Shown in pieces: positions 1-61,769 of a stretch of DNA of 61,769 nt. The DNA comes from Bacillota bacterium. GTDB taxonomy: Bacteria > Bacillota > Dehalobacteriia > UBA4068. Made by a program: the position numbers and the translations under genes. The first letter of the stretch is position 1. Each line of letters begins with the position of its first letter. The stretch is from the NCBI GenBank assembly GCA_024679955.1, contig JAILCQ010000024.1, positions 1-61,769 of the forward strand, in the 5' to 3' direction. The notes beneath the pieces are model-generated. The model was not told the DNA's origin. It did no database searches and saw only the letters and a list, made by a program, of their open reading frames with translations.

Positions 1-723
1 CTGCAGCAGCAGTTCCCCCACCGGCACGATGCGCAAGCCCCGGGACAAGGCGTATTCCACGATCACCGGCAACGCTTCGGCGGTATGCAAACCGTTGTTA
101 TGAAACAGAACGATATCGCCGGCGCTGAGCTTTTCCGTCACACGGCGGCAGATCTGTTCCGCGCTTAGATCCTGCCAATCCAAAGAATCCACGCTCCATT
201 GCACCGGCACATAGCCGCAGGCGTTGACCGTTTGTATCACCGAATCGTTATAATCGCCATAGGGCGGACGGAAAAGAGCGGGCCGGCAACCGGTGATTTC
301 CTCGATCAGCGCCGCGTTCTCCGCCAATTCCTCCGTCATTTGCGATGGGGACAATTGGCTGAAATGGGGATGAGAAGCCGAATGCAGGCCGATCTCATGG
401 CCGCGAGCGGCGATCTGTTTGGCCATTTCCGGATACTGCTCCAGCCAGATGTTTACCAGAAAAAAGGTGGTTTTGAATTGATAGGCGTCGCAGATATCCA
501 GGATATGCTCCGTATATTCTGCGCCCCAGCTGGCGTCAAAACTGAAGGCCACCGCCGGCAACTGGGTATCCACCTCGTATATGGGCAGCAGCTTATGACC
601 GGCCATGGCTTGGGAAAGCCAATGGGCCTGGGCAAATTGCCAAACAACAAAAAACGCTAACACCAGGCCGGCCGCAAGACAAAGCAGACGGCCAAGCCGC
701 TTGTTTACATAAAAAATCCGCAT
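1..723 (-). CDS. PdaB-like polysaccharide deacetylase, 3' end outside the window
   Basis: This is the first 241 codons of a reading frame that runs off the left edge without a stop. An N-terminal membrane anchor (about residues 10-28) is followed by a NodB-type carbohydrate esterase domain. Visible motifs are SFDASWG (motif 1), HSASH (the HxxxH metal site), RPPYGDYN, and a late GDIVLFHNN segment. In the first motif the second Asp of the usual TFDDG is replaced, as in the sporulation PdaB/YlxY branch rather than in classical chitin deacetylases. Family knowledge suggests a membrane-anchored enzyme acting on spore or cell-wall glycan; whether it deacetylates is unknown given the altered motif. 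The ATG at 721-723 opens the transmembrane segment directly. It is divergent from the SLH gene to its right. Confidence 0.85.
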   Translation of the reverse strand, partial: MRIFYVNKRLGRLLCLAAGLVLAFFVVWQFAQAHWLSQAMAGHKLLPIYEVDTQLPAVAFSFDASWGAEYTEHILDICDAYQFKTTFFLVNIWLEQYPEMAKQIAARGHEIGLHSASHPHFSQLSPSQMTEELAENAALIEEITGCRPALFRPPYGDYNDSVIQTVNACGYVPVQWSVDSLDWQDLSAEQICRRVTEKLSAGDIVLFHNNGLHTAEALPVIVEYALSRGLRIVPVGELLLQ

Positions 724-951
724 AATTCCCCCGTTTCCCGACCGCCGGCCTATGCGCCGGCGCCAGCGTCGCCTGGTATCCTGATAGTATCTATGCCCGG
801 GCCCCGCCGCTTATGTTCGTATATATTAACAAAAAGCGGCCGTGAAAAAGCAGGCGCGCATAAGCAAGCCTACATATTTAAGGAGGCCGTTTCGCCAAAG
901 ACGGCGGCAGCCGCTCACTGGAATCCTTAGATTACGAAAAACATTAGATTA

Positions 952-980
952 TTGAAATAGCTACAGATATAAAGTATAAT
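952..980 (+). promoter_or_regulatory. sigma-A-type promoter of the SLH protein gene
   Basis: TTGAAA at 952-957 and TATAAT at 975-980 are separated by 17 bases, about 40 bases before the ATG at 1019. Sequence match only; no transcript data. Confidence 0.75.
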
Positions 981-1018
981 TACTGACAACATACAAACAA
1001 ATACAAAGGAGTGATGTT

Positions 1019-3409
1019 ATGCAAACGAGTAGCAAAGCGACCCGCCATGGACGGCGTTTCCTGATCCTGCCCCTGGCCCTGCTGGCGGCTTTGATCCTGC
1101 CGGCCCTGTTCAGCGCCGCGGCCTATGCCGACGATGGACCGGTCATCACCGTACAGCCCAAGGACGCCCAGGTCAACTATCCCGACGGCGCCACCTTCCA
1201 TGTGGAAGTGGCCGCCCCGGAGCAAGTGGCCTCCTGGCAGTGGGTCGCCTCCGACGGCAACAGCGAATTTGACCTGGACGGCGTTTCCGCCACCACCGAT
1301 ACCCTGGTCATCCCCAGCACCATGCAGGATGATCCGGATATGTTCTACTGCTGCGTCATCACGGACAAGGCGGGCAAAAGCGCCGTTTCCGATCCGGTAC
1401 GTCTCCATATCCTGAATCCCATGGAGGACAAGACCGTATTATACGTAGGCGACTACGCATTGGAACCCGGCGAAAAGCTGGATATCTCCAAAACGCCCTT
1501 GGGCAAAGGTACGGTCAGCTTTGCCGCAGACGGCGTGAACATCACCCTGGACAGCGTACAGATCAACAGCAGCGGTATGACCTACGGCTCCGGCTTGACC
1601 CCATCCTTCGGTCTGTACCTGGTTCGCCGCCACAGCCCCATACAGAAGTACTATCTCCATTTCCGCGGCGACTGCCTGATCGACGACACCTTCTACGACC
1701 CGGAATACAATGCCGCCGGCGTGGCCGTCAATTCCTTCTTCGCCTGCAAAGGCAATGAAGAAGTGCCCACCGTTGTCATTGACGGCGACGGCAAACTCAC
1801 GGTCAAAGGCGGCACCAATCAAATCTACAGCGACGGCAATATCGAGCTGGCGGCCGATATCGTCACCGGCGTCAACGGCGATTACTTCAACGACGGTATC
1901 CGCTGCAATGATCTGACCGTCGATGACGGCGTCAAGGTCAAGCTCCGGGTAAACGGTACCGCCGTTCATACGGAAGGCGACCTTTGCCTGAACGAAGGCG
2001 CGACCCTGGAGGCGGAATCCAGTTCGCCCCATGTGTCTGTGGGCCCCACCGCCAAGAACATACTGTTCATCGTGGGCGACGTCAAGGCCAAGAATGCCAA
2101 GCTCCATCTTAAAGGTTGGGCCGACCCGGCTAATTTCGTTCCCTACAACGCATACGTAGGCGTCATGTCCGGTATTTCTTTGGCCGGCGGGGGCAGCGTC
2201 ATCGCGGAAGGCGCCGCCATCTCCGTGGAACTCAGCGCCAAACATGCCGACGAGCCTTATGCCATGAATTTTTACGGCATTTCCGGCGACGGCGAAGACA
2301 ACGACGTCATCCTGACCCAGGGTGCAACCCTTGACGTCCGCATCAACGCGCCGGAAGTGACCAATGCGGGCGGCGTAAGCATCCCCGGCTTCTTTGACGT
2401 GGAGGACGGCAGCCGGGTGGACATCGATATCCTGGCCGCCGGCGAAGTCTTGGCCGCCGAGGCAGATCGTAAACTGGCTGTGGCCGATTCCATCGTGGAG
2501 TCTAAAACCAAATCCGCCGACGGCGGGCTCACCTTGGGCCTGGTCTGCGGCGAAGCCTACATCAGCCTGAACGAAACCGGTTCCAGCCTGCACAGCGTAG
2601 CCAAAGACGGCGTCGCCTTTGCCGCCGGACAGCCCGGCGATGAAGAGACCGTAAAATACATAGACGGCTATCAAGCGAAATGGATCGAACTGGCGGGATT
2701 GACCCGCTGCGTCGATCCGGAAAACGCCGAGATCAATCTTTACGGCATCCCCGGCTACGGCTCGGTCATCCGGGCGGAGACCTTCTTTGGCAGCGATAAG
2801 AGCAAGCCCGCCGCCGAGGTGTTGCTGACCGCCGATATCCTGACCCCCCCTGTCGTCAAACCTGCTTTTGTTGACGTAAACGCCGGGGATTGGTTCTATG
2901 AACCCGTAGAGTGGGCCGTGAAGAAAGGCATCATCAAAGGCACGGACGAGACCCATTTCTCCCCCCATCAGCTGTGCAGCAGAGCCCAGCTGGCGACCCT
3001 GCTGTGGCGGGCGGCAGGCTGCCCCGCGGCCAAGGCCGATTGCAAGGCATTCACCGATGTCGACGTCAACGCCTATTACTATCCAGCTTTGAACTGGGCT
3101 TATGAAGAAAATATCATCAAGGGTCTTAGCCCCGTAAGTTTCGGCCCCAACGCCTCCATCACCCGGGAACAGCTAGCTGCCTTCCTTTACCGCTACGCGC
3201 AGAGCAAGGGGCAGGGCTTTACGGGGCTGTGGAGCTTCAAGCTGGATTTCACCGACGCGGATAAGGTAAGCGAATGGGCGGTGGAACCCATAAGCTGGTG
3301 CGTGATGAACGGGATCATCACCGGCGTGGGCGATAAGCGCCTGGCCCCCCAAGGCGTGGCAACCAGAGCCCAGGTGACGACCATGCTCTACCGTTTCTTC
3401 AATCAATAA
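1019..3409 (+). CDS. Secreted S-layer-homology (SLH) surface protein with Ig-like N-terminus
   Basis: This 796-residue protein starts at an ATG behind AAAGGAG. A signal peptide (residues 1-38, ending near AAAYADD) is followed by an Ig-like domain at about 39-132 containing WQW and a FYCCVITD strand. A long central region of repetitive beta-strand character (about 140-600) lacks a motif I can name. Three SLH domains close the protein (about 613-667, 678-735 and 742-796), with repeats of the form FxDV-W-W-A-ITG-FxP-TRAQ. SLH domains bind pyruvylated secondary cell-wall polysaccharide, so the protein is probably displayed on the cell surface. The pyruvyl-transferase-like gene at 5689-8043 is a possible functional partner, which is an inference. 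Confidence 0.88.
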   Translation: MQTSSKATRHGRRFLILPLALLAALILPALFSAAAYADDGPVITVQPKDAQVNYPDGATFHVEVAAPEQVASWQWVASDGNSEFDLDGVSATTDTLVIPSTMQDDPDMFYCCVITDKAGKSAVSDPVRLHILNPMEDKTVLYVGDYALEPGEKLDISKTPLGKGTVSFAADGVNITLDSVQINSSGMTYGSGLTPSFGLYLVRRHSPIQKYYLHFRGDCLIDDTFYDPEYNAAGVAVNSFFACKGNEEVPTVVIDGDGKLTVKGGTNQIYSDGNIELAADIVTGVNGDYFNDGIRCNDLTVDDGVKVKLRVNGTAVHTEGDLCLNEGATLEAESSSPHVSVGPTAKNILFIVGDVKAKNAKLHLKGWADPANFVPYNAYVGVMSGISLAGGGSVIAEGAAISVELSAKHADEPYAMNFYGISGDGEDNDVILTQGATLDVRINAPEVTNAGGVSIPGFFDVEDGSRVDIDILAAGEVLAAEADRKLAVADSIVESKTKSADGGLTLGLVCGEAYISLNETGSSLHSVAKDGVAFAAGQPGDEETVKYIDGYQAKWIELAGLTRCVDPENAEINLYGIPGYGSVIRAETFFGSDKSKPAAEVLLTADILTPPVVKPAFVDVNAGDWFYEPVEWAVKKGIIKGTDETHFSPHQLCSRAQLATLLWRAAGCPAAKADCKAFTDVDVNAYYYPALNWAYEENIIKGLSPVSFGPNASITREQLAAFLYRYAQSKGQGFTGLWSFKLDFTDADKVSEWAVEPISWCVMNGIITGVGDKRLAPQGVATRAQVTTMLYRFFNQ

Positions 3410-3460
3410 ACAAGAAACGCCGGCAACACATCCCGGCAGTATGCGCCCAGACCCAACAGG

Positions 3461-3491
3461 GGCCGGACAAAATGTCCGGCCTCTGTTTTTT
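3461..3491 (+). terminator. Rho-independent terminator after the SLH gene
   Basis: Perfect 9-bp stem GGCCGGACA / TGTCCGGCC with an AAA loop, followed by TCTGTTTTTT. Confidence 0.9.
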
Positions 3492-3519
3492 CCGGCTTCC
3501 GCCGCACCGGCGTTTACGC

Positions 3520-3547
3520 ACAACCGCCGCCGCTTTGGCATACCATA
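3520..3547 (+). promoter_or_regulatory. Candidate sigma-K-type promoter
   Basis: AC at 3520-3521 (in CACA), a 17-base spacer and CATACCATA at 3539-3547 fit the mother-cell sigma-K pattern mACm-N16/17-CATAnnnTA. The predicted start would lie about 25 bases before the ATG at 3579. The same -10 nonamer with the same spacing occurs upstream of the Cys-rich peptides near 52.2 kb. Confidence 0.5.
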
Positions 3548-3578
3548 CAACAAAGCTTTTTTTGTGAGGTGTTCTTGT

Positions 3579-4583
3579 ATGAACATTTTTGCTTCCTCGT
3601 GCCGCAACAACTGCAGAAGCAACAACGACGCCCGGGGCAACGGCAATGGCGGCTGTCAAACCCAGCCGGTCTGTCAACCGGTATGCCAGCCGGTTTGCCT
3701 TTGTGAGACCAGGCAGGAACAGGCGGAAAGCCAAACCACTGCCGCCTACACCCCCACCGTCACCTGCAAACCCACTATCACCTGCACCTATGACTGCACC
3801 TGCGAATGCGAATGCATTTCTCCGCCCTCCTCCGCCGTAGAGGCGGCGGCCACGGCGCAACCGCAGGATTGCTGTTATGCCCCTTGCCGGCCGGTATGCC
3901 GCTGCCGGGAAGACCGCTGTGAAAACGATCCAGCGTATTGCCATGCAAACCGGCATGGCAATGGCCAGGACAACCGCGGAGAACAGGCCGTCCGGCCGCA
4001 AAAGCCGGTGCGCGTCAAAGCCATGCTGCAAAGTGTGTTGGACAGCTGCTGTTCCACCAGCGATATCTGCCGGGATTTCACCCTGAATTACCCCGATATC
4101 TTCGATCCGGAGAAATTGGAGATCGGTTCCGTCATTCCTGTGGAAGTGGACGGCGATATTACCTATAAGGAAGTAGAACGAGAAAAAAACGACTGTTCCT
4201 GCGTCTCCTCGGTTCGTTTCCAAATCCCCATCCGTTTGTCCGCCCCCGGCTGCTGCCATTGCCGCGGCAACGACGTCACTCGGGTAATCAATATCGTTCG
4301 TTCCGCCAATTTGTGCTGTACCCGAGACAGCGTGGTCTTGACGCCCAACAGCAAGGTTTTGGCCATTTCCGCCATTGTCAGCGAAATCGAATGCCAATGC
4401 GTCAAGATCACCGTTTCCCTGCTGTTCCAATCCTGCATCCAGCAAACGGTGCTGCGGGAGTATATGTTTGACGCCGTCCCCGTCTGCGAGCACAGCAACT
4501 GCAACGACACTCGCAAGCTGAACGTGGACAATTGCGATCTCACCTGCGGCTGCGCCAATGAAAAAAGCTGCCCCTCCTGCTGA
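3579..4583 (+). CDS. Cysteine-rich protein, candidate spore coat/exosporium component
   Basis: I do not recognise a named family. The protein has 334 residues with about 40 cysteines (roughly 12%), in QPVC repeats, CECEC clusters and CC pairs. The first 140 residues are low complexity (Asn/Gly/Cys/Pro). The region after about 145 has a folded look with alternating strands, including VIPVEVDGDITY and SVVLTPNSKVLAISAIV. There is no signal peptide. The ATG at 3579 is preferred over upstream in-frame starts because GTGAGGTG lies just ahead and the sigma-K-like promoter ends at 3547. Cys richness, an apparently monocistronic gene and that promoter together suggest a coat or crust protein cross-linked by disulfides. 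This is inference, not homology. Confidence 0.6.
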   Translation: MNIFASSCRNNCRSNNDARGNGNGGCQTQPVCQPVCQPVCLCETRQEQAESQTTAAYTPTVTCKPTITCTYDCTCECECISPPSSAVEAAATAQPQDCCYAPCRPVCRCREDRCENDPAYCHANRHGNGQDNRGEQAVRPQKPVRVKAMLQSVLDSCCSTSDICRDFTLNYPDIFDPEKLEIGSVIPVEVDGDITYKEVEREKNDCSCVSSVRFQIPIRLSAPGCCHCRGNDVTRVINIVRSANLCCTRDSVVLTPNSKVLAISAIVSEIECQCVKITVSLLFQSCIQQTVLREYMFDAVPVCEHSNCNDTRKLNVDNCDLTCGCANEKSCPSC

Positions 4584-4670
4584 AAGCCCAAACGCTTGCC
4601 GGGCCGCCGGTCTTTTTCCGGGGCCCGGCCGGGCCTGTCCCGTGGTTTTCCTCAATCTGCGCCGTCCACG

Positions 4671-4697
4671 AAAAAACCCCCGGTTTAAAGCCGGGGG
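4671..4697 (-). terminator. Terminator of the zinc-ribbon gene
   Basis: 7-bp perfect stem CCCCCGG/CCGGGGG with the run of six A at 4671-4676 giving a U tract on the minus strand. Confidence 0.85.
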
Positions 4698-4737
4698 TTG
4701 GACGCTTGATCTTATGATCGAATGGGACGAAACAAAA

Positions 4738-5025
4738 TCAGACCTGTTCGCGGATCTTCTGATAGCAATCGCGGCAATATACAGGCCGGTCCTCGGTGGG
4801 TCTAAAAGGCACCTGCGTTTCGCAGCCGCATTCAGCGCAAATAACCGTGAACATTTCCCGTTCGCCGCGAGCGTTTCTTTGGCGTTTTCTGGCCAGACGG
4901 CACTCCGGGCAGCGGGCAGGATCGTTCTGGAAACCTTTTTCCGCATAAAACTCCTGTTCGGAGGCGGAAAATACAAATTCGCAGCCACATTCCTTGCAAG
5001 TTAAAGTTCTGTCTTCAAACGACAT
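4738..5025 (-). CDS. Small CxxC zinc-ribbon protein
   Basis: This 95-residue protein carries four CxxC knuckles: CKEC (about residue 10), CPEC (about 41), CAEC (about 65) and CRDC (about 86). They form two zinc ribbons. The first, with a FxFSASEQEFYAEKGF-type segment, matches the probable zinc-binding domain family of small proteins (CxxC-x-CxxC type) common in Bacillota and Chloroflexi. The start is the ATG at 5025 behind AAGGAGG; an upstream in-frame start has no ribosome site. The function is unknown: nucleic-acid binding or a chaperone-like role are both possible. Confidence 0.75.
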   Translation of the reverse strand: MSFEDRTLTCKECGCEFVFSASEQEFYAEKGFQNDPARCPECRLARKRQRNARGEREMFTVICAECGCETQVPFRPTEDRPVYCRDCYQKIREQV

Positions 5026-5235
5026 GCCGTATTCCTCCTTTTTCAAAATTCCTAATGTTTGAACCGTACAAAACCGAACACATCCGAACATCTAAAGGTC
5101 AAGGAGGAATGCCGGCCAGGAAAACAATAGGTAGTGGTATTATAACTTTAATTTTCCAAAAAAGCAATAGTTTATACGGCTTTTTCGCGAAAAAAAATAT
5201 ATTGGGGCAATTTATAAAAAAACGGCCGTTAGTTG

Positions 5236-5264
5236 TTGTCAACCGCTCATCCTCGTGGTATAAT
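5236..5264 (+). promoter_or_regulatory. Strong sigma-A promoter of the cold-shock gene
   Basis: TTGTCA at 5236-5241, 17-base spacer, TATAAT at 5259-5264. The 5' leader is short (about 28 bases), so the long cold-responsive leader of E. coli cspA is absent. Confidence 0.85.
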
Positions 5265-5298
5265 GTGTTCGCTCAATCAATTTTTTAGGAGGTAACAC

Positions 5299-5496
5299 AT
5301 GAACGGCAAAGTCAAATGGTTCAATGCGGAGAAGGGTTTCGGCTTCATCGAAAGAGAAGGCGGCGAGGACGTTTTCGTTCATTTTTCCGCTATCCAAGGT
5401 GAAGGCTTCAAGACTTTGGACGAAGGCCAAAGCGTATCTTTCGATATCGTGGAAGGCCCTCGCGGTCCGCAAGCTGCCAATGTCGTCAAAATGTAA
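5299..5496 (+). CDS. cspA: Cold-shock domain protein (CspA family)
   Basis: This 65-residue single cold-shock domain is full length for the family. The RNA-binding motifs KGFGFI (RNP1, residues about 13-18) and VFVHF (RNP2, about 27-31) are intact, as is the KWFN start. The role is as a single-stranded nucleic-acid chaperone that melts RNA secondary structure in the cytoplasm. The ATG is behind AGGAGG. The gene is monocistronic, with its own strong promoter and a shared terminator. Which csp paralogue it corresponds to cannot be said from sequence. Confidence 0.95.
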
Positions 5497-5585
5497 GGCA
5501 GAAACCTCTATCACGATACAGATCGAATCTTTATATAGATCACGTCTTATTGTTTTAGGTTAGCCCGCCCCGCCGGCAACGGTGG

Positions 5586-5625
5586 AAAAAGCTCAAAAAC
5601 CGGATAACGGTTTTTGAGCTTTTTG
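5586..5625. terminator. Bidirectional terminator between csp and the pyruvyl-transferase fusion
   Basis: Near-perfect 17-bp hairpin: AAAAAGCTCAAAAACCG pairs with CGGTTTTTGAGCTTTTT around a 5-base loop. It gives a U tract on both strands and serves the convergent genes on each side. Confidence 0.92.
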
Positions 5626-5688
5626 TTTGTCCATTATATATGACCGGGCAAACCCGAAAACAACCGGGCTTTTCCCAGCGCTTGCCGC

Positions 5689-8043
5689 TTATCGGAGTAT
5701 TCTGCGGGCAATAGACTTGGCTTGGCGCAGCGCTTTTTGCTTGGCGCTGGGCGGAGGAAACAGCTCGGCCGCCCATTGATCCAAAGATTGTTCGCTGTAA
5801 TGAGAAAAGAAACGTTCCCTGCCGTCGTGGGCGTTCACCGAACCGCTGATACAGGGATTGTATTTGCTCAACCCATCGGCGGGCACCGGATGGAAACGGC
5901 ATCTGTCTTTGACGCTATCCCAAAGCTCTTCCCCTTTGGGCGTATAAACCTGCACCAGGGAGCAGCCGGTATCGTCTTTGAATTCTTCGCTGTAATTGGC
6001 GACGCCCCAAAAATCGGCGATGGCCAGATCGGACACATTCTGCTCCCCGCGGGCGAAGCAATTGTAGCAGGAAGCCCGCAAAGAGACATTGCCCAAAAAC
6101 AGCTTCATATACGGGTCCTGGCTATGAGGAGAGCTGTAGGCCGTCCCCTGCTCGGCTTCGGCGGTGAAAGAGAAATTCTGCCAGCCCAGCGCTTTATCCC
6201 GGAAGGATATGGAAACCAGCTCCCCGTCCAGTTTTTCCCGCAATTCGTCTACGTATTGATCGAAAACCGCCGGGGAAGGCGCGCCGTGGCAGATGACGGA
6301 AACCAAGAACAAAAGCGGATGATCGCCGAATTTCCGGCGCATGGCCGCCGTTTGGCAGGGCGTGCCGCAAAACAGCGCCGGTCTTTGATTTTCGAGAGCC
6401 TCAGCTATCCCTTTATAGCAGCGGCTGATATCGCTTTGCACATATTTGGAGCCCCGCAGCAGGAACAGCTCTTCCTGCCAATCCACCATCATATGCCGCA
6501 CCTGAAAACTGTGATCCCAGGCCGCGCCGGCCACCACGCCCCCGCGATTGAGTATTTCTTCCGCCAACAGGGAAAACATGCCGCCGGAGGAGCTTACGGG
6601 CAGCAACGCCGGATCCAAAGCAGCCGCGGCAAAGCTGGGGGCCGGTTCCGTATGATTGCGCAATTTGGCGTTCACCGGGCACATCTCGGCGCAGAGGCCG
6701 CAATCCGTACATTTTTCCTCGTCGATTCTCGGATAAGCAAAGCCTTCCGGATTATTGCTCATATGGATACACTGCTGGGGACAGACCTCCGCGCACAAGC
6801 CGCAGCCGCAGCATAAAGCCACCGGCGTCAAACGCCGCCGGGGTTCCGGCGCCGGCAGGTCTTCTCCCTGCAACAGCAGACGCAAGGGAGCAAATGCCTC
6901 CCGGGCTTTTTCTTTATAGGGCTCCAATACCTGGGCGTAGCGTTCTTTTACCCATTCTTCCTTAGCCACCAGGTTTTGGAAGGCGGCGGTCAATTGGTTT
7001 TCTTCCCGGAAGCTCTGCACCGGCAAAACCCATTCCCGATAATCGCCGAACAGATCCGCGGCGATCCCCTTGGCTTTGATGGAATATCCCAATACCAGGG
7101 TGGGTACGGCGGAGGAATAGGCGGCGATGGAAGCATGGGTACGGGCGGCCACCAAAAAGCGCAACCGGCTGATCAAGCCCTTCAGTTGGCAGGCGTTTTG
7201 ATCTTCGATCACAAACACCCGCTCTTCTTCGCCGAAAGCAATATGCAAAAGCCGCAATACGTCCCGGTCGTCATTGCCCTTTTGCGTCACATGGGGGATC
7301 AAAGCCACTTGCCAGGGGGTCTTATCCAAAATATAGCGGATCAACGTCCGGCAATTTTCCATGGTGATACCCAGGCTGGACTCTTTTTTGAGGATCAATG
7401 GACTGATATTGATGCCCACTGCCTGTTCCGGCTGGAAGCCCGCCGGCAAAACCGGCTGATCCGCCGGCAATAAAAAGGCGGAATCCGGCGCATAGCGGCA
7501 ATTTTCCAAACCATGATCCAGCAAAGCCTGATAGGTAAAAGGCTCCCGGGCGGAAATATAATCGAACAAACGCAAATGCCGGGCCAATTCCCCCAACAAA
7601 TCCTTGGGTTCGATGGAGCTGCCCAACAGCACATAGTTTTTCCCCTGGCTTTTGATATAGCGATCCAAGCCGAAATAGCCCCGGCCCTTGTTGTAGCAAT
7701 AATTGTCGCCGCCAATGGCGATGACCAAATCGGCGCCGGCGATCATTTGCCGCAGCTCTTTGGTGATGGGCACTTTCGAGGCTTGCCCCGGCTTTACGGC
7801 CTGCTTCACATGGTAAGCGATATTGGTGGGAGAATATTTCCCCGGCAAACGGCGTAAACCGCATATGGTAAGATCCGGGATATCCGCCAAATACTTTTTA
7901 TCCTCCGGCGTATTATAGGAATACAGAACGATACGGCAATCTCCGTCGATCTGCCGGATTTGTTGGATAACCGTGCGGGCCAAGGCCTCACAGCCGTGAT
8001 TGGCGCTGCCGCCGTGCTGGCAAATGAGAATCTGTTTGCGCAT
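5689..8043 (-). CDS. Polysaccharide pyruvyl transferase fused to ferredoxin/FrhB-type oxidoreductase
   Basis: The 784-residue protein joins two families. Residues about 1-370 are a polysaccharide pyruvyl transferase-like (CsaB/WcaK type) domain with HGGSANHGCEAL at the start, IGGDNYCY and VAARTHASIAAY. About residues 410-460 hold two 4Fe-4S clusters (CCGCGLCAEVCP and CTDCGLCAEMCP). About 470-760 match the F420 hydrogenase/dehydrogenase beta-subunit (FrhB) family, with GTPCQTAAMRR and FADFWG-like segments. In glycan loci these two proteins are often neighbours. The ATG at 8043 follows GGAGG; the open frame extends further upstream without a ribosome site. A likely role is modifying a surface glycan, possibly the pyruvylated polymer SLH proteins bind. 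The substrate is unknown. Confidence 0.85.
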   Translation of the reverse strand: MRKQILICQHGGSANHGCEALARTVIQQIRQIDGDCRIVLYSYNTPEDKKYLADIPDLTICGLRRLPGKYSPTNIAYHVKQAVKPGQASKVPITKELRQMIAGADLVIAIGGDNYCYNKGRGYFGLDRYIKSQGKNYVLLGSSIEPKDLLGELARHLRLFDYISAREPFTYQALLDHGLENCRYAPDSAFLLPADQPVLPAGFQPEQAVGINISPLILKKESSLGITMENCRTLIRYILDKTPWQVALIPHVTQKGNDDRDVLRLLHIAFGEEERVFVIEDQNACQLKGLISRLRFLVAARTHASIAAYSSAVPTLVLGYSIKAKGIAADLFGDYREWVLPVQSFREENQLTAAFQNLVAKEEWVKERYAQVLEPYKEKAREAFAPLRLLLQGEDLPAPEPRRRLTPVALCCGCGLCAEVCPQQCIHMSNNPEGFAYPRIDEEKCTDCGLCAEMCPVNAKLRNHTEPAPSFAAAALDPALLPVSSSGGMFSLLAEEILNRGGVVAGAAWDHSFQVRHMMVDWQEELFLLRGSKYVQSDISRCYKGIAEALENQRPALFCGTPCQTAAMRRKFGDHPLLFLVSVICHGAPSPAVFDQYVDELREKLDGELVSISFRDKALGWQNFSFTAEAEQGTAYSSPHSQDPYMKLFLGNVSLRASCYNCFARGEQNVSDLAIADFWGVANYSEEFKDDTGCSLVQVYTPKGEELWDSVKDRCRFHPVPADGLSKYNPCISGSVNAHDGRERFFSHYSEQSLDQWAAELFPPPSAKQKALRQAKSIARRILR

Positions 8044-8136
8044 AGCCGCCTCCTCAAACATTTTTCCACCTATGTTAAGTATAGGCAAATCCGCCGCGAA
8101 AAGCAAATATAAAATAAAAATCCCATTGACGATGAC

Positions 8137-8170
8137 AAAAGCAGCGGAGCCGGTTTCCCCTCTCCGCTGC
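8137..8170 (-). terminator. Terminator of the lipoprotein gene
   Basis: 9-bp stem GCAGCGGAG/CTCCGCTGC followed on the minus strand by TTTTGTC. Confidence 0.8.
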
Positions 8171-8200
8171 TGCAGTCACATACGGTTGTATGGAACGATA

Positions 8201-8782
8201 CTATTGGGCGCTGCCGCCGGTTTCGGCCGCCGCGCCGCTATCGCCGTTTTGCGTATCGATTTTCGTTTCGCCGGTGATCAGTTTTTCCATCGCCTGCATA
8301 AGTAAATCCTTTTGGCCGTTTTTGACCATGAATACGCAATAGCAAGTATCGGTTTCCGCGTCATAGGCGTCGGCGATGCCGTATGTGGTCTCGGTGTCGC
8401 CCACCTTGTCGGTGTTATAACGCAAACGGGTATCCAGGCCGCAAACCTGTACCGTTTCATCATCGCTGAAGGTTTCATCGGCGCTGACGCCGGACAGGTT
8501 CTCCTGTTGGCCTTTGGCGACCCGCACCACATAATGATTGTCGTCCAGATAATAATCGCTTTGGGCGATGCTGCCTTCCGCGATATCATAGGTCGCCTTC
8601 TCCGTCCCATCCGGCGCAGTGGAGCCGGCTTCTTCGCTTACCGCGTCCGCGTCGCCGGTTTGCTGCGCATCGGATCCGGCTGCGTCTTCATCGCCGGTAC
8701 CGGCATCGGACGCACAGGCGCATAAAGCGCACATGGATACCAGAAGCAGTATACATAAAACGATCCATACCATTTTTTTCAT
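8201..8782 (-). CDS. Predicted lipoprotein of unknown function
   Basis: This 193-residue protein has a type II signal peptide: MKK, a hydrophobic stretch, and the lipobox LCAC with the acylated Cys near residue 23. An acidic, Ala/Asp/Glu-rich linker (about 25-65) precedes a compact domain (about 70-170) with alternating strands and a tail rich in Gly and Ala. No family is recognised. It is probably anchored on the outer face of the membrane. The ATG at 8782 follows GGGAGGTT. It is a single-gene unit with its own terminator. Confidence 0.7.
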   Translation of the reverse strand: MKKMVWIVLCILLLVSMCALCACASDAGTGDEDAAGSDAQQTGDADAVSEEAGSTAPDGTEKATYDIAEGSIAQSDYYLDDNHYVVRVAKGQQENLSGVSADETFSDDETVQVCGLDTRLRYNTDKVGDTETTYGIADAYDAETDTCYCVFMVKNGQKDLLMQAMEKLITGETKIDTQNGDSGAAAETGGSAQ

Positions 8783-8941
8783 ATTTCCAACCTCCCTACT
8801 TTACGGCGGGCTTGCCGCCGGATTCATGTTTATTATTACGGGCCTTTTTGATGTTTTCCTGTTGACCGGGTGAATTTTTTCCGAAAATAATACGGACCAG
8901 AATACACCGCAAACATACGGTCAAGCCCTGATTATGCTGGC

Positions 8942-8976
8942 AAAAACCGCCGCATCCCAAAGGAAACGGCGGTTTT
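8942..8976 (-). terminator. Terminator of the trkA-trkH operon
   Basis: 10-bp stem AAAACCGCCG/CGGCGGTTTT, with the U-rich arm on the minus strand. Confidence 0.85.
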
Positions 8977-9024
8977 CCTATCGCAGACGAAGATGCAGGC
9001 TGCAGAAAGCCGCGCCCGGCCGAA

Positions 9025-10497
9025 TCAGCTTCTGCGCCAAATGCCGGGCACCAATAAAACCAGCAGGGTCAGGATCTCCAAACGTCCGGCCAGCATCAAA
9101 AAACTGAATATCCATTTGCCCAGGGCCGGTACGCCGGCATAGCTGCCGGCCGGTCCGATGCTGCCCACAGCCGGCCCTACATTGCCCAGGATGGCCACCG
9201 CGCCGCTGAAGCTGTTTTCCAGGCTCATGCCTGCCAGGGATAAAAATACCACACCCACAAAAAGCGTAAAGAAATAGAGGAAAAAGAACACCAGCGTATT
9301 GTTGATCCGCCTATCGCTGAGCAGCTTTCCGTTAAAGAAGACCTGACGGAACAATTGGGGATGAAACATCGTCTTTAATTCCGCCAAGGCCGTTCGGAAC
9401 AGGATCATCCATTGGCTGATTTTAATAGAGGCGGTGGTGGAACCGGAGCAAGCGCCGCAAAACATGAGCAAAAACAATACGATGCGGCCGCCCTGAGGCC
9501 ACAAATCATAATTCACGGAACAAAGGCCGGTGGTGGTCAGCAAAGATACGGTTTGAAAAGAAGCCGCCCGCAGGGAATCGACAAAACCGCCGGCCAGGGA
9601 AAGATCCGCCCGGTACAGCTCCCAGCCGATCCACAGGGAAGCGATCAGGCAAAGCAGGATATAATATTTCAACTCGTCGGTTTGCAAAACCCGTTTGCGT
9701 CTATGCCGGCGGAACAGCATGGCGTACAGGGTGAGATTCACCCCGGAAGCAAGCATGCCCAAGGTGCACACCCATTCCACCGCGTTGCTATGAAACCAGG
9801 CGATGCTGGTATTCTTCGTGGAGAAGCCGCCGGTAGCTACAACGGTAAAGCCGTGATTCACCGCGTCGAACAAACCCATGCCCGCAAAATAAAGGGCGAC
9901 GGTAAACACAAAAGTCAAGCCCAAATACACCAGACAAATCGCCCGGATATGGTCGCGGATCCGCGGCATGATCCGTTCGGATAAAGCCGCGCCGCTGTAT
10001 TCCGCTTTAAAGGCGCTGATTTCCCCGGCGCTGCCGCTGCTTTTTTGTATCAGCATGCCGAACAAAGCCACGATGCCGGCGCCGCCCAGCCAGTGGCTGA
10101 GAGAACGCCACAACAGTATACCGTGGGGCAAGGATTCCACATCGGTGATGACCGTGGCCCCCGTGGTGGTAAAGCCGGACATGGACTCGAAAAAGGCGCT
10201 GGAGAAATCGGTAAGCGCGCCGGAAAAAATAAAAGGAAAAGCGCCTAAAAAGGCTGCTATCATCCAGCTCAAGCTGACAAACAGATAGCTTTCCCTTTGG
10301 CGCAGGGCCTGTTTGCGCCGGGGGTAACCGGCCAAAAGCAGCAAACCGCCGATCAGCCAGGCGATGGGCACGGAAAGCGCAAACGCCCGCCAATCGTTTT
10401 CCCCGTAGGCCAGGGAACAACAAAGGGGGATCAGCATAAATGCGCCCATGACCAAAGTCAGGTTGCCAACGGAATAAAAAACCCTTTGAATACGCAT
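9025..10497 (-). CDS. trkH: Potassium uptake channel subunit TrkH
   Basis: This 490-residue integral membrane protein has the multi-helix TrkH/KtrB architecture. Selectivity-filter-like loops include STTGATV (about residue 110), ATGGFST (about 220) and TTTGLCS (about 320), and GNVGPAVG occurs near the C-terminus (about 440). Together with the cytoplasmic TrkA it forms a K+ uptake system. It starts one base after the trkA stop (TAG-A-ATG), so the pair is translationally coupled. Length and motif order are normal for the family. Confidence 0.95.
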   Translation of the reverse strand: MRIQRVFYSVGNLTLVMGAFMLIPLCCSLAYGENDWRAFALSVPIAWLIGGLLLLAGYPRRKQALRQRESYLFVSLSWMIAAFLGAFPFIFSGALTDFSSAFFESMSGFTTTGATVITDVESLPHGILLWRSLSHWLGGAGIVALFGMLIQKSSGSAGEISAFKAEYSGAALSERIMPRIRDHIRAICLVYLGLTFVFTVALYFAGMGLFDAVNHGFTVVATGGFSTKNTSIAWFHSNAVEWVCTLGMLASGVNLTLYAMLFRRHRRKRVLQTDELKYYILLCLIASLWIGWELYRADLSLAGGFVDSLRAASFQTVSLLTTTGLCSVNYDLWPQGGRIVLFLLMFCGACSGSTTASIKISQWMILFRTALAELKTMFHPQLFRQVFFNGKLLSDRRINNTLVFFFLYFFTLFVGVVFLSLAGMSLENSFSGAVAILGNVGPAVGSIGPAGSYAGVPALGKWIFSFLMLAGRLEILTLLVLLVPGIWRRS

Positions 10498-10498
10498 T

Positions 10499-11848
10499 CT
10501 ATCGCACCGCCGTCAATAATTCTTCCGCTTCGTCCAAAGCCTCGGGCAAGGCGAACAAAATCACCTGATCGCCGCTTTGCAGCATATCCTTGCCCTGGGG
10601 GATGATATGCTCGGAGCCGCGGATGATCATACACACAATGGCTTGTTCCGGAATCTCCAGATCCATCAGCGTCTTGCCGGCGCAGACGGCGTGTTCCGGG
10701 ATCAACAATTCGGTGATTTGTCCGCTGTGTCCCTCAAAACGGGTCAAAGACAGGATATGCCGCCGGTTGATAAAGCGCAAAATGCCGTCGGCGGTAAGAT
10801 TCCGGGGAGAAATGGCTTTATCGATACCGGTCTTTTCGATTATATTGATGAAGTCGCCGCCTCGGATCTGGGCGATGGTTTTTTTCGCTCCCAGACTTTT
10901 GGCCAGAACGCAGCTGAACAGATTTTCTTTGTCGTCCTCCGTCAAAGCGACAAAAATATCTACCGCCGCGATGTTTTCATCCTCAAATAGCTGCAGGCTG
11001 AAACCCGAGTTGTTGATGATCACCGTTTCTTTCAGGCTTTGGGCCATTTCTTCGCAGCGGGCAAAATCCTCTTCGATCAATTTGATCTGCAGCTTTTTAT
11101 GCCGCTGTTCCAGCATGGAAGCCAGATAATAGCCGGCGAAACCGCCGCCCATGATGGCCACGGAAGAAACCTTGCTGCTGTTGACGCCCAAATAGGATTC
11201 CAAAGCCCGCATGTTTTTGGTATTGGCGATCAGAAGAACCTCGTCGCCGGCCTGTAAAACCGCCTGGCCCCGAGGGATGATCAGTTCCCCTTCCCTTTCG
11301 ATGGCAATGATCAATCCCGGACAGGGAAAGGTCAGATCCATCAAGGGCACGTTTTGCTTGTCGCAAACGATCGGGATGCGCACTTCCACCACCTGCACCG
11401 TACCGCCGCCGAAATAGCCCACATAATGGGCTTCCGGATGATTGATCAGTTTATAGATTTCCTCGGCAGTCACTCGCTCCGGATTGATGATCATATCGAT
11501 ACCCAGGGCTTCCAGCCGGGCGGCGTCGTCAAAATCGCTGTATCCGGGGTTGCGCACTCTGGCCACGGTACTGGCGGCCCCTGCCTGCTTGGCCATGAAA
11601 CAAGCCACCATGTTCAATTCATCTTTTTCTGTGGTGGCCGCAAACAAACCTGCGTTTTCCACCCCGGCGTTGATCAGCGTATCCAGCTGGGCGGCATTGC
11701 CTTCCACCACATTGATATCCAGATGTTCGGCCAGCATATCCAAACGGCGGCGGTTGGCGTCCACCACCGTCACCTCATGCCCTTCTTTGCTCAAAACCGA
11801 AGCCAAAGAATAGCCTACTTTGCCGGCGCCGATAATAATCGCTTTCAT
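10499..11848 (-). CDS. trkA: Trk potassium uptake regulatory subunit TrkA
   Basis: The 449-residue protein consists of two RCK_N-RCK_C units. Nucleotide-binding loops are GAGKVGYSLA (about residue 7) and GGGFAGYYLA (about 233). Two TrkA_C domains bind a ligand such as a cyclic dinucleotide in other Bacillota. It gates the TrkH channel encoded immediately downstream. The ATG at 11848 is behind AAGGAAA. A TATAAT-like -10 lies on the minus strand at 11907-11912, with a weak -35. Confidence 0.95.
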   Translation of the reverse strand: MKAIIIGAGKVGYSLASVLSKEGHEVTVVDANRRRLDMLAEHLDINVVEGNAAQLDTLINAGVENAGLFAATTEKDELNMVACFMAKQAGAASTVARVRNPGYSDFDDAARLEALGIDMIINPERVTAEEIYKLINHPEAHYVGYFGGGTVQVVEVRIPIVCDKQNVPLMDLTFPCPGLIIAIEREGELIIPRGQAVLQAGDEVLLIANTKNMRALESYLGVNSSKVSSVAIMGGGFAGYYLASMLEQRHKKLQIKLIEEDFARCEEMAQSLKETVIINNSGFSLQLFEDENIAAVDIFVALTEDDKENLFSCVLAKSLGAKKTIAQIRGGDFINIIEKTGIDKAISPRNLTADGILRFINRRHILSLTRFEGHSGQITELLIPEHAVCAGKTLMDLEIPEQAIVCMIIRGSEHIIPQGKDMLQSGDQVILFALPEALDEAEELLTAVR

Positions 11849-12030
11849 TTTCCTTCATCCTCAATCCCTGTTGCCGACGGGCTCAAAATCGATTTTTATT
11901 CTTTCCATTATAATAAAACTACGCCTTTACCGGCATACAGCCGGCCTGATTCCGGCACAAAGCCAAACGTTTCGCTCCGCAGGGCTATTATATCATAACC
12001 TTTGTCCAATAGAAATAAAAATAAATAGGA

Positions 12031-12059
12031 TTGTAGATTAAAAACAAATCTGCTAAAAT
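12031..12059 (+). promoter_or_regulatory. Promoter of the WG-repeat gene
   Basis: TTGTAG at 12031-12036, 17-base spacer, extended -10 TGC-TAAAAT ending at 12059, 25 bases before the ATG. Confidence 0.75.
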
Positions 12060-12084
12060 AGTATTGTTTTTAGGGGGCATCAAC

Positions 12085-12960
12085 ATGACGATCAAAAAAA
12101 ACGAAGGCGAAACCATATTAACCATTTGCAAAGCCGGCCTGGTAGCCATCGCTTTATGCGGCACGTTTGGCGTGTATTCTCTTGTGGAAAACAGCGTGGC
12201 CGCCTTGGGCAGCGGCGTGAATTCCCTGGCCGATATGATGAACGAAGGCAGGGAAGTCGTCTATACGGACATGGCCAATGCGAAAAAGACCGTGCTGTAT
12301 TATGCCGAACCGGACGAAAACGACGCGGAAAATATTTTGCACCGGTATAAACAATACTATGTGGCCGGCGAGGAAGGCCAGCGAGGCTTATACGACGCGG
12401 CCCGCAATCAAATATTGCCCAACGTATACCAGGACATCGTCGTTTTACCCTATGCCTATGCCCTGAAAGAAGACGGCGTCTGGCGCTTTTATGACAAAGA
12501 CGATCCGGAACGCCTGCTATCCGAAGAAGAATGGGACGAAGTAGCGCCGGAAGTCAACGCCTACGGCAAATATTCCACCAAGCTGATCTGCGTTTGCCGG
12601 GATCAACAGTACGGGGCCGTAGATCAATACGGGAAAGTGCGCATCAAACCCCGCTGGGACGAATTGCAGTTGAATACCCTGAACGTCCTTTGGCCGCTGT
12701 CCCGGGTAAAAAAAGACGGCCTTTACGGCTTTATCGACGAAGACGGCGATGTGATCGTGGAAGTAAAATGGCCCTATGCGGCCATGGAAACCGTCAAGGA
12801 TGAAGAAACCGGCGCAAAAATCCCGGTCATTTATGTCTACGACGGGCAGCGCTGGGGCGGCATTGTGCAAAACGACAGGGGCAAACCGGCCCAGGTGGAT
12901 TGGGAATTGCTTCCCGGTGAAAACTATCAGGCTGAACATACCCCCGGCGCCGCCCAGTAA
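12085..12960 (+). CDS. Membrane-anchored WG-repeat protein
   Basis: This is a 291-residue protein with one N-terminal transmembrane helix (about 13-33) and an extracytoplasmic part carrying several WG/KWG-type repeats. They appear as GLYDAARNQILPNVYQDI, YGAVDQYGKVRIKPRWDEL and YGFIDEDGDVIVEVKWPY. Such repeats form beta-rich modules of unknown ligand. A TTG start 21 bases upstream is possible, but the ATG at 12085 has AGGGGG at proper spacing. It stands alone between a promoter and a terminator. The role is unknown. Confidence 0.75.
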   Translation: MTIKKNEGETILTICKAGLVAIALCGTFGVYSLVENSVAALGSGVNSLADMMNEGREVVYTDMANAKKTVLYYAEPDENDAENILHRYKQYYVAGEEGQRGLYDAARNQILPNVYQDIVVLPYAYALKEDGVWRFYDKDDPERLLSEEEWDEVAPEVNAYGKYSTKLICVCRDQQYGAVDQYGKVRIKPRWDELQLNTLNVLWPLSRVKKDGLYGFIDEDGDVIVEVKWPYAAMETVKDEETGAKIPVIYVYDGQRWGGIVQNDRGKPAQVDWELLPGENYQAEHTPGAAQ

Positions 12961-13078
12961 AAGACCGCCGCGGCGTTTCCGGCAACCGGCCCGAAAACCT
13001 GCAAACCCGGCCATTCTATAAAACCAGCCCTGCGGGAACCCCCCTTTTCCGGCAGGGCTTTCTATGAAACACAATAAA

Positions 13079-13117
13079 AAAAGAGCTTAGAAAAGTTTTT
13101 CTTCTCTAAGCTCTTTG
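13079..13117. terminator. Bidirectional terminator between the WG protein and the selenium cluster
   Basis: AAAGAGCTTAGA pairs with TCTAAGCTCTTT; A-rich left side and T-rich right side serve both converging units. Confidence 0.85.
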
Positions 13118-13177
13118 CTTTTTTGCGGCTATGCACTTTCGACGTACCGCTTTTCCGGATCGGACAGGCGCAAAACG

Positions 13178-13420
13178 TCAGGCATTGCCGTGCAGCAAGG
13201 TAAAACCGCCGTCCGCTTCCTGCCGGTACACTTCCTGCCAATCCTCGGCCAATTTCTCTACCCAGGGACGATCCGCCTGATAAATCAGGCAGGAACCGCA
13301 GGAAGAGCTGAGCTGCCGGGGCACCGGCGCCAATTGTCCGTCGATGGAAGCGGCCTGGAAATTCCGATAGGAAAGCATCGCGGCCAAATGCGTATAAAAA
13401 GTAGCGATATACGTATTCAT
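13178..13420 (-). CDS. DUF3343 putative Se/S carrier-like protein
   Basis: The 80-residue protein has the DUF3343 signature VPRQLSSSCGSCL (about residues 33-45), in which the Cys pair is thought to carry selenium or sulfur. Its start overlaps the tusA/yedF stop by one base, so it is the last gene of the yedE-tusA-DUF3343 unit. Genome-context work on this family (co-occurrence with selenium metabolism genes) supports a role in Se trafficking. This window has no selD or selenoprotein to prove it. Confidence 0.8.
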   Translation of the reverse strand: MNTYIATFYTHLAAMLSYRNFQAASIDGQLAPVPRQLSSSCGSCLIYQADRPWVEKLAEDWQEVYRQEADGGFTLLHGNA

Positions 13421-13623
13421 TATTTGTGCAAGGTCAAATGATAATCCCCATCTTCTTCCACCGCTTCCATGCTGTATCCGCGGCTTTTGGCAAAAATCTC
13501 AATATTGTCGCGGGAGCAGCGGCTGTCTACCATGACTTCGATCTTGCCGTCCGGATGGCTGTCCAGTTCTTTTTTGACCATCATAACCGGCATGGGGCAG
13601 GAATAACCTCTGGCGTCGATCAT
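13420..13623 (-). CDS. yedF: TusA/YedF-type sulfur (selenium) carrier protein
   Basis: This 67-residue TusA fold has the conserved SCPMP motif (Cys9) that carries a persulfide or selenopersulfide. The C-terminal YedF extension of some homologues is absent, and DUF3343 follows as a separate gene. It lies 31 bases downstream of yedE, with GGAGG before the ATG at 13623. It is the most likely partner of the YedE transporter. A sulfur rather than selenium role cannot be excluded. Confidence 0.85.
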   Translation of the reverse strand: MIDARGYSCPMPVMMVKKELDSHPDGKIEVMVDSRCSRDNIEIFAKSRGYSMEAVEEDGDYHLTLHK

Positions 13624-13654
13624 ATATATCCTCCTTTACGCTGTACGTGGTATG

Positions 13655-14770
13655 TTATGCGGCTTCTTTCTCCGTTTCCGCAGCGGCCTGCTGTTTGGGC
13701 AGATTGAGCAAAGAAATCACCACAAAAACAACAAAACCGATCAACACCGCCACTTTACCGGCAGTGCTGATACCGCCGACCACCAATTCCTTGGCATCGT
13801 TCAGGCTGTCCGGGTTGCCGGCCAAACCGAAGTTATGGGAAAAAGCGGCGCCAATGATCATACCAAATACCGTCACCGCGGAATCGCCGTTGCCTTCGCC
13901 GGCCAAGATCAGTTGCCGCAGCGGGCAGCCGCCCAACAATACGGAACCCCAGCCGACCAGAACCATACCCAACAGATTCCATAAATGATTGCTATGGGCG
14001 ATGGGCTGCATGGCAAAACCCCAGCTGAATTTTTGCAGGATCAGGTTGCCGATGACGACCGTAACCAGGATAGCAATGAAACCGACCAAAAGATGGAAGC
14101 TTTTGAACAGGATCAAATCGCGGATGCCGCCCACCATGCACAGACGGGATTTTTGGGCCAAAAAGCCCACAACCAAAGCGATGAGCAAAGCGATGAAGAA
14201 AGGCGCATGCATAGAACCGGGGCCTTCTTCGCTGAGTTTGAACAGAGTCGGAACCAAAATGAATAATAACAGCAAACCTACGCTCACCAAGGGCATAACG
14301 CTGCCTTCTTGGACGCTGGCCGCATGGGCCCGTTTCAAAGAGAAGCCCCGTTTAAGGAAAAATACGCCGATGACAACGCCGATGACAAAACCGATCAAAC
14401 CGACCAGCGCGTTGGCATCGCCGCCGCCCAAACGCAGAACCATACGCAAAGGGCAACCCAAAAAGGTCAAAGCGCCGATCATCACAAAAGCGCCCAGCAC
14501 CAAGCGGGTAGCGGGCGAAGAACCGGATTTGGCTTTGAATTCACCGGATGCGATGGCCGCAATGCAAGCGCCCAACACCAAACCGATGATTTCCGGGCGG
14601 ACATATTGGACTTTCGCTGCGGCATGCATACCCACGGAACCGGTGATGTCCCGCAGGAAGCAGGCGATACAAAAGCCCATATTGGCAGGATTGCCCATAA
14701 AGGTCAAAGCCAAAGCGGCCAATCCCACGACTACGCCGGAAATCACCACCAACAAACTGACTTTTTTCAT
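13655..14770 (-). CDS. yedE: YedE-family putative selenium transporter
   Basis: This 371-residue polytopic membrane protein has two YeeE/YedE half-repeats with paired Cys motifs: FCIACFLRD (about 32-40) and FLGCPLRM in the first half, LGGCPLRQ in the second. Conserved Cys in membrane helices are thought to relay thiosulfate or selenium species. Length and the tusA/DUF3343 neighbours match the YedE family assigned to selenium metabolism. It is the first gene of a three-gene unit; a LysR-type half-palindrome lies about 90 bases upstream. Confidence 0.85.
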   Translation of the reverse strand: MKKVSLLVVISGVVVGLAALALTFMGNPANMGFCIACFLRDITGSVGMHAAAKVQYVRPEIIGLVLGACIAAIASGEFKAKSGSSPATRLVLGAFVMIGALTFLGCPLRMVLRLGGGDANALVGLIGFVIGVVIGVFFLKRGFSLKRAHAASVQEGSVMPLVSVGLLLLFILVPTLFKLSEEGPGSMHAPFFIALLIALVVGFLAQKSRLCMVGGIRDLILFKSFHLLVGFIAILVTVVIGNLILQKFSWGFAMQPIAHSNHLWNLLGMVLVGWGSVLLGGCPLRQLILAGEGNGDSAVTVFGMIIGAAFSHNFGLAGNPDSLNDAKELVVGGISTAGKVAVLIGFVVFVVISLLNLPKQQAAAETEKEAA

Positions 14771-14855
14771 AAACTACCCTCCAATAAATAAAATGATTGC
14801 GGTTTAGGGCATACTACCCTACCATGCCAAATTATATTTATTTGAGAATAAGAAA

Positions 14856-14875
14856 TCAATAGCAATTGTCGATAA
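14856..14875. promoter_or_regulatory. Putative LysR-type operator in front of yedE
   Basis: The 20-bp segment matches the palindrome in front of the lysR gene at 14 of 20 positions, sharing the half-site ATTGTCRATAA. It sits 86-105 bases upstream of the yedE ATG, the usual place for a LysR recognition site. Confidence 0.5.
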
Positions 14876-14884
14876 TTGTCACAT

Positions 14885-15808
14885 CTAATCGTTTTTTTCT
14901 ATAATTTCTGTCGCCCGTTGGCAGGCGAAATGCACGAATGCTTTTTCCAGCCAGGTCAATTCCACATGTTTCAGCCAGGACAAATAAATATTCCGATACA
15001 GTCCCTGGGGCGCGATATCGAAACACAGCAGTTTGTTGGCAGCCACTTCCTCTTTGATGGCCAGCTGGGACATGACCGCTATGCCCAAGCCCTCAGTCAC
15101 GGATTTCTTTATTGTCTCCGGCTGTTCCACTTTGGCGATGATATTCAGATTTTCCGGTTTATAACCGATTTGCCCCAAATATTCGATAAAGCTCCGCTGG
15201 GTGCCGGAGCTGTCTTCCCGGGCGATAAACGGCTGATCCAGCAATTCCTCGCCGGGATACTCTTTTTCGGCCAATTGGCGGTAAAAGCGGTTGTTGGGCG
15301 TGATCACCACCAGCTTGTCCTTCATCAGGGAGCGGCATAAAAACTGGGTTTCCCGCAGCGCCATACCGGTAAAGGCCAAGCGGATCACGCCGCCTTGCAG
15401 CATATTCTTGATCTGCAAACTGTCGCCTTTTTTCACCAGATAGCGGCATTTTTTTTCTTTGTGAGAAAAACCGGATAACAAAAGCGGCAAAATATATTGT
15501 GCGGGAACCGTGGAAGCCCCCAAAAGCAATTCCTGCTCTTTGTATAAACTGTTTTGATCCTCCAAAGCCCGGCAGCGCTCCAGAATATCGCAGGCCTGAT
15601 CGTAAACGATTTGCCCGTCTTCGCTCAAACATATGTCTTTGCGGTTTTGGCGCAAAATCAATTGCCGTCCCAGTATCTGCTCCAAAGCGGCCACATGGGC
15701 GCTGACGGTAGACTGGCTTAAAAACAATTCTTGTGCCGCCTTGCTGAAACTTTGGTAATGAACCGTGGCCACAAAAGCCTCCAGTTGTTTTAAACTGATA
15801 TCCAACAC
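14885..15808 (-). CDS. LysR-family regulator of the selenium/sulfur cluster
   Basis: The 307-residue protein has an N-terminal winged HTH (about 1-60, with FSKAAQELFLSQSTVSAHVAALE) and a periplasmic-binding-like effector domain (about 90-295). Among LysR proteins it resembles those found next to yedE in selenium-metabolising Clostridia. It is encoded just upstream of yedE in the same direction, with its own promoter region containing two perfect palindromes. It probably regulates itself and yedE; the effector is unknown. Confidence 0.85.
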   Translation of the reverse strand: MLDISLKQLEAFVATVHYQSFSKAAQELFLSQSTVSAHVAALEQILGRQLILRQNRKDICLSEDGQIVYDQACDILERCRALEDQNSLYKEQELLLGASTVPAQYILPLLLSGFSHKEKKCRYLVKKGDSLQIKNMLQGGVIRLAFTGMALRETQFLCRSLMKDKLVVITPNNRFYRQLAEKEYPGEELLDQPFIAREDSSGTQRSFIEYLGQIGYKPENLNIIAKVEQPETIKKSVTEGLGIAVMSQLAIKEEVAANKLLCFDIAPQGLYRNIYLSWLKHVELTWLEKAFVHFACQRATEIIEKND

Positions 15809-15863
15809 AGCATATCCCCTATTTTTATAGAATAAAAAACCTGTATCCTTGCTATGGCAAACT

Positions 15864-15885
15864 GTTATTGACCATTGTCAATAAC
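15864..15885. promoter_or_regulatory. Perfect palindrome upstream of lysR (putative autoregulatory site)
   Basis: Arms GTTATTGAC and GTCAATAAC are separated by CATT. The T-N11-A layout is typical of LysR sites, and half of it recurs before yedE. Confidence 0.55.
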
Positions 15886-15886
15886 A

Positions 15887-15906
15887 TTATCCTAATTTTA
15901 GGATAA
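15887..15906. promoter_or_regulatory. Second perfect palindrome upstream of lysR
   Basis: Arms TTATCCTAA and TTAGGATAA around TT, one base after the first palindrome. It may be a second operator or a small hairpin for the divergent region. Confidence 0.45.
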
Positions 15907-15980
15907 CAAATTCCAGCCAAAACGTCAAGATAGGATTCGACATTGGCGGCCTTTCCCGGCCGCCGGGCATTGGATACGAT

Positions 15981-16019
15981 CATTATACTTGCATCATTAT
16001 ACTTGTACCATGATACTTG
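15981..16019. repeat. Three direct repeats with 14-bp period at the exporter promoter
   Basis: CATTATACTTG occurs at 15981-15991 and 15995-16005, and CATGATACTTG at 16009-16019, each exactly 14 bp apart. The last copy overlaps the -35 box. Confidence 0.8.
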
Positions 16020-16045
16020 TATTATTCACCAGGATACGCTATAAT
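16017..16045 (+). promoter_or_regulatory. Promoter of the EamA exporter
   Basis: TTGTAT at 16017-16022, 17-base spacer, TATAAT at 16040-16045. It rules out the in-frame ATG at 16044 as the start, since that lies in the -10 box. Confidence 0.8.
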
Positions 16046-16103
16046 GGATTCAACAAAATTTTCACAATTTTCTTATTTCCAATACATTAAGGGTGAACCC
16101 GAA

Positions 16104-17063
16104 ATGAGCGCAAAAGAAAGAAGCGGCATTATTACCGGCATTGTCGCCTACATATTGTTCGGCGGCAGTTTTATGGTTATCAAAATCATCTTCAACCATG
16201 GCATGACCTTCGCCGGCGTGCTGTTTTGGCGCATGGCTCTGGCCAGCGTTATGCTGTGGCTGCTGCTGAAGATCAAACCCCCGCAAAACAAAATGACATT
16301 CCGTCAATGGCTGCGCATTTGGCCCCTGGCCATCTGCGAGCCGATCCTCTATTATACCGGGGAAAGCATCGGCGTCAATCATACCGGCGCCGCCATCAGC
16401 GGCACCATCATCGCCATGATCCCCATTTTCACCATTATATTTGCCCGCATCTTTTTGCGGGAGCGGCATACGGCCTGGCAGATCTGGGCCATCATCCTCT
16501 CGGTGACCGGCGTCTCTCTCATCGCCTTCGCCAAGGGCGGCGACGTGGATTTAAGCGGCGCGCCCATCGGTTTCATCTGCCTGATCCTGGCCGTGGCCAG
16601 CGCCTCCGCCTATCAGATCATGCTCAAAGGTTGGGACGATCGCTATAGCCCGGAACAGTTTACCCTGGGCATTTCTTTATACGGCCTCCTCTTTTTCGGC
16701 GCTTACAGCCTGATCGAAGCAGGGGTGACGCATGATTTTCACCGGCTGTTCCTGCTTCCTATCGATCAACCGGAAGTATTGCTGATGATCGTGGCCCTGA
16801 CAGCCACCAATTCCGTGGCCGGTTTTATCCTGCTGAATCGTTGTATCTCCTTCATCGGCCCCACCCGCTGCAGTTCCTTTGCCGGCATTACCACCATCAT
16901 CAGCATCCTCTGCGGCATTTTCCTGCTGAAGGAAGGGCTGACCTTCTGGCAGCTGGTAGGCGCGGTGATGATCATCATCGGCGCTTGGGCGGCCAACTAT
17001 TTCACTCCGGAACGGGTGTGGGCCGGCGAAAAGGCAAACAATGCCCTGGAATCCGCCCCCTGA
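16104..17063 (+). CDS. EamA/DMT-superfamily exporter
   Basis: This 319-residue membrane protein has ten predicted helices in two EamA repeats, each ending in a segment like GAAISGTIIAMIPIFTIIFARIFLRE or FAGITTIISILCGIFLLKE. The family exports amino acids, nucleotides or drugs; the substrate cannot be read from sequence. The ATG at 16104 is chosen because the promoter covers earlier starts and AAGGGTG lies upstream. It stands alone between a repeat-rich promoter and a strong terminator. Confidence 0.85.
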   Translation: MSAKERSGIITGIVAYILFGGSFMVIKIIFNHGMTFAGVLFWRMALASVMLWLLLKIKPPQNKMTFRQWLRIWPLAICEPILYYTGESIGVNHTGAAISGTIIAMIPIFTIIFARIFLRERHTAWQIWAIILSVTGVSLIAFAKGGDVDLSGAPIGFICLILAVASASAYQIMLKGWDDRYSPEQFTLGISLYGLLFFGAYSLIEAGVTHDFHRLFLLPIDQPEVLLMIVALTATNSVAGFILLNRCISFIGPTRCSSFAGITTIISILCGIFLLKEGLTFWQLVGAVMIIIGAWAANYFTPERVWAGEKANNALESAP

Positions 17064-17078
17064 TCCGATCCCGATAGC

Positions 17079-17123
17079 AAAAAACGGGCCGGTTCCGAAA
17101 CGACAGGAACCGGCCCGTTTTTT
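17079..17123. terminator. Bidirectional terminator between the exporter and deoC
   Basis: 18-bp perfect stem: AAAAAACGGGCCGGTTCC pairs with GGAACCGGCCCGTTTTTT. Confidence 0.95.
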
Positions 17124-17156
17124 GTATGCTTTTTTGCGGCAACAGGCCGCCGGCTT

Positions 17157-17837
17157 TTACCGGCAGCCGGGCTTCTTTCCTTCCCTTTGCAGCTTTGCCG
17201 CCAGCAAGGCCAAAGCGTTGCTGGAGCCGATGCGATGGCAACCGGCGGCGGCGAATTGCCGCAAGGCCTCCAACGTGCGGATACCGCCGGCGGCCTTGAT
17301 CTTCACCTGCGGCGGCAGACAGCGTTTGAACAAGGCGATATCCGCCAGCTCCGCCCCGGCCGGGCCGAAGCCGGTGGAGGTTTTTATATAATCCCCGCCG
17401 CCTTCCGCCACCGCCCGGCACAGGGCGGTTTTTTCTTCTTCATCCCAATAGCAGGTCTCGATGATGACCTTTAAAATAGCCGGGCCGATAGCCTGCTTGA
17501 CAGCGGCGATCTCCCCGGCGATCCGGTCGTATTGCCGCTCTCGCACCCAGGAAAAGCGGATCACCATATCGATTTCCCGGGCCCCTGCCGCCACCGCCGC
17601 CCGGGCCTCGGCGATCTTCACCTCCGTGGCCGCAAAACCCAAAGGGAAGCCCACCACGGTACATAGATTCAGCTGCGGAAAGGCCGCCGCGGCCGGCGCC
17701 ACAAAGCAGGGCGCGATACAGGCCGACGCCGTGGACCACTCCCAGGCCTCCCGGCACACCTGCAAGGTCTCCGCCAAAGTGGCGCTGGGCTTCAACAGCG
17801 TATGATCCAAAATAGATATAATCTGCCTGTCATCCAT
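17157..17837 (-). CDS. deoC: Deoxyribose-phosphate aldolase
   Basis: This 226-residue TIM-barrel enzyme cleaves 2-deoxyribose 5-phosphate to glyceraldehyde 3-phosphate and acetaldehyde in deoxynucleoside catabolism. Visible active-site motifs are DHTLLKP (about 11-17), REIDMV with Asp90, LKVIIET (Lys123) and YIKTSTGF with the Schiff-base Lys152. The ATG at 17837 follows GGAGGTGGAGGGT; a GTG further upstream overlaps that ribosome site. It is not next to other deo genes. It is the last host gene before the prophage-like element. Confidence 0.93.
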   Translation of the reverse strand: MDDRQIISILDHTLLKPSATLAETLQVCREAWEWSTASACIAPCFVAPAAAAFPQLNLCTVVGFPLGFAATEVKIAEARAAVAAGAREIDMVIRFSWVRERQYDRIAGEIAAVKQAIGPAILKVIIETCYWDEEEKTALCRAVAEGGGDYIKTSTGFGPAGAELADIALFKRCLPPQVKIKAAGGIRTLEALRQFAAAGCHRIGSSNALALLAAKLQREGKKPGCR

Positions 17838-17904
17838 ACCCTCCACCTCCGTTTGCACGCTATATTTATTATATACGCCGCAAACGGCGGCGGCAAGCCG
17901 CGGC

Positions 17905-18933
17905 TTACAGCATGGCCAATTGTTTGGCCAACAATTGATTGTTCAAATCCTGGGCTTCCATCTGCAATTCCCGCAATTGCCGTTCCTGTTCCGCCTTGGA
18001 TATTTCTCCGGCCAGTTTGCGGGTCTCCAATACATAGGCCCTATCCTGCAAAGCCAGGGCCCGCAGCTGCAGATTGTAATCATTGCGGTCGGCGGCCTGT
18101 TTCACCAGGGTGTTGATGGTATTCATCAATACGTTGCTCAGAGCATTCCTATTGTCCTGATAGGCGGAATAGGCAAATTGATTCTCGTCGATGGCATAGG
18201 ATAACAATTGCCTGGCCCAATCCCGATCCCGGTTGGTCAATTCTATGCCCAGGTTATTGATGGCCTCCTGCTTGGCATTGCTCACCGCGTTGGCCTGGGC
18301 CGCCGCCAAAGCCTGCCCGTACAAAGTGTCGTACAAGCCGCTTCTTTCCAGGTTTTGGGCGGCAGCCGTTGCCGCTTGTTGATACATGCTGTCGTATTTG
18401 GGAGCCAGCAATTGTTCGGCCAAAGACAGCGCCTCTTCATAGGTGGTCACATTCTTCGTATATTGCCCGGCGTCCACCGGCTGATACGGCGTTTGATTTT
18501 TATACAGCTCCACCATTTCCTCCACCATGCCGCGCAAGGCTTCCACCTCGCCCGCGTCGTCATATTCGGGAAAATCTTCGATATAATCGTTGTAGCTGCG
18601 ATAGCCTGTCCTTTCTTTGTATTCGTTTAAAATGCTTTGGTATTTCGGGTCCCCCGGGTCCACATAAAAGCTTCTGCCGGTGCCATCCATGGTACGGGTG
18701 ATCCTGCCGTTGGTATCCATGCTTAACGTTCCTTCTCCATAATTCTGCACCGTGCTTTCCTCTCCGGCATGGATCGCCGCCCCGCTGGAAGCGGTTTTAT
18801 TGGCGGAACTGCCGGCAGCATTACCGCCGCTTCCATTGCCCGCGCCGGCGGCGGAAACATTGTTTGCCGCCTCCGACAGCAAAATTTCCCCGTTTTTGTT
18901 CCCGCCGTCTTTTTTCGTTGTGTTGATCGCCAT
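17905..18933 (-). CDS. Phage protein of unknown function, coiled coil at C-terminus
   Basis: The family is not recognised. The 342-residue protein has a low-complexity Ala/Gly/Ser/Asn N-terminus (about 1-60), a middle segment with YVDPGDPKYQSILNEYKERTGY, and a long alpha-helical, Gln/Ala/Leu-rich second half (about 150-342). It is the last gene of the leftward late operon, after lysis genes, behind AAGGAGG. It could be an ejected virion protein or a tail spike chaperone; nothing proves either. Confidence 0.6.
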   Translation of the reverse strand: MAINTTKKDGGNKNGEILLSEAANNVSAAGAGNGSGGNAAGSSANKTASSGAAIHAGEESTVQNYGEGTLSMDTNGRITRTMDGTGRSFYVDPGDPKYQSILNEYKERTGYRSYNDYIEDFPEYDDAGEVEALRGMVEEMVELYKNQTPYQPVDAGQYTKNVTTYEEALSLAEQLLAPKYDSMYQQAATAAAQNLERSGLYDTLYGQALAAAQANAVSNAKQEAINNLGIELTNRDRDWARQLLSYAIDENQFAYSAYQDNRNALSNVLMNTINTLVKQAADRNDYNLQLRALALQDRAYVLETRKLAGEISKAEQERQLRELQMEAQDLNNQLLAKQLAML

Positions 18934-18996
18934 AGTCTTAAAACCTCCTTATGCCTCTTTATCCCCTTTGTCCCAGCCGCTTCTTTCCGCCGCCGC

Positions 18997-19557
18997 TTAT
19001 TTGGCGGCGGCCAGCTTATGCAGCAAAGCCTCGCCGTATGTATAAGCCGCCAAATAGGCCATGGTATTGCCGTCAAAACCATATCGCCGCTGCACCGCGA
19101 TATAATCCGGGCTTTGTGCGGCAAATCTTCCCTGCCCGCCGAAGCCGGAAACCGCCTTCTGCCCGCCGCTGCGCTGATCCCAGCGGGCCTTCCCAGCCCT
19201 GGTGTCCACATGGGTAAACGTGCCGTACAGACCGATACCGCCCATGCCGGTATATTCCGCATACTGCGCCACCAACAGCGGAGATACGCCCTCGATGCGG
19301 ATATCCGCCGCCTTGCCCAGCAAATGCTGGCTGTTTGCGCTGCCGCCCACCCGTTTATTGTGGGCCGCCGTCCGATAGGCGCTGTTGATGATCACCGGCT
19401 TATGAAAATACTCCCGGATCTTCTGCAAGCCGGCCGCCAGGTCCGTATCGATCAGGACTTTATCCGTCCCGTCCTTGCAGGCGAATTCCTTCACCTGAAA
19501 ATCCCGGCTCAGACGCAATTCGCCATCTTTTACCCGGCTGTATGTTTTTACGCTCAT
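18997..19557 (-). CDS. Phage endolysin, M15-family peptidase
   Basis: This 186-residue zinc D,D-carboxypeptidase/endopeptidase is of the M15_3 type. The metal site is seen in the SAYRT...VGGSANSQHLLGKAADI segment (His and Asp ligands, about residues 60-90) and in TFTHVDTR (about 113-120). It would cut peptidoglycan cross-links to release virions. It lacks a signal peptide and so depends on the holins encoded just upstream. The C-terminal 60 residues may bind cell wall. The ATG at 19557 is behind GGAAGG. Confidence 0.88.
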   Translation of the reverse strand: MSVKTYSRVKDGELRLSRDFQVKEFACKDGTDKVLIDTDLAAGLQKIREYFHKPVIINSAYRTAAHNKRVGGSANSQHLLGKAADIRIEGVSPLLVAQYAEYTGMGGIGLYGTFTHVDTRAGKARWDQRSGGQKAVSGFGGQGRFAAQSPDYIAVQRRYGFDGNTMAYLAAYTYGEALLHKLAAAK

Positions 19558-19672
19558 TTCTTTTCCTTCCTTTCCGATCCAGGCGTCGGATCTACGGTGG
19601 CACAGCGCCGTCGCTGAACGCTGCCGCTATGCCGCCGCTCCTCCCCGTCCCTTGCGCCGCCGCCATGAACCG

Positions 19673-19873
19673 TCATTCGCCGCGATGTTCCTTCCTTTCC
19701 TTGCCCAGCTTGATTTTGGTACAAGCCACGATCTCCCCCAGCACCGAGGCGCACCAACCGCCCACCAGCACGGCGGGCTCACTGCCGGTATGCCAATAAA
19801 CAAGCAGTACGGCGGCGGTAAAACCGACAAACAAAACCGACATCACGGTCAAAGCGATATCCAACGCCTTCAT
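19673..19873 (-). CDS. Small membrane protein of the lysis cassette
   Basis: The protein has 66 residues with two predicted membrane segments (about 6-27 and 33-50) and a charged C-terminal tail ending KLGKERKEHRGE. The start codon overlaps the stop of the upstream holin gene (ATGA). Size, topology and position between a holin and the endolysin suggest a second holin or antiholin, but no family is recognised. Confidence 0.6.
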   Translation of the reverse strand: MKALDIALTVMSVLFVGFTAAVLLVYWHTGSEPAVLVGGWCASVLGEIVACTKIKLGKERKEHRGE

Positions 19874-20193
19874 TGCGTCTGCCCCAGGTTCAGATCATAC
19901 ACCGCCGCCTCGATGCGGGCATTGATCGCCGCGCTGATCTCCACACCCAATTCTTCCAGCAGGCCCACCACATATTGTTTCCGGGCCGTACCGCCAGGAT
20001 CGCCGTTCTTCAACTGCTGCTCGGCTGCCTCCACGAATTGATAGATCTGCCTGTCCAAGTTGCTTGCCTGTTCCGCCTCCGCCTGTACTTTCAGCAGGGA
20101 TTTGGCTTTAGCCGTCAGCCAAATGACCGCCAAACCGAGCAAGGCGATCAAAGCCTGCGCCAATAAGCTTACAATTGCAGGATCGATATGCAT
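19870..20193 (-). CDS. Phage holin, LLH-type
   Basis: The 107-residue protein has one strong transmembrane segment (about 8-26) and an amphipathic helical C-terminus ending in a motif like ARKQYVVGLLEELGVEIS, as in superfamily-6 (LLH) phage holins. It would permeabilise the membrane and let the M15 endolysin out. The ATG at 20193 follows AAGGAGG with 8-base spacing; an upstream in-frame ATG lacks a site. It overlaps the next gene by four bases. Confidence 0.75.
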   Translation of the reverse strand: MHIDPAIVSLLAQALIALLGLAVIWLTAKAKSLLKVQAEAEQASNLDRQIYQFVEAAEQQLKNGDPGGTARKQYVVGLLEELGVEISAAINARIEAAVYDLNLGQTQ

Positions 20194-20206
20194 ATACGCT
20201 GCCTCC

Positions 20207-20422
20207 TTATTCATCCACCCTGGGATGAAGCGCTTCCAATTCTTTGATGCGGGCCTCGTTCCGTTTGGCCCGTTCCTCTATCTTGTACATACGCTCTACC
20301 AGGTTGTTATGCTTGTCCACTTTCTTTTCCAGCTCCTGAATACGCCACATCACCGCGCCCCAGGTGGCGGCCAGACCCAACAGATACAGCACGATATCGC
20401 CGGAAAATGTCAATCCGTTCAC
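20207..20422 (-). CDS. XhlA/holin-accessory-like small membrane protein
   Basis: About 71 residues, with one membrane helix (LYLLGLAATWGAVMW) followed by a charged coiled coil (ELEKKVDKHNNLVERMYKIEERAK). This is the haemolysin XhlA-like layout seen ahead of holins in Bacillota prophages. The start is uncertain: a GTG at 20422 lies 13 bases after AAGGAGG, and in-frame ATGs at 20449 and 20455 lack a ribosome site. It is the first gene of a three-protein membrane cassette before the endolysin. Confidence 0.65.
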   Translation of the reverse strand: MNGLTFSGDIVLYLLGLAATWGAVMWRIQELEKKVDKHNNLVERMYKIEERAKRNEARIKELEALHPRVDE

Positions 20423-20498
20423 GGGTTGTCCGCCGCCTCCTTCCGCCATACGCATAAAACAAGCGTCCGCGCCGGCCAAAACAGTTTTGGGACGGCTA

Positions 20499-21302
20499 TC
20501 ATGATTGTCCGCCACCCGCCGCGTTGACGGTGATGGTAATATCCACGGTCTTGGTGATGCTATCCAGCCCTTCTTCTTCCTGCATATAGCTGACTGTGAT
20601 CTTCTTGCCGCTGTCCGCCGCCGCCAGCACCTGCCCGGCAGAGAGCTGGCCGTAATCAAGGGTATAGTCCGCAGAAGAAACGACGCTGCTGTCCGCGCCG
20701 CCCCAGCTGGCCGTAATGACCAAACCGGCAATGCTCAGAGCATCGCCTACGGTATAAGACGTCGTCATACCGCTGGCGGCGATGCCGGTCAATTTCTTCA
20801 CACAGCTGATGCTGTAGGCGTCGGTCTTGCTGACGCCATCCTCCGTATAGGTAGCGGTGACTGTGGTGGAAGACGGCGTCAGGGAACCGGCGGTACCGGC
20901 GTTCAGACTGAAGGTCACATCCGCCGCCGACAAATCCTTCTTGCTCTTATTGGTATACAGGGCCGCCGCCGCGAAACCCGCAGTATCCAGCGCATCTCCA
21001 TTGTAGTATTTCTTGACTTCCGGTTCTTTGATGATATCGATGCTGTCCAGTTCCACCGTGGAAGGCGCGTTGCCGTATTCCGTCCACAAACCGTTGGCCG
21101 CCAGATAATACTCCTTCTTGTCCTCACCGCAAAAACAATAAGAACCTGGCGCTACGCTGGAATTGTTGAACTGCGTAGGCAGACCGGCAACATCGTCATC
21201 CGTCTCCGCAATGAAAGAATACACGCCGGCAATGACCGGGTTGTCCATATCACCTACGCCGGAAGCTCCAAATTTTTTGATGTCTTTGATCAGGATACCC
21301 AT
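20499..21302 (-). CDS. Virion-associated protein with bacterial Ig-like domains
   Basis: In this 267-residue protein the first 90 residues resemble an appendage base (with YYLAANGLWTEYG). The rest holds two Ig-like repeats of the group-3 type, seen as YYNGDALDTAGFAAAALYTN and YTVGDALSIAGLVITASWGG. These weak carbohydrate-binding folds decorate many phage tails and capsids. The ATG follows GGAGGAAAAAAC. The position downstream of fibres and the glycosyltransferase fits a surface decoration protein; the ligand is unknown. Confidence 0.75.
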   Translation of the reverse strand: MGILIKDIKKFGASGVGDMDNPVIAGVYSFIAETDDDVAGLPTQFNNSSVAPGSYCFCGEDKKEYYLAANGLWTEYGNAPSTVELDSIDIIKEPEVKKYYNGDALDTAGFAAAALYTNKSKKDLSAADVTFSLNAGTAGSLTPSSTTVTATYTEDGVSKTDAYSISCVKKLTGIAASGMTTSYTVGDALSIAGLVITASWGGADSSVVSSADYTLDYGQLSAGQVLAAADSGKKITVSYMQEEEGLDSITKTVDITITVNAAGGGQS

Positions 21303-21319
21303 GTTTTTTCCTCCTTTTT

Positions 21320-22276
21320 TTATTGAGTAGATAGACCTCCCTCAACGGTACAGCCCGTACTGTCCGCCACCTCTTTCAGCCATTTTTCCGTAGCCGGAGA
21401 CCATGTCTCCCCTTCGTCGGGGTAAACCCCATGCGCCGTAATTTCCAATGCCTTCTCCGCCGCCAGACAGGCGGCAGGGTCTTTCTGCCAATCCAAAAGC
21501 CAGGCCAGATTCAGCCAGGCTTCCCGGCTACAGAAAGTCCGCACCGCCCCATGGGCATATGCCAAAGCCGCTTTTTGTTGATTCAACCGCCAGTAACAGC
21601 GGGATAAGAACACCATAGCCCGGCCCGCCTGCTCCTGCCACTGATCGTAAAGCAGCGATTTTTCCAAGGCGTTTACCGCATCCTGCCACCGCTGCAAATA
21701 CATATATTCCCGGCCCAGATAGTGCCAGGCCCTTGCGTCTTTCTGGTTTTCCAAGGCGTCCTTCTCCAACAGGGGCAGATAGTTCCGGGGCTTGCTCAAA
21801 TCCTGCTTATGTACTACCTTGAACCCTGTGTCCCCGATGGGGCCGAAGCCGTCCAAAATCTCATGGCAGGCATGCTTCCAAATCCAGCCCTTGGCGCGGT
21901 GCACCCGGATGTTTTTGAAGCAATAGGGGCCGTTGTCGATGGTGATCCGCCAACCCCTTACATCTTCCGCCGCCGCCGCTTCCAGCTTGGCCCGCCAGCC
22001 TTTTTCCGGCATTTCGTCCAGGTCCAGGGATACCCAAATCTCCACATCCGGATTGTTTTCCACCGCCTGCCGCAGGGCAAAGTTCCGGGCCTCGTCAAAG
22101 CGGAACGGATCCCGGTATTCCGTCACCGCCGCGCCGCCGTCCCGCAGCCTGTCCGCCGTATCATCCACGCTGCCGGTATCGGTCACGCAAACCGCGTCCG
22201 CCTCGCTCACCGCCTGCAGCCATTCTTCCACATGGGCCGCCTCATTTTTGGCTATGGCATATACGCCGATCTTCAT
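21320..22276 (-). CDS. Phage-encoded family 2 glycosyltransferase with TPR-like C-terminus
   Basis: This 318-residue protein has a GT-A domain at residues 1-170, starting KIGVYAIAKNEAAHVEEWL, with TDTGSVDDT (sugar-nucleotide loop) and the metal-binding SLDLDEMP (DxD type). The C-terminal 150 residues are helical repeats (WHYLGREYMYLQRWQDAVNAL), a layout shared with SunS-like and SPBc2-type glycosyltransferases that modify proteins. It overlaps the preceding CBM gene by ATGA, so expression is tied to virion genes. It may glycosylate a virion protein or host surface; the acceptor is unknown. Confidence 0.85.
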   Translation of the reverse strand: MKIGVYAIAKNEAAHVEEWLQAVSEADAVCVTDTGSVDDTADRLRDGGAAVTEYRDPFRFDEARNFALRQAVENNPDVEIWVSLDLDEMPEKGWRAKLEAAAAEDVRGWRITIDNGPYCFKNIRVHRAKGWIWKHACHEILDGFGPIGDTGFKVVHKQDLSKPRNYLPLLEKDALENQKDARAWHYLGREYMYLQRWQDAVNALEKSLLYDQWQEQAGRAMVFLSRCYWRLNQQKAALAYAHGAVRTFCSREAWLNLAWLLDWQKDPAACLAAEKALEITAHGVYPDEGETWSPATEKWLKEVADSTGCTVEGGLSTQ

Positions 22277-22671
22277 TCCGTCACCTCATCCCATCCGTAA
22301 ACGCCCGGTTCCCATACGTTATTGTCTGCCGTGCTTATCCAGACCTTATTGTTGTGCCGCACTTTATCGCCTGTCATATAAGGATTGGTGCTTTCCGGCT
22401 GCACCCAATCGGGAATAATCTCCGGGGTCGGTATAAGCACTTCGGCAAAAAGGGAAGGGCTTACGCCGGGAGACCAGGAAACTTGCGATACATGATCCGT
22501 CAGTGCACGCCACAACTTGCCGTCATAATATAGTCTGTCCCCCGTTGTATATTCCTCGCCGGGCCGCCACCGAGGATATAACATCGGCACTTGCAGCGCG
22601 TCTGTGTCGGATAAGTTCTTTGCGCCCTCTACCATCTGCGCCCGGTATAACTTGGCCTCATGTCGTTTCAT
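22273..22671 (-). CDS. Tail-associated protein with two chitin-binding (CBM5/12-like) modules
   Basis: The protein has 132 residues. Two short aromatic modules occur, one around WRPGEEYTTGDRLYYDGKLW (about 35-55) and one around YMTGDKVRHNNKVW (about 97-110). Both are of the type found in chitinases and in phage tail proteins. The modules suggest glycan binding on the host wall. The ATG at 22671 follows GGGAGG, and start and stop overlap both neighbours. Confidence 0.75.
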   Translation of the reverse strand: MKRHEAKLYRAQMVEGAKNLSDTDALQVPMLYPRWRPGEEYTTGDRLYYDGKLWRALTDHVSQVSWSPGVSPSLFAEVLIPTPEIIPDWVQPESTNPYMTGDKVRHNNKVWISTADNNVWEPGVYGWDEVTE

Positions 22672-22880
22672 ACTTCACCTCCCATCAATATCTGCAAGGA
22701 TTCCTCCGCGTCTATATCTTCGTCAGGGATAAGCTGATCCGTTTCCTCATAGGTAAAAACGCAGGGGATAACATCCACCGCGTCAGAGTAAAGTTTGTCT
22801 GTTTCCACCTGCCGCAGCATATAACCAGCGTCCGAATAATGTCTTACGCACATCTCGCTAACCTGTTCTTCCAGTATCAT
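22668..22880 (-). CDS. Small acidic phage protein, unknown
   Basis: This 70-residue, acidic protein has no recognised domain. It is encoded between the putative fibre and the CBM protein with a four-base overlap to the latter and an AGGAGG site. It could be an assembly chaperone for the fibre, as small acidic genes after fibres often are; this is positional inference only. Confidence 0.6.
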   Translation of the reverse strand: MILEEQVSEMCVRHYSDAGYMLRQVETDKLYSDAVDVIPCVFTYEETDQLIPDEDIDAEESLQILMGGEV

Positions 22881-22891
22881 ACGCTCACCTC

Positions 22892-23481
22892 CTATACATA
22901 CGGATTGCCGCCGGACACGGGATAATCCATCAGGTAGACCTCTACGGTAAATGTGCCGTTGATGGTTCCACTTGCTGATGAGTTATATCTGGTATTAATA
23001 TCTATCACGCCGGACGGAGAAATTGTGTCCGCGTATACACCGTACCCTATGCCTGTACCAGCAGGGTAAGTGTAATACTCTCCACCACTTCGTAAACTAT
23101 GAACGAACCGCGCGCCGTAAGACAAGGTGTTAGAAGTTAAGCCACTTGCAGGAAGTCTGTTGTAGAAATAACAATCAGACCCGTGGCAGTATCCCTCCCT
23201 TGCCCCCGCAGTATCGCGGATTTTCACATAAACTATTTTGTCGGAAGTAAAAGCGGAAGCACCGCAATTAATACTGCCAATAGTAGTTGCGTGGACGAGG
23301 TGTTAACAGTATATGTCGCCGTTGCCAATAGCGTAGGGGCAGGCGCTACATAAGTACCCGTGACAGGCTCGCCGTCCGCGCCGTGGGCAGTGTAATCATC
23401 AAGCAGTTTATCGGCGGCAACGGTATCCCCGGTCAAGTCCATTTGCGTTACGCCGTCGAAAACCAGTTTGGAAATCGCCAT
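22892..23481 (-). pseudogene. Tail fibre-type gene interrupted by a frameshift near 23290
   Basis: Two open frames make one protein if a single base is restored. The first starts at 23481 with [18 protein letters not shown] (an appendage-start motif) and goes out of frame after NTSST, ending at 23233. The downstream frame continues sensibly as TTIGSINCGASAFTSDKIVYVKIRDTAG and ends at 22892 (HSLRSGGEYYTYPAG, VEVYLMDYPVSGG). The break lies close to 23287-23293. The intact product would have about 196 residues. It could be a real mutation or an assembly error. Confidence 0.75.
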
Positions 23482-24427
23482 GTTTTACCCCCCCATACTG
23501 CTATCCATTTATACGTCTTGCCGGCTAAGAATGCGCTATTGGAGTTTGCGGGAACATGGGGATAAAATTCCTCATTGTTGGCCCAATATTTCGGATGATT
23601 GGTCGTCGTATCATTTGAACTATCTGAAGTTACCGAGAATTGATATTGACCAGTATTGTGAGAATTTGTTCCCGTTCTGGTAACACAATATACGAATCCA
23701 TACCACAAGTTGGTACTGGCAAAGGGGAAACCATAACCCGTCACTTTATAAGCGTCATAATACATCCAAAATTCATTGTCATATTGGGTATATCCGCCCG
23801 CTGTCGCGGCTTCTGTAATCGCTATAAACAGCGGTGCTTCCGTATGCGCATTGGTGAAACTGATCGTAGGTTTATATGTGTCCGCACTCGGCGTATATGT
23901 GCCCTCCTCATAAACTAAACCGCCAGATCCAGATACATTAACCGTAACCGGACCATAAGCATGACCAGCAGCAGGCGTATATGTTCCATTGGCCGTGGCA
24001 GTCAACGCTTCAATGACCGTTGCTGCTGGGTTTGTGGTGATCGCCCGTATGGTGCCGCCTGCCGCGTCCTGGGTGTCCGTAATCGTTACCGTACCGCCGC
24101 TGCTGCCGGTGCCGCCGCCAACGGTAAGAGGGTTGCCGATGATGGGCAGAATCTGCACAGCATTGGCTTCGAACCAGTCAATGGCGGTCTGGCTGGTGGC
24201 ATCGGTTCCGCCGGTTATTTCTATTGTGCGGTAAGATTCGTTTATCCAACCGCTTACCATGGTATAAACATACACATAATCATCATTCCCATAGGCAAAA
24301 GCATTAGAATCCACATCCGTATACTGATAGGAATGATTATTGTTTATGAAATTGATATCAAAGACAGCGCCACTTAAAGTGATTGCCTCATTGAAACGCC
24401 AGGTTGTACCGGTCAAATTTGCCACGC

Positions 24428-24431
<4 letters not shown>
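23448..24431 (-). CDS. Phage tail fibre/receptor-binding-type protein
   Basis: This 327-residue, Thr/Asn/Tyr-rich beta protein has no recognised catalytic domain. An N-terminal segment starts [13 protein letters not shown], a linker contains [14 protein letters not shown], and [21 protein letters not shown] is a motif common in phage appendages. It overlaps the collagen-like fibre gene by ATGA. Near the 3' end a run of seven G precedes a TAA in another frame. One extra G would end the protein just before the next gene, so the last 12 or so residues are doubtful. Confidence 0.65.
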
Positions 24432-26005
<1,574 letters not shown>

Positions 26006-26015
26006 GTCACGCCTC

Positions 26016-26639
26016 CTATCCTGCCACCAAATATACATACGTCCCCGGCAGAAGATATTTGCTGCCCAAGTCTATGGCTACTTCGCCCTCGTCAAAGCTC
26101 ACCGCGGAGGAAGAAAGGGAACTGGGCCGGAACTCCCAGTTGCTGTTAATCAAAATCCCCATCCGCCGGTAACTGGGCCCATAGATCAGACAGGCCGCAG
26201 CGTCGTACAACTCATTTTCACCGATGCTTTGGATCACCGCAGCAAAATACCTCGGCGTAAAATTACCGAAGCCGGTCAGCGTATAGCTGGCGGCGGCGCT
26301 GGATACTTGAAAAGTGCCTATCGCCACATCCCCGGAAAAAGCCCCTTCCACACCAAAGATTGACACACCGTCTTTGATATTGCCCGGCAATAAATTCGGT
26401 TCCGCCGGTATGGTCTGCGCCCCGTCCAGATATTGCCCGGCGGAAATCGTGCCGCCAAGCCGGGTAATGTTGATCTGCGCGGCAGCTTTGGACGGTATCG
26501 TCCCGGTGATAATTTCCGTGGGGTCGTTGGGGTTGATAATCTGTTTGCCGTTCAATATATCTGCCGCCGTGGCCGGATTGGTGAGCGCCGGAAGGTCGCC
26601 ACCGCCCCCGCCAAAGCAGCCTTTTATCATGCCTACCAT
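26016..26639 (-). CDS. Phage tail appendage protein
   Basis: This 207-residue protein begins [14 protein letters not shown], then [30 protein letters not shown], a segment typical of small appendage/fibre proteins in Clostridia prophages. The rest is predicted beta ([17 protein letters not shown]). The ATG at 26639 is chosen because AAAGGAGG precedes it. It is probably a structural tip or adaptor; no enzymatic motif is seen. Confidence 0.7.
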
Positions 26640-26652
26640 GTGCAAACCTCCT

Positions 26653-27606
26653 TTAATCGAATACCCGGATAACCAGCGGAATATCCACTCCCGCTCCCGG
26701 CACCATACCAAACGCCTGAATGGTAAAACTGCCGGAAGCCTGGGATATGATCTTGGGCTTTGCCGCCTGCCATGCCGCCTGTTGGGCCTCCGTAGCGGTA
26801 TAGGCCGTATCCACGTCAAAATTGTTGTTTGCCGTGATATAGGCGGAATTGATAATCAAAACGCCGTCATCCCAGCCAGAAGCATAGGCCGTCAGCGTTA
26901 CCGTCCGTATCGTCGGCACAGCCGCCGCGATAGCCGCAAAAATATCCGTCGCCTGATTGGTGGGGTCGTAAACAGACGCCTGCATACCGCCGGGCGCTCC
27001 GTCGTCGCCCTTCGGCCCGCGCACGCTGCCCAGGTCGTAGATCGCCGTGTCGCTTAGGTCGGTTTCTTCGCTTACGGTGTATATCAGGTGTCCGCTGTTG
27101 TCTATGGACAAAGGCGGCGGTGCGGAACCGTCGGGGATACATATCTTCAAATGTCCGTCCTCCGGGTCTACAAACATTTTATACATATGATTCATCACAG
27201 AAAGAGCGTCAACGCCGTTGAAATCGCCATTATCCAGTTTTTGCTGCATGGTATCGCCGTCCGCTCCCAAGATCAAAAGCTCCGTTTCCTGCCCCGCCCC
27301 ATAGATCAATGCCCTGCGCCAGGCATCCCGCTGCGCTGCTGTAGCGGTATTTTTAATAGAAAGCATCACTTTGCTCTCTTTCGGAGCGCCCTGAATACCG
27401 GCTACGCTGACCGAGGCTTGCTTCGTGCTGGCATTCCAGTCGGAATCGTAAACGTCAAAAAAAACCGTTTTCACCCGCAGCCCATCCGCATAAGAAAAAA
27501 TATCTCTTGCTTTGCCGTTGGGATCGTACACATTTTGCAGCATATCGCCGTTTCCCGCCGGCCCTTGCGGCCCCCGCACCGATCCCAAATCAAATTCCTG
27601 TACCAA
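26653..27606 (-). CDS. Phage baseplate/fibre protein with short collagen-like linkers
   Basis: This protein of about 317 residues, from a TTG at 27606 behind CGGAGG, contains DLGSVRGPQG and DLGSVRGPKGDDGAPG linkers. A module ending PPPLSIDNSGHLIYTV is shared with the next upstream protein, and a C-terminal beta region follows (TIRTVTLTAYASGW). Repeated modules point to domain duplication within the fibre cluster. It is probably a tail appendage. Confidence 0.7.
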   Translation of the reverse strand: MVQEFDLGSVRGPQGPAGNGDMLQNVYDPNGKARDIFSYADGLRVKTVFFDVYDSDWNASTKQASVSVAGIQGAPKESKVMLSIKNTATAAQRDAWRRALIYGAGQETELLILGADGDTMQQKLDNGDFNGVDALSVMNHMYKMFVDPEDGHLKICIPDGSAPPPLSIDNSGHLIYTVSEETDLSDTAIYDLGSVRGPKGDDGAPGGMQASVYDPTNQATDIFAAIAAAVPTIRTVTLTAYASGWDDGVLIINSAYITANNNFDVDTAYTATEAQQAAWQAAKPKIISQASGSFTIQAFGMVPGAGVDIPLVIRVFD

Positions 27607-27620
27607 AGCCTGCACCTCCG

Positions 27621-28046
27621 TTAATCAATGGTGTAAATCAAATGACCGCGGCTGTCTATGGACAGTGGAGGCGGCCCGGCGTCATCCGCCACGCCCACAT
27701 ACAAATGCCCGTTGGCCGCATCCACGCGGAAATAATACATCCGGTCAAAAAAGCACTGCCCGTCCTGTCCTTTCAACACATTTTGATCCAACTTATCCTG
27801 AAAGCTCTCCCCGTCGCTGAACAGGATCTGACCGGCGTTACCGGCTTGGTTGGCTACCACTGTCTGATCGTCGATCTGCTCGATCCAATGCTTCAATGCG
27901 TTCAAAGCGCTTTCCATATCCCCGGAAGGCAATCCTTCCACGTCCACGCTGTTCAAAACGCCGGCCAAAGCCTCAAAGTTGGCCATCAAATGCGCGGCGT
28001 ATGCCTTTTGCCCGTCCTGAAAACGGTAGGGTAAACGTACGCTCAT
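27621..28046 (-). CDS. Phage tail appendage protein sharing a module with its neighbour
   Basis: This 141-residue protein starts SVRLPYRFQDGQKAYAAHLMANFEAL, typical of small phage structural proteins that attach fibres. Its C-terminus (FFDRMYYFRVDAANGHLY then PPPLSIDSRGHLIYTID) matches the middle of the protein encoded immediately downstream. It follows the nozzle gene by 16 bases. Function is inferred from position and the shared module. Confidence 0.7.
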   Translation of the reverse strand: MSVRLPYRFQDGQKAYAAHLMANFEALAGVLNSVDVEGLPSGDMESALNALKHWIEQIDDQTVVANQAGNAGQILFSDGESFQDKLDQNVLKGQDGQCFFDRMYYFRVDAANGHLYVGVADDAGPPPLSIDSRGHLIYTID

Positions 28047-28062
28047 ATCGCACCTCCTCCGC

Positions 28063-29631
28063 TTATTCCCAATCTGTGACTTCGGTTTGTTCCACGCCCA
28101 CGCGGCTGCCTTTGGGACGCTTTTTCTTATATACCACCGCCACGCCGTAAATCATCACCGGCTGATCCAAATGCTCCGCCTGATCGGCAATAAAAGATAC
28201 CTGCAAACGCTTGGCCTTTTGGTTGACGGTCACTTCTTTGGTCACCGTATCCTGCCAGCCGAAAAACGTCTCGCCGAATCCGCCTTCCCCATATACCAGG
28301 CTTTCGTCCATATCGGTGTTGAACAGCCATTGCTGATTCCGATAATCCGCCTTGATCCGCAGCTTGATCTTGCTGCTCTGCGCTGCGTATTGTTTGGCGG
28401 CGATCAACACCTTTTTGATGCGGCTGTCCCGCACCATGCCGCCCATTACGTCGAAGCTCTTGGTCACCGCCTTCATCGGTATCGTTTTCGGCTCGCCCAC
28501 GGAAACGTCGATATAATGGTGACTGGCATTGTCATATTTCAGCACATATCCGTTGCCGCATCCCAAAAACAACGCGTTTTCTCTCATCGCCGTCGAATAA
28601 CAAGTGGCCTCTTGGGTAAATTCGCCCCAAAAGCTTTTCAGGGCGGTATAATACCGGTATTCCTTTTTCCCCTGCCCGTTGACCACCGTCAAATAATAGA
28701 CGCTGTCCCACACCTGGGCATAGGCGTCCACCGTTCCGTTGCTGCGCAGCGTATCGCTGATCAAACCGATGGAAATATTTTTTGCCGCAATGGCGGTAGA
28801 ATAAAACGGCCAGCTCAGCTCGTATACGCCGTTATACCCCAAAAACAAAACTGCGTTTTCTACCGTTTGAATGCTTTTATCAAATTTTGTGCCCGAGGTA
28901 ACGTTCAACTGCGTCAGATCCATATCGCTGCCGCCGGCAAAATCCCAACCGCTCAAAAAATGCACGGTCTTTTCTTTGAATATCAGCATCCCTTGAGAGA
29001 ATTCTTTCAATCCGGTAATACAATCGGCATTTTTTGTGTTCACATTGATCACATTCGTTTCGGTAAAGGCGCAGGGATTGCCAATCTCCGATACATATAC
29101 TTCGCTTTTGTCCGCCCTGGCATAAAACCAACGCTTGCCCCGCTGCTCCACGAAGCTGGATCCTTTGATCCGCTGCCACAAAGCCTGCAAGGCGGAGGAC
29201 GGATCCACCGCGTCCAAAACCGCTTCGCTGGTGGAAGACCCGTTATAAACGCGTATCGTCGTACCGTCCAGCCAATACAGCTTATCGGCGTAGACAAAAT
29301 AGTCCCGGATCGGCGCGGTCATCGCCGGCGTCACCGTGATCTCCTGCCATTCTCCGCCCAGCGCGTCATACCGGTACAAATGCTCTTTGGTAAAACACAG
29401 GCTTTGACAAGGGCCGCTGGCCGGCTGATAATCCAAAACCGCCTGCACGTCTCCGCAATCGGGAAGCTGCGCTGCAAACGCCAGATCGGTGCCGCAGGCC
29501 CGTTTCAAACCGTATTTTTCACCAGGCTCCGTATTCACCGCCGACACCAATTGATTGTCTTTCATATTATCATTGGCGTTTTCGCATAAACCGCCGGAAA
29601 AATCCTGATACACCCGCAAATATTTAGCCAT
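28063..29631 (-). CDS. Tail nozzle/hub beta-propeller protein (P22 gp10/T7 gp12-like)
   Basis: The 522-residue protein opens YQDFSGGLCENANDN and continues as a run of beta-propeller-like blades (LYWLDGTTIRVYNG, FFARADKSEVYVSEIGNP-like, GLKEFSQGMLIFKE, VWDSVYYLTVVNG). This is the pattern of podovirus tail nozzle or phage-stabilisation proteins that close the portal after packaging. The ATG at 29631 follows GGAG, and the gene overlaps the small gene before it by eight bases. Assignment is by fold pattern and gene order. Confidence 0.7.
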   Translation of the reverse strand: MAKYLRVYQDFSGGLCENANDNMKDNQLVSAVNTEPGEKYGLKRACGTDLAFAAQLPDCGDVQAVLDYQPASGPCQSLCFTKEHLYRYDALGGEWQEITVTPAMTAPIRDYFVYADKLYWLDGTTIRVYNGSSTSEAVLDAVDPSSALQALWQRIKGSSFVEQRGKRWFYARADKSEVYVSEIGNPCAFTETNVINVNTKNADCITGLKEFSQGMLIFKEKTVHFLSGWDFAGGSDMDLTQLNVTSGTKFDKSIQTVENAVLFLGYNGVYELSWPFYSTAIAAKNISIGLISDTLRSNGTVDAYAQVWDSVYYLTVVNGQGKKEYRYYTALKSFWGEFTQEATCYSTAMRENALFLGCGNGYVLKYDNASHHYIDVSVGEPKTIPMKAVTKSFDVMGGMVRDSRIKKVLIAAKQYAAQSSKIKLRIKADYRNQQWLFNTDMDESLVYGEGGFGETFFGWQDTVTKEVTVNQKAKRLQVSFIADQAEHLDQPVMIYGVAVVYKKKRPKGSRVGVEQTEVTDWE

Positions 29632-29983
29632 TGGCTTTGCTCCTGCCGCTTCGTTTTTTCTGTTCCGCGCCGCCGTTTTCGCGCTGGGCCGCCAGATCCG
29701 TCCCCGCCTGCCGCTGCCAGACTTCCGCATCCACTTCCGGATCGCCGGAGCCGGCCTGAGCCTTTTTGCTTCGGGCCGGACGGGCGTTTTTCGCCGCCTG
29801 CGCCAATTGACGCAGGCTCGGCGCTTCGATCACCATGCCGCCGGCATTCACCCCGTCTTTGAGGATAGCGGCGATCAGCTCCGCGTCTTTTTCCTCGTCA
29901 AATTCCTTGCCGCCTCTGTCCAATATCACTGCGCCATTGGTCCAACTTTCCCCCCGGGAAAGAAATCTGCGCATTTTCGCCAT
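29624..29983 (-). CDS. Small basic phage protein after the capsid gene, unknown
   Basis: This 119-residue protein has a folded-looking N-terminal half (SWTNGAVILDRGGKEFDEEKDAELIAAIL) and a low-complexity, Ala/Arg/Lys/Gln-rich tail. The position between capsid and nozzle genes would suit a head-completion or decoration protein. No family is recognised. The ATG follows AAGGAGG. Confidence 0.6.
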   Translation of the reverse strand: MAKMRRFLSRGESWTNGAVILDRGGKEFDEEKDAELIAAILKDGVNAGGMVIEAPSLRQLAQAAKNARPARSKKAQAGSGDPEVDAEVWQRQAGTDLAAQRENGGAEQKKRSGRSKANG

Positions 29984-30118
29984 TCTTTTTTCCTCCTTTT
30001 GCCCTTTTGCGCCGGTTGCGCAACCTATTTTCCCTGTCCGCCGGTTCGCCGCTATGCCAAAAGCCGTCCGGCGGCCGGCAAGCGGCCGCCGGACCCTGCC
30101 CCATCCTTAGGATCGGGC

Positions 30119-31291
30119 TTACGCGTCCAAAACTTCGTAACAACCGGTGATCAGCATATGGGCTTTCGGTTGTTTGAATTCAACGGAGCATTCGGTAATA
30201 TACTCATCCATCACGCCGTCCACGTCTCTGGCCTGGATATTGGTATTCAGCTTGGTGTCCCGTCCGTCCAAATAGACATAACGGATATACTGCAGATCCA
30301 AAACGAAGCCATAGCCGGCATATACGGCGCTTTCCATCAGCAAAGGATCGTAAACCACTTTCATATTGCCATAGCTGGTAATCAGATTGCGTACCGTCAT
30401 ACCCATGGTTTTGTCTTCGCCCACTTCCGTCACCAGCTTCTGAGAAGCCCAGTCGTTGATGGCCGAAGCCAAATACGGACCGGCCACCAGCAGCTTTTCT
30501 TCGCTGCCGTAGCTGAAAGCTTCCCTGGCCACCTTGGCGTCGAAGTTGCGGAAGGTCAGCTTATTGCTGCTGGCGTTAAAAGCCACCGCCCGGGAATCGT
30601 TGGCCAGGAATTCCAAAATACCGCCCATGGAGCGGCGGGGAGTAGCGCCGCTGGTATCCAGCTTCCTCTGGCCGAAATACAAAGCGTTGGCAATATCCCG
30701 GATATGTTCGATGCCCGCCTTTTTTCGTTGATAATTCAGGTCTTTGCCGCCATACATTTTGGAGGCCTTTTCCGTATTGGAAAGAGCGATGGGCGTACGG
30801 AATATCTGCGTATAATTGTAGCAGGGGGTCTCCTGGGTGGATTTCACCTCTCTGGCCCCGGCGTTTTCCGCCTGGGCGTTGCCGATGATCAAGATCTCCG
30901 CGTCGTCCGCCACCGCGGCCCCTACGGTAGAACCGTACCCTCTGGATACGGTCAAAGTATTCCCGGAAACGGCGGTCACCAGCATGCATTCGCCGGTGGA
31001 CGGCACTTTGAGCAGATCATATACCCGAAAGATACCGCCGTCCTCCACGGTAATCGTGGACGCGTCGGCGGCAGCCGCTCCGTTGGCCAGGGTGCGTACG
31101 CCCAGCAACTGATCCTCCAACCACTCAAACTTCGGATTATAAACCACGCGGCTGTCTCCGCGGATCGCCTTCAAACAGGTCAAAAACGGCGCTTTATCCG
31201 GCTCCAATAAAGCGATTTGATCCGCCATATCCACCACAAGCCGGTTGGCTGCGATATTCCCCGTAGTACGAACTCCCGTAATCAATGCCAT
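30119..31291 (-). CDS. Major capsid protein, SU10 type
   Basis: This is a 390-residue HK97-fold capsid protein of the SU10 (DUF5309) family. It has the N-terminus TTGNIAANRLVVDMADQIALLEPDKAPFL, the N4/SU10 segment RTPIALSNTEKASKMYGG, LRR-type SMGGILEFL and the late VRNLITSYGNMKVVYDPLL. This family is found in podoviruses and many Clostridia prophages. The ATG follows AAAGGATG, after the scaffold gene. No truncation is seen. Confidence 0.88.
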   Translation of the reverse strand: MALITGVRTTGNIAANRLVVDMADQIALLEPDKAPFLTCLKAIRGDSRVVYNPKFEWLEDQLLGVRTLANGAAAADASTITVEDGGIFRVYDLLKVPSTGECMLVTAVSGNTLTVSRGYGSTVGAAVADDAEILIIGNAQAENAGAREVKSTQETPCYNYTQIFRTPIALSNTEKASKMYGGKDLNYQRKKAGIEHIRDIANALYFGQRKLDTSGATPRRSMGGILEFLANDSRAVAFNASSNKLTFRNFDAKVAREAFSYGSEEKLLVAGPYLASAINDWASQKLVTEVGEDKTMGMTVRNLITSYGNMKVVYDPLLMESAVYAGYGFVLDLQYIRYVYLDGRDTKLNTNIQARDVDGVMDEYITECSVEFKQPKAHMLITGCYEVLDA

Positions 31292-31363
31292 AGTATCTAC
31301 ATCCTTTCTCTTTTTCGTTACCCTTTGTTCTTTTGGCCCAAAAGGCCATGTTCTTTTTGCCGG

Positions 31364-32173
31364 TTAATCAAAAAAACGCCCCTTACCGGCGCTGAATATA
31401 CCCTTGATGATCTTTTCTTCCTCGCTGGGATCGCTTTGACTGCCTTTGTTGTTTTTGGGATAGATGGCCAGCCCCGCCTTATCCGCACCGGCAAAGAGAG
31501 CCTCCGGCTCCGCCGGCAGATCCGCTGCGGCGGCGCTGCCGTCCCCGCCTTGGGTTTGCGGGGCGCCATACAGATCCAAAGCGGCCAGCTTCATCATTTC
31601 TTCCGGATGCTTGCGCCAAATATCGCCGTCGCCCCACTGGCGGCTGCGCTCGATCATGCCCTGCATCAGCCGTTTGGCTTCCGCCGCATCCGCCGTCTGC
31701 GGAAACATGGCCTGCACCAAACGTAGCGCCCGGTCGAAGCTGCTCCGTTCCTGATTCTGCCGCATAGCCTGCAGCAGCGGTTCCAGGGATTCCTGCACCT
31801 TGCGGCTTACGCCGCCTTTCTGTCTGCTTTCCTGTCCGCCGCGGTCTTCCCGGACAGGCTTTTCCTCCGCCGTGCCGGAAGCGCCTTGCCCCCGCTCCGC
31901 CAACAGTTGCCGCACCGTCTGCTCCAACGCCTGACGGGCCTGCCTTTCCTGCAGCAGGCAGCGGTATATATCCGGCAAACGTCCCTGCATATCCTCATAC
32001 TGGGCCTGCAATCTCTGCCATCTTGCTCCGTCTCCCTCCTTTCCCCGATCGCCGCCGTCGCTTTCCATACCGCGCGGATCCGCGTTTTCCCCGGCAGCCG
32101 CCATCTGGGCAGCCGCCAGCAAAGCTTCATCCGACAGATCCAGCCGCTCTTTTTTTCCGTTAAAAAAACCCAT
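31364..32173 (-). CDS. Putative phage scaffolding protein
   Basis: The protein has 269 residues, is Gln/Glu/Ala/Arg-rich and mostly helical, with a strong coiled-coil region (LQAQYEDMQGRLPDIYRCLLQERQARQALEQTVRQLL). The C-terminus holds a conserved-looking DIWRKHPEEMMKLAALDLYG segment and a basic end. It lies directly upstream of the capsid gene, the usual scaffold position. Identity is inferred from composition and synteny; no protease domain is seen. Confidence 0.65.
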   Translation of the reverse strand: MGFFNGKKERLDLSDEALLAAAQMAAAGENADPRGMESDGGDRGKEGDGARWQRLQAQYEDMQGRLPDIYRCLLQERQARQALEQTVRQLLAERGQGASGTAEEKPVREDRGGQESRQKGGVSRKVQESLEPLLQAMRQNQERSSFDRALRLVQAMFPQTADAAEAKRLMQGMIERSRQWGDGDIWRKHPEEMMKLAALDLYGAPQTQGGDGSAAAADLPAEPEALFAGADKAGLAIYPKNNKGSQSDPSEEEKIIKGIFSAGKGRFFD

Positions 32174-32294
32174 TGCAACAACCTCCTTCTTTATTCCGCA
32201 TTAAAAAACCGCCCTTCGGCGGATAATGCCACGCTTTATAAAATGTTTCCGGCAAACAAACCGGCCGTTTTATCTTTTTTCCTTGCGGGAAATA

Positions 32295-32303
32295 TGCTAT
32301 AAT
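32295..32303 (+). promoter_or_regulatory. Extended -10 promoter of the comEA-like gene
   Basis: TGC-TATAAT at 32295-32303 on the plus strand, opposite to the phage operon, with a T-rich -35 position. It lies 83 bases before the ATG at 32386. Confidence 0.6.
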
Positions 32304-32385
32304 CAATTCCAAATATGGCGTCCAGCCAAAACTGGATCACCAAATGCCGAACCACCCACCACCCTGCCGGAAAGGACAAGACCCC

Positions 32386-32778
32386 ATGCCGTCCAGATCC
32401 AAATATATTACGCCGTTTCTATTATCCGTGCTGATCGTCGCCGTCATTCTGACGGTGTGCGGCTACCGCAGCGCCCGCATCCTTCCCCCAACCTCCGCCG
32501 CCGTCGTCCGGGAGCTTTCCCCGGAAGCGACGGAAAAGGCGGCTGACGCCGCTGCCGCGGCAGACGCGGCCGCCGGCGCTTTTCAGCCCATCGATCTCAA
32601 CGCCGCCACCGCCAGCCACTTGCAAACCCTTCCCGGCATCGGCCCGGTAAAAGCCGCCGCCATCATCGCCTATCGGGAAGAAATCGGCGGCTTCACCGAC
32701 AAAGCCCAATTGCTTAACGTTTCCGGTATCGGCCAAAAGACCTACGACGCCATTCGGGATCTGGTTTACATTGAATGA
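32386..32778 (+). CDS. comEA: ComEA-like helix-hairpin-helix DNA-binding protein inside the phage operon
   Basis: This 130-residue protein has an N-terminal transmembrane anchor (about 7-28), an Ala-rich linker and two helix-hairpin-helix motifs. They are seen as DLNAATASHLQTLPGIGPVKAAAIIAYRE (about 68-96) and LLNVSGIGQKTYDAI (about 108-122). This is the ComEA layout: a membrane-tethered receptor that binds incoming double-stranded DNA during natural transformation. The SLBB domain of long ComEA proteins is missing. It is the only rightward gene within the structural operon, has its own promoter, and no comEC is in the window. The ATG follows GGAAAGG. Confidence 0.85.
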   Translation: MPSRSKYITPFLLSVLIVAVILTVCGYRSARILPPTSAAVVRELSPEATEKAADAAAAADAAAGAFQPIDLNAATASHLQTLPGIGPVKAAAIIAYREEIGGFTDKAQLLNVSGIGQKTYDAIRDLVYIE

Positions 32779-32856
32779 CTGGCAATATGTGAATTTGCCT
32801 TGATTTTTCCGCCGCCTGGAGGATTTCTTCTTTTGCTTCGGACTTTTCCGCTATTT

Positions 32857-32878
32857 TTCTATATTAATTAATATAGAA
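32857..32878. repeat. 22-bp perfect AT-rich palindrome after comEA
   Basis: Uninterrupted dyad with half TTCTATATTAA and its complement, no loop. It lies 79 bases after the comEA stop and 22 before the stop of the converging phage gene. Without a GC stem it is a poor terminator; a protein-binding or recombination site is possible. Confidence 0.7.
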
Positions 32879-32899
32879 GGATTTCCTATACCGCCGGTC

Positions 32900-33127
32900 C
32901 TATTCCGCCCCGTCCGTCCATTCCCGGATCAGCCCCAAAAACGCGCCGGTTTCCGCGAAAGCGCCTTGCCAGCGGCATACCTCCTCCCAGTTTTTGGCCT
33001 CGCTGAACCGTCCCAGGATATACCGGCGTTTTTCTTCTATTTCCCGGCAAAACCACAGCCAAAAGGCATTGTCCGCCAGGGCCGCCGCCGCTTCCTGCAA
33101 ACGTCTGATCTCCTCCTGCTCCATCAT
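32900..33127 (-). CDS. Small phage protein downstream of portal
   Basis: The protein has 75 residues, is helical, and rich in Trp and Glu (FWLWFCREIEEKRRYILGRF). Its start overlaps the portal stop by four bases. It is unrecognised. Small genes after the portal often encode head proteins; nothing in the sequence decides. Confidence 0.55.
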   Translation of the reverse strand: MMEQEEIRRLQEAAAALADNAFWLWFCREIEEKRRYILGRFSEAKNWEEVCRWQGAFAETGAFLGLIREWTDGAE

Positions 33128-34983
33128 GCGCCGCCTCCCGCCAGTATCCTGGACAGTGCTTCCGCCAAAGCTTGCTCCGGCTCCGCCCCGGCTTCCGCCG
33201 TCGCCCCTTGCCGCAAGGCCGCCGCCGGGTCCAAACCGGCCGCTGCACCGCCGCCGTTACCGGCTGCTTGTCCAAACGGGGGAGCCGCCAAAACCGCCGC
33301 CAAAGAATGTACGCTATCATCATCCCCGGCCGGCCTTGGGCCGGCTTTTTTTTGTTCTTCCCCGGCGGTTTTTCGCAGATCCGGCAAAAGCTCCTTCACA
33401 TTCTCTATATCCAAAGCGCGAAACACTCTTTCCAAAAAACGCAGCAGCGCCTCCGGATCGTTTTGATACAAAGGATGACGGCTGGCCAATTGGAATGCCT
33501 CCATGGTACGGTTTTTGATCATTTCTTTGTTGGCCAAAGGCTCCGCCGCCGCCCCGACATAATACAGATCATAATCTCCCGCCAATTCTTCCGGCGAAAT
33601 ATGCAGCAGCCTATCCCCGTCTTCGTTCAGCAAACGGATCAAGCGCTTCTCCGTCAAAAACTGCTGATCCAAAGCCAAACATTTCTTGCCCACCGGCGTC
33701 AGCAGATTGTTCACCACCGCCGCCACCACGCTTTTAAAACGCAGCGAAGCGTTGTTGTCCTTGGTCATGGTGGTGGTGGCGGTTTCCGACCGCTGGGACA
33801 AACCCATGATCACATCGTGACACCCGGTGGTATCCCGCATATCCTGCTTGATACTGCTCTCATTGGAAAAGGCCGTGCCTGGCATGGTCGCCACCTGAAT
33901 CTCCTGCACGTCGTCCATATTCTCCACCTGCAAAACCCCGTTTTGCCGCCACACCAGATCCCGGGGGGTGATGCCGCAGCCCTTACGCACCTTCCACATG
34001 CGCCGCAAGGCCAAAGAATAATAATCCACCCGCTGGTTCCGGGTGGTGTTCAATTCTTTCTGCAGGCTTTCGATGGATTCCGGGATGCCGACGCCGTAAA
34101 ATTCATGGGGCAGCGGCGTATAACAGCACTTATCATACGGCTTCATGCCATGCCAAAACGGATTGGGCTCGTCCAGGGCGCATTGGCATTCGTTGACGAT
34201 CACCACATGGCGGTCGTCCTCCCAATACTGATCCACCTTATAGAGGCTGTTGTCGTCCTGGCCGCTGAAATCATCCTCGCTTTCGCTTTTGCCGGCGTCG
34301 TCCCGGCGCATCGTTTGCCCCTTTTCCACGTCTTCCCAGGGGCTCAGCTTGCTGAAATCCAAGCGGTACTTGCCGTTTCTCACCATATTCTGCAATTGCC
34401 GCCGGGTCTGATACTCCCGATGACCGCAAAAACGGGCGTCGCGGATGTCTTCCGCATTGGGATCCACAAAAAAATCAAAAATATCCAGACATTGACAGAT
34501 GGGATCGTCATATACCACAGTATTGTGCCTGATCTCCTGCCGGGCCCCGCCGGCCCGCTGCCGGGTCTGCCTGGTTTCCAGCAGCCATCCCGTATACACC
34601 ACGGCCGTGCCGTAGCAGCATAAGCTATGCAATACCTTATCCCGAAACAGCCTGGGCAATTGCATCCTGTCGTTCATTTGCCAATCCAATAATGTCTGCA
34701 GCCGGTCCGCCTGTGCCTTGTCTTCGTCCCCCCGGGGCAATATGGATAAATAGGGCCTGCTGGCAAACAGGCTCTCCGCCACTCTGGCTTTGATCACCTC
34801 CACCTGCATAAAGGTGGCCGGCACAAAAATATTGCTCCTGCCTTCCTTCACTTCATCCGGTTGAGAACGGTACAAACGGTAATACCGCCGCCAATCCTGA
34901 CTGTAGTTCTCATCCCGCCATTGTTCCGCCCGTTTGATCCGGTCTACGATCACCGGCACTTGTTTGCTCTCATTCGCCTTCAT
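33124..34983 (-). CDS. Phage portal protein
   Basis: The 619-residue protein contains typical portal features. The N-terminal helix has RAEQWRDENYSQDWRRYYRLYRSQPDE, a wing includes FDFFVDPNAEDIRDARFCGHREY, and the stem-crown region has LQKELNTTRNQRVDYYSLALRRMW and the ISPEELAGDYDLYYVG stretch. The size and motif order fit podovirus/SU10-like portals. It forms the dodecameric DNA channel bound by the terminase. The C-terminal 60 residues are low complexity (Ala/Gly). Its stop overlaps the next small gene. Confidence 0.87.
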   Translation of the reverse strand: MKANESKQVPVIVDRIKRAEQWRDENYSQDWRRYYRLYRSQPDEVKEGRSNIFVPATFMQVEVIKARVAESLFASRPYLSILPRGDEDKAQADRLQTLLDWQMNDRMQLPRLFRDKVLHSLCCYGTAVVYTGWLLETRQTRQRAGGARQEIRHNTVVYDDPICQCLDIFDFFVDPNAEDIRDARFCGHREYQTRRQLQNMVRNGKYRLDFSKLSPWEDVEKGQTMRRDDAGKSESEDDFSGQDDNSLYKVDQYWEDDRHVVIVNECQCALDEPNPFWHGMKPYDKCCYTPLPHEFYGVGIPESIESLQKELNTTRNQRVDYYSLALRRMWKVRKGCGITPRDLVWRQNGVLQVENMDDVQEIQVATMPGTAFSNESSIKQDMRDTTGCHDVIMGLSQRSETATTTMTKDNNASLRFKSVVAAVVNNLLTPVGKKCLALDQQFLTEKRLIRLLNEDGDRLLHISPEELAGDYDLYYVGAAAEPLANKEMIKNRTMEAFQLASRHPLYQNDPEALLRFLERVFRALDIENVKELLPDLRKTAGEEQKKAGPRPAGDDDSVHSLAAVLAAPPFGQAAGNGGGAAAGLDPAAALRQGATAEAGAEPEQALAEALSRILAGGGA

Positions 34984-34992
34984 ATTCTCCCC

Positions 34993-35508
34993 CTACTCCA
35001 CGATCCATCGCTCCAATTGCCGCTGCCAGCCGCCGCAGGTTTTTAAACGCTTGGCTTTCGCGTCGTTATAGAGTTTCATCCATTTGCTGCCATGGCCGCT
35101 TTCTTCCCCGTCGCCCTCGGATTCCCGATCCCAAAAACGGGAGGTGGCAAAAATGGGCAACAACCCGTGCCAGATCTCCGCCAATTCACATTCTCCCTGA
35201 TAGGCATCGGAAAAATCCTTGGGCAATCGGTAATAATACAGCCGGGCCTGCCCCGGAGAAGCAAAAACGATTTTGCCGTCCGGCGTCAATGTATAGGCGC
35301 GATCGCAATCCGCAAGCTGCAAAAAGCCTTCCGGCAAAGCAAAGGCCTCCCCAGCCCCGGCCACCGTATAGTCAGCCGTGGCCATCATGCCGCCGGCCAG
35401 GGCCAAATCCGTCTGTGCCTCGTTGAACCACACATACAAGTCGCCGTTATGACAATCATTTACGCCGCTTAAAACGGCAAATTGATCCTTCAATTGCTCA
35501 AAATTCAT
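34993..35508 (-). CDS. Phage head-tail adaptor-type protein
   Basis: This 171-residue protein has an N-terminal helical part (FEQLKDQFAVLSGVNDCHNGDLYVWFNEAQTDLAL), a beta section and a C-terminal helix ending RQLERWIVE. This resembles small adaptor proteins between portal and tail in podo-like phages. The ATG at 35508 has GAGGGG upstream. Function is inferred from the gene's place between terminase and portal. Confidence 0.6.
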   Translation of the reverse strand: MNFEQLKDQFAVLSGVNDCHNGDLYVWFNEAQTDLALAGGMMATADYTVAGAGEAFALPEGFLQLADCDRAYTLTPDGKIVFASPGQARLYYYRLPKDFSDAYQGECELAEIWHGLLPIFATSRFWDRESEGDGEESGHGSKWMKLYNDAKAKRLKTCGGWQRQLERWIVE

Positions 35509-35537
35509 ATCCGCCCCTCTTTCCTCAACGTTTTCGT

Positions 35538-37190
35538 TCAATAGCCGGTGATCGGGTCTACCGCGCCGTACCATTGTCCTTCCTCAAACTCTTCCCGTTC
35601 ATAATAGGGCTGCTCCGTCAAAACATACAACGCCAAGGCCAAAGCCATCACCCGATCGTCATGGCTGCCCTCCCGGGCATTGGCCGCGCCTTTTTCATCG
35701 TACATGTACGTTAAACATTCGTTGATCGTTTCTTTGCCATGTATCTTCTCCGCCTCCCGGCGGATATGACCGGCCAGGGCGCTGATCAGTAACGGCTTGG
35801 TGCGGGCGCTGGTAAAAAAGCCGTATTCCTGCATGGTATAATCGCTGGAACGGTTCACCGTCCGCCGCCGGTAAATGCGGGGATAAGCCAAGCGCTTCAA
35901 CGCGTTCACCGTGGCCACCCCATGATTGTTCACCTCCGGCGTCACTCTGGCCAAATTATAATAGCGTCCCAAATAGGCCGCCTGTACGCCCAACAGATCC
36001 GGATCGATATGCCCGTGCCATTCCGCCGCCTGCTCGCCGCTGTCCCGGATCACCACCTCCATCGCCGCATAATCTCCTCCCTCCTTTCCCGAAGCCGTAT
36101 CCACACCGATCACATATTCCCGGCCTTCCTCCGGCAAACGCCACAACCGCAAATTGCCCTGAGGCGAATCCACAAAGGTCACCCTGCCGTCCACTTCTTC
36201 CAAATCTCCCCGGCGCAGCGGTTTCTCCGCTCCATGCAAGGCCCGGACCAAAGCCGGAACGTCAAAGACCGGCCTGCCGCTGGCAATAAAGGCCTCTCCG
36301 GCAAAGGCCGGATACTCCTGATGAAAAACCTGTATATCCCCGCCGCAATTGGCGTCGATACACCAACGCCGCCAAGCCAACTGTTCCGCGGTCAATCCGT
36401 ACAAACGCTGCAATTCCTTTTCTGCCGCCAGGGGCGCAAAATTCTCCGGCGGCGGCATGCGGTATTCCGGATTCTCAAACCAGGGGAAAAACAACGGTGT
36501 AAAGCCGCCTTCCCCTTAGGTCGCCCGCTGCCATTGCTCAAAAAAGGCGCCGCCCAGGCCGTTGGCCGTGCTTTCAATGATCACCATCGTCTGCCGGTGA
36601 TACGGCACCGCCTGCAATAAAGAAGTCATGGTCTCCGCCGCATACGGCCAAAAAGCCAATTCGGATATATGCAGATTGTGAATGGTGGCAGAACGTCCCG
36701 CTTCTTTGTTCAACGCCGTTTCAATGGTGATCCTCGAACGCAGGCCCGGTCTTTGACTCCGCTCTTTGGCCCGGGGATTCTCAAAAATCAGCTCCCGGGA
36801 ATTGGCGGCCTTGCGCAGGGGACGCAAAAAAGCCGGGGACTCTTCATAGAACAGCTTGGTCTTGTTGAAAATATTGGCGGATGCGTCCGCCTTATGGGCC
36901 ACCACCATGGAATGCACATTGGGCCTGGTCACCGTGGCATGATAAAACAAACCGGCCACGGCTGTGGAAAACCCCATTTGCCGCGCTTTCAAAATGATGA
37001 TCCGTACCGGCTGCCCCGCCTGCCGCTGCCTCTGTATTTCCGCATACAGTCTCTTTTGCGCGTCGTTAAAGACAAACGGCGCCAATTCGCCGTATTTGTT
37101 CTGTATTTTCAGCGTTTTTGCGCAAAATAAAAGCGGATCGTTGATTATCCGCTTGATATCTTCCGTATTGTTTTTATTCTCTTTGCCCAT
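35538..37190 (-). pseudogene. terL: Large terminase subunit with an in-frame TAA
   Basis: One reading frame carries both terminase domains. The ATPase part (37190-36519, 224 codons) has IIILKARQMGFST (Walker A variant), MVVAHKADASANIF and IIESTANGLGGAFFEQWQRAT. A TAA at 36516-36518 stops it. The same frame continues as GEGGFTPLFFPWFENPEY, and then the nuclease domain with GVDTASGKEGGDYAAM and SHDDRVMALALAL. The stop replaces one residue, so a single substitution restores a 550-residue protein. It may be a nonsense mutation, stop readthrough or a separately started nuclease subunit (a TTG at 36494 with a distant GGGGAAGG). Confidence 0.85.
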
Positions 37191-37195
37191 CAATC

Positions 37196-37612
37196 TTACT
37201 CCGGATCGCCCAGGAATTCTTCAATTGATACTGATTTTTCCTCTTCACCGTCCTTTTCGCCATATCCGTACACCGCCTTGGCGGCAAAAGCGCCGATAGA
37301 GCCTTTTTTATCGCGGCAGGCAAATTCTATCGTCAATTGTTCGGCCAAATCCTGCCACTTCAACAGCAAACGCCGCCTTTTCTTCTGCCAGGCCGCTTCC
37401 TTTCCCGTGGGTTCCCGCAGCCATTCCCGATACGTGGCTTCGTCGATCTGCAAAGCCACCCGTATATCCACCTTCAACATCACCGTCGCCGTTTGCTGGC
37501 GCCGCAAATACTCCGCGGCCAATCGCCGCTCGATCTCCTCCAATTGCTTGCGCGGCGGTAATTCCGCCACGCTGCCGTTTAACCAAGGGCGGTACGCCGC
37601 CGTTTCCTCCAT
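37196..37612 (-). CDS. terS: Putative small terminase subunit
   Basis: This 138-residue, helical, highly charged protein has an HTH-like middle (MLKVDIRVALQIDEATYREWLREP, about 45-70) and an acidic C-terminus. It lies three bases upstream of the large terminase gene. Size, composition and synteny fit TerS, which recognises the packaging site. No clear database motif is visible by eye. Confidence 0.7.
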   Translation of the reverse strand: MEETAAYRPWLNGSVAELPPRKQLEEIERRLAAEYLRRQQTATVMLKVDIRVALQIDEATYREWLREPTGKEAAWQKKRRRLLLKWQDLAEQLTIEFACRDKKGSIGAFAAKAVYGYGEKDGEEEKSVSIEEFLGDPE

Positions 37613-37791
37613 CCGCTTTCTCGCCCTCCTTACCGTGGACTCTCTACTTTTTCTGATAGCATAGTATCACGGTTCAACGGTAAAAAAGTGACATCATAAA
37701 TTTTTTATTTAAAAATTTTTTCCCGCCTTTCCGGGCCGGGCTTGCCGCGCTTTCGGGAGAGTCCGGCCCCGGCGGCCGGCGGAAAAAACGG

Positions 37792-38202
37792 CTATATCCA
37801 TCCCAATTCCAGCGCCAAACGGCTTAATAACTCCTGATTCCAGCGCAGCAAGGTGCGGTCGGAATATCCCAATACCGCCGCTGCGCCATATAAAGTATGG
37901 CTGCTGTTTAAGTAGACCATTCTGATCATGGCCAATTTATCCGCGTCCTTTTCCTGCTGATAAGCGGCCAAAACTCTTTCCACCGCCGCCACTTCCTTGC
38001 CCATTTGTTCCAGCCGCCCCTGACTCAGGCGGACCGCTTTGCCATAACAGGGATCGCTGACGCCGCTTCTGCGGCAAACGGTATCCAAGGCATAATTTTG
38101 TCCCAAAATCACATCCCCCCGCAGCTGCTGCAGCAATTGGCGGTTGGCGCGATAGTTCAGCAAAATATCTTTCGCATGTCCCCGCCATTTCAGATATTTC
38201 AT
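37792..38202 (-). CDS. ArpU/RinA-like late transcription regulator
   Basis: The protein has 136 residues and is mainly helical. The C-terminal half (VERVLAAYQQEKDADKLAMIRMVYLNSSHTLYGAAAVLGYSDRTLLRW) looks like a sigma-70 region 4-type HTH. This organisation is that of ArpU/RinA phage regulators, which turn on the packaging and late genes that follow. The start overlaps the zinc-ribbon gene by ATGA. About 180 bases separate it from terS; no terminator is obvious there. Confidence 0.75.
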   Translation of the reverse strand: MKYLKWRGHAKDILLNYRANRQLLQQLRGDVILGQNYALDTVCRRSGVSDPCYGKAVRLSQGRLEQMGKEVAAVERVLAAYQQEKDADKLAMIRMVYLNSSHTLYGAAAVLGYSDRTLLRWNQELLSRLALELGWI

Positions 38203-38498
38203 ATTTGGATCATCTCCCGTATGTATCGCCGTTCCTCCCGGCTAAACTCCTTATCCGCCAGTTCCGCCAATTGCCGCAGAATCATACCGCCGCAATCCGG
38301 GCAAATCCCTTCCGTCAATTGTTCCTCCGGCCACCTCTCGCCGCATACCGGACAATCCGCCACCTTAAACCAGGCCCCGCCGCAAAACGGACAAGCCCAA
38401 TATATCTCGGGCAAAGGATTTTCGCCGGTGGGCCCCCGATTCTCCCGATACCGTTTCAAACGTCTGAACACCCTGCCACAATCCTCGCATTGAAACAT
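38199..38498 (-). CDS. Phage zinc-ribbon protein
   Basis: The 99-residue protein has four zinc knuckles, CEDC, CPFC, CPVC and CPDC, giving two rubredoxin-like ribbons, and a helical C-terminus (FSREERRYIREMIQI). It is probably DNA binding or a structural co-regulator of the ArpU-like gene with which it overlaps. The ATG at 38498 follows AGGAGG. Two operator copies lie 26-70 bases upstream of its start. Confidence 0.7.
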   Translation of the reverse strand: MFQCEDCGRVFRRLKRYRENRGPTGENPLPEIYWACPFCGGAWFKVADCPVCGERWPEEQLTEGICPDCGGMILRQLAELADKEFSREERRYIREMIQI

Positions 38499-38523
38499 AA
38501 AACCTCCTGTATACACTCGTTTG

Positions 38524-38538
38524 TTGCTTATTACGCAA
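38524..38538. promoter_or_regulatory. Phage operator copy A
   Basis: TTGCTTATTACGCAA; fits TYGC-N7-GCAA shared by four sites in this region. It lies 30 bp from copy C (centre to centre). Confidence 0.65.
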
Positions 38539-38553
38539 TATATTTATTTCTTG

Positions 38554-38568
38554 TCGCTCATAGCGCAA
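38554..38568. promoter_or_regulatory. Phage operator copy C
   Basis: TCGCTCATAGCGCAA, just downstream of the Cro-like gene stop; same consensus. Confidence 0.65.
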
Positions 38569-38569
38569 C

Positions 38570-38764
38570 TTACTGTCCAAAAAAAATTTTTGCTGGATCT
38601 TTGATATGCAGCAAATCGATCATTTTTTCCATTTCGTCGGAGCCAAAAATCCCTTTGTTGATTTTACTGTTGAAGGTACGCAAGGAGATACCCAAATGTT
38701 TCGCTACGTCCGCCTGTGTCAAACCGTTGTTTTTAATAATGTTTTTTAATTCTTTGATGTTCAT
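38570..38764 (-). CDS. Cro/Xre-like phage repressor
   Basis: This 64-residue single HTH protein (KNIIKNNGLTQADVAKHLGISLRTFNSKINKGIFG) is the first leftward gene and divergent from the S24-type repressor. It is the natural Cro counterpart. The ATG at 38764 is behind GGAGGG; upstream in-frame starts lack one. It is transcribed from the strong leftward promoter at 38831-38859, which carries operator copy D downstream of its -10. Confidence 0.8.
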   Translation of the reverse strand: MNIKELKNIIKNNGLTQADVAKHLGISLRTFNSKINKGIFGSDEMEKMIDLLHIKDPAKIFFGQ

Positions 38765-38813
38765 CTTTTTCCCTCCGTTTGTAGTTTGTTTGCAATTGGT
38801 TTTCGACTGTTTG

Positions 38814-38828
38814 TCGCTTGTCATGCAA
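38814..38828. promoter_or_regulatory. Phage operator copy D
   Basis: TCGCTTGTCATGCAA, immediately downstream of the leftward -10 box, where a bound repressor would block the Cro-like gene and the late operon. Confidence 0.65.
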
Positions 38829-38830
38829 CT

Positions 38831-38859
38831 AATATACAGATAAAATTGGCGTTTGTCAA
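38831..38859 (-). promoter_or_regulatory. Leftward early promoter
   Basis: On the minus strand TTGACA (38859-38854), 17-base spacer, TATATT (38836-38831). A consensus -35 makes it a strong promoter. Confidence 0.8.
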
Positions 38860-38894
38860 TATAAAAATTGGGAATAGCAGGAGAAATTTAATGG

Positions 38895-38923
38895 TTGCAT
38901 ATTCCGCAACTTTACCCTATAAT
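38895..38923 (+). promoter_or_regulatory. Repressor maintenance promoter with overlapping operator copy B
   Basis: TTGCAT at 38895-38900, 17-base spacer, TATAAT at 38918-38923. Operator copy B (TTGCATATTCCGCAA, 38895-38909) includes the -35 box, so the repressor can shut off its own gene. Confidence 0.75.
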
Positions 38924-39031
38924 AAATACAGGTGTTCGATTCAGGGCGGTGCGGCCAAGCCCCGGCGATACCCCCGACATGATGCAGCGCATGTAACACA
39001 AACAAACAAAAAAGTAAGGCGGTGGACCGGT

Positions 39032-39667
39032 ATGGGTATTAAAGAAAACCTGAAAATCAAACGCAAGGAATTGGATCTTACCTTGGAGGAAGCCTCCCAA
39101 AAGCTGGGCATTAAACGCTCCACTTTGCAACGCTACGAAAGCGGCGCCATCACCAATATTCCGGCCGACAATATTGTCAAATTGGCGGAAATCTATCACA
39201 CCACTCCGGCGCAGCTGATGGGCTGGGCAGATTCTTTCAACAACGAAACGGCAAACGGCAAAGAGGGAGATATGCCTTCCCTCCATCGTTTCGCCCTGCC
39301 GATATTGGGCGAACCTGCCTCTGACGGTTCACGAATGTGCGAACCTTTATTTGAAGGATATGTAGAAATGGGTTCAGCCATCCGCGCCGATTTTTGCCTG
39401 CGGGCCAAGGGGGACGGCATGATCAACGCCCGTATCCAAAACGGGGATATCGTTTTTATCCGCCGGCAGGACGATGTGGAGGACGGAGAAGTGGCCGCTG
39501 TATTGATCGAGGATAAACCCACCCTGAAACGGGTATACAAACATGGCGATTGGATTCAGCTGCAAGCGGACAATCCCAATGTGCGGCCGATCCTATACCG
39601 GGCCGGCGAAACGCCCAATATCCGCATCATCGGCAAGGCGATCGCTTTTCAAAGCAATGTAGAATAG
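39032..39667 (+). CDS. Phage CI/LexA-type repressor lacking the catalytic serine
   Basis: The 211-residue protein has an Xre HTH (about 1-62, LTLEEASQKLGIKRSTLQRYESG) and a C-terminal S24 peptidase-type domain (about 95-205). The family's GDSM motif reads GDGM here (Gly129, codon GGC at 39416-39418), while the lysine of the dyad is kept in TLKRVY (Lys166). The usual Ala-Gly or Cys-Gly cleavage pair near residue 90 is also not evident (GEPASDG). Self-cleavage is therefore unlikely and the prophage may not respond to DNA damage. The ATG at 39032 follows AAGGCGG. It is divergent from the Cro-like gene. Confidence 0.85.
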   Translation: MGIKENLKIKRKELDLTLEEASQKLGIKRSTLQRYESGAITNIPADNIVKLAEIYHTTPAQLMGWADSFNNETANGKEGDMPSLHRFALPILGEPASDGSRMCEPLFEGYVEMGSAIRADFCLRAKGDGMINARIQNGDIVFIRRQDDVEDGEVAAVLIEDKPTLKRVYKHGDWIQLQADNPNVRPILYRAGETPNIRIIGKAIAFQSNVE

Positions 39668-39697
39668 CGTAGCCAATACCGGCAAAGGAGTATGCCT

Positions 39698-40273
39698 ATG
39701 AATAACAAAGAGAATCCCTCTGTGCCGGCACCGGCACAAACCAAAGAAATCTTTTTCGCCGGCGGCTGTTTTTGGGCCATAGAAAAACTGTTCCAAAGCA
39801 TCAACGGCGTCCTGGACGCGGAAAGCGGCTACGCCAACGGCAAAGCGCAAATCGTTCCTCATTACTACAGAGTCTGCCTGGGCGATACCGGTTATCGGGA
39901 AACGGTACGCGTCCTCTACGATCCCGCTTTGGTAACGTTGGAACAGCTTTTGGCAGTTTTCTTTCACACCATCGACCCAACGGTCGAAAAACGCCAGGGC
40001 AACGATATCGGCGACCAATACCAAACCGGCGTCTACTATGCAGACAAGGCCAGCGGCGAAACGGTGCAGGCTTTCGCGGAAAAGGAAAGGAAAAAATATC
40101 CCCGTTTCGCGGTGGAAATACAACCGCTGAAAAGCTTTTTCCCGGCCGAAGCCTATCATCAGAATTATTTGGATAAGCATCCCGACGGCTATTGCCATAT
40201 CCCGCCGCATATATTTCAAACCGTCAATCAGTTTATACAAACGCTGACCAGCCCAAACCCCGGGGATGACTGA
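39698..40273 (+). CDS. msrA: Peptide-methionine (S)-S-oxide reductase MsrA
   Basis: This 191-residue enzyme repairs S-epimers of oxidised methionine. The catalytic GCFWAIE motif is at about 26-32, with the conserved GDTGYRETVRV, GNDIGDQYQTGVYY and AEAYHQNYLDKHP segments. The second ATG at 39698 has AAAGGAG at 8 bases; the ATG six bases earlier is too close to it. It is the first host gene after the prophage-like element. A GCAAGCC/GGCTTGC hairpin follows near 40282. Confidence 0.93.
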   Translation: MNNKENPSVPAPAQTKEIFFAGGCFWAIEKLFQSINGVLDAESGYANGKAQIVPHYYRVCLGDTGYRETVRVLYDPALVTLEQLLAVFFHTIDPTVEKRQGNDIGDQYQTGVYYADKASGETVQAFAEKERKKYPRFAVEIQPLKSFFPAEAYHQNYLDKHPDGYCHIPPHIFQTVNQFIQTLTSPNPGDD

Positions 40274-40367
40274 AACAAAAAAGCAAGCCTCTGGAAAAGG
40301 CTTGCCGGGTGCAACGAATCATGTTACGATACTGTTACAAGAAATGCAAAATCAAGGGAGGTATCCC

Positions 40368-41036
40368 GTGTATCATCCACAAAAAATCAAAGCCGTGATT
40401 TTCGATTTAGACGGCACACTGCTGGACTCTCTGCCGGATCTGACCACCGGCATCAATTTATCCCTGGCGGACTTGCAATTGCCCCAACTCACCGCCCAAC
40501 AGGTGCAAAGCTTTATCGGCAACGGCGTCGCCAGCCTGATCGAACAATCCCTGCCCCAGGACCGGAAAGACGAATACTTTCCCCGCTGCTACGAATTGTT
40601 TCAAAACCACTACCGGCAACATCTCTGGGAGCAAACCCGTCCCTATCCCGGCATAACGGCATGCATCGCCAACCTTGCGCAGGCCGGTTATCGCCTGGGC
40701 GTCATGTCCAATAAAAGAGACCCGCTGGTAAAAGAACTGGTGCGGCATTTTTTCGGCGACCGTATCCCCGCAGCCATCGGCGAATGCGACGAAGTTCCGC
40801 GCAAACCCTCCCCAATCGGCATACGGATGGCCATGGAACAATTGGCCGTCCAAATGGAGGAAACCGTCTACGTGGGCGATTCCCCGGGGGATATTATCAC
40901 AGGACATAACGCCGGCTTGCCAGTGATCGCCGTCGCCTGGGGCTACCGGCAAAAGGAATTGCTGCAAGATGCCGACGCTCTGGCGGAGACCCCGGAGCAT
41001 CTGGCGCGCTTGCTGGGATGGACGCCGTCAGCCTGA
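40368..41036 (+). CDS. HAD-superfamily phosphatase, phosphoglycolate phosphatase-like
   Basis: The 222-residue enzyme has all HAD motifs: motif I FDLDGTLLDS (about 11-20), motif II SNK (about 116), a Lys in PRKPSP (about 146), and motif IV VGDSPGDIITG (about 168-178). A C1 helical cap is present. It is similar to Gph and pyrophosphatase PpaX; the substrate is uncertain. The frame is open upstream into msrA, but GTG at 40368 follows GGGAGG at 7 bases and is the likely start. Confidence 0.87.
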   Translation: MYHPQKIKAVIFDLDGTLLDSLPDLTTGINLSLADLQLPQLTAQQVQSFIGNGVASLIEQSLPQDRKDEYFPRCYELFQNHYRQHLWEQTRPYPGITACIANLAQAGYRLGVMSNKRDPLVKELVRHFFGDRIPAAIGECDEVPRKPSPIGIRMAMEQLAVQMEETVYVGDSPGDIITGHNAGLPVIAVAWGYRQKELLQDADALAETPEHLARLLGWTPSA

Positions 41037-41052
41037 AGGGGTGGTGGCCGGA

Positions 41053-41385
41053 CTAAAGCTCCGGCTCTTCCCCATCCTCCGCCGTGTCCTCCAACGGCAA
41101 AGCGGCTTCTTCCCAAAGGATGTTTTCTTCATCGGGATCGGTACGGATCTCCTGCAACAAAGAGCAGACAAAATCCCTGTCCTCTCTGGCGCACCACAAA
41201 GTGGCGTAACCGTCCACCGTGCGGCCGCCGGCTCCCATATACAGGCTGGCCACCTCCCCGGAAGATAAACGGATCTCAAAAGGCACATTCTCTTCCGTCA
41301 GGCAAATGGACATCACATTGGCTTCGATCTCATTTTCCAATTGGGCGACGGGACAATCCAACGTTTCCGGCGTATGCTCGCTCAT
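41053..41385 (-). CDS. Small acidic protein, possibly DUF2007-like
   Basis: This 110-residue protein has a compact alpha/beta part (NVMSICLTEENVPFEIRLSSGEVASLYMGAGG...) and a very acidic C-terminal tail. The layout resembles small DUF2007-type proteins, which are thought to bind ligands or partners. It is encoded next to a second protein of similar size and composition, possibly a paralogue. The ATG at 41385 follows GGGGGGA. The function is unknown. Confidence 0.6.
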   Translation of the reverse strand: MSEHTPETLDCPVAQLENEIEANVMSICLTEENVPFEIRLSSGEVASLYMGAGGRTVDGYATLWCAREDRDFVCSLLQEIRTDPDEENILWEEAALPLEDTAEDGEEPEL

Positions 41386-41406
41386 CACAGTCCCCCCTTG
41401 CTGTCG

Positions 41407-41745
41407 CTAATCAATGATCAAAGGCTTCTGTTTGCCGCTGCGGATCTGGCTTTCTCCGATAAAATTGGTATCCGGCTCCTCTCCTTCCGGCGGAGCCTCC
41501 CGGATCTCCGGCGGCGGCAGTTGCTTGCGTATTTCTTCCAAAACCGCCTCGATCTCATCGGCGTCCTGGGGATCTCCCCAAACCCGGGGCGGGAACAAAA
41601 ATACGCAGTCCCGACCATAGGACATGCCCCGCATGTTTTCATTGTTGTCGCCGATGCGATAGGCGATATGCTTCTCATCCAAAACCTGTTTCAAAGCGGC
41701 GATTTCCGCCTTGCTTTCCAAATCGAACAAAGGAACCAAAGACAT
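41407..41745 (-). CDS. Small acidic protein, possible paralogue of its neighbour
   Basis: The protein has 112 residues. LVPLFDLESKAEIAALKQVLDEKHIAYRIGDN resembles the first strand-helix-strand of DUF2007-like domains, which often sense or relay. Its C-terminus is Pro/Glu-rich. The ATG at 41745 follows GGAGGA; an upstream frame extension has no ribosome site. It is probably co-transcribed with the protein at 41053-41385. Unknown role. Confidence 0.6.
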   Translation of the reverse strand: MSLVPLFDLESKAEIAALKQVLDEKHIAYRIGDNNENMRGMSYGRDCVFLFPPRVWGDPQDADEIEAVLEEIRKQLPPPEIREAPPEGEEPDTNFIGESQIRSGKQKPLIID

Positions 41746-41863
41746 ACTATTCCTCCTCCATGCTGAGAATGGCTTCCGCTTTATTGTAACACGAATACAG
41801 GCTTTTGTCATGGGGGAATTCCCGCCGGTCCACCCACTTTTATTTTAAATGCGGAAAAAACTC

Positions 41864-41892
41864 TTGCATTTCATTAAAAGGTATGGTATGAT
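41864..41892 (+). promoter_or_regulatory. tRNA operon promoter
   Basis: TTGCAT at 41864-41869, 17-base spacer, TATGAT at 41887-41892, 12 bases before tRNA-Cys. Confidence 0.75.
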
Positions 41893-41904
41893 TACATTTG
41901 TTAC

Positions 41905-41978
41905 GGCGCCATAGCCAAGTGGTAAGGCAGAGGACTGCAAATCCTTTACCCCCAGTTCAAATCTGGGTGGCGCCTCCA
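41905..41978 (+). tRNA. tRNA-Cys (GCA)
   Basis: Cloverleaf with acceptor GGCGCCA/TGGCGCC, anticodon GCA in CTGCAAA, T-loop TTCAAAT and encoded CCA. Confidence 0.95.
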
Positions 41979-41983
41979 ACAAC

Positions 41984-42015
41984 GATAAAACCCGCGCCTA
42001 TGCGTGGGTTTTATC
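41984..42015 (+). terminator. Hairpin between the two tRNAs
   Basis: GATAAAACCC pairs with GGGTTTTATC, with a GC-rich inner stem and a CTAT loop. It may be a terminator or processing hairpin for tRNA-Cys. Confidence 0.7.
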
Positions 42016-42020
42016 AATTC

Positions 42021-42107
42021 GCCGGAATGGCGGAATTGGCAGACGCAGGGGACTTAAAATCCCCCGGTAGAAATACTGTACCGGTTCGACCCCGGTTTCC
42101 GGCACCA
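42021..42107 (+). tRNA. tRNA-Leu (TAA)
   Basis: 87-base class II tRNA with long variable arm, anticodon TAA in CTTAAAA, T-loop TTCGACC, encoded CCA. Confidence 0.95.
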
Positions 42108-42148
42108 CGATAAGATTTTGCCCAAAGGCAAAGTCTTATCGTTTTTTT
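42108..42148 (+). terminator. Terminator of the tRNA pair
   Basis: Stem CGATAAGA-TTTTGCC/GGCAAAG-TCTTATCG followed by TTTTTTT. Confidence 0.9.
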
Positions 42149-42198
42149 ATCGCCACGATCTGTTCCGCAGCCTTCCCTTTATCACTGTACGGGAAGTA

Positions 42199-42227
42199 TT
42201 GACAAATCAAACCTTTAATGCTAGATT
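42199..42227 (+). promoter_or_regulatory. Promoter of the ABC importer
   Basis: TTGACA at 42199-42204, 17-base spacer, TAGATT at 42222-42227. A small inverted repeat AAGAC-TAG-GTCTT lies at 42239-42251, just after the likely start, a possible operator. Confidence 0.6.
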
Positions 42228-42306
42228 ATAACTATACAAAGACTAGGTCTTATACTTGATATTATCCAAGGACAAAATCTATTTTATTGTCAAAAGGAGT
42301 AAAACG

Positions 42307-43404
42307 ATGAAAAAGCTGTGGATGGCCCTTCTGTTGGGTCTGGCCCTTTGCCTGACGGCCGCCTGCGCCGCCAACGATCAAACCCCCGGCGGAGACGCCG
42401 CGGAAGAAACCGATACCCAAACCGCTGAGAATGAGCCCGAAACCATCCGGGTCGGTATGGCCGGCAAGGATATCAAAACCGCCTGCATCATTCTGGCCCA
42501 ATCTTTGGGTCTCTTTGAAGAAGAGGGCGTCAACGTAGAATTTGAAACCATTTCCAATCTGGCCGAAGGCCTCACCGCTGTAGATATGGGCAAGCTGGAT
42601 CTGCTGCCCTTCGGCGTCATCCCCACCGCTACCTTTGTCAGCCAGGGCACGGACGTGGTGATCATCGGCGGCACCATCAGCGAAGGCAGCGAAGCCATCA
42701 CCCTGCCGGAAAATATCGACAACTTTAAAACCCCGGACGATTTCAGAGGCAAAAAAGTGGGCTGCTATCGGATGGAAACCGGACATATGGTCATGAAAGG
42801 CCTGCTGCGTGAAGCCGGCTTGACCATCGGCGAAGGCCAGGATGTGGAATTCGTACTGATGGACGGCATGCCTTCCATCTGCGAAGCGGTGAAAAAAGGC
42901 GAATTGGATATCGGTTTCGTCAACAGCGGTTATGGCGAAATCGCCAAACAAAACGATTTGGCTGTGGCCTTTTATGTGAGCGAATGGAAAAGCGGTTTCC
43001 CCTGCTGCCGGCAAACCGTATCCCGCGCCGCACTGACGGACAAAAGGGATGCGCTGGTACGTTTCATGACCGCTTGCCTGCGGGCTTATGAAATCTATCT
43101 CTCCGATCATGAAACCACTGTGGACGCGTTGGCGGAATACTCCGGACAAAGCAAAGACTATGTGGAAGCCGTTATGTACCATGGCGCCATGGTCATCTCC
43201 CTGGACCCCAACCGCAACAAAGTGGACGATTTCTATCAGGTGATGAAAGCCAACGGCGATATCGACGCCAACACCCCCTATGAATTGCGGGATTATACCG
43301 ACGTCACCGTTTATGAGGACGCTTTGAACGGCTTGCTGGAACAGAATCCCGACGACGAAGTGTTGCTGCAATTGAAAGAAGAATTCCAGACCAATAATTT
43401 TTAA
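42307..43404 (+). CDS. ABC importer substrate-binding lipoprotein (NMT1/SsuA-like)
   Basis: This 365-residue protein has a lipoprotein signal (lipobox LTAAC, Cys at about 20), then an acidic linker and a type II periplasmic-binding domain of the nitrate/taurine/thiamine-precursor group: IRVGMAGKDIKTACIILAQSLGLFEEEGVNVEFE. It is the first gene of a three-gene importer. A thiamine riboswitch is not visible in the leader, so a sulfonate, nitrate or pyrimidine substrate are all open. The ATG follows AAAGGAG. Confidence 0.88.
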   Translation: MKKLWMALLLGLALCLTAACAANDQTPGGDAAEETDTQTAENEPETIRVGMAGKDIKTACIILAQSLGLFEEEGVNVEFETISNLAEGLTAVDMGKLDLLPFGVIPTATFVSQGTDVVIIGGTISEGSEAITLPENIDNFKTPDDFRGKKVGCYRMETGHMVMKGLLREAGLTIGEGQDVEFVLMDGMPSICEAVKKGELDIGFVNSGYGEIAKQNDLAVAFYVSEWKSGFPCCRQTVSRAALTDKRDALVRFMTACLRAYEIYLSDHETTVDALAEYSGQSKDYVEAVMYHGAMVISLDPNRNKVDDFYQVMKANGDIDANTPYELRDYTDVTVYEDALNGLLEQNPDDEVLLQLKEEFQTNNF

Positions 43405-43422
43405 GATTTAAGGAAAGCGCTT

Positions 43423-44229
43423 ATGCCGAAACTCAGTTTTAACCAGGTGGATTTCGCCTACAAACAGAATAAAAAAACCTATCCCGCCCTGCATAATCTG
43501 AATCTGCAGATCCAAAAGGGAGAGTTTGTCTGTGTCATCGGCCCTTCCGGCTCCGGAAAAAGCACGCTGTTAAATCTGGCGGCCGGTTTGCTGCAGCCGG
43601 ATCAAGGGCAAATCCTCCTGGACGGCAAGCCTATGCCCCGTCCCAATGTGGACCGAGCGGTGGTCTTTCAGCAGTATTCCCTGTTTCCTTGGCTCACCGC
43701 CCAGGAAAACGTGGCCTTCGGCCTGCGCCAGGCCCATCGCGGCATGAGCAAGAAAGAAGCGCTTGCCCGGGCGGCGGATTATTTGGCCCAGGTGGAAATG
43801 GCGGACGCCGGATACAAATATCCGTCCCAGCTTTCCGGCGGCATGCGGCAGCGGGTGGCCATCGCCCGGGCCGTAGCTTTGCAGGCGGATATGATGCTGC
43901 TGGACGAACCTTTCGGCGCTCTGGATACCAAAAAACGCCAGGACTTGCAGGATCTGCTGGAAAAGCTGTGGGAAAACGGCGGCAAACAGCAAACCGTTCT
44001 GTTCATCACCCATGATATCGAAGAAGCGGCGCTGTTGGGCAATCGCATCATCTTTTTGGACAAAGGGCGCATTCGCAAGGATATCCCTTTGCAATTGCCC
44101 CGGCCCCGGCGGCTCTTGGCCAATTGCCGCACCGGTGAATACATGGAAACGGTGGAAGAATTAAAATCCCTCTTCTATCAATATCAGGATGCGGAAGAGA
44201 ATTGGCAGGAAGAGGTCGCCTGCCTATGA
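43423..44229 (+). CDS. ABC importer ATPase (SsuB/TauB-like)
   Basis: This 268-residue ATPase has Walker A GPSGSGKST (about 38-46), Q-loop FQQYSLFPW, signature LSGGMRQR (about 138) and Walker B MMLLDEPFGALD (about 158-169), then the H-loop FITHDIEEA. It is typical of the nitrate/sulfonate importer subfamily. It begins 18 bases after the binding-protein stop behind AAGGAAAG, and its stop overlaps the permease start (ATGA). Confidence 0.95.
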   Translation: MPKLSFNQVDFAYKQNKKTYPALHNLNLQIQKGEFVCVIGPSGSGKSTLLNLAAGLLQPDQGQILLDGKPMPRPNVDRAVVFQQYSLFPWLTAQENVAFGLRQAHRGMSKKEALARAADYLAQVEMADAGYKYPSQLSGGMRQRVAIARAVALQADMMLLDEPFGALDTKKRQDLQDLLEKLWENGGKQQTVLFITHDIEEAALLGNRIIFLDKGRIRKDIPLQLPRPRRLLANCRTGEYMETVEELKSLFYQYQDAEENWQEEVACL

Positions 44230-45137
44230 GGCGCCTCCTTTTCCTGCTGGATCATATTGCATTATGTGCATTGGTCGCTATCGTTTTCCACCAGGGCGCC
44301 AGAGACGTAGTCGCGCCCTGGGCTTTTTTGGCGTTTCTGGCTTTGGCGGAGCTGTTTTTCCTCTTCCAATACCGCAAGGAGCAAAACCGCACCGCCGCTT
44401 CCTGGATCATTTTGCTGATATGGCTGCTGATGCTGGTCTGGGAATGCTGCGCCACACAATGGGACGTCGCCCATCCGGTGCTGATCCCCTCGCCGGAAAA
44501 CGTCTTTAACGTATTCTTTACGGAATGGAAGCAATTGCTGCGGGGCTTGTATTCCTCCACCCAACTGCTGGTGATCGGCTTTGCTTTGGCGTTGAGCTTA
44601 GGCGTCGGCTTGGGCCTGCTTACCGGCTGGGTAGACGGTTTGCGCCGGGTGGCCTATCCCATCGCCTATGTGATCAGCCCCATCCCGCCGGTGGTATACG
44701 CTCCCTATTTGATCGCCCTGATGCCCACTTTTCGCAGCGCTTCCGCTTTGGTCATCACGCTGGGCATCTTTTTCCCCACATACCTGAATATGATCGTTCG
44801 TGTGCAAAGCGTAGACCGGCGTATCATCGATTCCGCCCGTATGTTGGGGGTCACCACGCCGCAAATGGTTGGTAAGATCCTGCTGCCTTATGTGCTGCCG
44901 GGTCTGGTCTCCAGCCTGAAAGTATCCCTCTCCATGTCGGTGATGATGCTGACTTTCGCGGAGATGATGGGCGCTACCAGCGGCGTAGGCTATTTCATTA
45001 TCAATTATACCCACTACGGCAATTATACCAACGTGGTGGCTGGCATTATCCTGGTAGCCGTATGGGTCACCGTCCTCAATAAACTGGTCAATCTTTTGGA
45101 ACGCAAAGTGGTCAAAGGCGGAGAAGGCCTCGGTTGA
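44226..45137 (+). CDS. ABC importer permease (SsuC/TauC-like)
   Basis: The 303-residue protein has about eight membrane helices. Two extra N-terminal helices precede the BPD_transp_1 domain with the EAA loop DSARMLGVTTPQMVGKILLPYVLPGL. It would form the homodimeric channel for the ATPase and the lipoprotein encoded before it. The ATG at 44226 overlaps the ATPase stop. The N-terminal extension compared with most TauC proteins is a minor oddity. Confidence 0.9.
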   Translation: MRRLLFLLDHIALCALVAIVFHQGARDVVAPWAFLAFLALAELFFLFQYRKEQNRTAASWIILLIWLLMLVWECCATQWDVAHPVLIPSPENVFNVFFTEWKQLLRGLYSSTQLLVIGFALALSLGVGLGLLTGWVDGLRRVAYPIAYVISPIPPVVYAPYLIALMPTFRSASALVITLGIFFPTYLNMIVRVQSVDRRIIDSARMLGVTTPQMVGKILLPYVLPGLVSSLKVSLSMSVMMLTFAEMMGATSGVGYFIINYTHYGNYTNVVAGIILVAVWVTVLNKLVNLLERKVVKGGEGLG

Positions 45138-45157
45138 GTTCCGTGTCCTCGCATACC

Positions 45158-45192
45158 AAAATGCCGTCAGGTTTTACCTGACGGCATTTTTC
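45158..45192 (+). terminator. Terminator of the ABC importer operon
   Basis: 14-bp stem AAAATGCCGTCAGG/CCTGACGGCATTTT, loop TTTTA, followed by TC. Confidence 0.9.
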
Positions 45193-45274
45193 GTAATAAA
45201 AAAGTGATTCCAGCAAATAACGAACAAAACAGGGCAAGCCGCCACGCCAAAGCGACGCCTCTACTATACGTAGC

Positions 45275-45303
45275 TTGCGCCGCTGCCGCTGCTTTGCTAT
45301 AAT
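45275..45303 (+). promoter_or_regulatory. Promoter of the HTH-desulfoferrodoxin gene
   Basis: TTGCGC at 45275-45280, 17-base spacer, TATAAT at 45298-45303. Confidence 0.75.
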
Positions 45304-45336
45304 AGCGGCGATAAAAACCCACGGAGGTAAAAAACA

Positions 45337-45921
45337 ATGGATTCCTATGTCACCGGAACCGCCATCAAACGCCTGCGGGAGGCCAAAGGGCTGACGCAGG
45401 CGGAATTGGCGGATAAAATCGACGTCAGCGCCAAAGCTGTTTCCAAATGGGAAACCGCCAAAGGCCTGCCGGATATTTCTCTGCTGGAGCCTCTTGCTGC
45501 GGCCTTGGGCGTATCCGTATTGGAGCTTATGTCCGGGGCCGTGGTGGCCAACGGCAATCGCTGCGCCAATATGCTGCGCTCCAAAATGTATGTCTGCCCG
45601 GTTTGCGGCAATATCATCCATACCATGGGCGAAGCGGTGATCAGCTGCTGCGGCATCGCCCTGACAGCGCTGGAAGCAGAAGAGGCCGACCCGGCCCATA
45701 CACCCCAAATCCAACCGGTAGAAGACGAGCATTTCATCACCGTCGGCCATCCCATGACCAAAACCCATTATATCTCTTTCATCGCCTATGTCTCCACAGA
45801 TCGCCTGCAAATCGTCAAGCTGTATCCGGAAGGCAACGCCGAATGCCGGATCCGCCTGCAAAGACACGGTTATCTCTATCTGTATTGCAACCGGCACGGC
45901 TTGATCAAACACAAAATATAA
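45337..45921 (+). CDS. Xre HTH regulator fused to a two-centre desulfoferrodoxin domain
   Basis: The protein has 194 residues. The N-terminus is an Xre HTH (about 8-65, GLTQAELADKIDVSAKAVSKWETAKGLPD). The middle holds a desulforedoxin-like iron site, Cys87-x2-Cys90 and Cys104-Cys105. The C-terminus resembles the superoxide reductase centre II: His121 (HTP), His138 (HPM), His144 (HYI), Cys184 and His187 (CNRH). The Glu-Lys pair before the first His of true reductases is not conserved. Fusion with a DNA-binding domain suggests an iron-based redox or superoxide sensor. The ATG follows GGAGG. Confidence 0.85.
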   Translation: MDSYVTGTAIKRLREAKGLTQAELADKIDVSAKAVSKWETAKGLPDISLLEPLAAALGVSVLELMSGAVVANGNRCANMLRSKMYVCPVCGNIIHTMGEAVISCCGIALTALEAEEADPAHTPQIQPVEDEHFITVGHPMTKTHYISFIAYVSTDRLQIVKLYPEGNAECRIRLQRHGYLYLYCNRHGLIKHKI

Positions 45922-45959
45922 TCTCCCTGCTTCCGACGGGGAAAGGGAAAACTTACAAG

Positions 45960-45983
45960 AAAAAAGGCCGCTTTGGCGCGGCC
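45960..45983 (-). terminator. Candidate minus-strand terminator downstream of glsB
   Basis: GGCCGC/GCGGCC stem, loop TTTGGC, with an A run at 45960-45965 that gives U on the minus strand. A second hairpin, AGAAGCGGC-GTCA-GCCGCTTCT, lies at 46024-46045. Confidence 0.55.
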
Positions 45984-46112
45984 CCAAAAAGCTGTGACAG
46001 GAACAGGCTTTTTCTATCTCTGCAGAAGCGGCGTCAGCCGCTTCTTTCCTGGTCTGCGGTAAACAAGCATCCGATCCATGCCCGGACTGGCATTTGCGCC
46101 GTAGGGCGCAGC

Positions 46113-46349
46113 TTATTTGGCAATGATCCGGGATACCCAGATCAGCAGGCAAGCGCCGGCCACAGCCAGCAGGATACTGCCTACCCAGCCATTTACGCCG
46201 ATGCCCACCAGGCCGCCCAGCCAACCGCCGAGAGCGCCGCCCACCAAGCCGACGATGATATTGATCAGCAATCCGTTTTTGGCATGCATGATCTTGCCGG
46301 CGATCCAACCGGCAACGGCCCCGATCAGTAAAGCGATGACGATCTGCAT
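46113..46349 (-). CDS. GlsB/YeaQ/YmgE-family membrane protein
   Basis: This 78-residue transglycosylase-associated protein has two to three membrane helices with Gly-rich turns (IAGKIMHAKNGLLINIIVGLVGGALGGWLGGLVGI). The family accompanies stress responses in Bacillota, but the biochemical role is unclear. The ATG at 46349 follows GGAGGG. It stands alone. Confidence 0.85.
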   Translation of the reverse strand: MQIVIALLIGAVAGWIAGKIMHAKNGLLINIIVGLVGGALGGWLGGLVGIGVNGWVGSILLAVAGACLLIWVSRIIAK

Positions 46350-46595
46350 AAGTTTTCCCTCCTATTTATATATATTGAACAACAATGGCCTTTTGATCTT
46401 TTTCCACCTGCAAAACTGTAAAAAGACTTCCGCCAACGTCCGTTGATAAGAGCTCTTTTAATACTATTCATGATTCGCGTTTATTATAAACGATTTTCCG
46501 GCAAAAGAAAAGGGCAACAAAACTTTTTTGAAGAATCAGGCAGGAAATAGATCTGTTCATTCGAGACCTATTTTCATCTGAGCTTCCGAATAGGA

Positions 46596-46679
46596 TTCCC
46601 TTAAACAGGGTACAATAGCAAGGGATATTTCCCTCACTCTATTGACTATTCCCTTATAACAAGCTATAATTTAAGGGAA
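46596..46679. promoter_or_regulatory. Cluster of TTCCCTTA half-sites around the fic promoter
   Basis: The TTCCCTTA/TAAGGGAA motif recurs at 46596, 46620 (AAGGGA), 46629 (TTCCCT), 46649 and 46672. The last two form an inverted repeat around the -10 box, and 46620-46634 is itself an inverted repeat. Confidence 0.6.
46642..46670 (+). promoter_or_regulatory. Promoter of the fic gene
   Basis: TTGACT at 46642-46647, 17-base spacer, TATAAT at 46665-46670, flanked by the inverted TTCCCTTA motifs. Confidence 0.75.
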
Positions 46680-46698
46680 TCAAAACGGGGGTACGGGT

Positions 46699-47745
46699 AT
46701 GAGAGCCTTTCATTATTCTAGAATCCGGGAGCAGAAATGGGACTCCGAAGTTCTCGGACTGATCGCAGCCACATATAGAGAAGCGGGCAAGCAGGAGCTG
46801 TATTTGAAGCAGCGCCCGGAAGAGCTTGAAAAGCTGGTGGAAATCGCCAAGATTCAAAGCACCGAAGCGTCCAACGCCATAGAAGGCATCGTTGCGACAA
46901 ACACGCGCATCCGGCAACTGGTTGAGGAAAAGACGACGCCGAAAAACCGAAATGAACAGGAAATAGCCGGATACCGTGATGTATTGAGCGCCATACATGA
47001 AAGCTATGACGCCATCCCCATCACACAGAACTATATCCTGCAGCTTCACAAAATGCTGTACAGCCATATGAATAACCCCTTCGCAGGCAGAACGAAAACC
47101 GTGCAGAACTATATCAGCGCCACCTATCCCGACGGGCATGTCGAGACCTTGTTTACGCCGCTGGCTCCTTATGAAACGCCGGAAGCGCTGGACAGGATAT
47201 GTGGGGAATATAACCGTGTGATCGGCAATATGGAGCTGGAGCCGCTGATTGCGATCCCTGTCTTCATCCACGATTTTCTTTGCATCCACCCCTTCAACGA
47301 CGGAAACGGCAGAATGAGCCGGCTGCTTACAACGCTGCTCCTGTATCAAAATGGTTTTTATGTCGGCAGGTATATCTCCCTGGAAGCCAAAATCGCAAAG
47401 GACAAAGACCTTTACTATGACGCGCTTGCCGCTTCTCAGACTGGATGGCATGAAGGATGCGAAGACGCGGCGCCGTTCATCAAGTATATCCTCGGAACGA
47501 TCCTTGCCGCCTACAAAGACTTTTCGGATCGGGCAGCCCTTGTAGAGGAAAAGCTGCCTGCCCTGGAAATGGTGCGAAGGGCAAGCCAGAACAAAATCGG
47601 ACGCTTCAACAAACAAGACGTCCGGGAGCTTTGCCCCACGCTCAGCGACAGCTCCATCGAGGGCGCTTTCCGTAAGCTGATTGCCTGCGGCGAACTCAAA
47701 AAAGAGGGCAGCGGGAAAAACACCTGCTATTTCAGATTGAAGTGA
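46699..47745 (+). CDS. Fic-family adenylyltransferase with C-terminal winged HTH
   Basis: This 348-residue protein has a Fic core with HPFNDGNGRMSRLL (catalytic His197). An N-terminal inhibition motif of the S/TxxxE(G/N) type sits in ASNAIEG (about 57-63). The target-binding flap is around TYPDGHVETLFTP. The C-terminus (about 295-345, KIGRFNKQDVRELCPTLSDSSIEGAFRKLIACGEL) looks like a winged HTH, as in class II Fic proteins that AMPylate their own or a partner's target. No antitoxin gene is adjacent. The ATG follows GGGGGTACGGGT. The repeated motif before it may be its own binding site. Confidence 0.9.
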   Translation: MRAFHYSRIREQKWDSEVLGLIAATYREAGKQELYLKQRPEELEKLVEIAKIQSTEASNAIEGIVATNTRIRQLVEEKTTPKNRNEQEIAGYRDVLSAIHESYDAIPITQNYILQLHKMLYSHMNNPFAGRTKTVQNYISATYPDGHVETLFTPLAPYETPEALDRICGEYNRVIGNMELEPLIAIPVFIHDFLCIHPFNDGNGRMSRLLTTLLLYQNGFYVGRYISLEAKIAKDKDLYYDALAASQTGWHEGCEDAAPFIKYILGTILAAYKDFSDRAALVEEKLPALEMVRRASQNKIGRFNKQDVRELCPTLSDSSIEGAFRKLIACGELKKEGSGKNTCYFRLK

Positions 47746-47923
47746 ATCCACTGCAGTAGAAGTGGAAAATGTAACGCTGGTATTTGGCGGTAGGAAAATT
47801 ATAGCGATGGCACGGGATGTTGCTACAACTGGCTTAGAATGGCACTTATTTTTCATAAAAACAGCGAGGAATTCTAATCTATACTCCAAAACTTTGCCTA
47901 ATAAAGCAACCGGCAACAAAAAC

Positions 47924-47960
47924 AAAAAGCCCTGTAGATACGGTTTCTACAGGACTTTTC
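47924..47960 (-). terminator. Terminator of tRNA-Leu(CAG)
   Basis: CCTGTAGA/TCTACAGG stem flanked by AAAAG and CTTTT, directly after the minus-strand tRNA. Confidence 0.8.
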
Positions 47961-47961
47961 T

Positions 47962-48048
47962 TGGTGCGGCTGAAGGGACTTGAACCCCCACGAAGCAACC
48001 TTCACTAGAACCTGAATCTAGCGCGTCTGCCAATTCCGCCACAGCCGC
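47962..48048 (-). tRNA. tRNA-Leu (CAG)
   Basis: 87-base class II tRNA. Acceptor GCGGCTG/CAGCCGC, anticodon loop TTCAGGT (CAG), long variable arm, T-loop TTCAAGT, encoded CCA. Confidence 0.95.
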
Positions 48049-48447
48049 CTATGGATTTTTCCGCGTCCGCAAATCTCCGGCCAAAAGCCTTTCATTCAGA
48101 ACGCCTGATTAATATATCATATCTGAATCCAAAAATCAATACTTTTCTTAAAGAATTCCCGGCAAACAAAGAAAAAACATTTTCACCCTCTCGCTACCGC
48201 CGGCCCCGGCCCGCCGCCTCCCTTTGCCCACAGAGCCGCCGTTCCTTCCGCATCCCTGCAAACAAAAAACGCCGCCGAAGGATGCACATGCCGCTTTCGC
48301 GACTCCAGGCCAATAACAATGTATAAAAACGCATAAAAAAACAAATAAAAAATCATCAACACAGCAGGAAAAAAAGGAACATAAATAGAAGTTAATAATT
48401 CTTATGGAATTATGCTCTTTAGGAGCGGTGGAAAGGAAGAAGGGTAC
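48049..48447. other. Intergenic region between tRNA-Leu and minC
   Basis: The left part holds the tRNA promoter. The remainder (about 48140-48447) shows no coding frame with a ribosome site and no convincing hairpin. In particular the missing N-terminal domain of MinC is not encoded here in any frame I can read. Confidence 0.6.
48111..48139 (-). promoter_or_regulatory. Promoter of tRNA-Leu(CAG)
   Basis: On the minus strand TTGATT (48139-48134), 17-base spacer, TATATT (48116-48111). Confidence 0.65.
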
Positions 48448-48819
48448 ATGACGGAACAATGGCCGGTCAAACTCAGCGATAAGCCAACCTTATTGGTACA
48501 GCGTTCTCTGCGCTCTGGGCAAAACGTGAATTTCGACGGCAACGTTGTGGTTTTGGGTGACGTAAATCCGGGGGCGGAAATCATTGCCTCCGGCCATGTT
48601 TTGGTTATGGGCGCTTTGCGCGGCATGGTACACGCCGGCGCCACCGGCGAAGATACGGCCACCGTAACGGCTTTGACTTTGTCACCGACCCAACTGAGGA
48701 TAGCATCGCATATCACCCGCCCGCCGGACGGCAGCGGCAACGAAGGTCATAAACCGCCGGAAACGGCCAGAATCCGTGAAAACGCGGTAATCATCGAGCC
48801 ATACCAGCCCCAAAGATAG
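48448..48819 (+). CDS. minC: Short MinC: C-terminal domain only
   Basis: At 123 residues this is about half the usual MinC. It keeps the right-handed beta-helix domain that binds MinD and FtsZ tails: SLRSGQNVNFDGNVVVLGDVNPGAEIIASGHVLVMGALRGMVHAGA. The N-terminal FtsZ-inhibiting domain is absent and the upstream DNA does not encode it. The ATG at 48448 is behind GGAAAGGAAG. It is followed by minD and minE, so the operon is otherwise complete. Truncation could be a lineage trait or a defect. Confidence 0.87.
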   Translation: MTEQWPVKLSDKPTLLVQRSLRSGQNVNFDGNVVVLGDVNPGAEIIASGHVLVMGALRGMVHAGATGEDTATVTALTLSPTQLRIASHITRPPDGSGNEGHKPPETARIRENAVIIEPYQPQR

Positions 48820-48862
48820 GCTGGCAAACCGTGGACGATCATCCAACAAAGGAGGCTAAAGC

Positions 48863-49657
48863 ATGGGAAAAGTTATCGTAGTCACATCCGGTAAAGGCGG
48901 CGTGGGCAAAACCACCACCACCGCCAATATCGGTACGGCCTTGGCCATGATGGGCAAAAAGGTAGTGATGGTGGATACCGATATCGGTCTGCGCAATTTA
49001 GACGTGGTTCTGGGCTTGGAAAACCGCATCGTTTACGACATCGTCGATGCGGTACAGGGCAATTGCCGCCTGAAACAAGCTCTGATCAAAGATAAACGCT
49101 TGGAGAATATGTTTTTGCTTCCCGCGGCCCAAACCAAAGATAAAACAGCCGTGACCAGCGATCAAATGATCGAACTGTGTGATAAACTCAAAGACGAATT
49201 CGACTATGTGATCATCGACTGCCCCGCCGGCATCGAACACGGCTTCAAAAACGCCATTGCCGGCGCGGAAGAAGCGATCGTGGTAACCACGCCGGAAGTT
49301 TCGGCGGTGCGGGACGCCGACCGGATCATCGGCCTGCTGGAAGCGGCGGAAATCCGCTCGCCCAAGCTGCTCATCAATCGCATCCGCGTCAATATGGTCA
49401 AAGCCGGCGATATGATGAGCGTGGAAGATATTTTGGACATTTTGGCCGTGGACTTGCTGGGCATCGTGCCGGACGACGACGCCATCGTCGTTTCTACCAA
49501 TCGCGGGGAACCCACCGTTCTGGACAGCAATTCCCGCCCGGGTGAAGCATATCGCAATATTGCCCGGCGCATTTGCGGCGAAACCGTGCCGCTCATGTCT
49601 CTGGAAGAAAAGAAGGGCTTTTTCGGCAAGATCAAAAGCCTGTTTTCTGGGGATTAA
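48863..49657 (+). CDS. minD: Septum-site ATPase MinD
   Basis: This 264-residue deviant Walker ATPase has TSGKGGVGKTTTTANIG (residues about 7-23, signature Lys included), VDTDIGLRNLD, and a C-terminal amphipathic membrane-targeting helix (EEKKGFFGKIKSLF). It positions the division septum by recruiting MinC to the membrane. It starts 43 bases after minC, behind AAAGGAGG, and minE follows after 12 bases. Confidence 0.97.
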   Translation: MGKVIVVTSGKGGVGKTTTTANIGTALAMMGKKVVMVDTDIGLRNLDVVLGLENRIVYDIVDAVQGNCRLKQALIKDKRLENMFLLPAAQTKDKTAVTSDQMIELCDKLKDEFDYVIIDCPAGIEHGFKNAIAGAEEAIVVTTPEVSAVRDADRIIGLLEAAEIRSPKLLINRIRVNMVKAGDMMSVEDILDILAVDLLGIVPDDDAIVVSTNRGEPTVLDSNSRPGEAYRNIARRICGETVPLMSLEEKKGFFGKIKSLFSGD

Positions 49658-49669
49658 GGAGGCGAAACT

Positions 49670-49975
49670 ATGGGTATCATGAACGTTTTGGCCAAGTTTT
49701 TCGGCAAAGATACGGAAAGCGAGGCTTCCAAAACGATAGCCAAAGAACGGTTGCGTTTGGTTTTGGTGCACGATCGGATGGATATTTCCGAGAACACCAT
49801 GGACAACCTGCGGGAAGATCTCATCGCCGTCATCGGCCGCTATATGGAAATCGACAAAGACGCTTTGGAAGTCAGCCTCACCCGGGAGGAAGAAGGCGTG
49901 GCGCTGGTAGCCAATATCCCTGTTTTAAATCTAAAACGCCAGCCCATCGACAAAAGCGTCATCCCCGACAACTAA
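49670..49975 (+). CDS. minE: Cell-division topological specificity factor MinE
   Basis: The 101-residue protein has the N-terminal MinD-activating segment (SKTIAKERLRLVLVHDR, about 22-38) and a C-terminal dimerisation domain (MEIDKDALEVSLTREE). MinE drives MinD oscillation. Its presence, rather than a DivIVA/MinJ pair alone, implies oscillating Min. It sits behind AAGGAGG, directly after minD. Confidence 0.95.
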   Translation: MGIMNVLAKFFGKDTESEASKTIAKERLRLVLVHDRMDISENTMDNLREDLIAVIGRYMEIDKDALEVSLTREEEGVALVANIPVLNLKRQPIDKSVIPDN

Positions 49976-49983
49976 AACATACC

Positions 49984-50020
49984 AACGGCTCGCCCCATTC
50001 TTCAGGGCGAGCCGTTTTTT
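49984..50020 (+). terminator. Terminator of minCDE
   Basis: 12-bp stem AACGGCTCGCCC/GGGCGAGCCGTT followed by TTTT. Confidence 0.92.
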
Positions 50021-50073
50021 CATCCGCAAACGGCAAAACCCGGCCACTGCCGGGCCTTGCCAACACATCCCAC

Positions 50074-50229
50074 CTAGCCTTGATTACGGCTGGTAAACGT
50101 CTCGCAGGCCGTTTCATTGGCGCAGGTCACATGAGAACAACCGCAGGAACAAACGTCCACCTGCTTGGCGCTGCAATAACGCTGGTCATTGTATTTGCAT
50201 TCTTCCACCATACATTTGATATCCGGCAT
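50074..50229 (-). CDS. DUF1540 cysteine-rich small protein
   Basis: This 51-residue protein has the DUF1540 pattern: IKCMVEECKYNDQRYCSAK then VCSCGCSHVTCANETACETF, with nine Cys likely binding metal. It is common in spore-forming Clostridia. The function is unknown. The ATG at 50229 follows AAGGAGG; the longer open frame upstream has no site. It lies convergent to the minCDE operon. Confidence 0.85.
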   Translation of the reverse strand: MPDIKCMVEECKYNDQRYCSAKQVDVCSCGCSHVTCANETACETFTSRNQG

Positions 50230-50418
50230 CTTCGGCACCTCCTTTTGCCATACTGCTGTTAAAATCGGAGCAGCAACCTTATCCTTCCCCGGCACATAGG
50301 CCTCTCTGCCGGCGCAAGTCCGCAAATTATCCATATCCGCGCACCCCGCCGCCCAGCCATAAAAACTGCCGGGCAAACATACAGATTTTGCTCAACCGGC
50401 TTTAGTATGCCCCAAAAC

Positions 50419-50453
50419 GCAAAAATTACCGCAAAGTAAACGGTAATTTTTGC
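50419..50453. terminator. Bidirectional terminator-like hairpin
   Basis: 13-bp perfect stem GCAAAAATTACCG/CGGTAATTTTTGC with a 9-base loop. It lies downstream of the minus-strand genes at 50.5-51.6 kb. Confidence 0.75.
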
Positions 50454-50566
50454 ATTTTCTATATTTTTTCTATTTGAAAAACAGCACCTTAAAAAACAGC
50501 ACCGCAGCTTAACGGCCACGGCTGCGCCGGCCGCCGGATGTCTGGCGGCGATTGTTCAGGCGGGGA

Positions 50567-50827
50567 TCACCGCCGCTTCGCCGTTCCTCGCCTGGCCCGG
50601 CCACGGCAGGCCCGGCCATACCGTCGATTTTCCGGCGCTGGCGAAAGGCGCTTTGCTGCATCTGCCCCCGCCAGATTGGCCAAAGCCTGCGGATCGCCGC
50701 CGTTTTCCAGTTCGCCGATGAGGCTGCTGATCAGGCGGCGGTTTTCCGGCGAAAGCATACCGTCATACTGCTGCAACAGCCTTCTCAAATCGCCTATATT
50801 GCGCACCTGCGGTATGGAATCGTTCAT
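50567..50827 (-). CDS. Small spore-associated-type protein, C-terminus uncertain (possible frameshift)
   Basis: The open frame from the ATG at 50827 (behind AAAGGAGAG) gives 86 residues, beginning NDSIPQVRNIGDLRRLLQQYDG, helical to about residue 55. After the five-C run at 50665-50669 (plus strand) the -1 frame reads QMQQSAFRQRRKIDGMAGP and ends at 50509 with an Arg/Gly-rich tail. If one G is extra in that run, the true protein has about 106 residues. It follows the Gly-rich gene by 19 bases. No family is recognised. Confidence 0.6.
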   Translation of the reverse strand: MNDSIPQVRNIGDLRRLLQQYDGMLSPENRRLISSLIGELENGGDPQALANLAGADAAKRLSPAPENRRYGRACRGRARRGTAKRR

Positions 50828-50846
50828 ACGCTCTCTCCTTTGCTGG

Positions 50847-51581
50847 TCAATAACGCCGCCAATTCTCCGCCATTTGCCGCACTTCCCCATACAAGGGCAA
50901 ACGCATCGCCGCTCTGGGGCAGGCGCAAGGGCAATCACGGCAAGGATCGTAAAACGTTTCTTTTTCTTCTTCCTCCGCCGCCGTCCCATACCCGGGTGCA
51001 GCTTCCCCGCCGCCCCGGCTTTTCCCCAAAAACTGCGCCAAAGCGCTCAACCACGCCGGATCCAGATTCTGCCAAAACGGCGGTGCAGCTTCATCGCGGT
51101 TTTTCCCTTGCCGTCCGCCACCTGCCGGATTTTCCGGCGGCGTTTCCTCTCCTTCCGGCGTCTCCCCGCTTTCCGCCATTTCGTCCTCCTCTACCGGCCG
51201 GTAGGTGGCTTCTTTTATATTTCCCTCTTCCGGCGGTGCTGCGGCCGGGCCGGATGCCGTTCCCTGCGGCCCACCGGCGGCCATTTTGCTGAATATCGCC
51301 GTCAAAATCTGCGGATCCAGGCCGCCCATTCCGCCGAAACCGCCCGGCCCGCCGAAACCGCCCGGCCCGCCGGAACTGCCCACACCGTTGCCGCCGCTCA
51401 TACCGCCGCCAAAGACGGCGAAGGGATTGCCCCCGCCGCCGCTCATCCCGGATATCGCGGACAATAGCCCCATGGGATTGCCGTTTCCCAATATCCCCTT
51501 CATAAACGAATGCAGCGGCGCGCTGAAGCCGGATTGGGGAGAAAAAATATTATAGCTGTTAAACAAACGGCTTCGCATCAT
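50847..51581 (-). CDS. Gly-rich protein of unknown function, candidate spore gene
   Basis: This is a 244-residue protein with low-complexity Gly/Met/Phe repeats (GGPGGFGGPGGFGGMGG, about 65-90), an acidic middle (EEGNIKEATYRPVEEDEMAESGETPEGEETPPE) and a Cys motif near the C-terminus (FYDPCRDCPCACPRAAMRLP). No signal peptide or membrane helix is seen. The start at 51581 follows GGAGG. A sigma-K-like element (51611-51637) suggests spore expression. Function unknown. Confidence 0.6.
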   Translation of the reverse strand: MMRSRLFNSYNIFSPQSGFSAPLHSFMKGILGNGNPMGLLSAISGMSGGGGNPFAVFGGGMSGGNGVGSSGGPGGFGGPGGFGGMGGLDPQILTAIFSKMAAGGPQGTASGPAAAPPEEGNIKEATYRPVEEDEMAESGETPEGEETPPENPAGGGRQGKNRDEAAPPFWQNLDPAWLSALAQFLGKSRGGGEAAPGYGTAAEEEEKETFYDPCRDCPCACPRAAMRLPLYGEVRQMAENWRRY

Positions 51582-51610
51582 TTCGCACCTCCGGCTTTCT
51601 ATATAGCAAA

Positions 51611-51637
51611 CAGTGTATGCGTCTCCGGCATAAAGGT
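51611..51637 (-). promoter_or_regulatory. Candidate sigma-K-type promoter of the Gly-rich gene
   Basis: On the minus strand AACC (AC at 51637-51636), 16-base spacer, CATACACTG (51619-51611), close to mACm-N16/17-CATAnnnTA. Confidence 0.4.
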
Positions 51638-51665
51638 TACCGTACGGCAGTCCGCCGCCCATAGG

Positions 51666-51698
51666 CCGGAGGCCGGCAAAGCCCCGGCCGGCCTCCGG
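51666..51698. repeat. Strong GC-rich hairpin
   Basis: 12-bp perfect inverted repeat CCGGAGGCCGGC/GCCGGCCTCCGG with a 9-base loop. It lies downstream of the minus-strand Cys-rich peptides; there is no U tract, so it may be only a transcript-stabilising end. Confidence 0.65.
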
Positions 51699-51757
51699 AC
51701 AGCACGGCCGCTTAAGGGCCGGGCAAAAGCGCCGGCGTCGTATTCACCGGCCGCCGT

Positions 51758-51925
51758 TTAGCATTCGCAGCGGGTGTTGCAAATGATTTGGCTGAGAAAT
51801 TGCAGCACGATCAAGACGATGATCAAATTGATGATGCAGCTGAAACCGTCTCCCATGCAACCGCAATTGGTATCGGCGCATTCCATACGATCGTTCGTTT
51901 GCGCGCAATTTGTGTAGCAATTCAT
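51758..51925 (-). CDS. Small Cys-rich membrane peptide (55 residues)
   Basis: Two-part peptide: a Cys/Asn-rich head (NCYTNCAQTNDRMECADTNCGC) and a hydrophobic helix (SCIINLIIVLIVLQFLSQIIC). It matches its tandem neighbour in the helix (SCIINLII..IVL.FL) and resembles small hydrophobic Cys peptides of clostridial spores. The ATG at 51925 follows AAAGGAGG at 8 bases. It probably shares a transcript with the peptide upstream. Confidence 0.7.
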   Translation of the reverse strand: MNCYTNCAQTNDRMECADTNCGCMGDGFSCIINLIIVLIVLQFLSQIICNTRCEC

Positions 51926-51939
51926 ATTCGCATCCTCCT

Positions 51940-52077
51940 TTAGCAATTCAATCCGCCGTTACCGCTGATGATGTTGCAGAGAAACTCCAGTACGATAAAC
52001 AAAATGATCAAATTGATGATGCAGCTCCACAAGCCCCCGGAGCAACCGTCGTTGCAGCAATTGCCTAAACCGAACAT
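51940..52077 (-). CDS. Small Cys-rich membrane peptide (45 residues), tandem paralogue
   Basis: A 45-codon frame that short-gene cut-offs would miss: MFGLGNCCNDGCSGG, then a membrane helix LWSCIINLIILFIVLEFLCNII and a polar end. It is paralogous to the 55-residue peptide immediately downstream. The ATG at 52077 follows GGAGAGATG. A sigma-K-like promoter is about 130 bases upstream. A role in the spore envelope is inferred, not proven. Confidence 0.7.
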   Translation of the reverse strand: MFGLGNCCNDGCSGGLWSCIINLIILFIVLEFLCNIISGNGGLNC

Positions 52078-52204
52078 AAAACATCTCTCCTTTACCGCTT
52101 TATATTTTTGTACGGCGCGATTCTCCTCGCATGGATATCCGGGGAGGAGTCCGGGCGCGACCGCTGCCGGTACGGAGCGGCAATGCGTGGAGAACCGTTT
52201 GCTA

Positions 52205-52232
52205 TATGGTATGACGCAGTTCGCCCCGAGGT
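52205..52232 (-). promoter_or_regulatory. Candidate sigma-K-type promoter of the Cys-rich peptides
   Basis: On the minus strand CACC (AC at 52232-52231), 17-base spacer, CATACCATA (52213-52205). It is identical in -10 and spacing to the one before the Cys-rich gene at 3579. Confidence 0.5.
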
Positions 52233-52453
52233 GAATCGCCAGACGCCGCCGGGAATAAAATAAATTTGCATTGTTTTTTTTTCAGAAAATGGCTACAATA
52301 ATAATATACCTATATAATTCTGTCTGTCGGATACGGGATATCGATACGATATATCGATCTATATATACGCATATAGTCTAGAAAAGAATATTTTCTATCA
52401 TCTGAAACGAAACCGTGATTATGGCTTCGTTCCCATCAAAGGAGGTTCTGCAT
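52233..52453. other. Intergenic region before the M29 aminopeptidase
   Basis: AT-rich, with a T run near 52274-52282 and a cluster of ATATCGAT-like and TATATA words at about 52335-52380, including the palindrome CGATATATCG. No protein frame with a ribosome site. It probably contains the promoter of the downstream operon, but no clear -35/-10 pair stands out. Confidence 0.5.
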
Positions 52454-53575
52454 ATGCGGGATGAGCGATATGCCGCCTTAGCGAAACAGCTGGTGGAATA
52501 TTCGGTTGCGCTGCAGCCGGGAGAAAAAGTGCTGCTGGAAATCAAAGGCCGGGACGAAGCCCTGACCCGGGAATTGATCAATGCCGTCTATCGCCGCGGC
52601 GGGCGTCCCTTCGTCCATTTGCTGAACGAACGGGTGGAAAAAGAATGGCTGCTGGGCGCGGACGATCAGGCGATGCAGGACCGGGCCCGCTGGGAAGCCC
52701 AGCGCATGAGCGAAATGGACGCCTATATCGGCGTGCGCAGCAAAGACAATCTCTACGACATGAAAGGCGTGGACGACGGTATTCTGGACCGTTACGACAA
52801 ATTATTCTACAAACCGGTTCATTATGATATCCGGGTGGATAAAACCAAATGGGTCATTTTAGGCTACCCCAACGACGCGATGGCGCAAAACGCGGCTATG
52901 CCTACGGATGAATTCGAGGATTTTTATTTCAAAGTATGCTGCCTGGATTACGCCAAATTCTCCAAAGCCATGGACCCTCTGAAAAATCTGCTGGATCACG
53001 CCGACACCGTGCGCATCCGGGGAGAAGGCGTGGATCTGCGTTTCCGCATCACCGGCATGCCTTCGGTAAAATGCGACGGCCGCCTGAATATCCCCGACGG
53101 GGAAGTTTTCACCGCGCCGGTCAAAGACAGCGTAGAAGGCTATATCACCTACAATACCCCCAGCCCCAACCGGGGACAGGTGTTCGAGGGCGTCACCCTG
53201 CGCTTTTCCCAGGGCAAAATCGTGGAAGCCGATTGCCGCTACGGCGACAAAAAGGCTTTGCAGGCCATTTTCGACAGCGATCCCGGCGCCAGATACATTG
53301 GCGAATTTGCTTTCGGCCTCAACCCTTTTATCGAAAAGCCGATGAAAGATATCCTGTTCGACGAAAAAATACTGGGCAGTTTCCACTTCACCCCCGGCAA
53401 CTGCTACAAAAACTGTGACAACGGCAACTACAGCACCATCCACTGGGATATGGTGTATATCATGCGCCCGGAATACGGCGGCTGCGAGATCTATATCGAC
53501 GACGAATTGATCGAAAAGGACGGTGTATTCGTCCGCAAAGATCTGCAAGCCCTCAACCGGGAGAATTTCGTGTAA
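52454..53575 (+). CDS. M29-family aminopeptidase
   Basis: This 373-residue metalloaminopeptidase of the AmpS/PepS/aminopeptidase T family has visible conserved segments: GEGVDLRFRITGM, PDGEVFTAPVKDSVEGYITYNTPS (Glu ligand), GRYIGEFAFGLNP-like, ILFDEKILGSFHFTPGNCY and STIHWDMVYIM (His/Asp ligands). It releases N-terminal residues from peptides in the cytosol. The ATG at 52454 follows GGAGG; an upstream in-frame ATG has none. The next gene starts 12 bases on. Confidence 0.9.
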   Translation: MRDERYAALAKQLVEYSVALQPGEKVLLEIKGRDEALTRELINAVYRRGGRPFVHLLNERVEKEWLLGADDQAMQDRARWEAQRMSEMDAYIGVRSKDNLYDMKGVDDGILDRYDKLFYKPVHYDIRVDKTKWVILGYPNDAMAQNAAMPTDEFEDFYFKVCCLDYAKFSKAMDPLKNLLDHADTVRIRGEGVDLRFRITGMPSVKCDGRLNIPDGEVFTAPVKDSVEGYITYNTPSPNRGQVFEGVTLRFSQGKIVEADCRYGDKKALQAIFDSDPGARYIGEFAFGLNPFIEKPMKDILFDEKILGSFHFTPGNCYKNCDNGNYSTIHWDMVYIMRPEYGGCEIYIDDELIEKDGVFVRKDLQALNRENFV

Positions 53576-53587
53576 AGGAGGCCCACC

Positions 53588-55261
53588 ATGAGCGAAACCG
53601 TTAAAGTCACCTTTGATGACGGCTCCACCGCCCAGGTGGCCAGAGGGGCCACCCTGGCCTATTTGGCCAGCCAGATCCCGGACCGTCCCCTGGAACCTTT
53701 GGCCGCCATCGTCAACGACGAGCTGCAGGAATTGGATTATCCCCTGTTCGCGGACAGCCGCATCGTTTGGCTGGATTTCGACTGCGACCTGGGCCGGGGC
53801 ATATACAAGCGCAGCTCTATCTTTGTGCTGAAAGTCGCGGCGGCGCAGCTTTTCCCCGAGCGGCAGCTGTGGGTCAGCCATTCCCTGGGCGGCGGCCTGT
53901 TCTGCTGGTTGGACCGGCAGGACGGAAGCGCCATTACCCCGGCGGAAGTCGCCTCTTTGGAAGAACAGTATATGGAATTGGTCAACGCGGATCTGCCCAT
54001 CAGCCAAACCCGTATTTCCCGGGAGGACGGCGCGGCTTATTTCAACACCGCCGGCAATCCGGCCAAAGCCCAATTGATCGAGAATCGCGACGACGCCTAT
54101 ATGAGCCTGTATACCTTGGAAGGGGTCAGCGACTATCTGCTGGGGCGCATGGTCAACCGCAGCGGCCTCCTGGGCCAGGTGCGCCTGCAGCCCTTCGAAG
54201 ACGGATTCGTATTGCATTTACCGCCCCGGCATTATCTGGGCTGTGAAAAAAGCGACGATTTCGAGCCCAAACAATTGCATACCATCCTCAACGAATACCA
54301 CGATTGGAGCGAATTGCTGCAAGTGGAAACGGTATCGGATCTGAACCAAATCGTCGAGCGGGGCGAATGCAAGGAATTGATGCTCATCGCCGAAAACCTG
54401 CAGGAAAGAACGTTACATAACATCTCCGACAGCTTGTACGCCCTGTTCCCCGAGGTCCGTCTCATCCTATTGGCCGGCCCTTCCTCTTCCGGCAAAACCA
54501 CCACCACCCAAAGGCTGAAGATCCAGTTCCGCACCTTGGGCATCAACCCCATCACCATTTCCATGGACGATTACTTTGTGGATCGGGACAAAACGCCGCT
54601 GCTGGAAAATGGCAAACCGGATTTTGAAGGCATCGCCGCCCTGAATCTGCCTCTCTTCAATCAGAATATGAACGACTTGCTGGCCGGCAAAGAGGTTTGC
54701 CTGCCCCGCTACGATTTTATGACCGGCAAAAGCATTGCCAATGCCCGGCCCTGCAAACTGTCAGATAAGCAAATCATTATCGTAGAAGGCATTCACGCTT
54801 TAAACGATCAGCTTTCCGCCTCCGTAGACGCCAAATATAAACGCAAAATATTCGTTTCCGCCTTGACGCAGCTTAATTTTGACCAGTATATGCCGGTGGG
54901 CACCTCCGACACCCGCCTGTTCCGGCGCATGGTGCGGGATATGCAGTTCCGCGGCATGTCGCCGGGGGATACGCTCCGGCAATGGGACGATGTGCGCCGG
55001 GGCGAACACCACAATATTTTCCCCTATCAGGAAAACGCCGATTATTTTTTCAATTCCACTTTGATCTACGAGCTGTCCATCCTGCGGCCCATCGTGGAAT
55101 CGGCCCTGTTGACGGTGCCCACGGATCATCCCTGCTACCTGGAAGCCAAAAGACTGCTGCGCTTCATACGCTACTTCAAACCGGCCACCGAAGAATTGCA
55201 GTACGTTCCCTTCAATTCCATCCTGCGGGAATTCTTGGGCGGCGGCATTTTCGACGTATAA
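53588..55261 (+). CDS. TGS-domain nucleoside (uridine) kinase-like protein
   Basis: The 557-residue protein has an N-terminal TGS domain (about 3-65), a threonyl-tRNA-synthetase-like second domain (about 66-230) and a C-terminal uridine kinase/phosphoribulokinase domain with Walker A GPSSSGKTTTT (about 297-307) and SMDDYFVDRD. This fused architecture is widespread in Clostridia, annotated as nucleoside kinase; the natural substrate is unsettled. It is co-transcribed with the M29 peptidase. The ATG follows AAAGGAGG. Confidence 0.9.
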   Translation: MSETVKVTFDDGSTAQVARGATLAYLASQIPDRPLEPLAAIVNDELQELDYPLFADSRIVWLDFDCDLGRGIYKRSSIFVLKVAAAQLFPERQLWVSHSLGGGLFCWLDRQDGSAITPAEVASLEEQYMELVNADLPISQTRISREDGAAYFNTAGNPAKAQLIENRDDAYMSLYTLEGVSDYLLGRMVNRSGLLGQVRLQPFEDGFVLHLPPRHYLGCEKSDDFEPKQLHTILNEYHDWSELLQVETVSDLNQIVERGECKELMLIAENLQERTLHNISDSLYALFPEVRLILLAGPSSSGKTTTTQRLKIQFRTLGINPITISMDDYFVDRDKTPLLENGKPDFEGIAALNLPLFNQNMNDLLAGKEVCLPRYDFMTGKSIANARPCKLSDKQIIIVEGIHALNDQLSASVDAKYKRKIFVSALTQLNFDQYMPVGTSDTRLFRRMVRDMQFRGMSPGDTLRQWDDVRRGEHHNIFPYQENADYFFNSTLIYELSILRPIVESALLTVPTDHPCYLEAKRLLRFIRYFKPATEELQYVPFNSILREFLGGGIFDV

Positions 55262-55298
55262 TATCCCTGCCGCCGGTCAGGCGGCAGGGCCCAACCCC

Positions 55299-55342
55299 GC
55301 CGGGAACGGAGAAAATCCCTCCGGATTTCCCCTGTTCCCGGC
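55299..55342 (+). terminator. Long hairpin after the kinase gene
   Basis: GCCGGGAAC/GTTCCCGGC with inner AAATCC/GGATTT. A separate 10-bp hairpin CCCTGCCGCC/GGCGGCAGGG lies at 55265-55289. No clean U tract follows either. Confidence 0.55.
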
Positions 55343-55375
55343 AGGCGTATCTCAAAAGCAAGCAAAATTTTTTCC

Positions 55376-55404
55376 TTGCTTTTTTTTATTGTCTGCTATA
55401 TAAT
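55376..55404 (+). promoter_or_regulatory. Promoter of tRNA-Gly and tRNA-Arg
   Basis: TTGCTT at 55376-55381, 17-base spacer, TATAAT at 55399-55404, 13 bases before tRNA-Gly. Confidence 0.8.
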
Positions 55405-55417
55405 AGTTACCATCCGC

Positions 55418-55491
55418 GCGGGTGTAACTCAATGGCAGAGTTCCAGCCTTCCAAGCTGGCTACGTGGGTTCGATTCCCATCACCCGCTCCA
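55418..55491 (+). tRNA. tRNA-Gly (TCC)
   Basis: Acceptor GCGGGTG/CACCCGC, anticodon TCC in CTTCCAA, T-loop TTCGATT, encoded CCA. Confidence 0.95.
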
Positions 55492-55500
55492 TTTTTTTGA

Positions 55501-55577
<77 letters not shown>

Positions 55578-55581
55578 TAGC

Positions 55582-55632
55582 AAAAGGATCCGCATCTGTT
55601 TCCCTTTAGAAACAGGCGCGGATCCTTTTTTA
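55582..55632 (+). terminator. Terminator of the tRNA-Gly/Arg operon
   Basis: AAAAGGATCCGC...GCGGATCCTTTTTT with an inner CTGTTTC/GAAACAG stem. It could also serve the converging MFS gene. Confidence 0.88.
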
Positions 55633-55724
55633 TTTCCCGGCTCCGCCATACGCCCCTATGCCAAAAGCCTGCGCCGCCCCTGCCGTTCCCGGGGCCGCAA
55701 AAGCAACGACGATATGCCGCGGCG

Positions 55725-56960
55725 CTATGCCTCTTTTTCCAAATCCCGCAATGCTTTCCCCATGGGTATGCGCAGCGCGATGATTGCCAGACATACGCCG
55801 GAAAACAATATCATCATGGCGGATCCCCCGCCTGCCCCCCGGCCTGTCAGCCTGCCCAAAGCATCGGCGGCGACCCCGGATATGCTGTAAGCCGCCACAT
55901 AACCAAGCTGCGATAGGAAGCCGATCAGCCCCCAGGCCCGGCCCTGGAAATCGTCGGGGATATGGACTCTCGTCAGATAATCCAAACAGTTATTGGCAAA
56001 AGGCAAAGTGGCAAAAAACAAAAAGCCGAAAACGCACATCGGCAAAATCCGCGCAAACATGGCAAAGCCAAACATCGCGATGCCGGCAAGAGCCAGGGAT
56101 ATGCTCAAAACCCGGATAAAATGCCCCTTTATCCCCCATATCCCCAAAACGATCCCCGAGGCAAGCATACCGCAGGCGCATATCGTCTCGGCAATGCCCA
56201 AGAGCTTGGCGTCCGCAAAGGACAGTACCAGCGGCGCGGCCAACACCTGAAACACGCCCATAAACAAAGTAACGGCGGAGGCGATCCAAACCAGCCTGCA
56301 TACCCCCGGCCGGTCATGCACCGCCTGCCAGCCCGCCTTCAATCTTTGCAGAAACGGTTCTGCCGTGGCCTCCGCTTTCCTGGCGGCAATGCCTTTTCGC
56401 ACCACCGCCGTACAGAGAACGGTAAAAAAGAAAGTGCCTATATCGATCTGCAAAAGCAGCTTGATATCGCTTATGCTTAAAAGGAACCCGGCTATAATAG
56501 GAGAGAACAGGTATTTGGCGCTCCCCGCCAGAGAAACCAGTCCGTTTGCTTTGGAATATTCCTCCTTGGTCAGCAAATCGGTAATGGTCGCTTTATAGGA
56601 CGGTTCCAGCAGCGAGGAAAAAACGGAACTGACGCACACGCCGGCGGCGATTTGCGTCAATGTGGCCCCGCCGTTCATCATGCATACCAATATGAACACG
56701 ATGCCCAGCCCGGAGCAGCCATCGCCCACCATCATCAACAGCCTTCTGTCATACCTGTCCGCCAGCACGCCGGCGGGCACGCTCAAAAGCAGCCCCGGCA
56801 AAAATCCCAGCAGGGTGATGAGGGCCATATCGGCCGCCCGCCCCGTTTGATGAAAAATATATACACCCAGCCCGAAACTACTGAGGCCGCCGCCGATCTG
56901 GGAAATCAGCTCGCCGGCCCATAACAGCATGAATTTCCTGAAATTCTGTCCTGTTTTCAT
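55725..56960 (-). CDS. MFS efflux transporter
   Basis: This 411-residue protein has twelve predicted helices of the MFS_1/MFS_3 type. The motif A-like segment GVLADRYDRRLLMMVGDG lies between helices 2 and 3 and is characteristic of drug/macrolide exporters of Bacillota. The start at 56960 has AAAAGG at 6 bases; an ATG at 56987 is the alternative. It lies 106 bases after a tetR gene on the same strand, which suggests a self-regulated efflux unit. Confidence 0.88.
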   Translation of the reverse strand: MKTGQNFRKFMLLWAGELISQIGGGLSSFGLGVYIFHQTGRAADMALITLLGFLPGLLLSVPAGVLADRYDRRLLMMVGDGCSGLGIVFILVCMMNGGATLTQIAAGVCVSSVFSSLLEPSYKATITDLLTKEEYSKANGLVSLAGSAKYLFSPIIAGFLLSISDIKLLLQIDIGTFFFTVLCTAVVRKGIAARKAEATAEPFLQRLKAGWQAVHDRPGVCRLVWIASAVTLFMGVFQVLAAPLVLSFADAKLLGIAETICACGMLASGIVLGIWGIKGHFIRVLSISLALAGIAMFGFAMFARILPMCVFGFLFFATLPFANNCLDYLTRVHIPDDFQGRAWGLIGFLSQLGYVAAYSISGVAADALGRLTGRGAGGGSAMMILFSGVCLAIIALRIPMGKALRDLEKEA

Positions 56961-57066
56961 CCTCTGCCTTTTCTCCGCTATATTCATCCGGCCGCCTGCA
57001 CCCTGGCGGTTTGCCGGAATCCAGCCTCCGTTCGCCGCCGTAACGATGGAGCGCCCCGAAAACGTC

Positions 57067-57660
57067 CTATTTCTGAATGATCTCTGCAACAAAGCGCATG
57101 GTTCCGGGGGCAGCGCCGAGGGTTTTTTCCACCATATCGATAAACACATCCACATCCCTGGCGGTAAAGTCTTTTTCATCAAAAAGACCGCTGCTCAAAA
57201 GCAAAATTGCCCGGATCCGCTCCGGAATATTGTCGCAATGGAACAAGCCCGCCTTTCTACCTTCCTCCGCCACTTGCGACAGCAAAGGGATCATTTTCTC
57301 CATAAGCTTTCGATTCATTTTATCATGCAGCAAAATATTTTCCGGCCGGTGCAGCGCATCCTGAATGGTCAGCTCCTTGCCACTTGGGCGGTAAGCCAGC
57401 ATCACGCCGGTTATTTTTTCCGGCAAAGATATATCGGAAGCCAATACCCGGGCCGCTTTCGCCGAGCCCTCTTCCAGCATCCTTTCAATGACTTCTTCCA
57501 GCATCTGCTCTTTGCTTTGGAAATAATGATAGTATGTGCCCTTGGCGATCCGGGCTTCCGCTATGATTTCATCCACGCTTGTATGCGCATAGCCCTTTTC
57601 CATAAATTTTCTGCGGGCGATCTGCAGCAAAGCGTCTTTTCTTTTTTCCCCTTTCTTCAT
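57067..57660 (-). CDS. TetR-family regulator of the adjacent efflux pump
   Basis: In this 197-residue protein the N-terminal HTH (KDALLQIARRKFMEKGYAHTSVDEIIAEARIAKGTYYHYFQSKEQML, about 6-52) is typical of TetR. The C-terminal ligand domain is unassigned. The ATG at 57660 follows GGAGGCGGG. Its promoter is a consensus TTGACA-TATAAT pair with a palindrome just downstream. It probably represses itself and the MFS gene until a drug binds. Confidence 0.9.
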   Translation of the reverse strand: MKKGEKRKDALLQIARRKFMEKGYAHTSVDEIIAEARIAKGTYYHYFQSKEQMLEEVIERMLEEGSAKAARVLASDISLPEKITGVMLAYRPSGKELTIQDALHRPENILLHDKMNRKLMEKMIPLLSQVAEEGRKAGLFHCDNIPERIRAILLLSSGLFDEKDFTARDVDVFIDMVEKTLGAAPGTMRFVAEIIQK

Positions 57661-57676
57661 TGCCCGCCTCCATAAT

Positions 57677-57689
57677 CGACTATCAGTCG
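57677..57689. promoter_or_regulatory. Putative TetR operator
   Basis: CGACTATCAGTCG, a perfect 5-bp-arm palindrome between the tetR -10 box and its ATG. Confidence 0.6.
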
Positions 57690-57705
57690 GTTTTATTCCT
57701 TGCCC

Positions 57706-57734
57706 ATTATAATCCGCCTGCCGGGCATTGTCAA
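57706..57734 (-). promoter_or_regulatory. Promoter of tetR-MFS
   Basis: On the minus strand TTGACA (57734-57729), 17-base spacer, TATAAT (57711-57706): full consensus. Confidence 0.88.
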
Positions 57735-58024
57735 ACATTTTCGACCTGTAGCCGGTTTATTGAAAAGCTCGCAAAACCGGCCCGCAAAACGCCGCCCACC
57801 CATCTCCTGACAGGCGGCGGCATTCCCGATTCGCGCCGGGCAGTCGCCCTTGGCCGCCATCGGCCCCTACCCTCCCCTGCTTGCCGCTATTCCGGCCTGC
57901 CTCTCCCGCCCGGGCTTACGCCCGCCCCCTTCTTCCCAAAGAAGAAAACGGAAGAAAACAAGCGTTTAACAAAGCATTTATCCAAATACATCCAAAATCA
58001 CCTGATTTTAGCTGTTTTTACTGT
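57735..58024. other. Intergenic region between tetR and groES promoters
   Basis: GC-rich first half and an A-rich second half. I see no frame with a ribosome site, no tRNA and no strong hairpin. Confidence 0.55.
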
Positions 58025-58053
58025 TTGCCACTCTGACCAAATTTGATTATTAT
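58025..58053 (+). promoter_or_regulatory. groESL promoter
   Basis: TTGCCA at 58025-58030, 17-base spacer, TATTAT at 58048-58053 (a TATAAT also begins at 58051). CIRCE follows directly. Confidence 0.65.
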
Positions 58054-58064
58054 AATAGCTGTGA

Positions 58065-58091
58065 CTAGCACTCGTCCGAAGTGAGTGCTAG
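58065..58091. promoter_or_regulatory. CIRCE element (HrcA operator)
   Basis: CTAGCACTC-N9-GAGTGCTAG, the perfect inverted repeat bound by HrcA. It places groESL under heat-shock control. Confidence 0.95.
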
Positions 58092-58157
58092 CAAACCCCG
58101 ATCGCGCATTGTTTTTTCTTTTCATATTAAACTTTTATTACGCAAGGAGGACGCATC

Positions 58158-60088
<1,931 letters not shown>

Positions 60089-60131
60089 TCCATCGGCCCA
60101 ACCGCTCTTAATCCACTCCATCGGTTAAGCC

Positions 60132-60167
60132 AACGGCCGGTTCAGGATATCCTGGACCGGCCGTTTT
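60132..60167 (+). terminator. Terminator of groESL
   Basis: Long stem AACGGCCGGTTCAGGAT/ATCCTGGACCGGCCGTT (one G-U pair), followed by TT-G-TTTC. Confidence 0.88.
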
Positions 60168-60227
60168 GTTTCGTCTTGATAAACCTCCGGCTACGCCAAA
60201 GGATATTTATTCCATACTGCGGCGGCG

Positions 60228-60671
60228 TTACTCCGCCAGATTGGTCACGCGGATCAGCCCTTTCTTCTCCCGCCGCAGGGCAAATTCCACGATGTCCCGG
60301 GTGTTGCCCACGCGTTTTGCGTTATAGCAGATCAGAAAACTGCTGCTCTGTACCATGTACCGATTGGCTCGGACGATGGCCGCGGACTTGGGCACAAACT
60401 CCATCCCTTCCGGGTAAAAAGTGGCGTCGTAATCCTCCGGAATGCGCACCTGGTGATACGGATAATAAGGCAACAGCAACATAAGCGTCACCTGCCGGTG
60501 GCGCTTTCTTGCATCCCGAACCACCCCTGCGGCCATCTTATCGAACTGCCCGTAATGCCCCACCACAAACTCGGTCACGCTGTATTCCGTGATGTGCCGC
60601 TCAACAGCCTCGCCCAGCTTTGCCCGCAGCGCCGCCGGCACATGCCGATGTCCGATAAAGAAACAAGTCAT
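60228..60671 (-). CDS. SLOG-type (YspA/DUF1273-like) nucleotide-binding protein
   Basis: The 147-residue protein begins CFFIGHRHVP, followed by VTEFVVGHYGQFDKMAAGVV, LMLLLPYYPY and IVRANRYMVQSSSFLICYN. This is the Rossmann-like pattern of SLOG proteins, which are thought to bind a nucleotide-derived ligand or act in phage/stress responses. The ATG at 60671 follows GGGAGA. Its first 71 bases are duplicated at 61111-61181. Confidence 0.7.
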   Translation of the reverse strand: MTCFFIGHRHVPAALRAKLGEAVERHITEYSVTEFVVGHYGQFDKMAAGVVRDARKRHRQVTLMLLLPYYPYHQVRIPEDYDATFYPEGMEFVPKSAAIVRANRYMVQSSSFLICYNAKRVGNTRDIVEFALRREKKGLIRVTNLAE

Positions 60672-60788
60672 CCCTTTTGTTCTCCCGATAATTTTATTAA
60701 TCGTTAAAATCATACGATATAAATTATTAAAATGCAACGGTTTATAAAAGTATAATTAACGAGAAAACTAAGCAAGGGGTGATACGTC

Positions 60789-61097
60789 GTGCAAGATGTT
60801 TTGTCTGTGATAACAAAACACCGGGAAGCGCGGGGTTGGACAGAATATCAGCTTGCTGAACGATCCGGCCTGCCGCAATCGACGATATCCTCCTGGTACC
60901 GTAAAAATATGGTGCCAACGATACCGTCGCTGGTCAAAATCTGTGACGCTTTTGGGATCACGCTGTCACAGTTGTTTGCGCTGGAAGGTGATGCGGTAAT
61001 ATTGACGCCTGCACAGCAAAAGCTTATGGATCGCTGGTCGCGCCTGAGCGAAGAACAGCAGGAAGTCGTGTTTCAACTCATCGATAAGATGAAGTAG
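60789..61097 (+). CDS. Xre-family HTH regulator
   Basis: This 102-residue protein has an HTH (ARGWTEYQLAERSGLPQSTISSWYRKN, about 14-40) and a helical tail (LSEEQQEVVFQLIDKMK). The start is a GTG at 60789 behind AAGGGGTG. It is divergent from the SLOG-like gene. It ends against the duplicated SLOG fragment, in a region that looks like an accessory island. Confidence 0.8.
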   Translation: MQDVLSVITKHREARGWTEYQLAERSGLPQSTISSWYRKNMVPTIPSLVKICDAFGITLSQLFALEGDAVILTPAQQKLMDRWSRLSEEQQEVVFQLIDKMK

Positions 61098-61110
61098 GTA
61101 AGTCAGCTGC

Positions 61111-61181
61111 TCGATAGCCTCGTCCAGCTTTGGCCGCGGCGCCGCCGGCACATGCCGATGTCCGATAAAGAAACAAGTCAT
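61111..61181 (-). pseudogene. Duplicated 5' fragment of the SLOG-like gene
   Basis: Seventy-one bases match 60601-60671 at 66 positions and encode the same first 24 residues apart from three or so changes (CFFIGHRHVPAAPRPKL). Beyond this the frame runs into the antisense of the Xre gene. It is a truncated copy, not a functional gene. Confidence 0.85.
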
Positions 61182-61302
61182 GCTGTCACGCCTCCCGCGT
61201 TCATCTTAGCATAAAAACGCGGACTAACACACCAACAAGGACTATTTTATGTACTACTCTCCATATACGGATAGTACAGTTACAGGATCGAGTGGTGATA
61301 TC

Positions 61303-61542
61303 ATGCAGTTGAATGAAGCGATCCGTGCGCGGCTGGCTGAGCTATTAAAAGAGCGCGGCATGACGCAATATCAGCTTTATAGGCAAAGCGGCGTTCCCAA
61401 ATCCACGATCGGGAATGTCATGAACTGCGCCTATGATTCTGTCAAGCTGCGGATCATCCACGAAATATGCCAGGGATTGCAGATCGACATCTCCGACTTT
61501 TTCAACTCTCCGCTTTTTCGAGAGGATAATTTGGAGCCGTAA
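61303..61542 (+). CDS. Xre-family HTH regulator
   Basis: The protein has 79 residues and is almost entirely an HTH (LKERGMTQYQLYRQSGVPKSTIGNVMN, about 12-38), ending SDFFNSPLFREDNLEP. An in-frame upstream start exists, but the ATG at 61303 has GTGGTGAT upstream and matches the length of short Xre proteins. It lies next to the IS3 end. Function unknown; possibly regulates a mobile element. Confidence 0.78.
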   Translation: MQLNEAIRARLAELLKERGMTQYQLYRQSGVPKSTIGNVMNCAYDSVKLRIIHEICQGLQIDISDFFNSPLFREDNLEP

Positions 61543-61634
61543 ATCAAATAACGAGCCGTTCTATAAAATATCGCTTGCCCTTGAGGTGGGCATGGATAGG
61601 CTTGCAAAAAAACAAACAGGAGTGCCGCATGATA

Positions 61635-61769
61635 TGTACCCAGTTTCCTGGACACATTGATTTATGACCGAGGCTCAACAGGTGGATGCCATTCTGTACT
61701 TTACAGGTGGCATCCATTTTGTTTTTGCCTGGATGCGCTCGTTATTGTAGTAGTCAATATAATCCGCTA
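61635..61769. mobile_element. IS3-family insertion sequence, one end only
   Basis: The terminal sequence TGTACCCAGTTTCCTGGACA at 61635-61654 looks like the outer inverted repeat of an IS3-group element. It continues past the right edge. Confidence 0.65.
61675..61769 (-). CDS. IS3-family transposase (OrfB), C-terminal 31 codons
   Basis: The frame reads DYIDYYNNERIQAKTKWMPP then VKYRMAS and a TGA stop at 61675-61677. This is the classical rve-type C-terminus of IS3/IS150 OrfB. The rest, with the DDE residues, lies beyond the window. Confidence 0.85.
   Translation of the reverse strand, partial: ADYIDYYNNERIQAKTKWMPPVKYRMASTC

Follow-up and report, generated by a model that had tools for sequence, protein, structure and literature searches.

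A comEA-like gene within a vertically inherited, phage-derived cluster in a Bacillota genus

Gene content of the locus

The window, by which we mean the whole stretch of 61,769 nucleotides analysed here, contains an SU10-like phage cluster that spans about 17.9–39.7 kb and lies between host genes, with a DeoC-like aldolase gene (17157–17858) on one side and msrA (39692) on the other. A comEA-like gene is embedded in the head genes of this cluster, antisense to the phage genes. The genes and sites recognised in the window genome (G000) are given below, with reference where useful to the sister species G001, against which the dN/dS values were obtained.

17905–18933 (−): terminal cluster gene, common to several relatives, abutting deoC
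18997–20461 (−): lysis genes encoding an M15 endolysin, an LL-H holin and an XhlA-like protein
20499–28046 (−): virion genes of fibre or collagen-like type, among them one for a glycosyltransferase (21320–22276)
28063–29730 (−): conserved tail/virion protein of this cluster type, found after the capsid gene in most relatives; dN/dS 0.053
30119–31291 (−): major capsid protein (MCP); SU10_MCP, 9.5e-56
31364–32173 (−): scaffold-like gene, judged by its place ahead of MCP; G001 and other relatives have homologues
32209–32222 (−): hairpin CCGCC-GAAG-GGCGG-TTTTTT resembling an intrinsic terminator, on the strand of the phage genes and immediately upstream of the scaffold gene
32295–32303 (+): extended −10 promoter of comEA, TGCTATAAT, identical in G001
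32386–32778 (+): comEA-like gene, with putative hydrophobic anchor, Ala-rich linker and helix-hairpin-helix (HhH) domain
32900–33127 (−): small post-portal gene, whose homologues adjoin the portal gene in the G002 and G014 clusters
33124–34983 (−): portal protein; SU10_portal, 1.5e-44
34993–35574 (−): SU10-type adaptor; Pfam SU10_adaptor, 7.7e-07
35538–37193 (−): terminase large subunit (TerL), with one in-frame TAA at about 36516–36518; intact in G001
37196–37612 (−): putative terminase small subunit, from its position upstream of TerL; kept in G001, dN/dS 0.05
37792–38202 (−): late-transcription-regulator-like protein; phrog_36, 5.1e-07
38199–38516 (−): zinc-ribbon protein
38521–38911 (no strand assigned): four 20-bp operator-like repeats (starts 38521, 38551, 38811 and 38892) flanking the HTH gene
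38570–38824 (−): small Cro-like HTH protein with Pfam HTH matches, divergent from the repressor
39032–39667 (+): S24/HTH CI-like repressor; Peptidase_S24, 7.8e-21, and HTH_3, 1.7e-13

The glycosyltransferase among the fibre genes (21320–22276) corresponds to phrog_13126, of the moron category, and 24428–26038 in the same region encodes a collagen-like virion protein with GPTG repeats.

At the HTH gene, overlapping divergent promoter-like sites (38818–38859) were found, of which TTGACA-17-TATATT is also present in G001, and all four operator-like repeats occupy orthologous places in that species. None of the four lies near comEA. The cluster resembles a gene transfer agent (GTA) in combining phage-derived packaging and virion genes with no recognised genes for autonomous replication or integration; it lacks the recognisable integrase and replication module of a temperate prophage, a statement that applies to the annotated cluster genes, some genes of the fibre region being without assignment. 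The cluster also has the repressor switch and lysis genes that a PBSX-like element would have.

The ComEA-like protein

The gene encodes a 130-aa protein from an ORF (32386–32778) lying within a longer frame (32344–32778, 144 aa). ATG 32386 is the likely true start, as judged from a kept Shine-Dalgarno stretch just 5′ of it (GGAAAGGA) and from alignment with G001; the span 32298–32878 given by the first-pass annotation does hold comEA, and its 5′ part is promoter and 5′ UTR. That annotation had placed a comEA-type gene inside a phage structural array, on the opposite strand, flanked by the small post-portal gene and the scaffold gene and equipped with its own extended −10 promoter. All three statements hold: the portal and MCP genes of the array match SU10_portal and SU10_MCP, the gene coordinates give the stated position, and the promoter is identical in G001. 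The HhH DNA-binding domain, whose fold is evident from the sequence, lies at the C-terminal end of the protein and was recognised by a Pfam profile search (HHH_3, E 4.8e-21), by TIGR00426 for the ComEA HhH region (61.1 bits against a cut-off of 53.1) and by solved ComEA structures (8dss, E 4e-14). The score for full-length ComEA (TIGR01259) is 65.9 bits, below the cut-off of 152.35, and that alignment covers the C-terminal part only.

An N-terminal hydrophobic segment was read by eye from the ComEA sequences of both species of this genus (g1), and in the window protein a short Ala-rich linker joins this putative anchor to the HhH domain. Alignment with ComEA proteins of the family revealed that both g1 proteins lack the oligomerization domain between anchor and HhH, a segment carried by most canonical family ComEAs and absent also from G012 and from G022 and G027, two aligned relatives from another family of the same order. 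Because this domain is reported to be necessary for monoderm ComEA (PMC9747964), the activity of the window protein is uncertain. The reading frame is intact in the window genome, and the two g1 genes are orthologous and syntenic, with 65% amino acid identity and a dN/dS of 0.26 over the whole gene and 0.16 over the HhH domain. In the ComEA tree, the two g1 proteins occupy a long branch, and no donor emerges.

Promoter and immediate setting

The extended −10 element (TGCTATAAT) sits inside a block, TGCTATAATCAA, that is kept in G001, as are the Shine-Dalgarno stretch and the start codon. No convincing −35 element was found upstream of 32295–32303. The terminator-like hairpin on the phage strand has a G001 equivalent at the matching place (L038:13894–13907). 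Consensus matches alone are weak evidence for such sites, and it is because they are kept between species that promoter and hairpin are credible. Two further candidates were rejected: the palindrome at 32856–32877 as a comEA terminator, since it is not kept in G001, and control of comEA by the S24 repressor, since no operator-like site lies nearby.

Conservation in a sister species

Genus g1 was sampled by no more than two genomes, each from its own species (G000 and G001); both are drafts, 95.7% and 91% complete, and the window genome is in 44 contigs. G001 possesses the same cluster in the same gene order with comEA at the same position, and shares the msrA-side flank and likewise, on another contig, the deoC-side flank. 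Between the two species, dS of the cluster genes ranges from 0.85 to 2.8, mostly 0.9–1.7, and overlaps that of the host flanks (0.38–1.7). The phage-gene dN/dS ratios, which like those of comEA are approximate because dS is near saturation, run from about 0.03 to 0.23, with 0.027 for MCP (94% amino acid identity), 0.048 for TerL, 0.062 for the portal protein and the highest value, 0.23, in a small gene. From these comparisons, overlapping dS together with low dN/dS means long common descent under purifying selection, and the same values, with the shared locus, argue against a recent prophage with cargo. The cluster, then, is a non-autonomous element, GTA-like or PBSX-like, that has been passed down vertically and contains the only comEA detected in its host.

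G001 also holds a second related cluster (L050, G001:C1), with 73% capsid identity and no comEA. Upstream of its terminase lie helicase-like and VRR-NUC-like nuclease genes, named by eye and not by profile search, so that prophage-like relatives of the cluster do exist in the same host.

Related clusters and viral contigs

The capsid protein was found in 9 of the 20 family genomes, representing 6 of the 13 genera, and genus pairs group together in the MCP tree. Both species of genus g2 have a cluster of about 11.5 kb beside an S-layer-type gene; in one of them, G014, the opposite end of the cluster borders host genes. The g2 gene order is TerL, portal, small gene, adaptor, scaffold, MCP; in g1 the adaptor comes before the portal gene, and comEA stands in front of the scaffold gene. 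The clusters of G014 (L052), G002 (L053) and G007 (L051) are compact and of the same type, carry no recognised integrase and occupy host loci that differ by genus. These likely belong to a family-wide set of domesticated elements. A related capsid gene in L056 (G006:C139) has an internal TAA and shuffled neighbours and is apparently part of a decaying copy.

No comEA was found in any of the related family clusters examined or in the 27 capsid-related viral contigs, and a search of the window ComEA against viral contigs returned no ComEA. Conservation of the insertion, which the first-pass annotation had proposed to check in relatives, thus extends to the same locus in G001 and to no other related cluster examined. 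The gene does have features of a moron, as that annotation called it, namely its own promoter and its absence from the other clusters and viral contigs, yet it is a sole detected copy in an inherited element. The description as moron or simple cargo did not stand up in the sense of recent phage cargo, given that this is the only detected host comEA, that the element is old and inherited and that the related phages examined lack the gene.

Host competence genes

The canonical arrangement, found in most family members, places comEA directly upstream of comEC and holA. Related genera have this linkage and g1 does not: in both g1 species comEC is full length and stands by itself, flanked by a SpoIIP-like gene and a deaminase gene (L070 and L079). 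A profile search of G000 returned the window protein as the only ComEA match, no second comEA being found in this genome, and in G001 the sole match besides the cluster comEA is an HhH in a 742-aa Tex-like frame. A separate host comEA–comEC locus, which had been suggested as a check, was therefore not found. Nor is the window position the normal comEA locus, a reading that would have undone the first-pass proposal; it was rejected, since in other genera the canonical pair lies elsewhere.

DprA is present in both g1 genomes. Neither contains a match above cut-off to the secretion/pilus ATPase (PF00437) or a match to T2SSF (PF00482), an absence that is likely, not certain, because the genomes are drafts. 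Both families were also undetected in several other genera that keep the canonical comEA–comEC pair, and pilus loss specific to g1 was accordingly rejected. Omp85 did not turn up in any of the family members searched, a result that indicates monoderm cells and speaks against a diderm host with a periplasmic ComEA.

State of the window copy

The single in-frame TAA in TerL (36516–36518) leaves the window genome without an intact packaging gene, and G001 has one open frame. A TerL split as a conserved feature was rejected, as relatives have a single ORF. The window repressor reads GDGM versus GDSM in G001; the catalytic serine is thus lost, which should block self-cleavage in the window genome. 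Because of the TerL stop and the serine-less repressor, the window copy is probably not producing particles and may be decaying, or the two lesions are draft-genome errors. The sister copy in G001 is intact at both sites.

Proposed role and competing explanations

The best explanation, which we hold tentatively and at a little under even confidence, is a domesticated, GTA-like phage cluster that holds a relocated sole comEA for DNA receipt. Under this proposal, comEA would have left the canonical comEA–comEC operon, or given way to a short form, and come to lie in a domesticated cluster that does not replicate, passes down vertically and is retained by selection. This cluster is most similar to a podovirus-like GTA and would be governed by a switch of CI/S24 type. 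The protein, small and anchored in the membrane, would use its HhH domain to keep double-stranded DNA on the external side of that membrane and pass it to ComEC, and DprA and RecA would recombine the DNA so delivered. Quiescent (recipient) cells would express the gene, and in producing cells late phage transcription would work against it. This is expected from a promoter of its own, an orientation antisense to the phage genes and a terminator-like hairpin that follows on the phage strand; the antisense arrangement suggests the opposition by late transcription. A recipient-side role of ComEA in DNA uptake is plausible, and the gene content would accommodate a ComEA–ComEC–DprA route in which particles, in place of a pilus, supply the DNA. 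Recipients of RcGTA and BaGTA need ComEC, ComF, ComM and DprA to import particle DNA (PMC10883770, PMC6899734). What we infer is that particles form and package host DNA, that the protein serves as DNA receptor and that producing and receiving exclude each other. The link to gene transfer agents drawn by the first-pass annotation has gained from the vertical inheritance, the lack of recognised integrase and replication genes and the kept arrangement; on the side of uptake it is plausible.

The full form of this proposal, in which a GTA carries its own recipient DNA receptor, antisense comEA makes a cell either produce particles or take up DNA, and particles replace the pilus in a lineage with none detected, strikes us as rather unlikely. 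Were the proposal true, it would help to explain the retention of ComEA, ComEC and DprA without a detected pilus, and a sole comEA inside virus-particle genes may physically link the making of DNA-carrying particles with the taking in of DNA. The locus would also offer a compact setting for studying producer/recipient exclusion.

It is quite possible, if short of probable, that the relocation was neutral: a host comEA would have dropped between two transcription units of the cluster and would serve ordinary uptake with no functional tie to particles. The promoter of its own, the missing operator-like repeat near comEA, the non-canonical locus of comEC in g1, which indicates that the operon broke up anyway, and the rearranged adaptor order in g1 relative to g2 all sit well with such an event. 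It accounts less readily for an antisense place inside the head-gene array and a hairpin that have both been kept over dS near 1, and ordinary transformation would need a pilus, whose genes are undetected.

Improbable in our estimate is a PBSX-like killer particle (phibacin) in which comEA is host baggage that stabilises the locus, loss of the element entailing loss of the only comEA. The SOS-type S24 switch, the lysis genes, several fibre genes and the lack of a recognised replication module are as such an element would have them; killing is not something that sequence reveals, and the g2 clusters share their compactness with the podovirus-like FpGTA I operon. Very unlikely is a feedback sensor, in which DNA imported through ComEA would lead to RecA–ssDNA filaments that cleave the S24 repressor and so start particle production. 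Competence-driven induction of a pneumococcal C1-type prophage does require comEA (PMC12637031) and the G001 repressor retains GDSM, whereas the window repressor is without its catalytic serine and the regulatory link is putative. An ordinary prophage that picked up cargo recently, or an artefact of assembly or binning, is scarcely credible: the 44-contig draft and the separate prophage-like relative without comEA in G001 would allow for it, and assembly chimera and recent cargo are both rejected by G001, whose independent assembly has the same locus arranged in the same way and whose synonymous divergence agrees.

Relation to known systems

Known GTAs depend on host competence proteins. To our knowledge, a cluster holding a competence receptor gene would, if the proposal is true, tie particle production to DNA receipt genetically and directly for the first time. 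In the open-access literature, as far as the accessible portions of its texts go, we found no description of comEA within a virion gene cluster or in connection with GTAs or domesticated prophages. In PBSX-type defective prophages of Bacillus, genes for a non-autonomous, phage-like particle stand together with those for a repressor, packaging and lysis; the window cluster likewise has repressor, packaging and lysis genes and is non-autonomous, but is of a different phage type, and we know of no comEA in a PBSX-type cluster.

Compact podovirus-like GTAs occur in Gram-positive anaerobes, as exemplified by FpGTA I/II of Faecalibacterium, in which genes for TerS, TerL, portal, scaffold and MCP make up a small podovirus-like set of 10.5 kb with genus-wide conservation (PMC12946183). 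The window cluster resembles these in its compact podovirus-like packaging and head set, its lysis genes and its Gram-positive anaerobic setting, a likeness of layout. It differs in that FpGTA is split over two loci and has no reported competence gene, the word "competence" being absent from the text of PMC12946183. The cluster and its relatives likely form a family of podovirus-like elements that monoderm bacteria inherit vertically, with a layout near that of the newly described gut FpGTA. Like RcGTA and BaGTA of alphaproteobacteria, the window cluster is phage-derived and domesticated, passes down vertically and does not replicate autonomously; in those two systems recipients need competence proteins. 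Those elements stem from another phage lineage, and their recipient competence genes are host genes, ComEA not being named among them in the portions of the sources available.

The Bacillus and Geobacillus ComEA proteins (8dss, 8dfk) have an HhH DNA-binding domain, as the window protein does, and an N-terminal membrane anchor, to which its hydrophobic segment may correspond; the window protein is without the oligomerization domain of roughly 60 residues and is not encoded beside comEC. Streptococcus suis prophages at comEC (MN270274, MN270268) are likewise phage records containing a ComEA match; there the match is found next to comEC at the edge of the record and looks like host flank at an integration site, in contrast to the gene embedded in the head module here.
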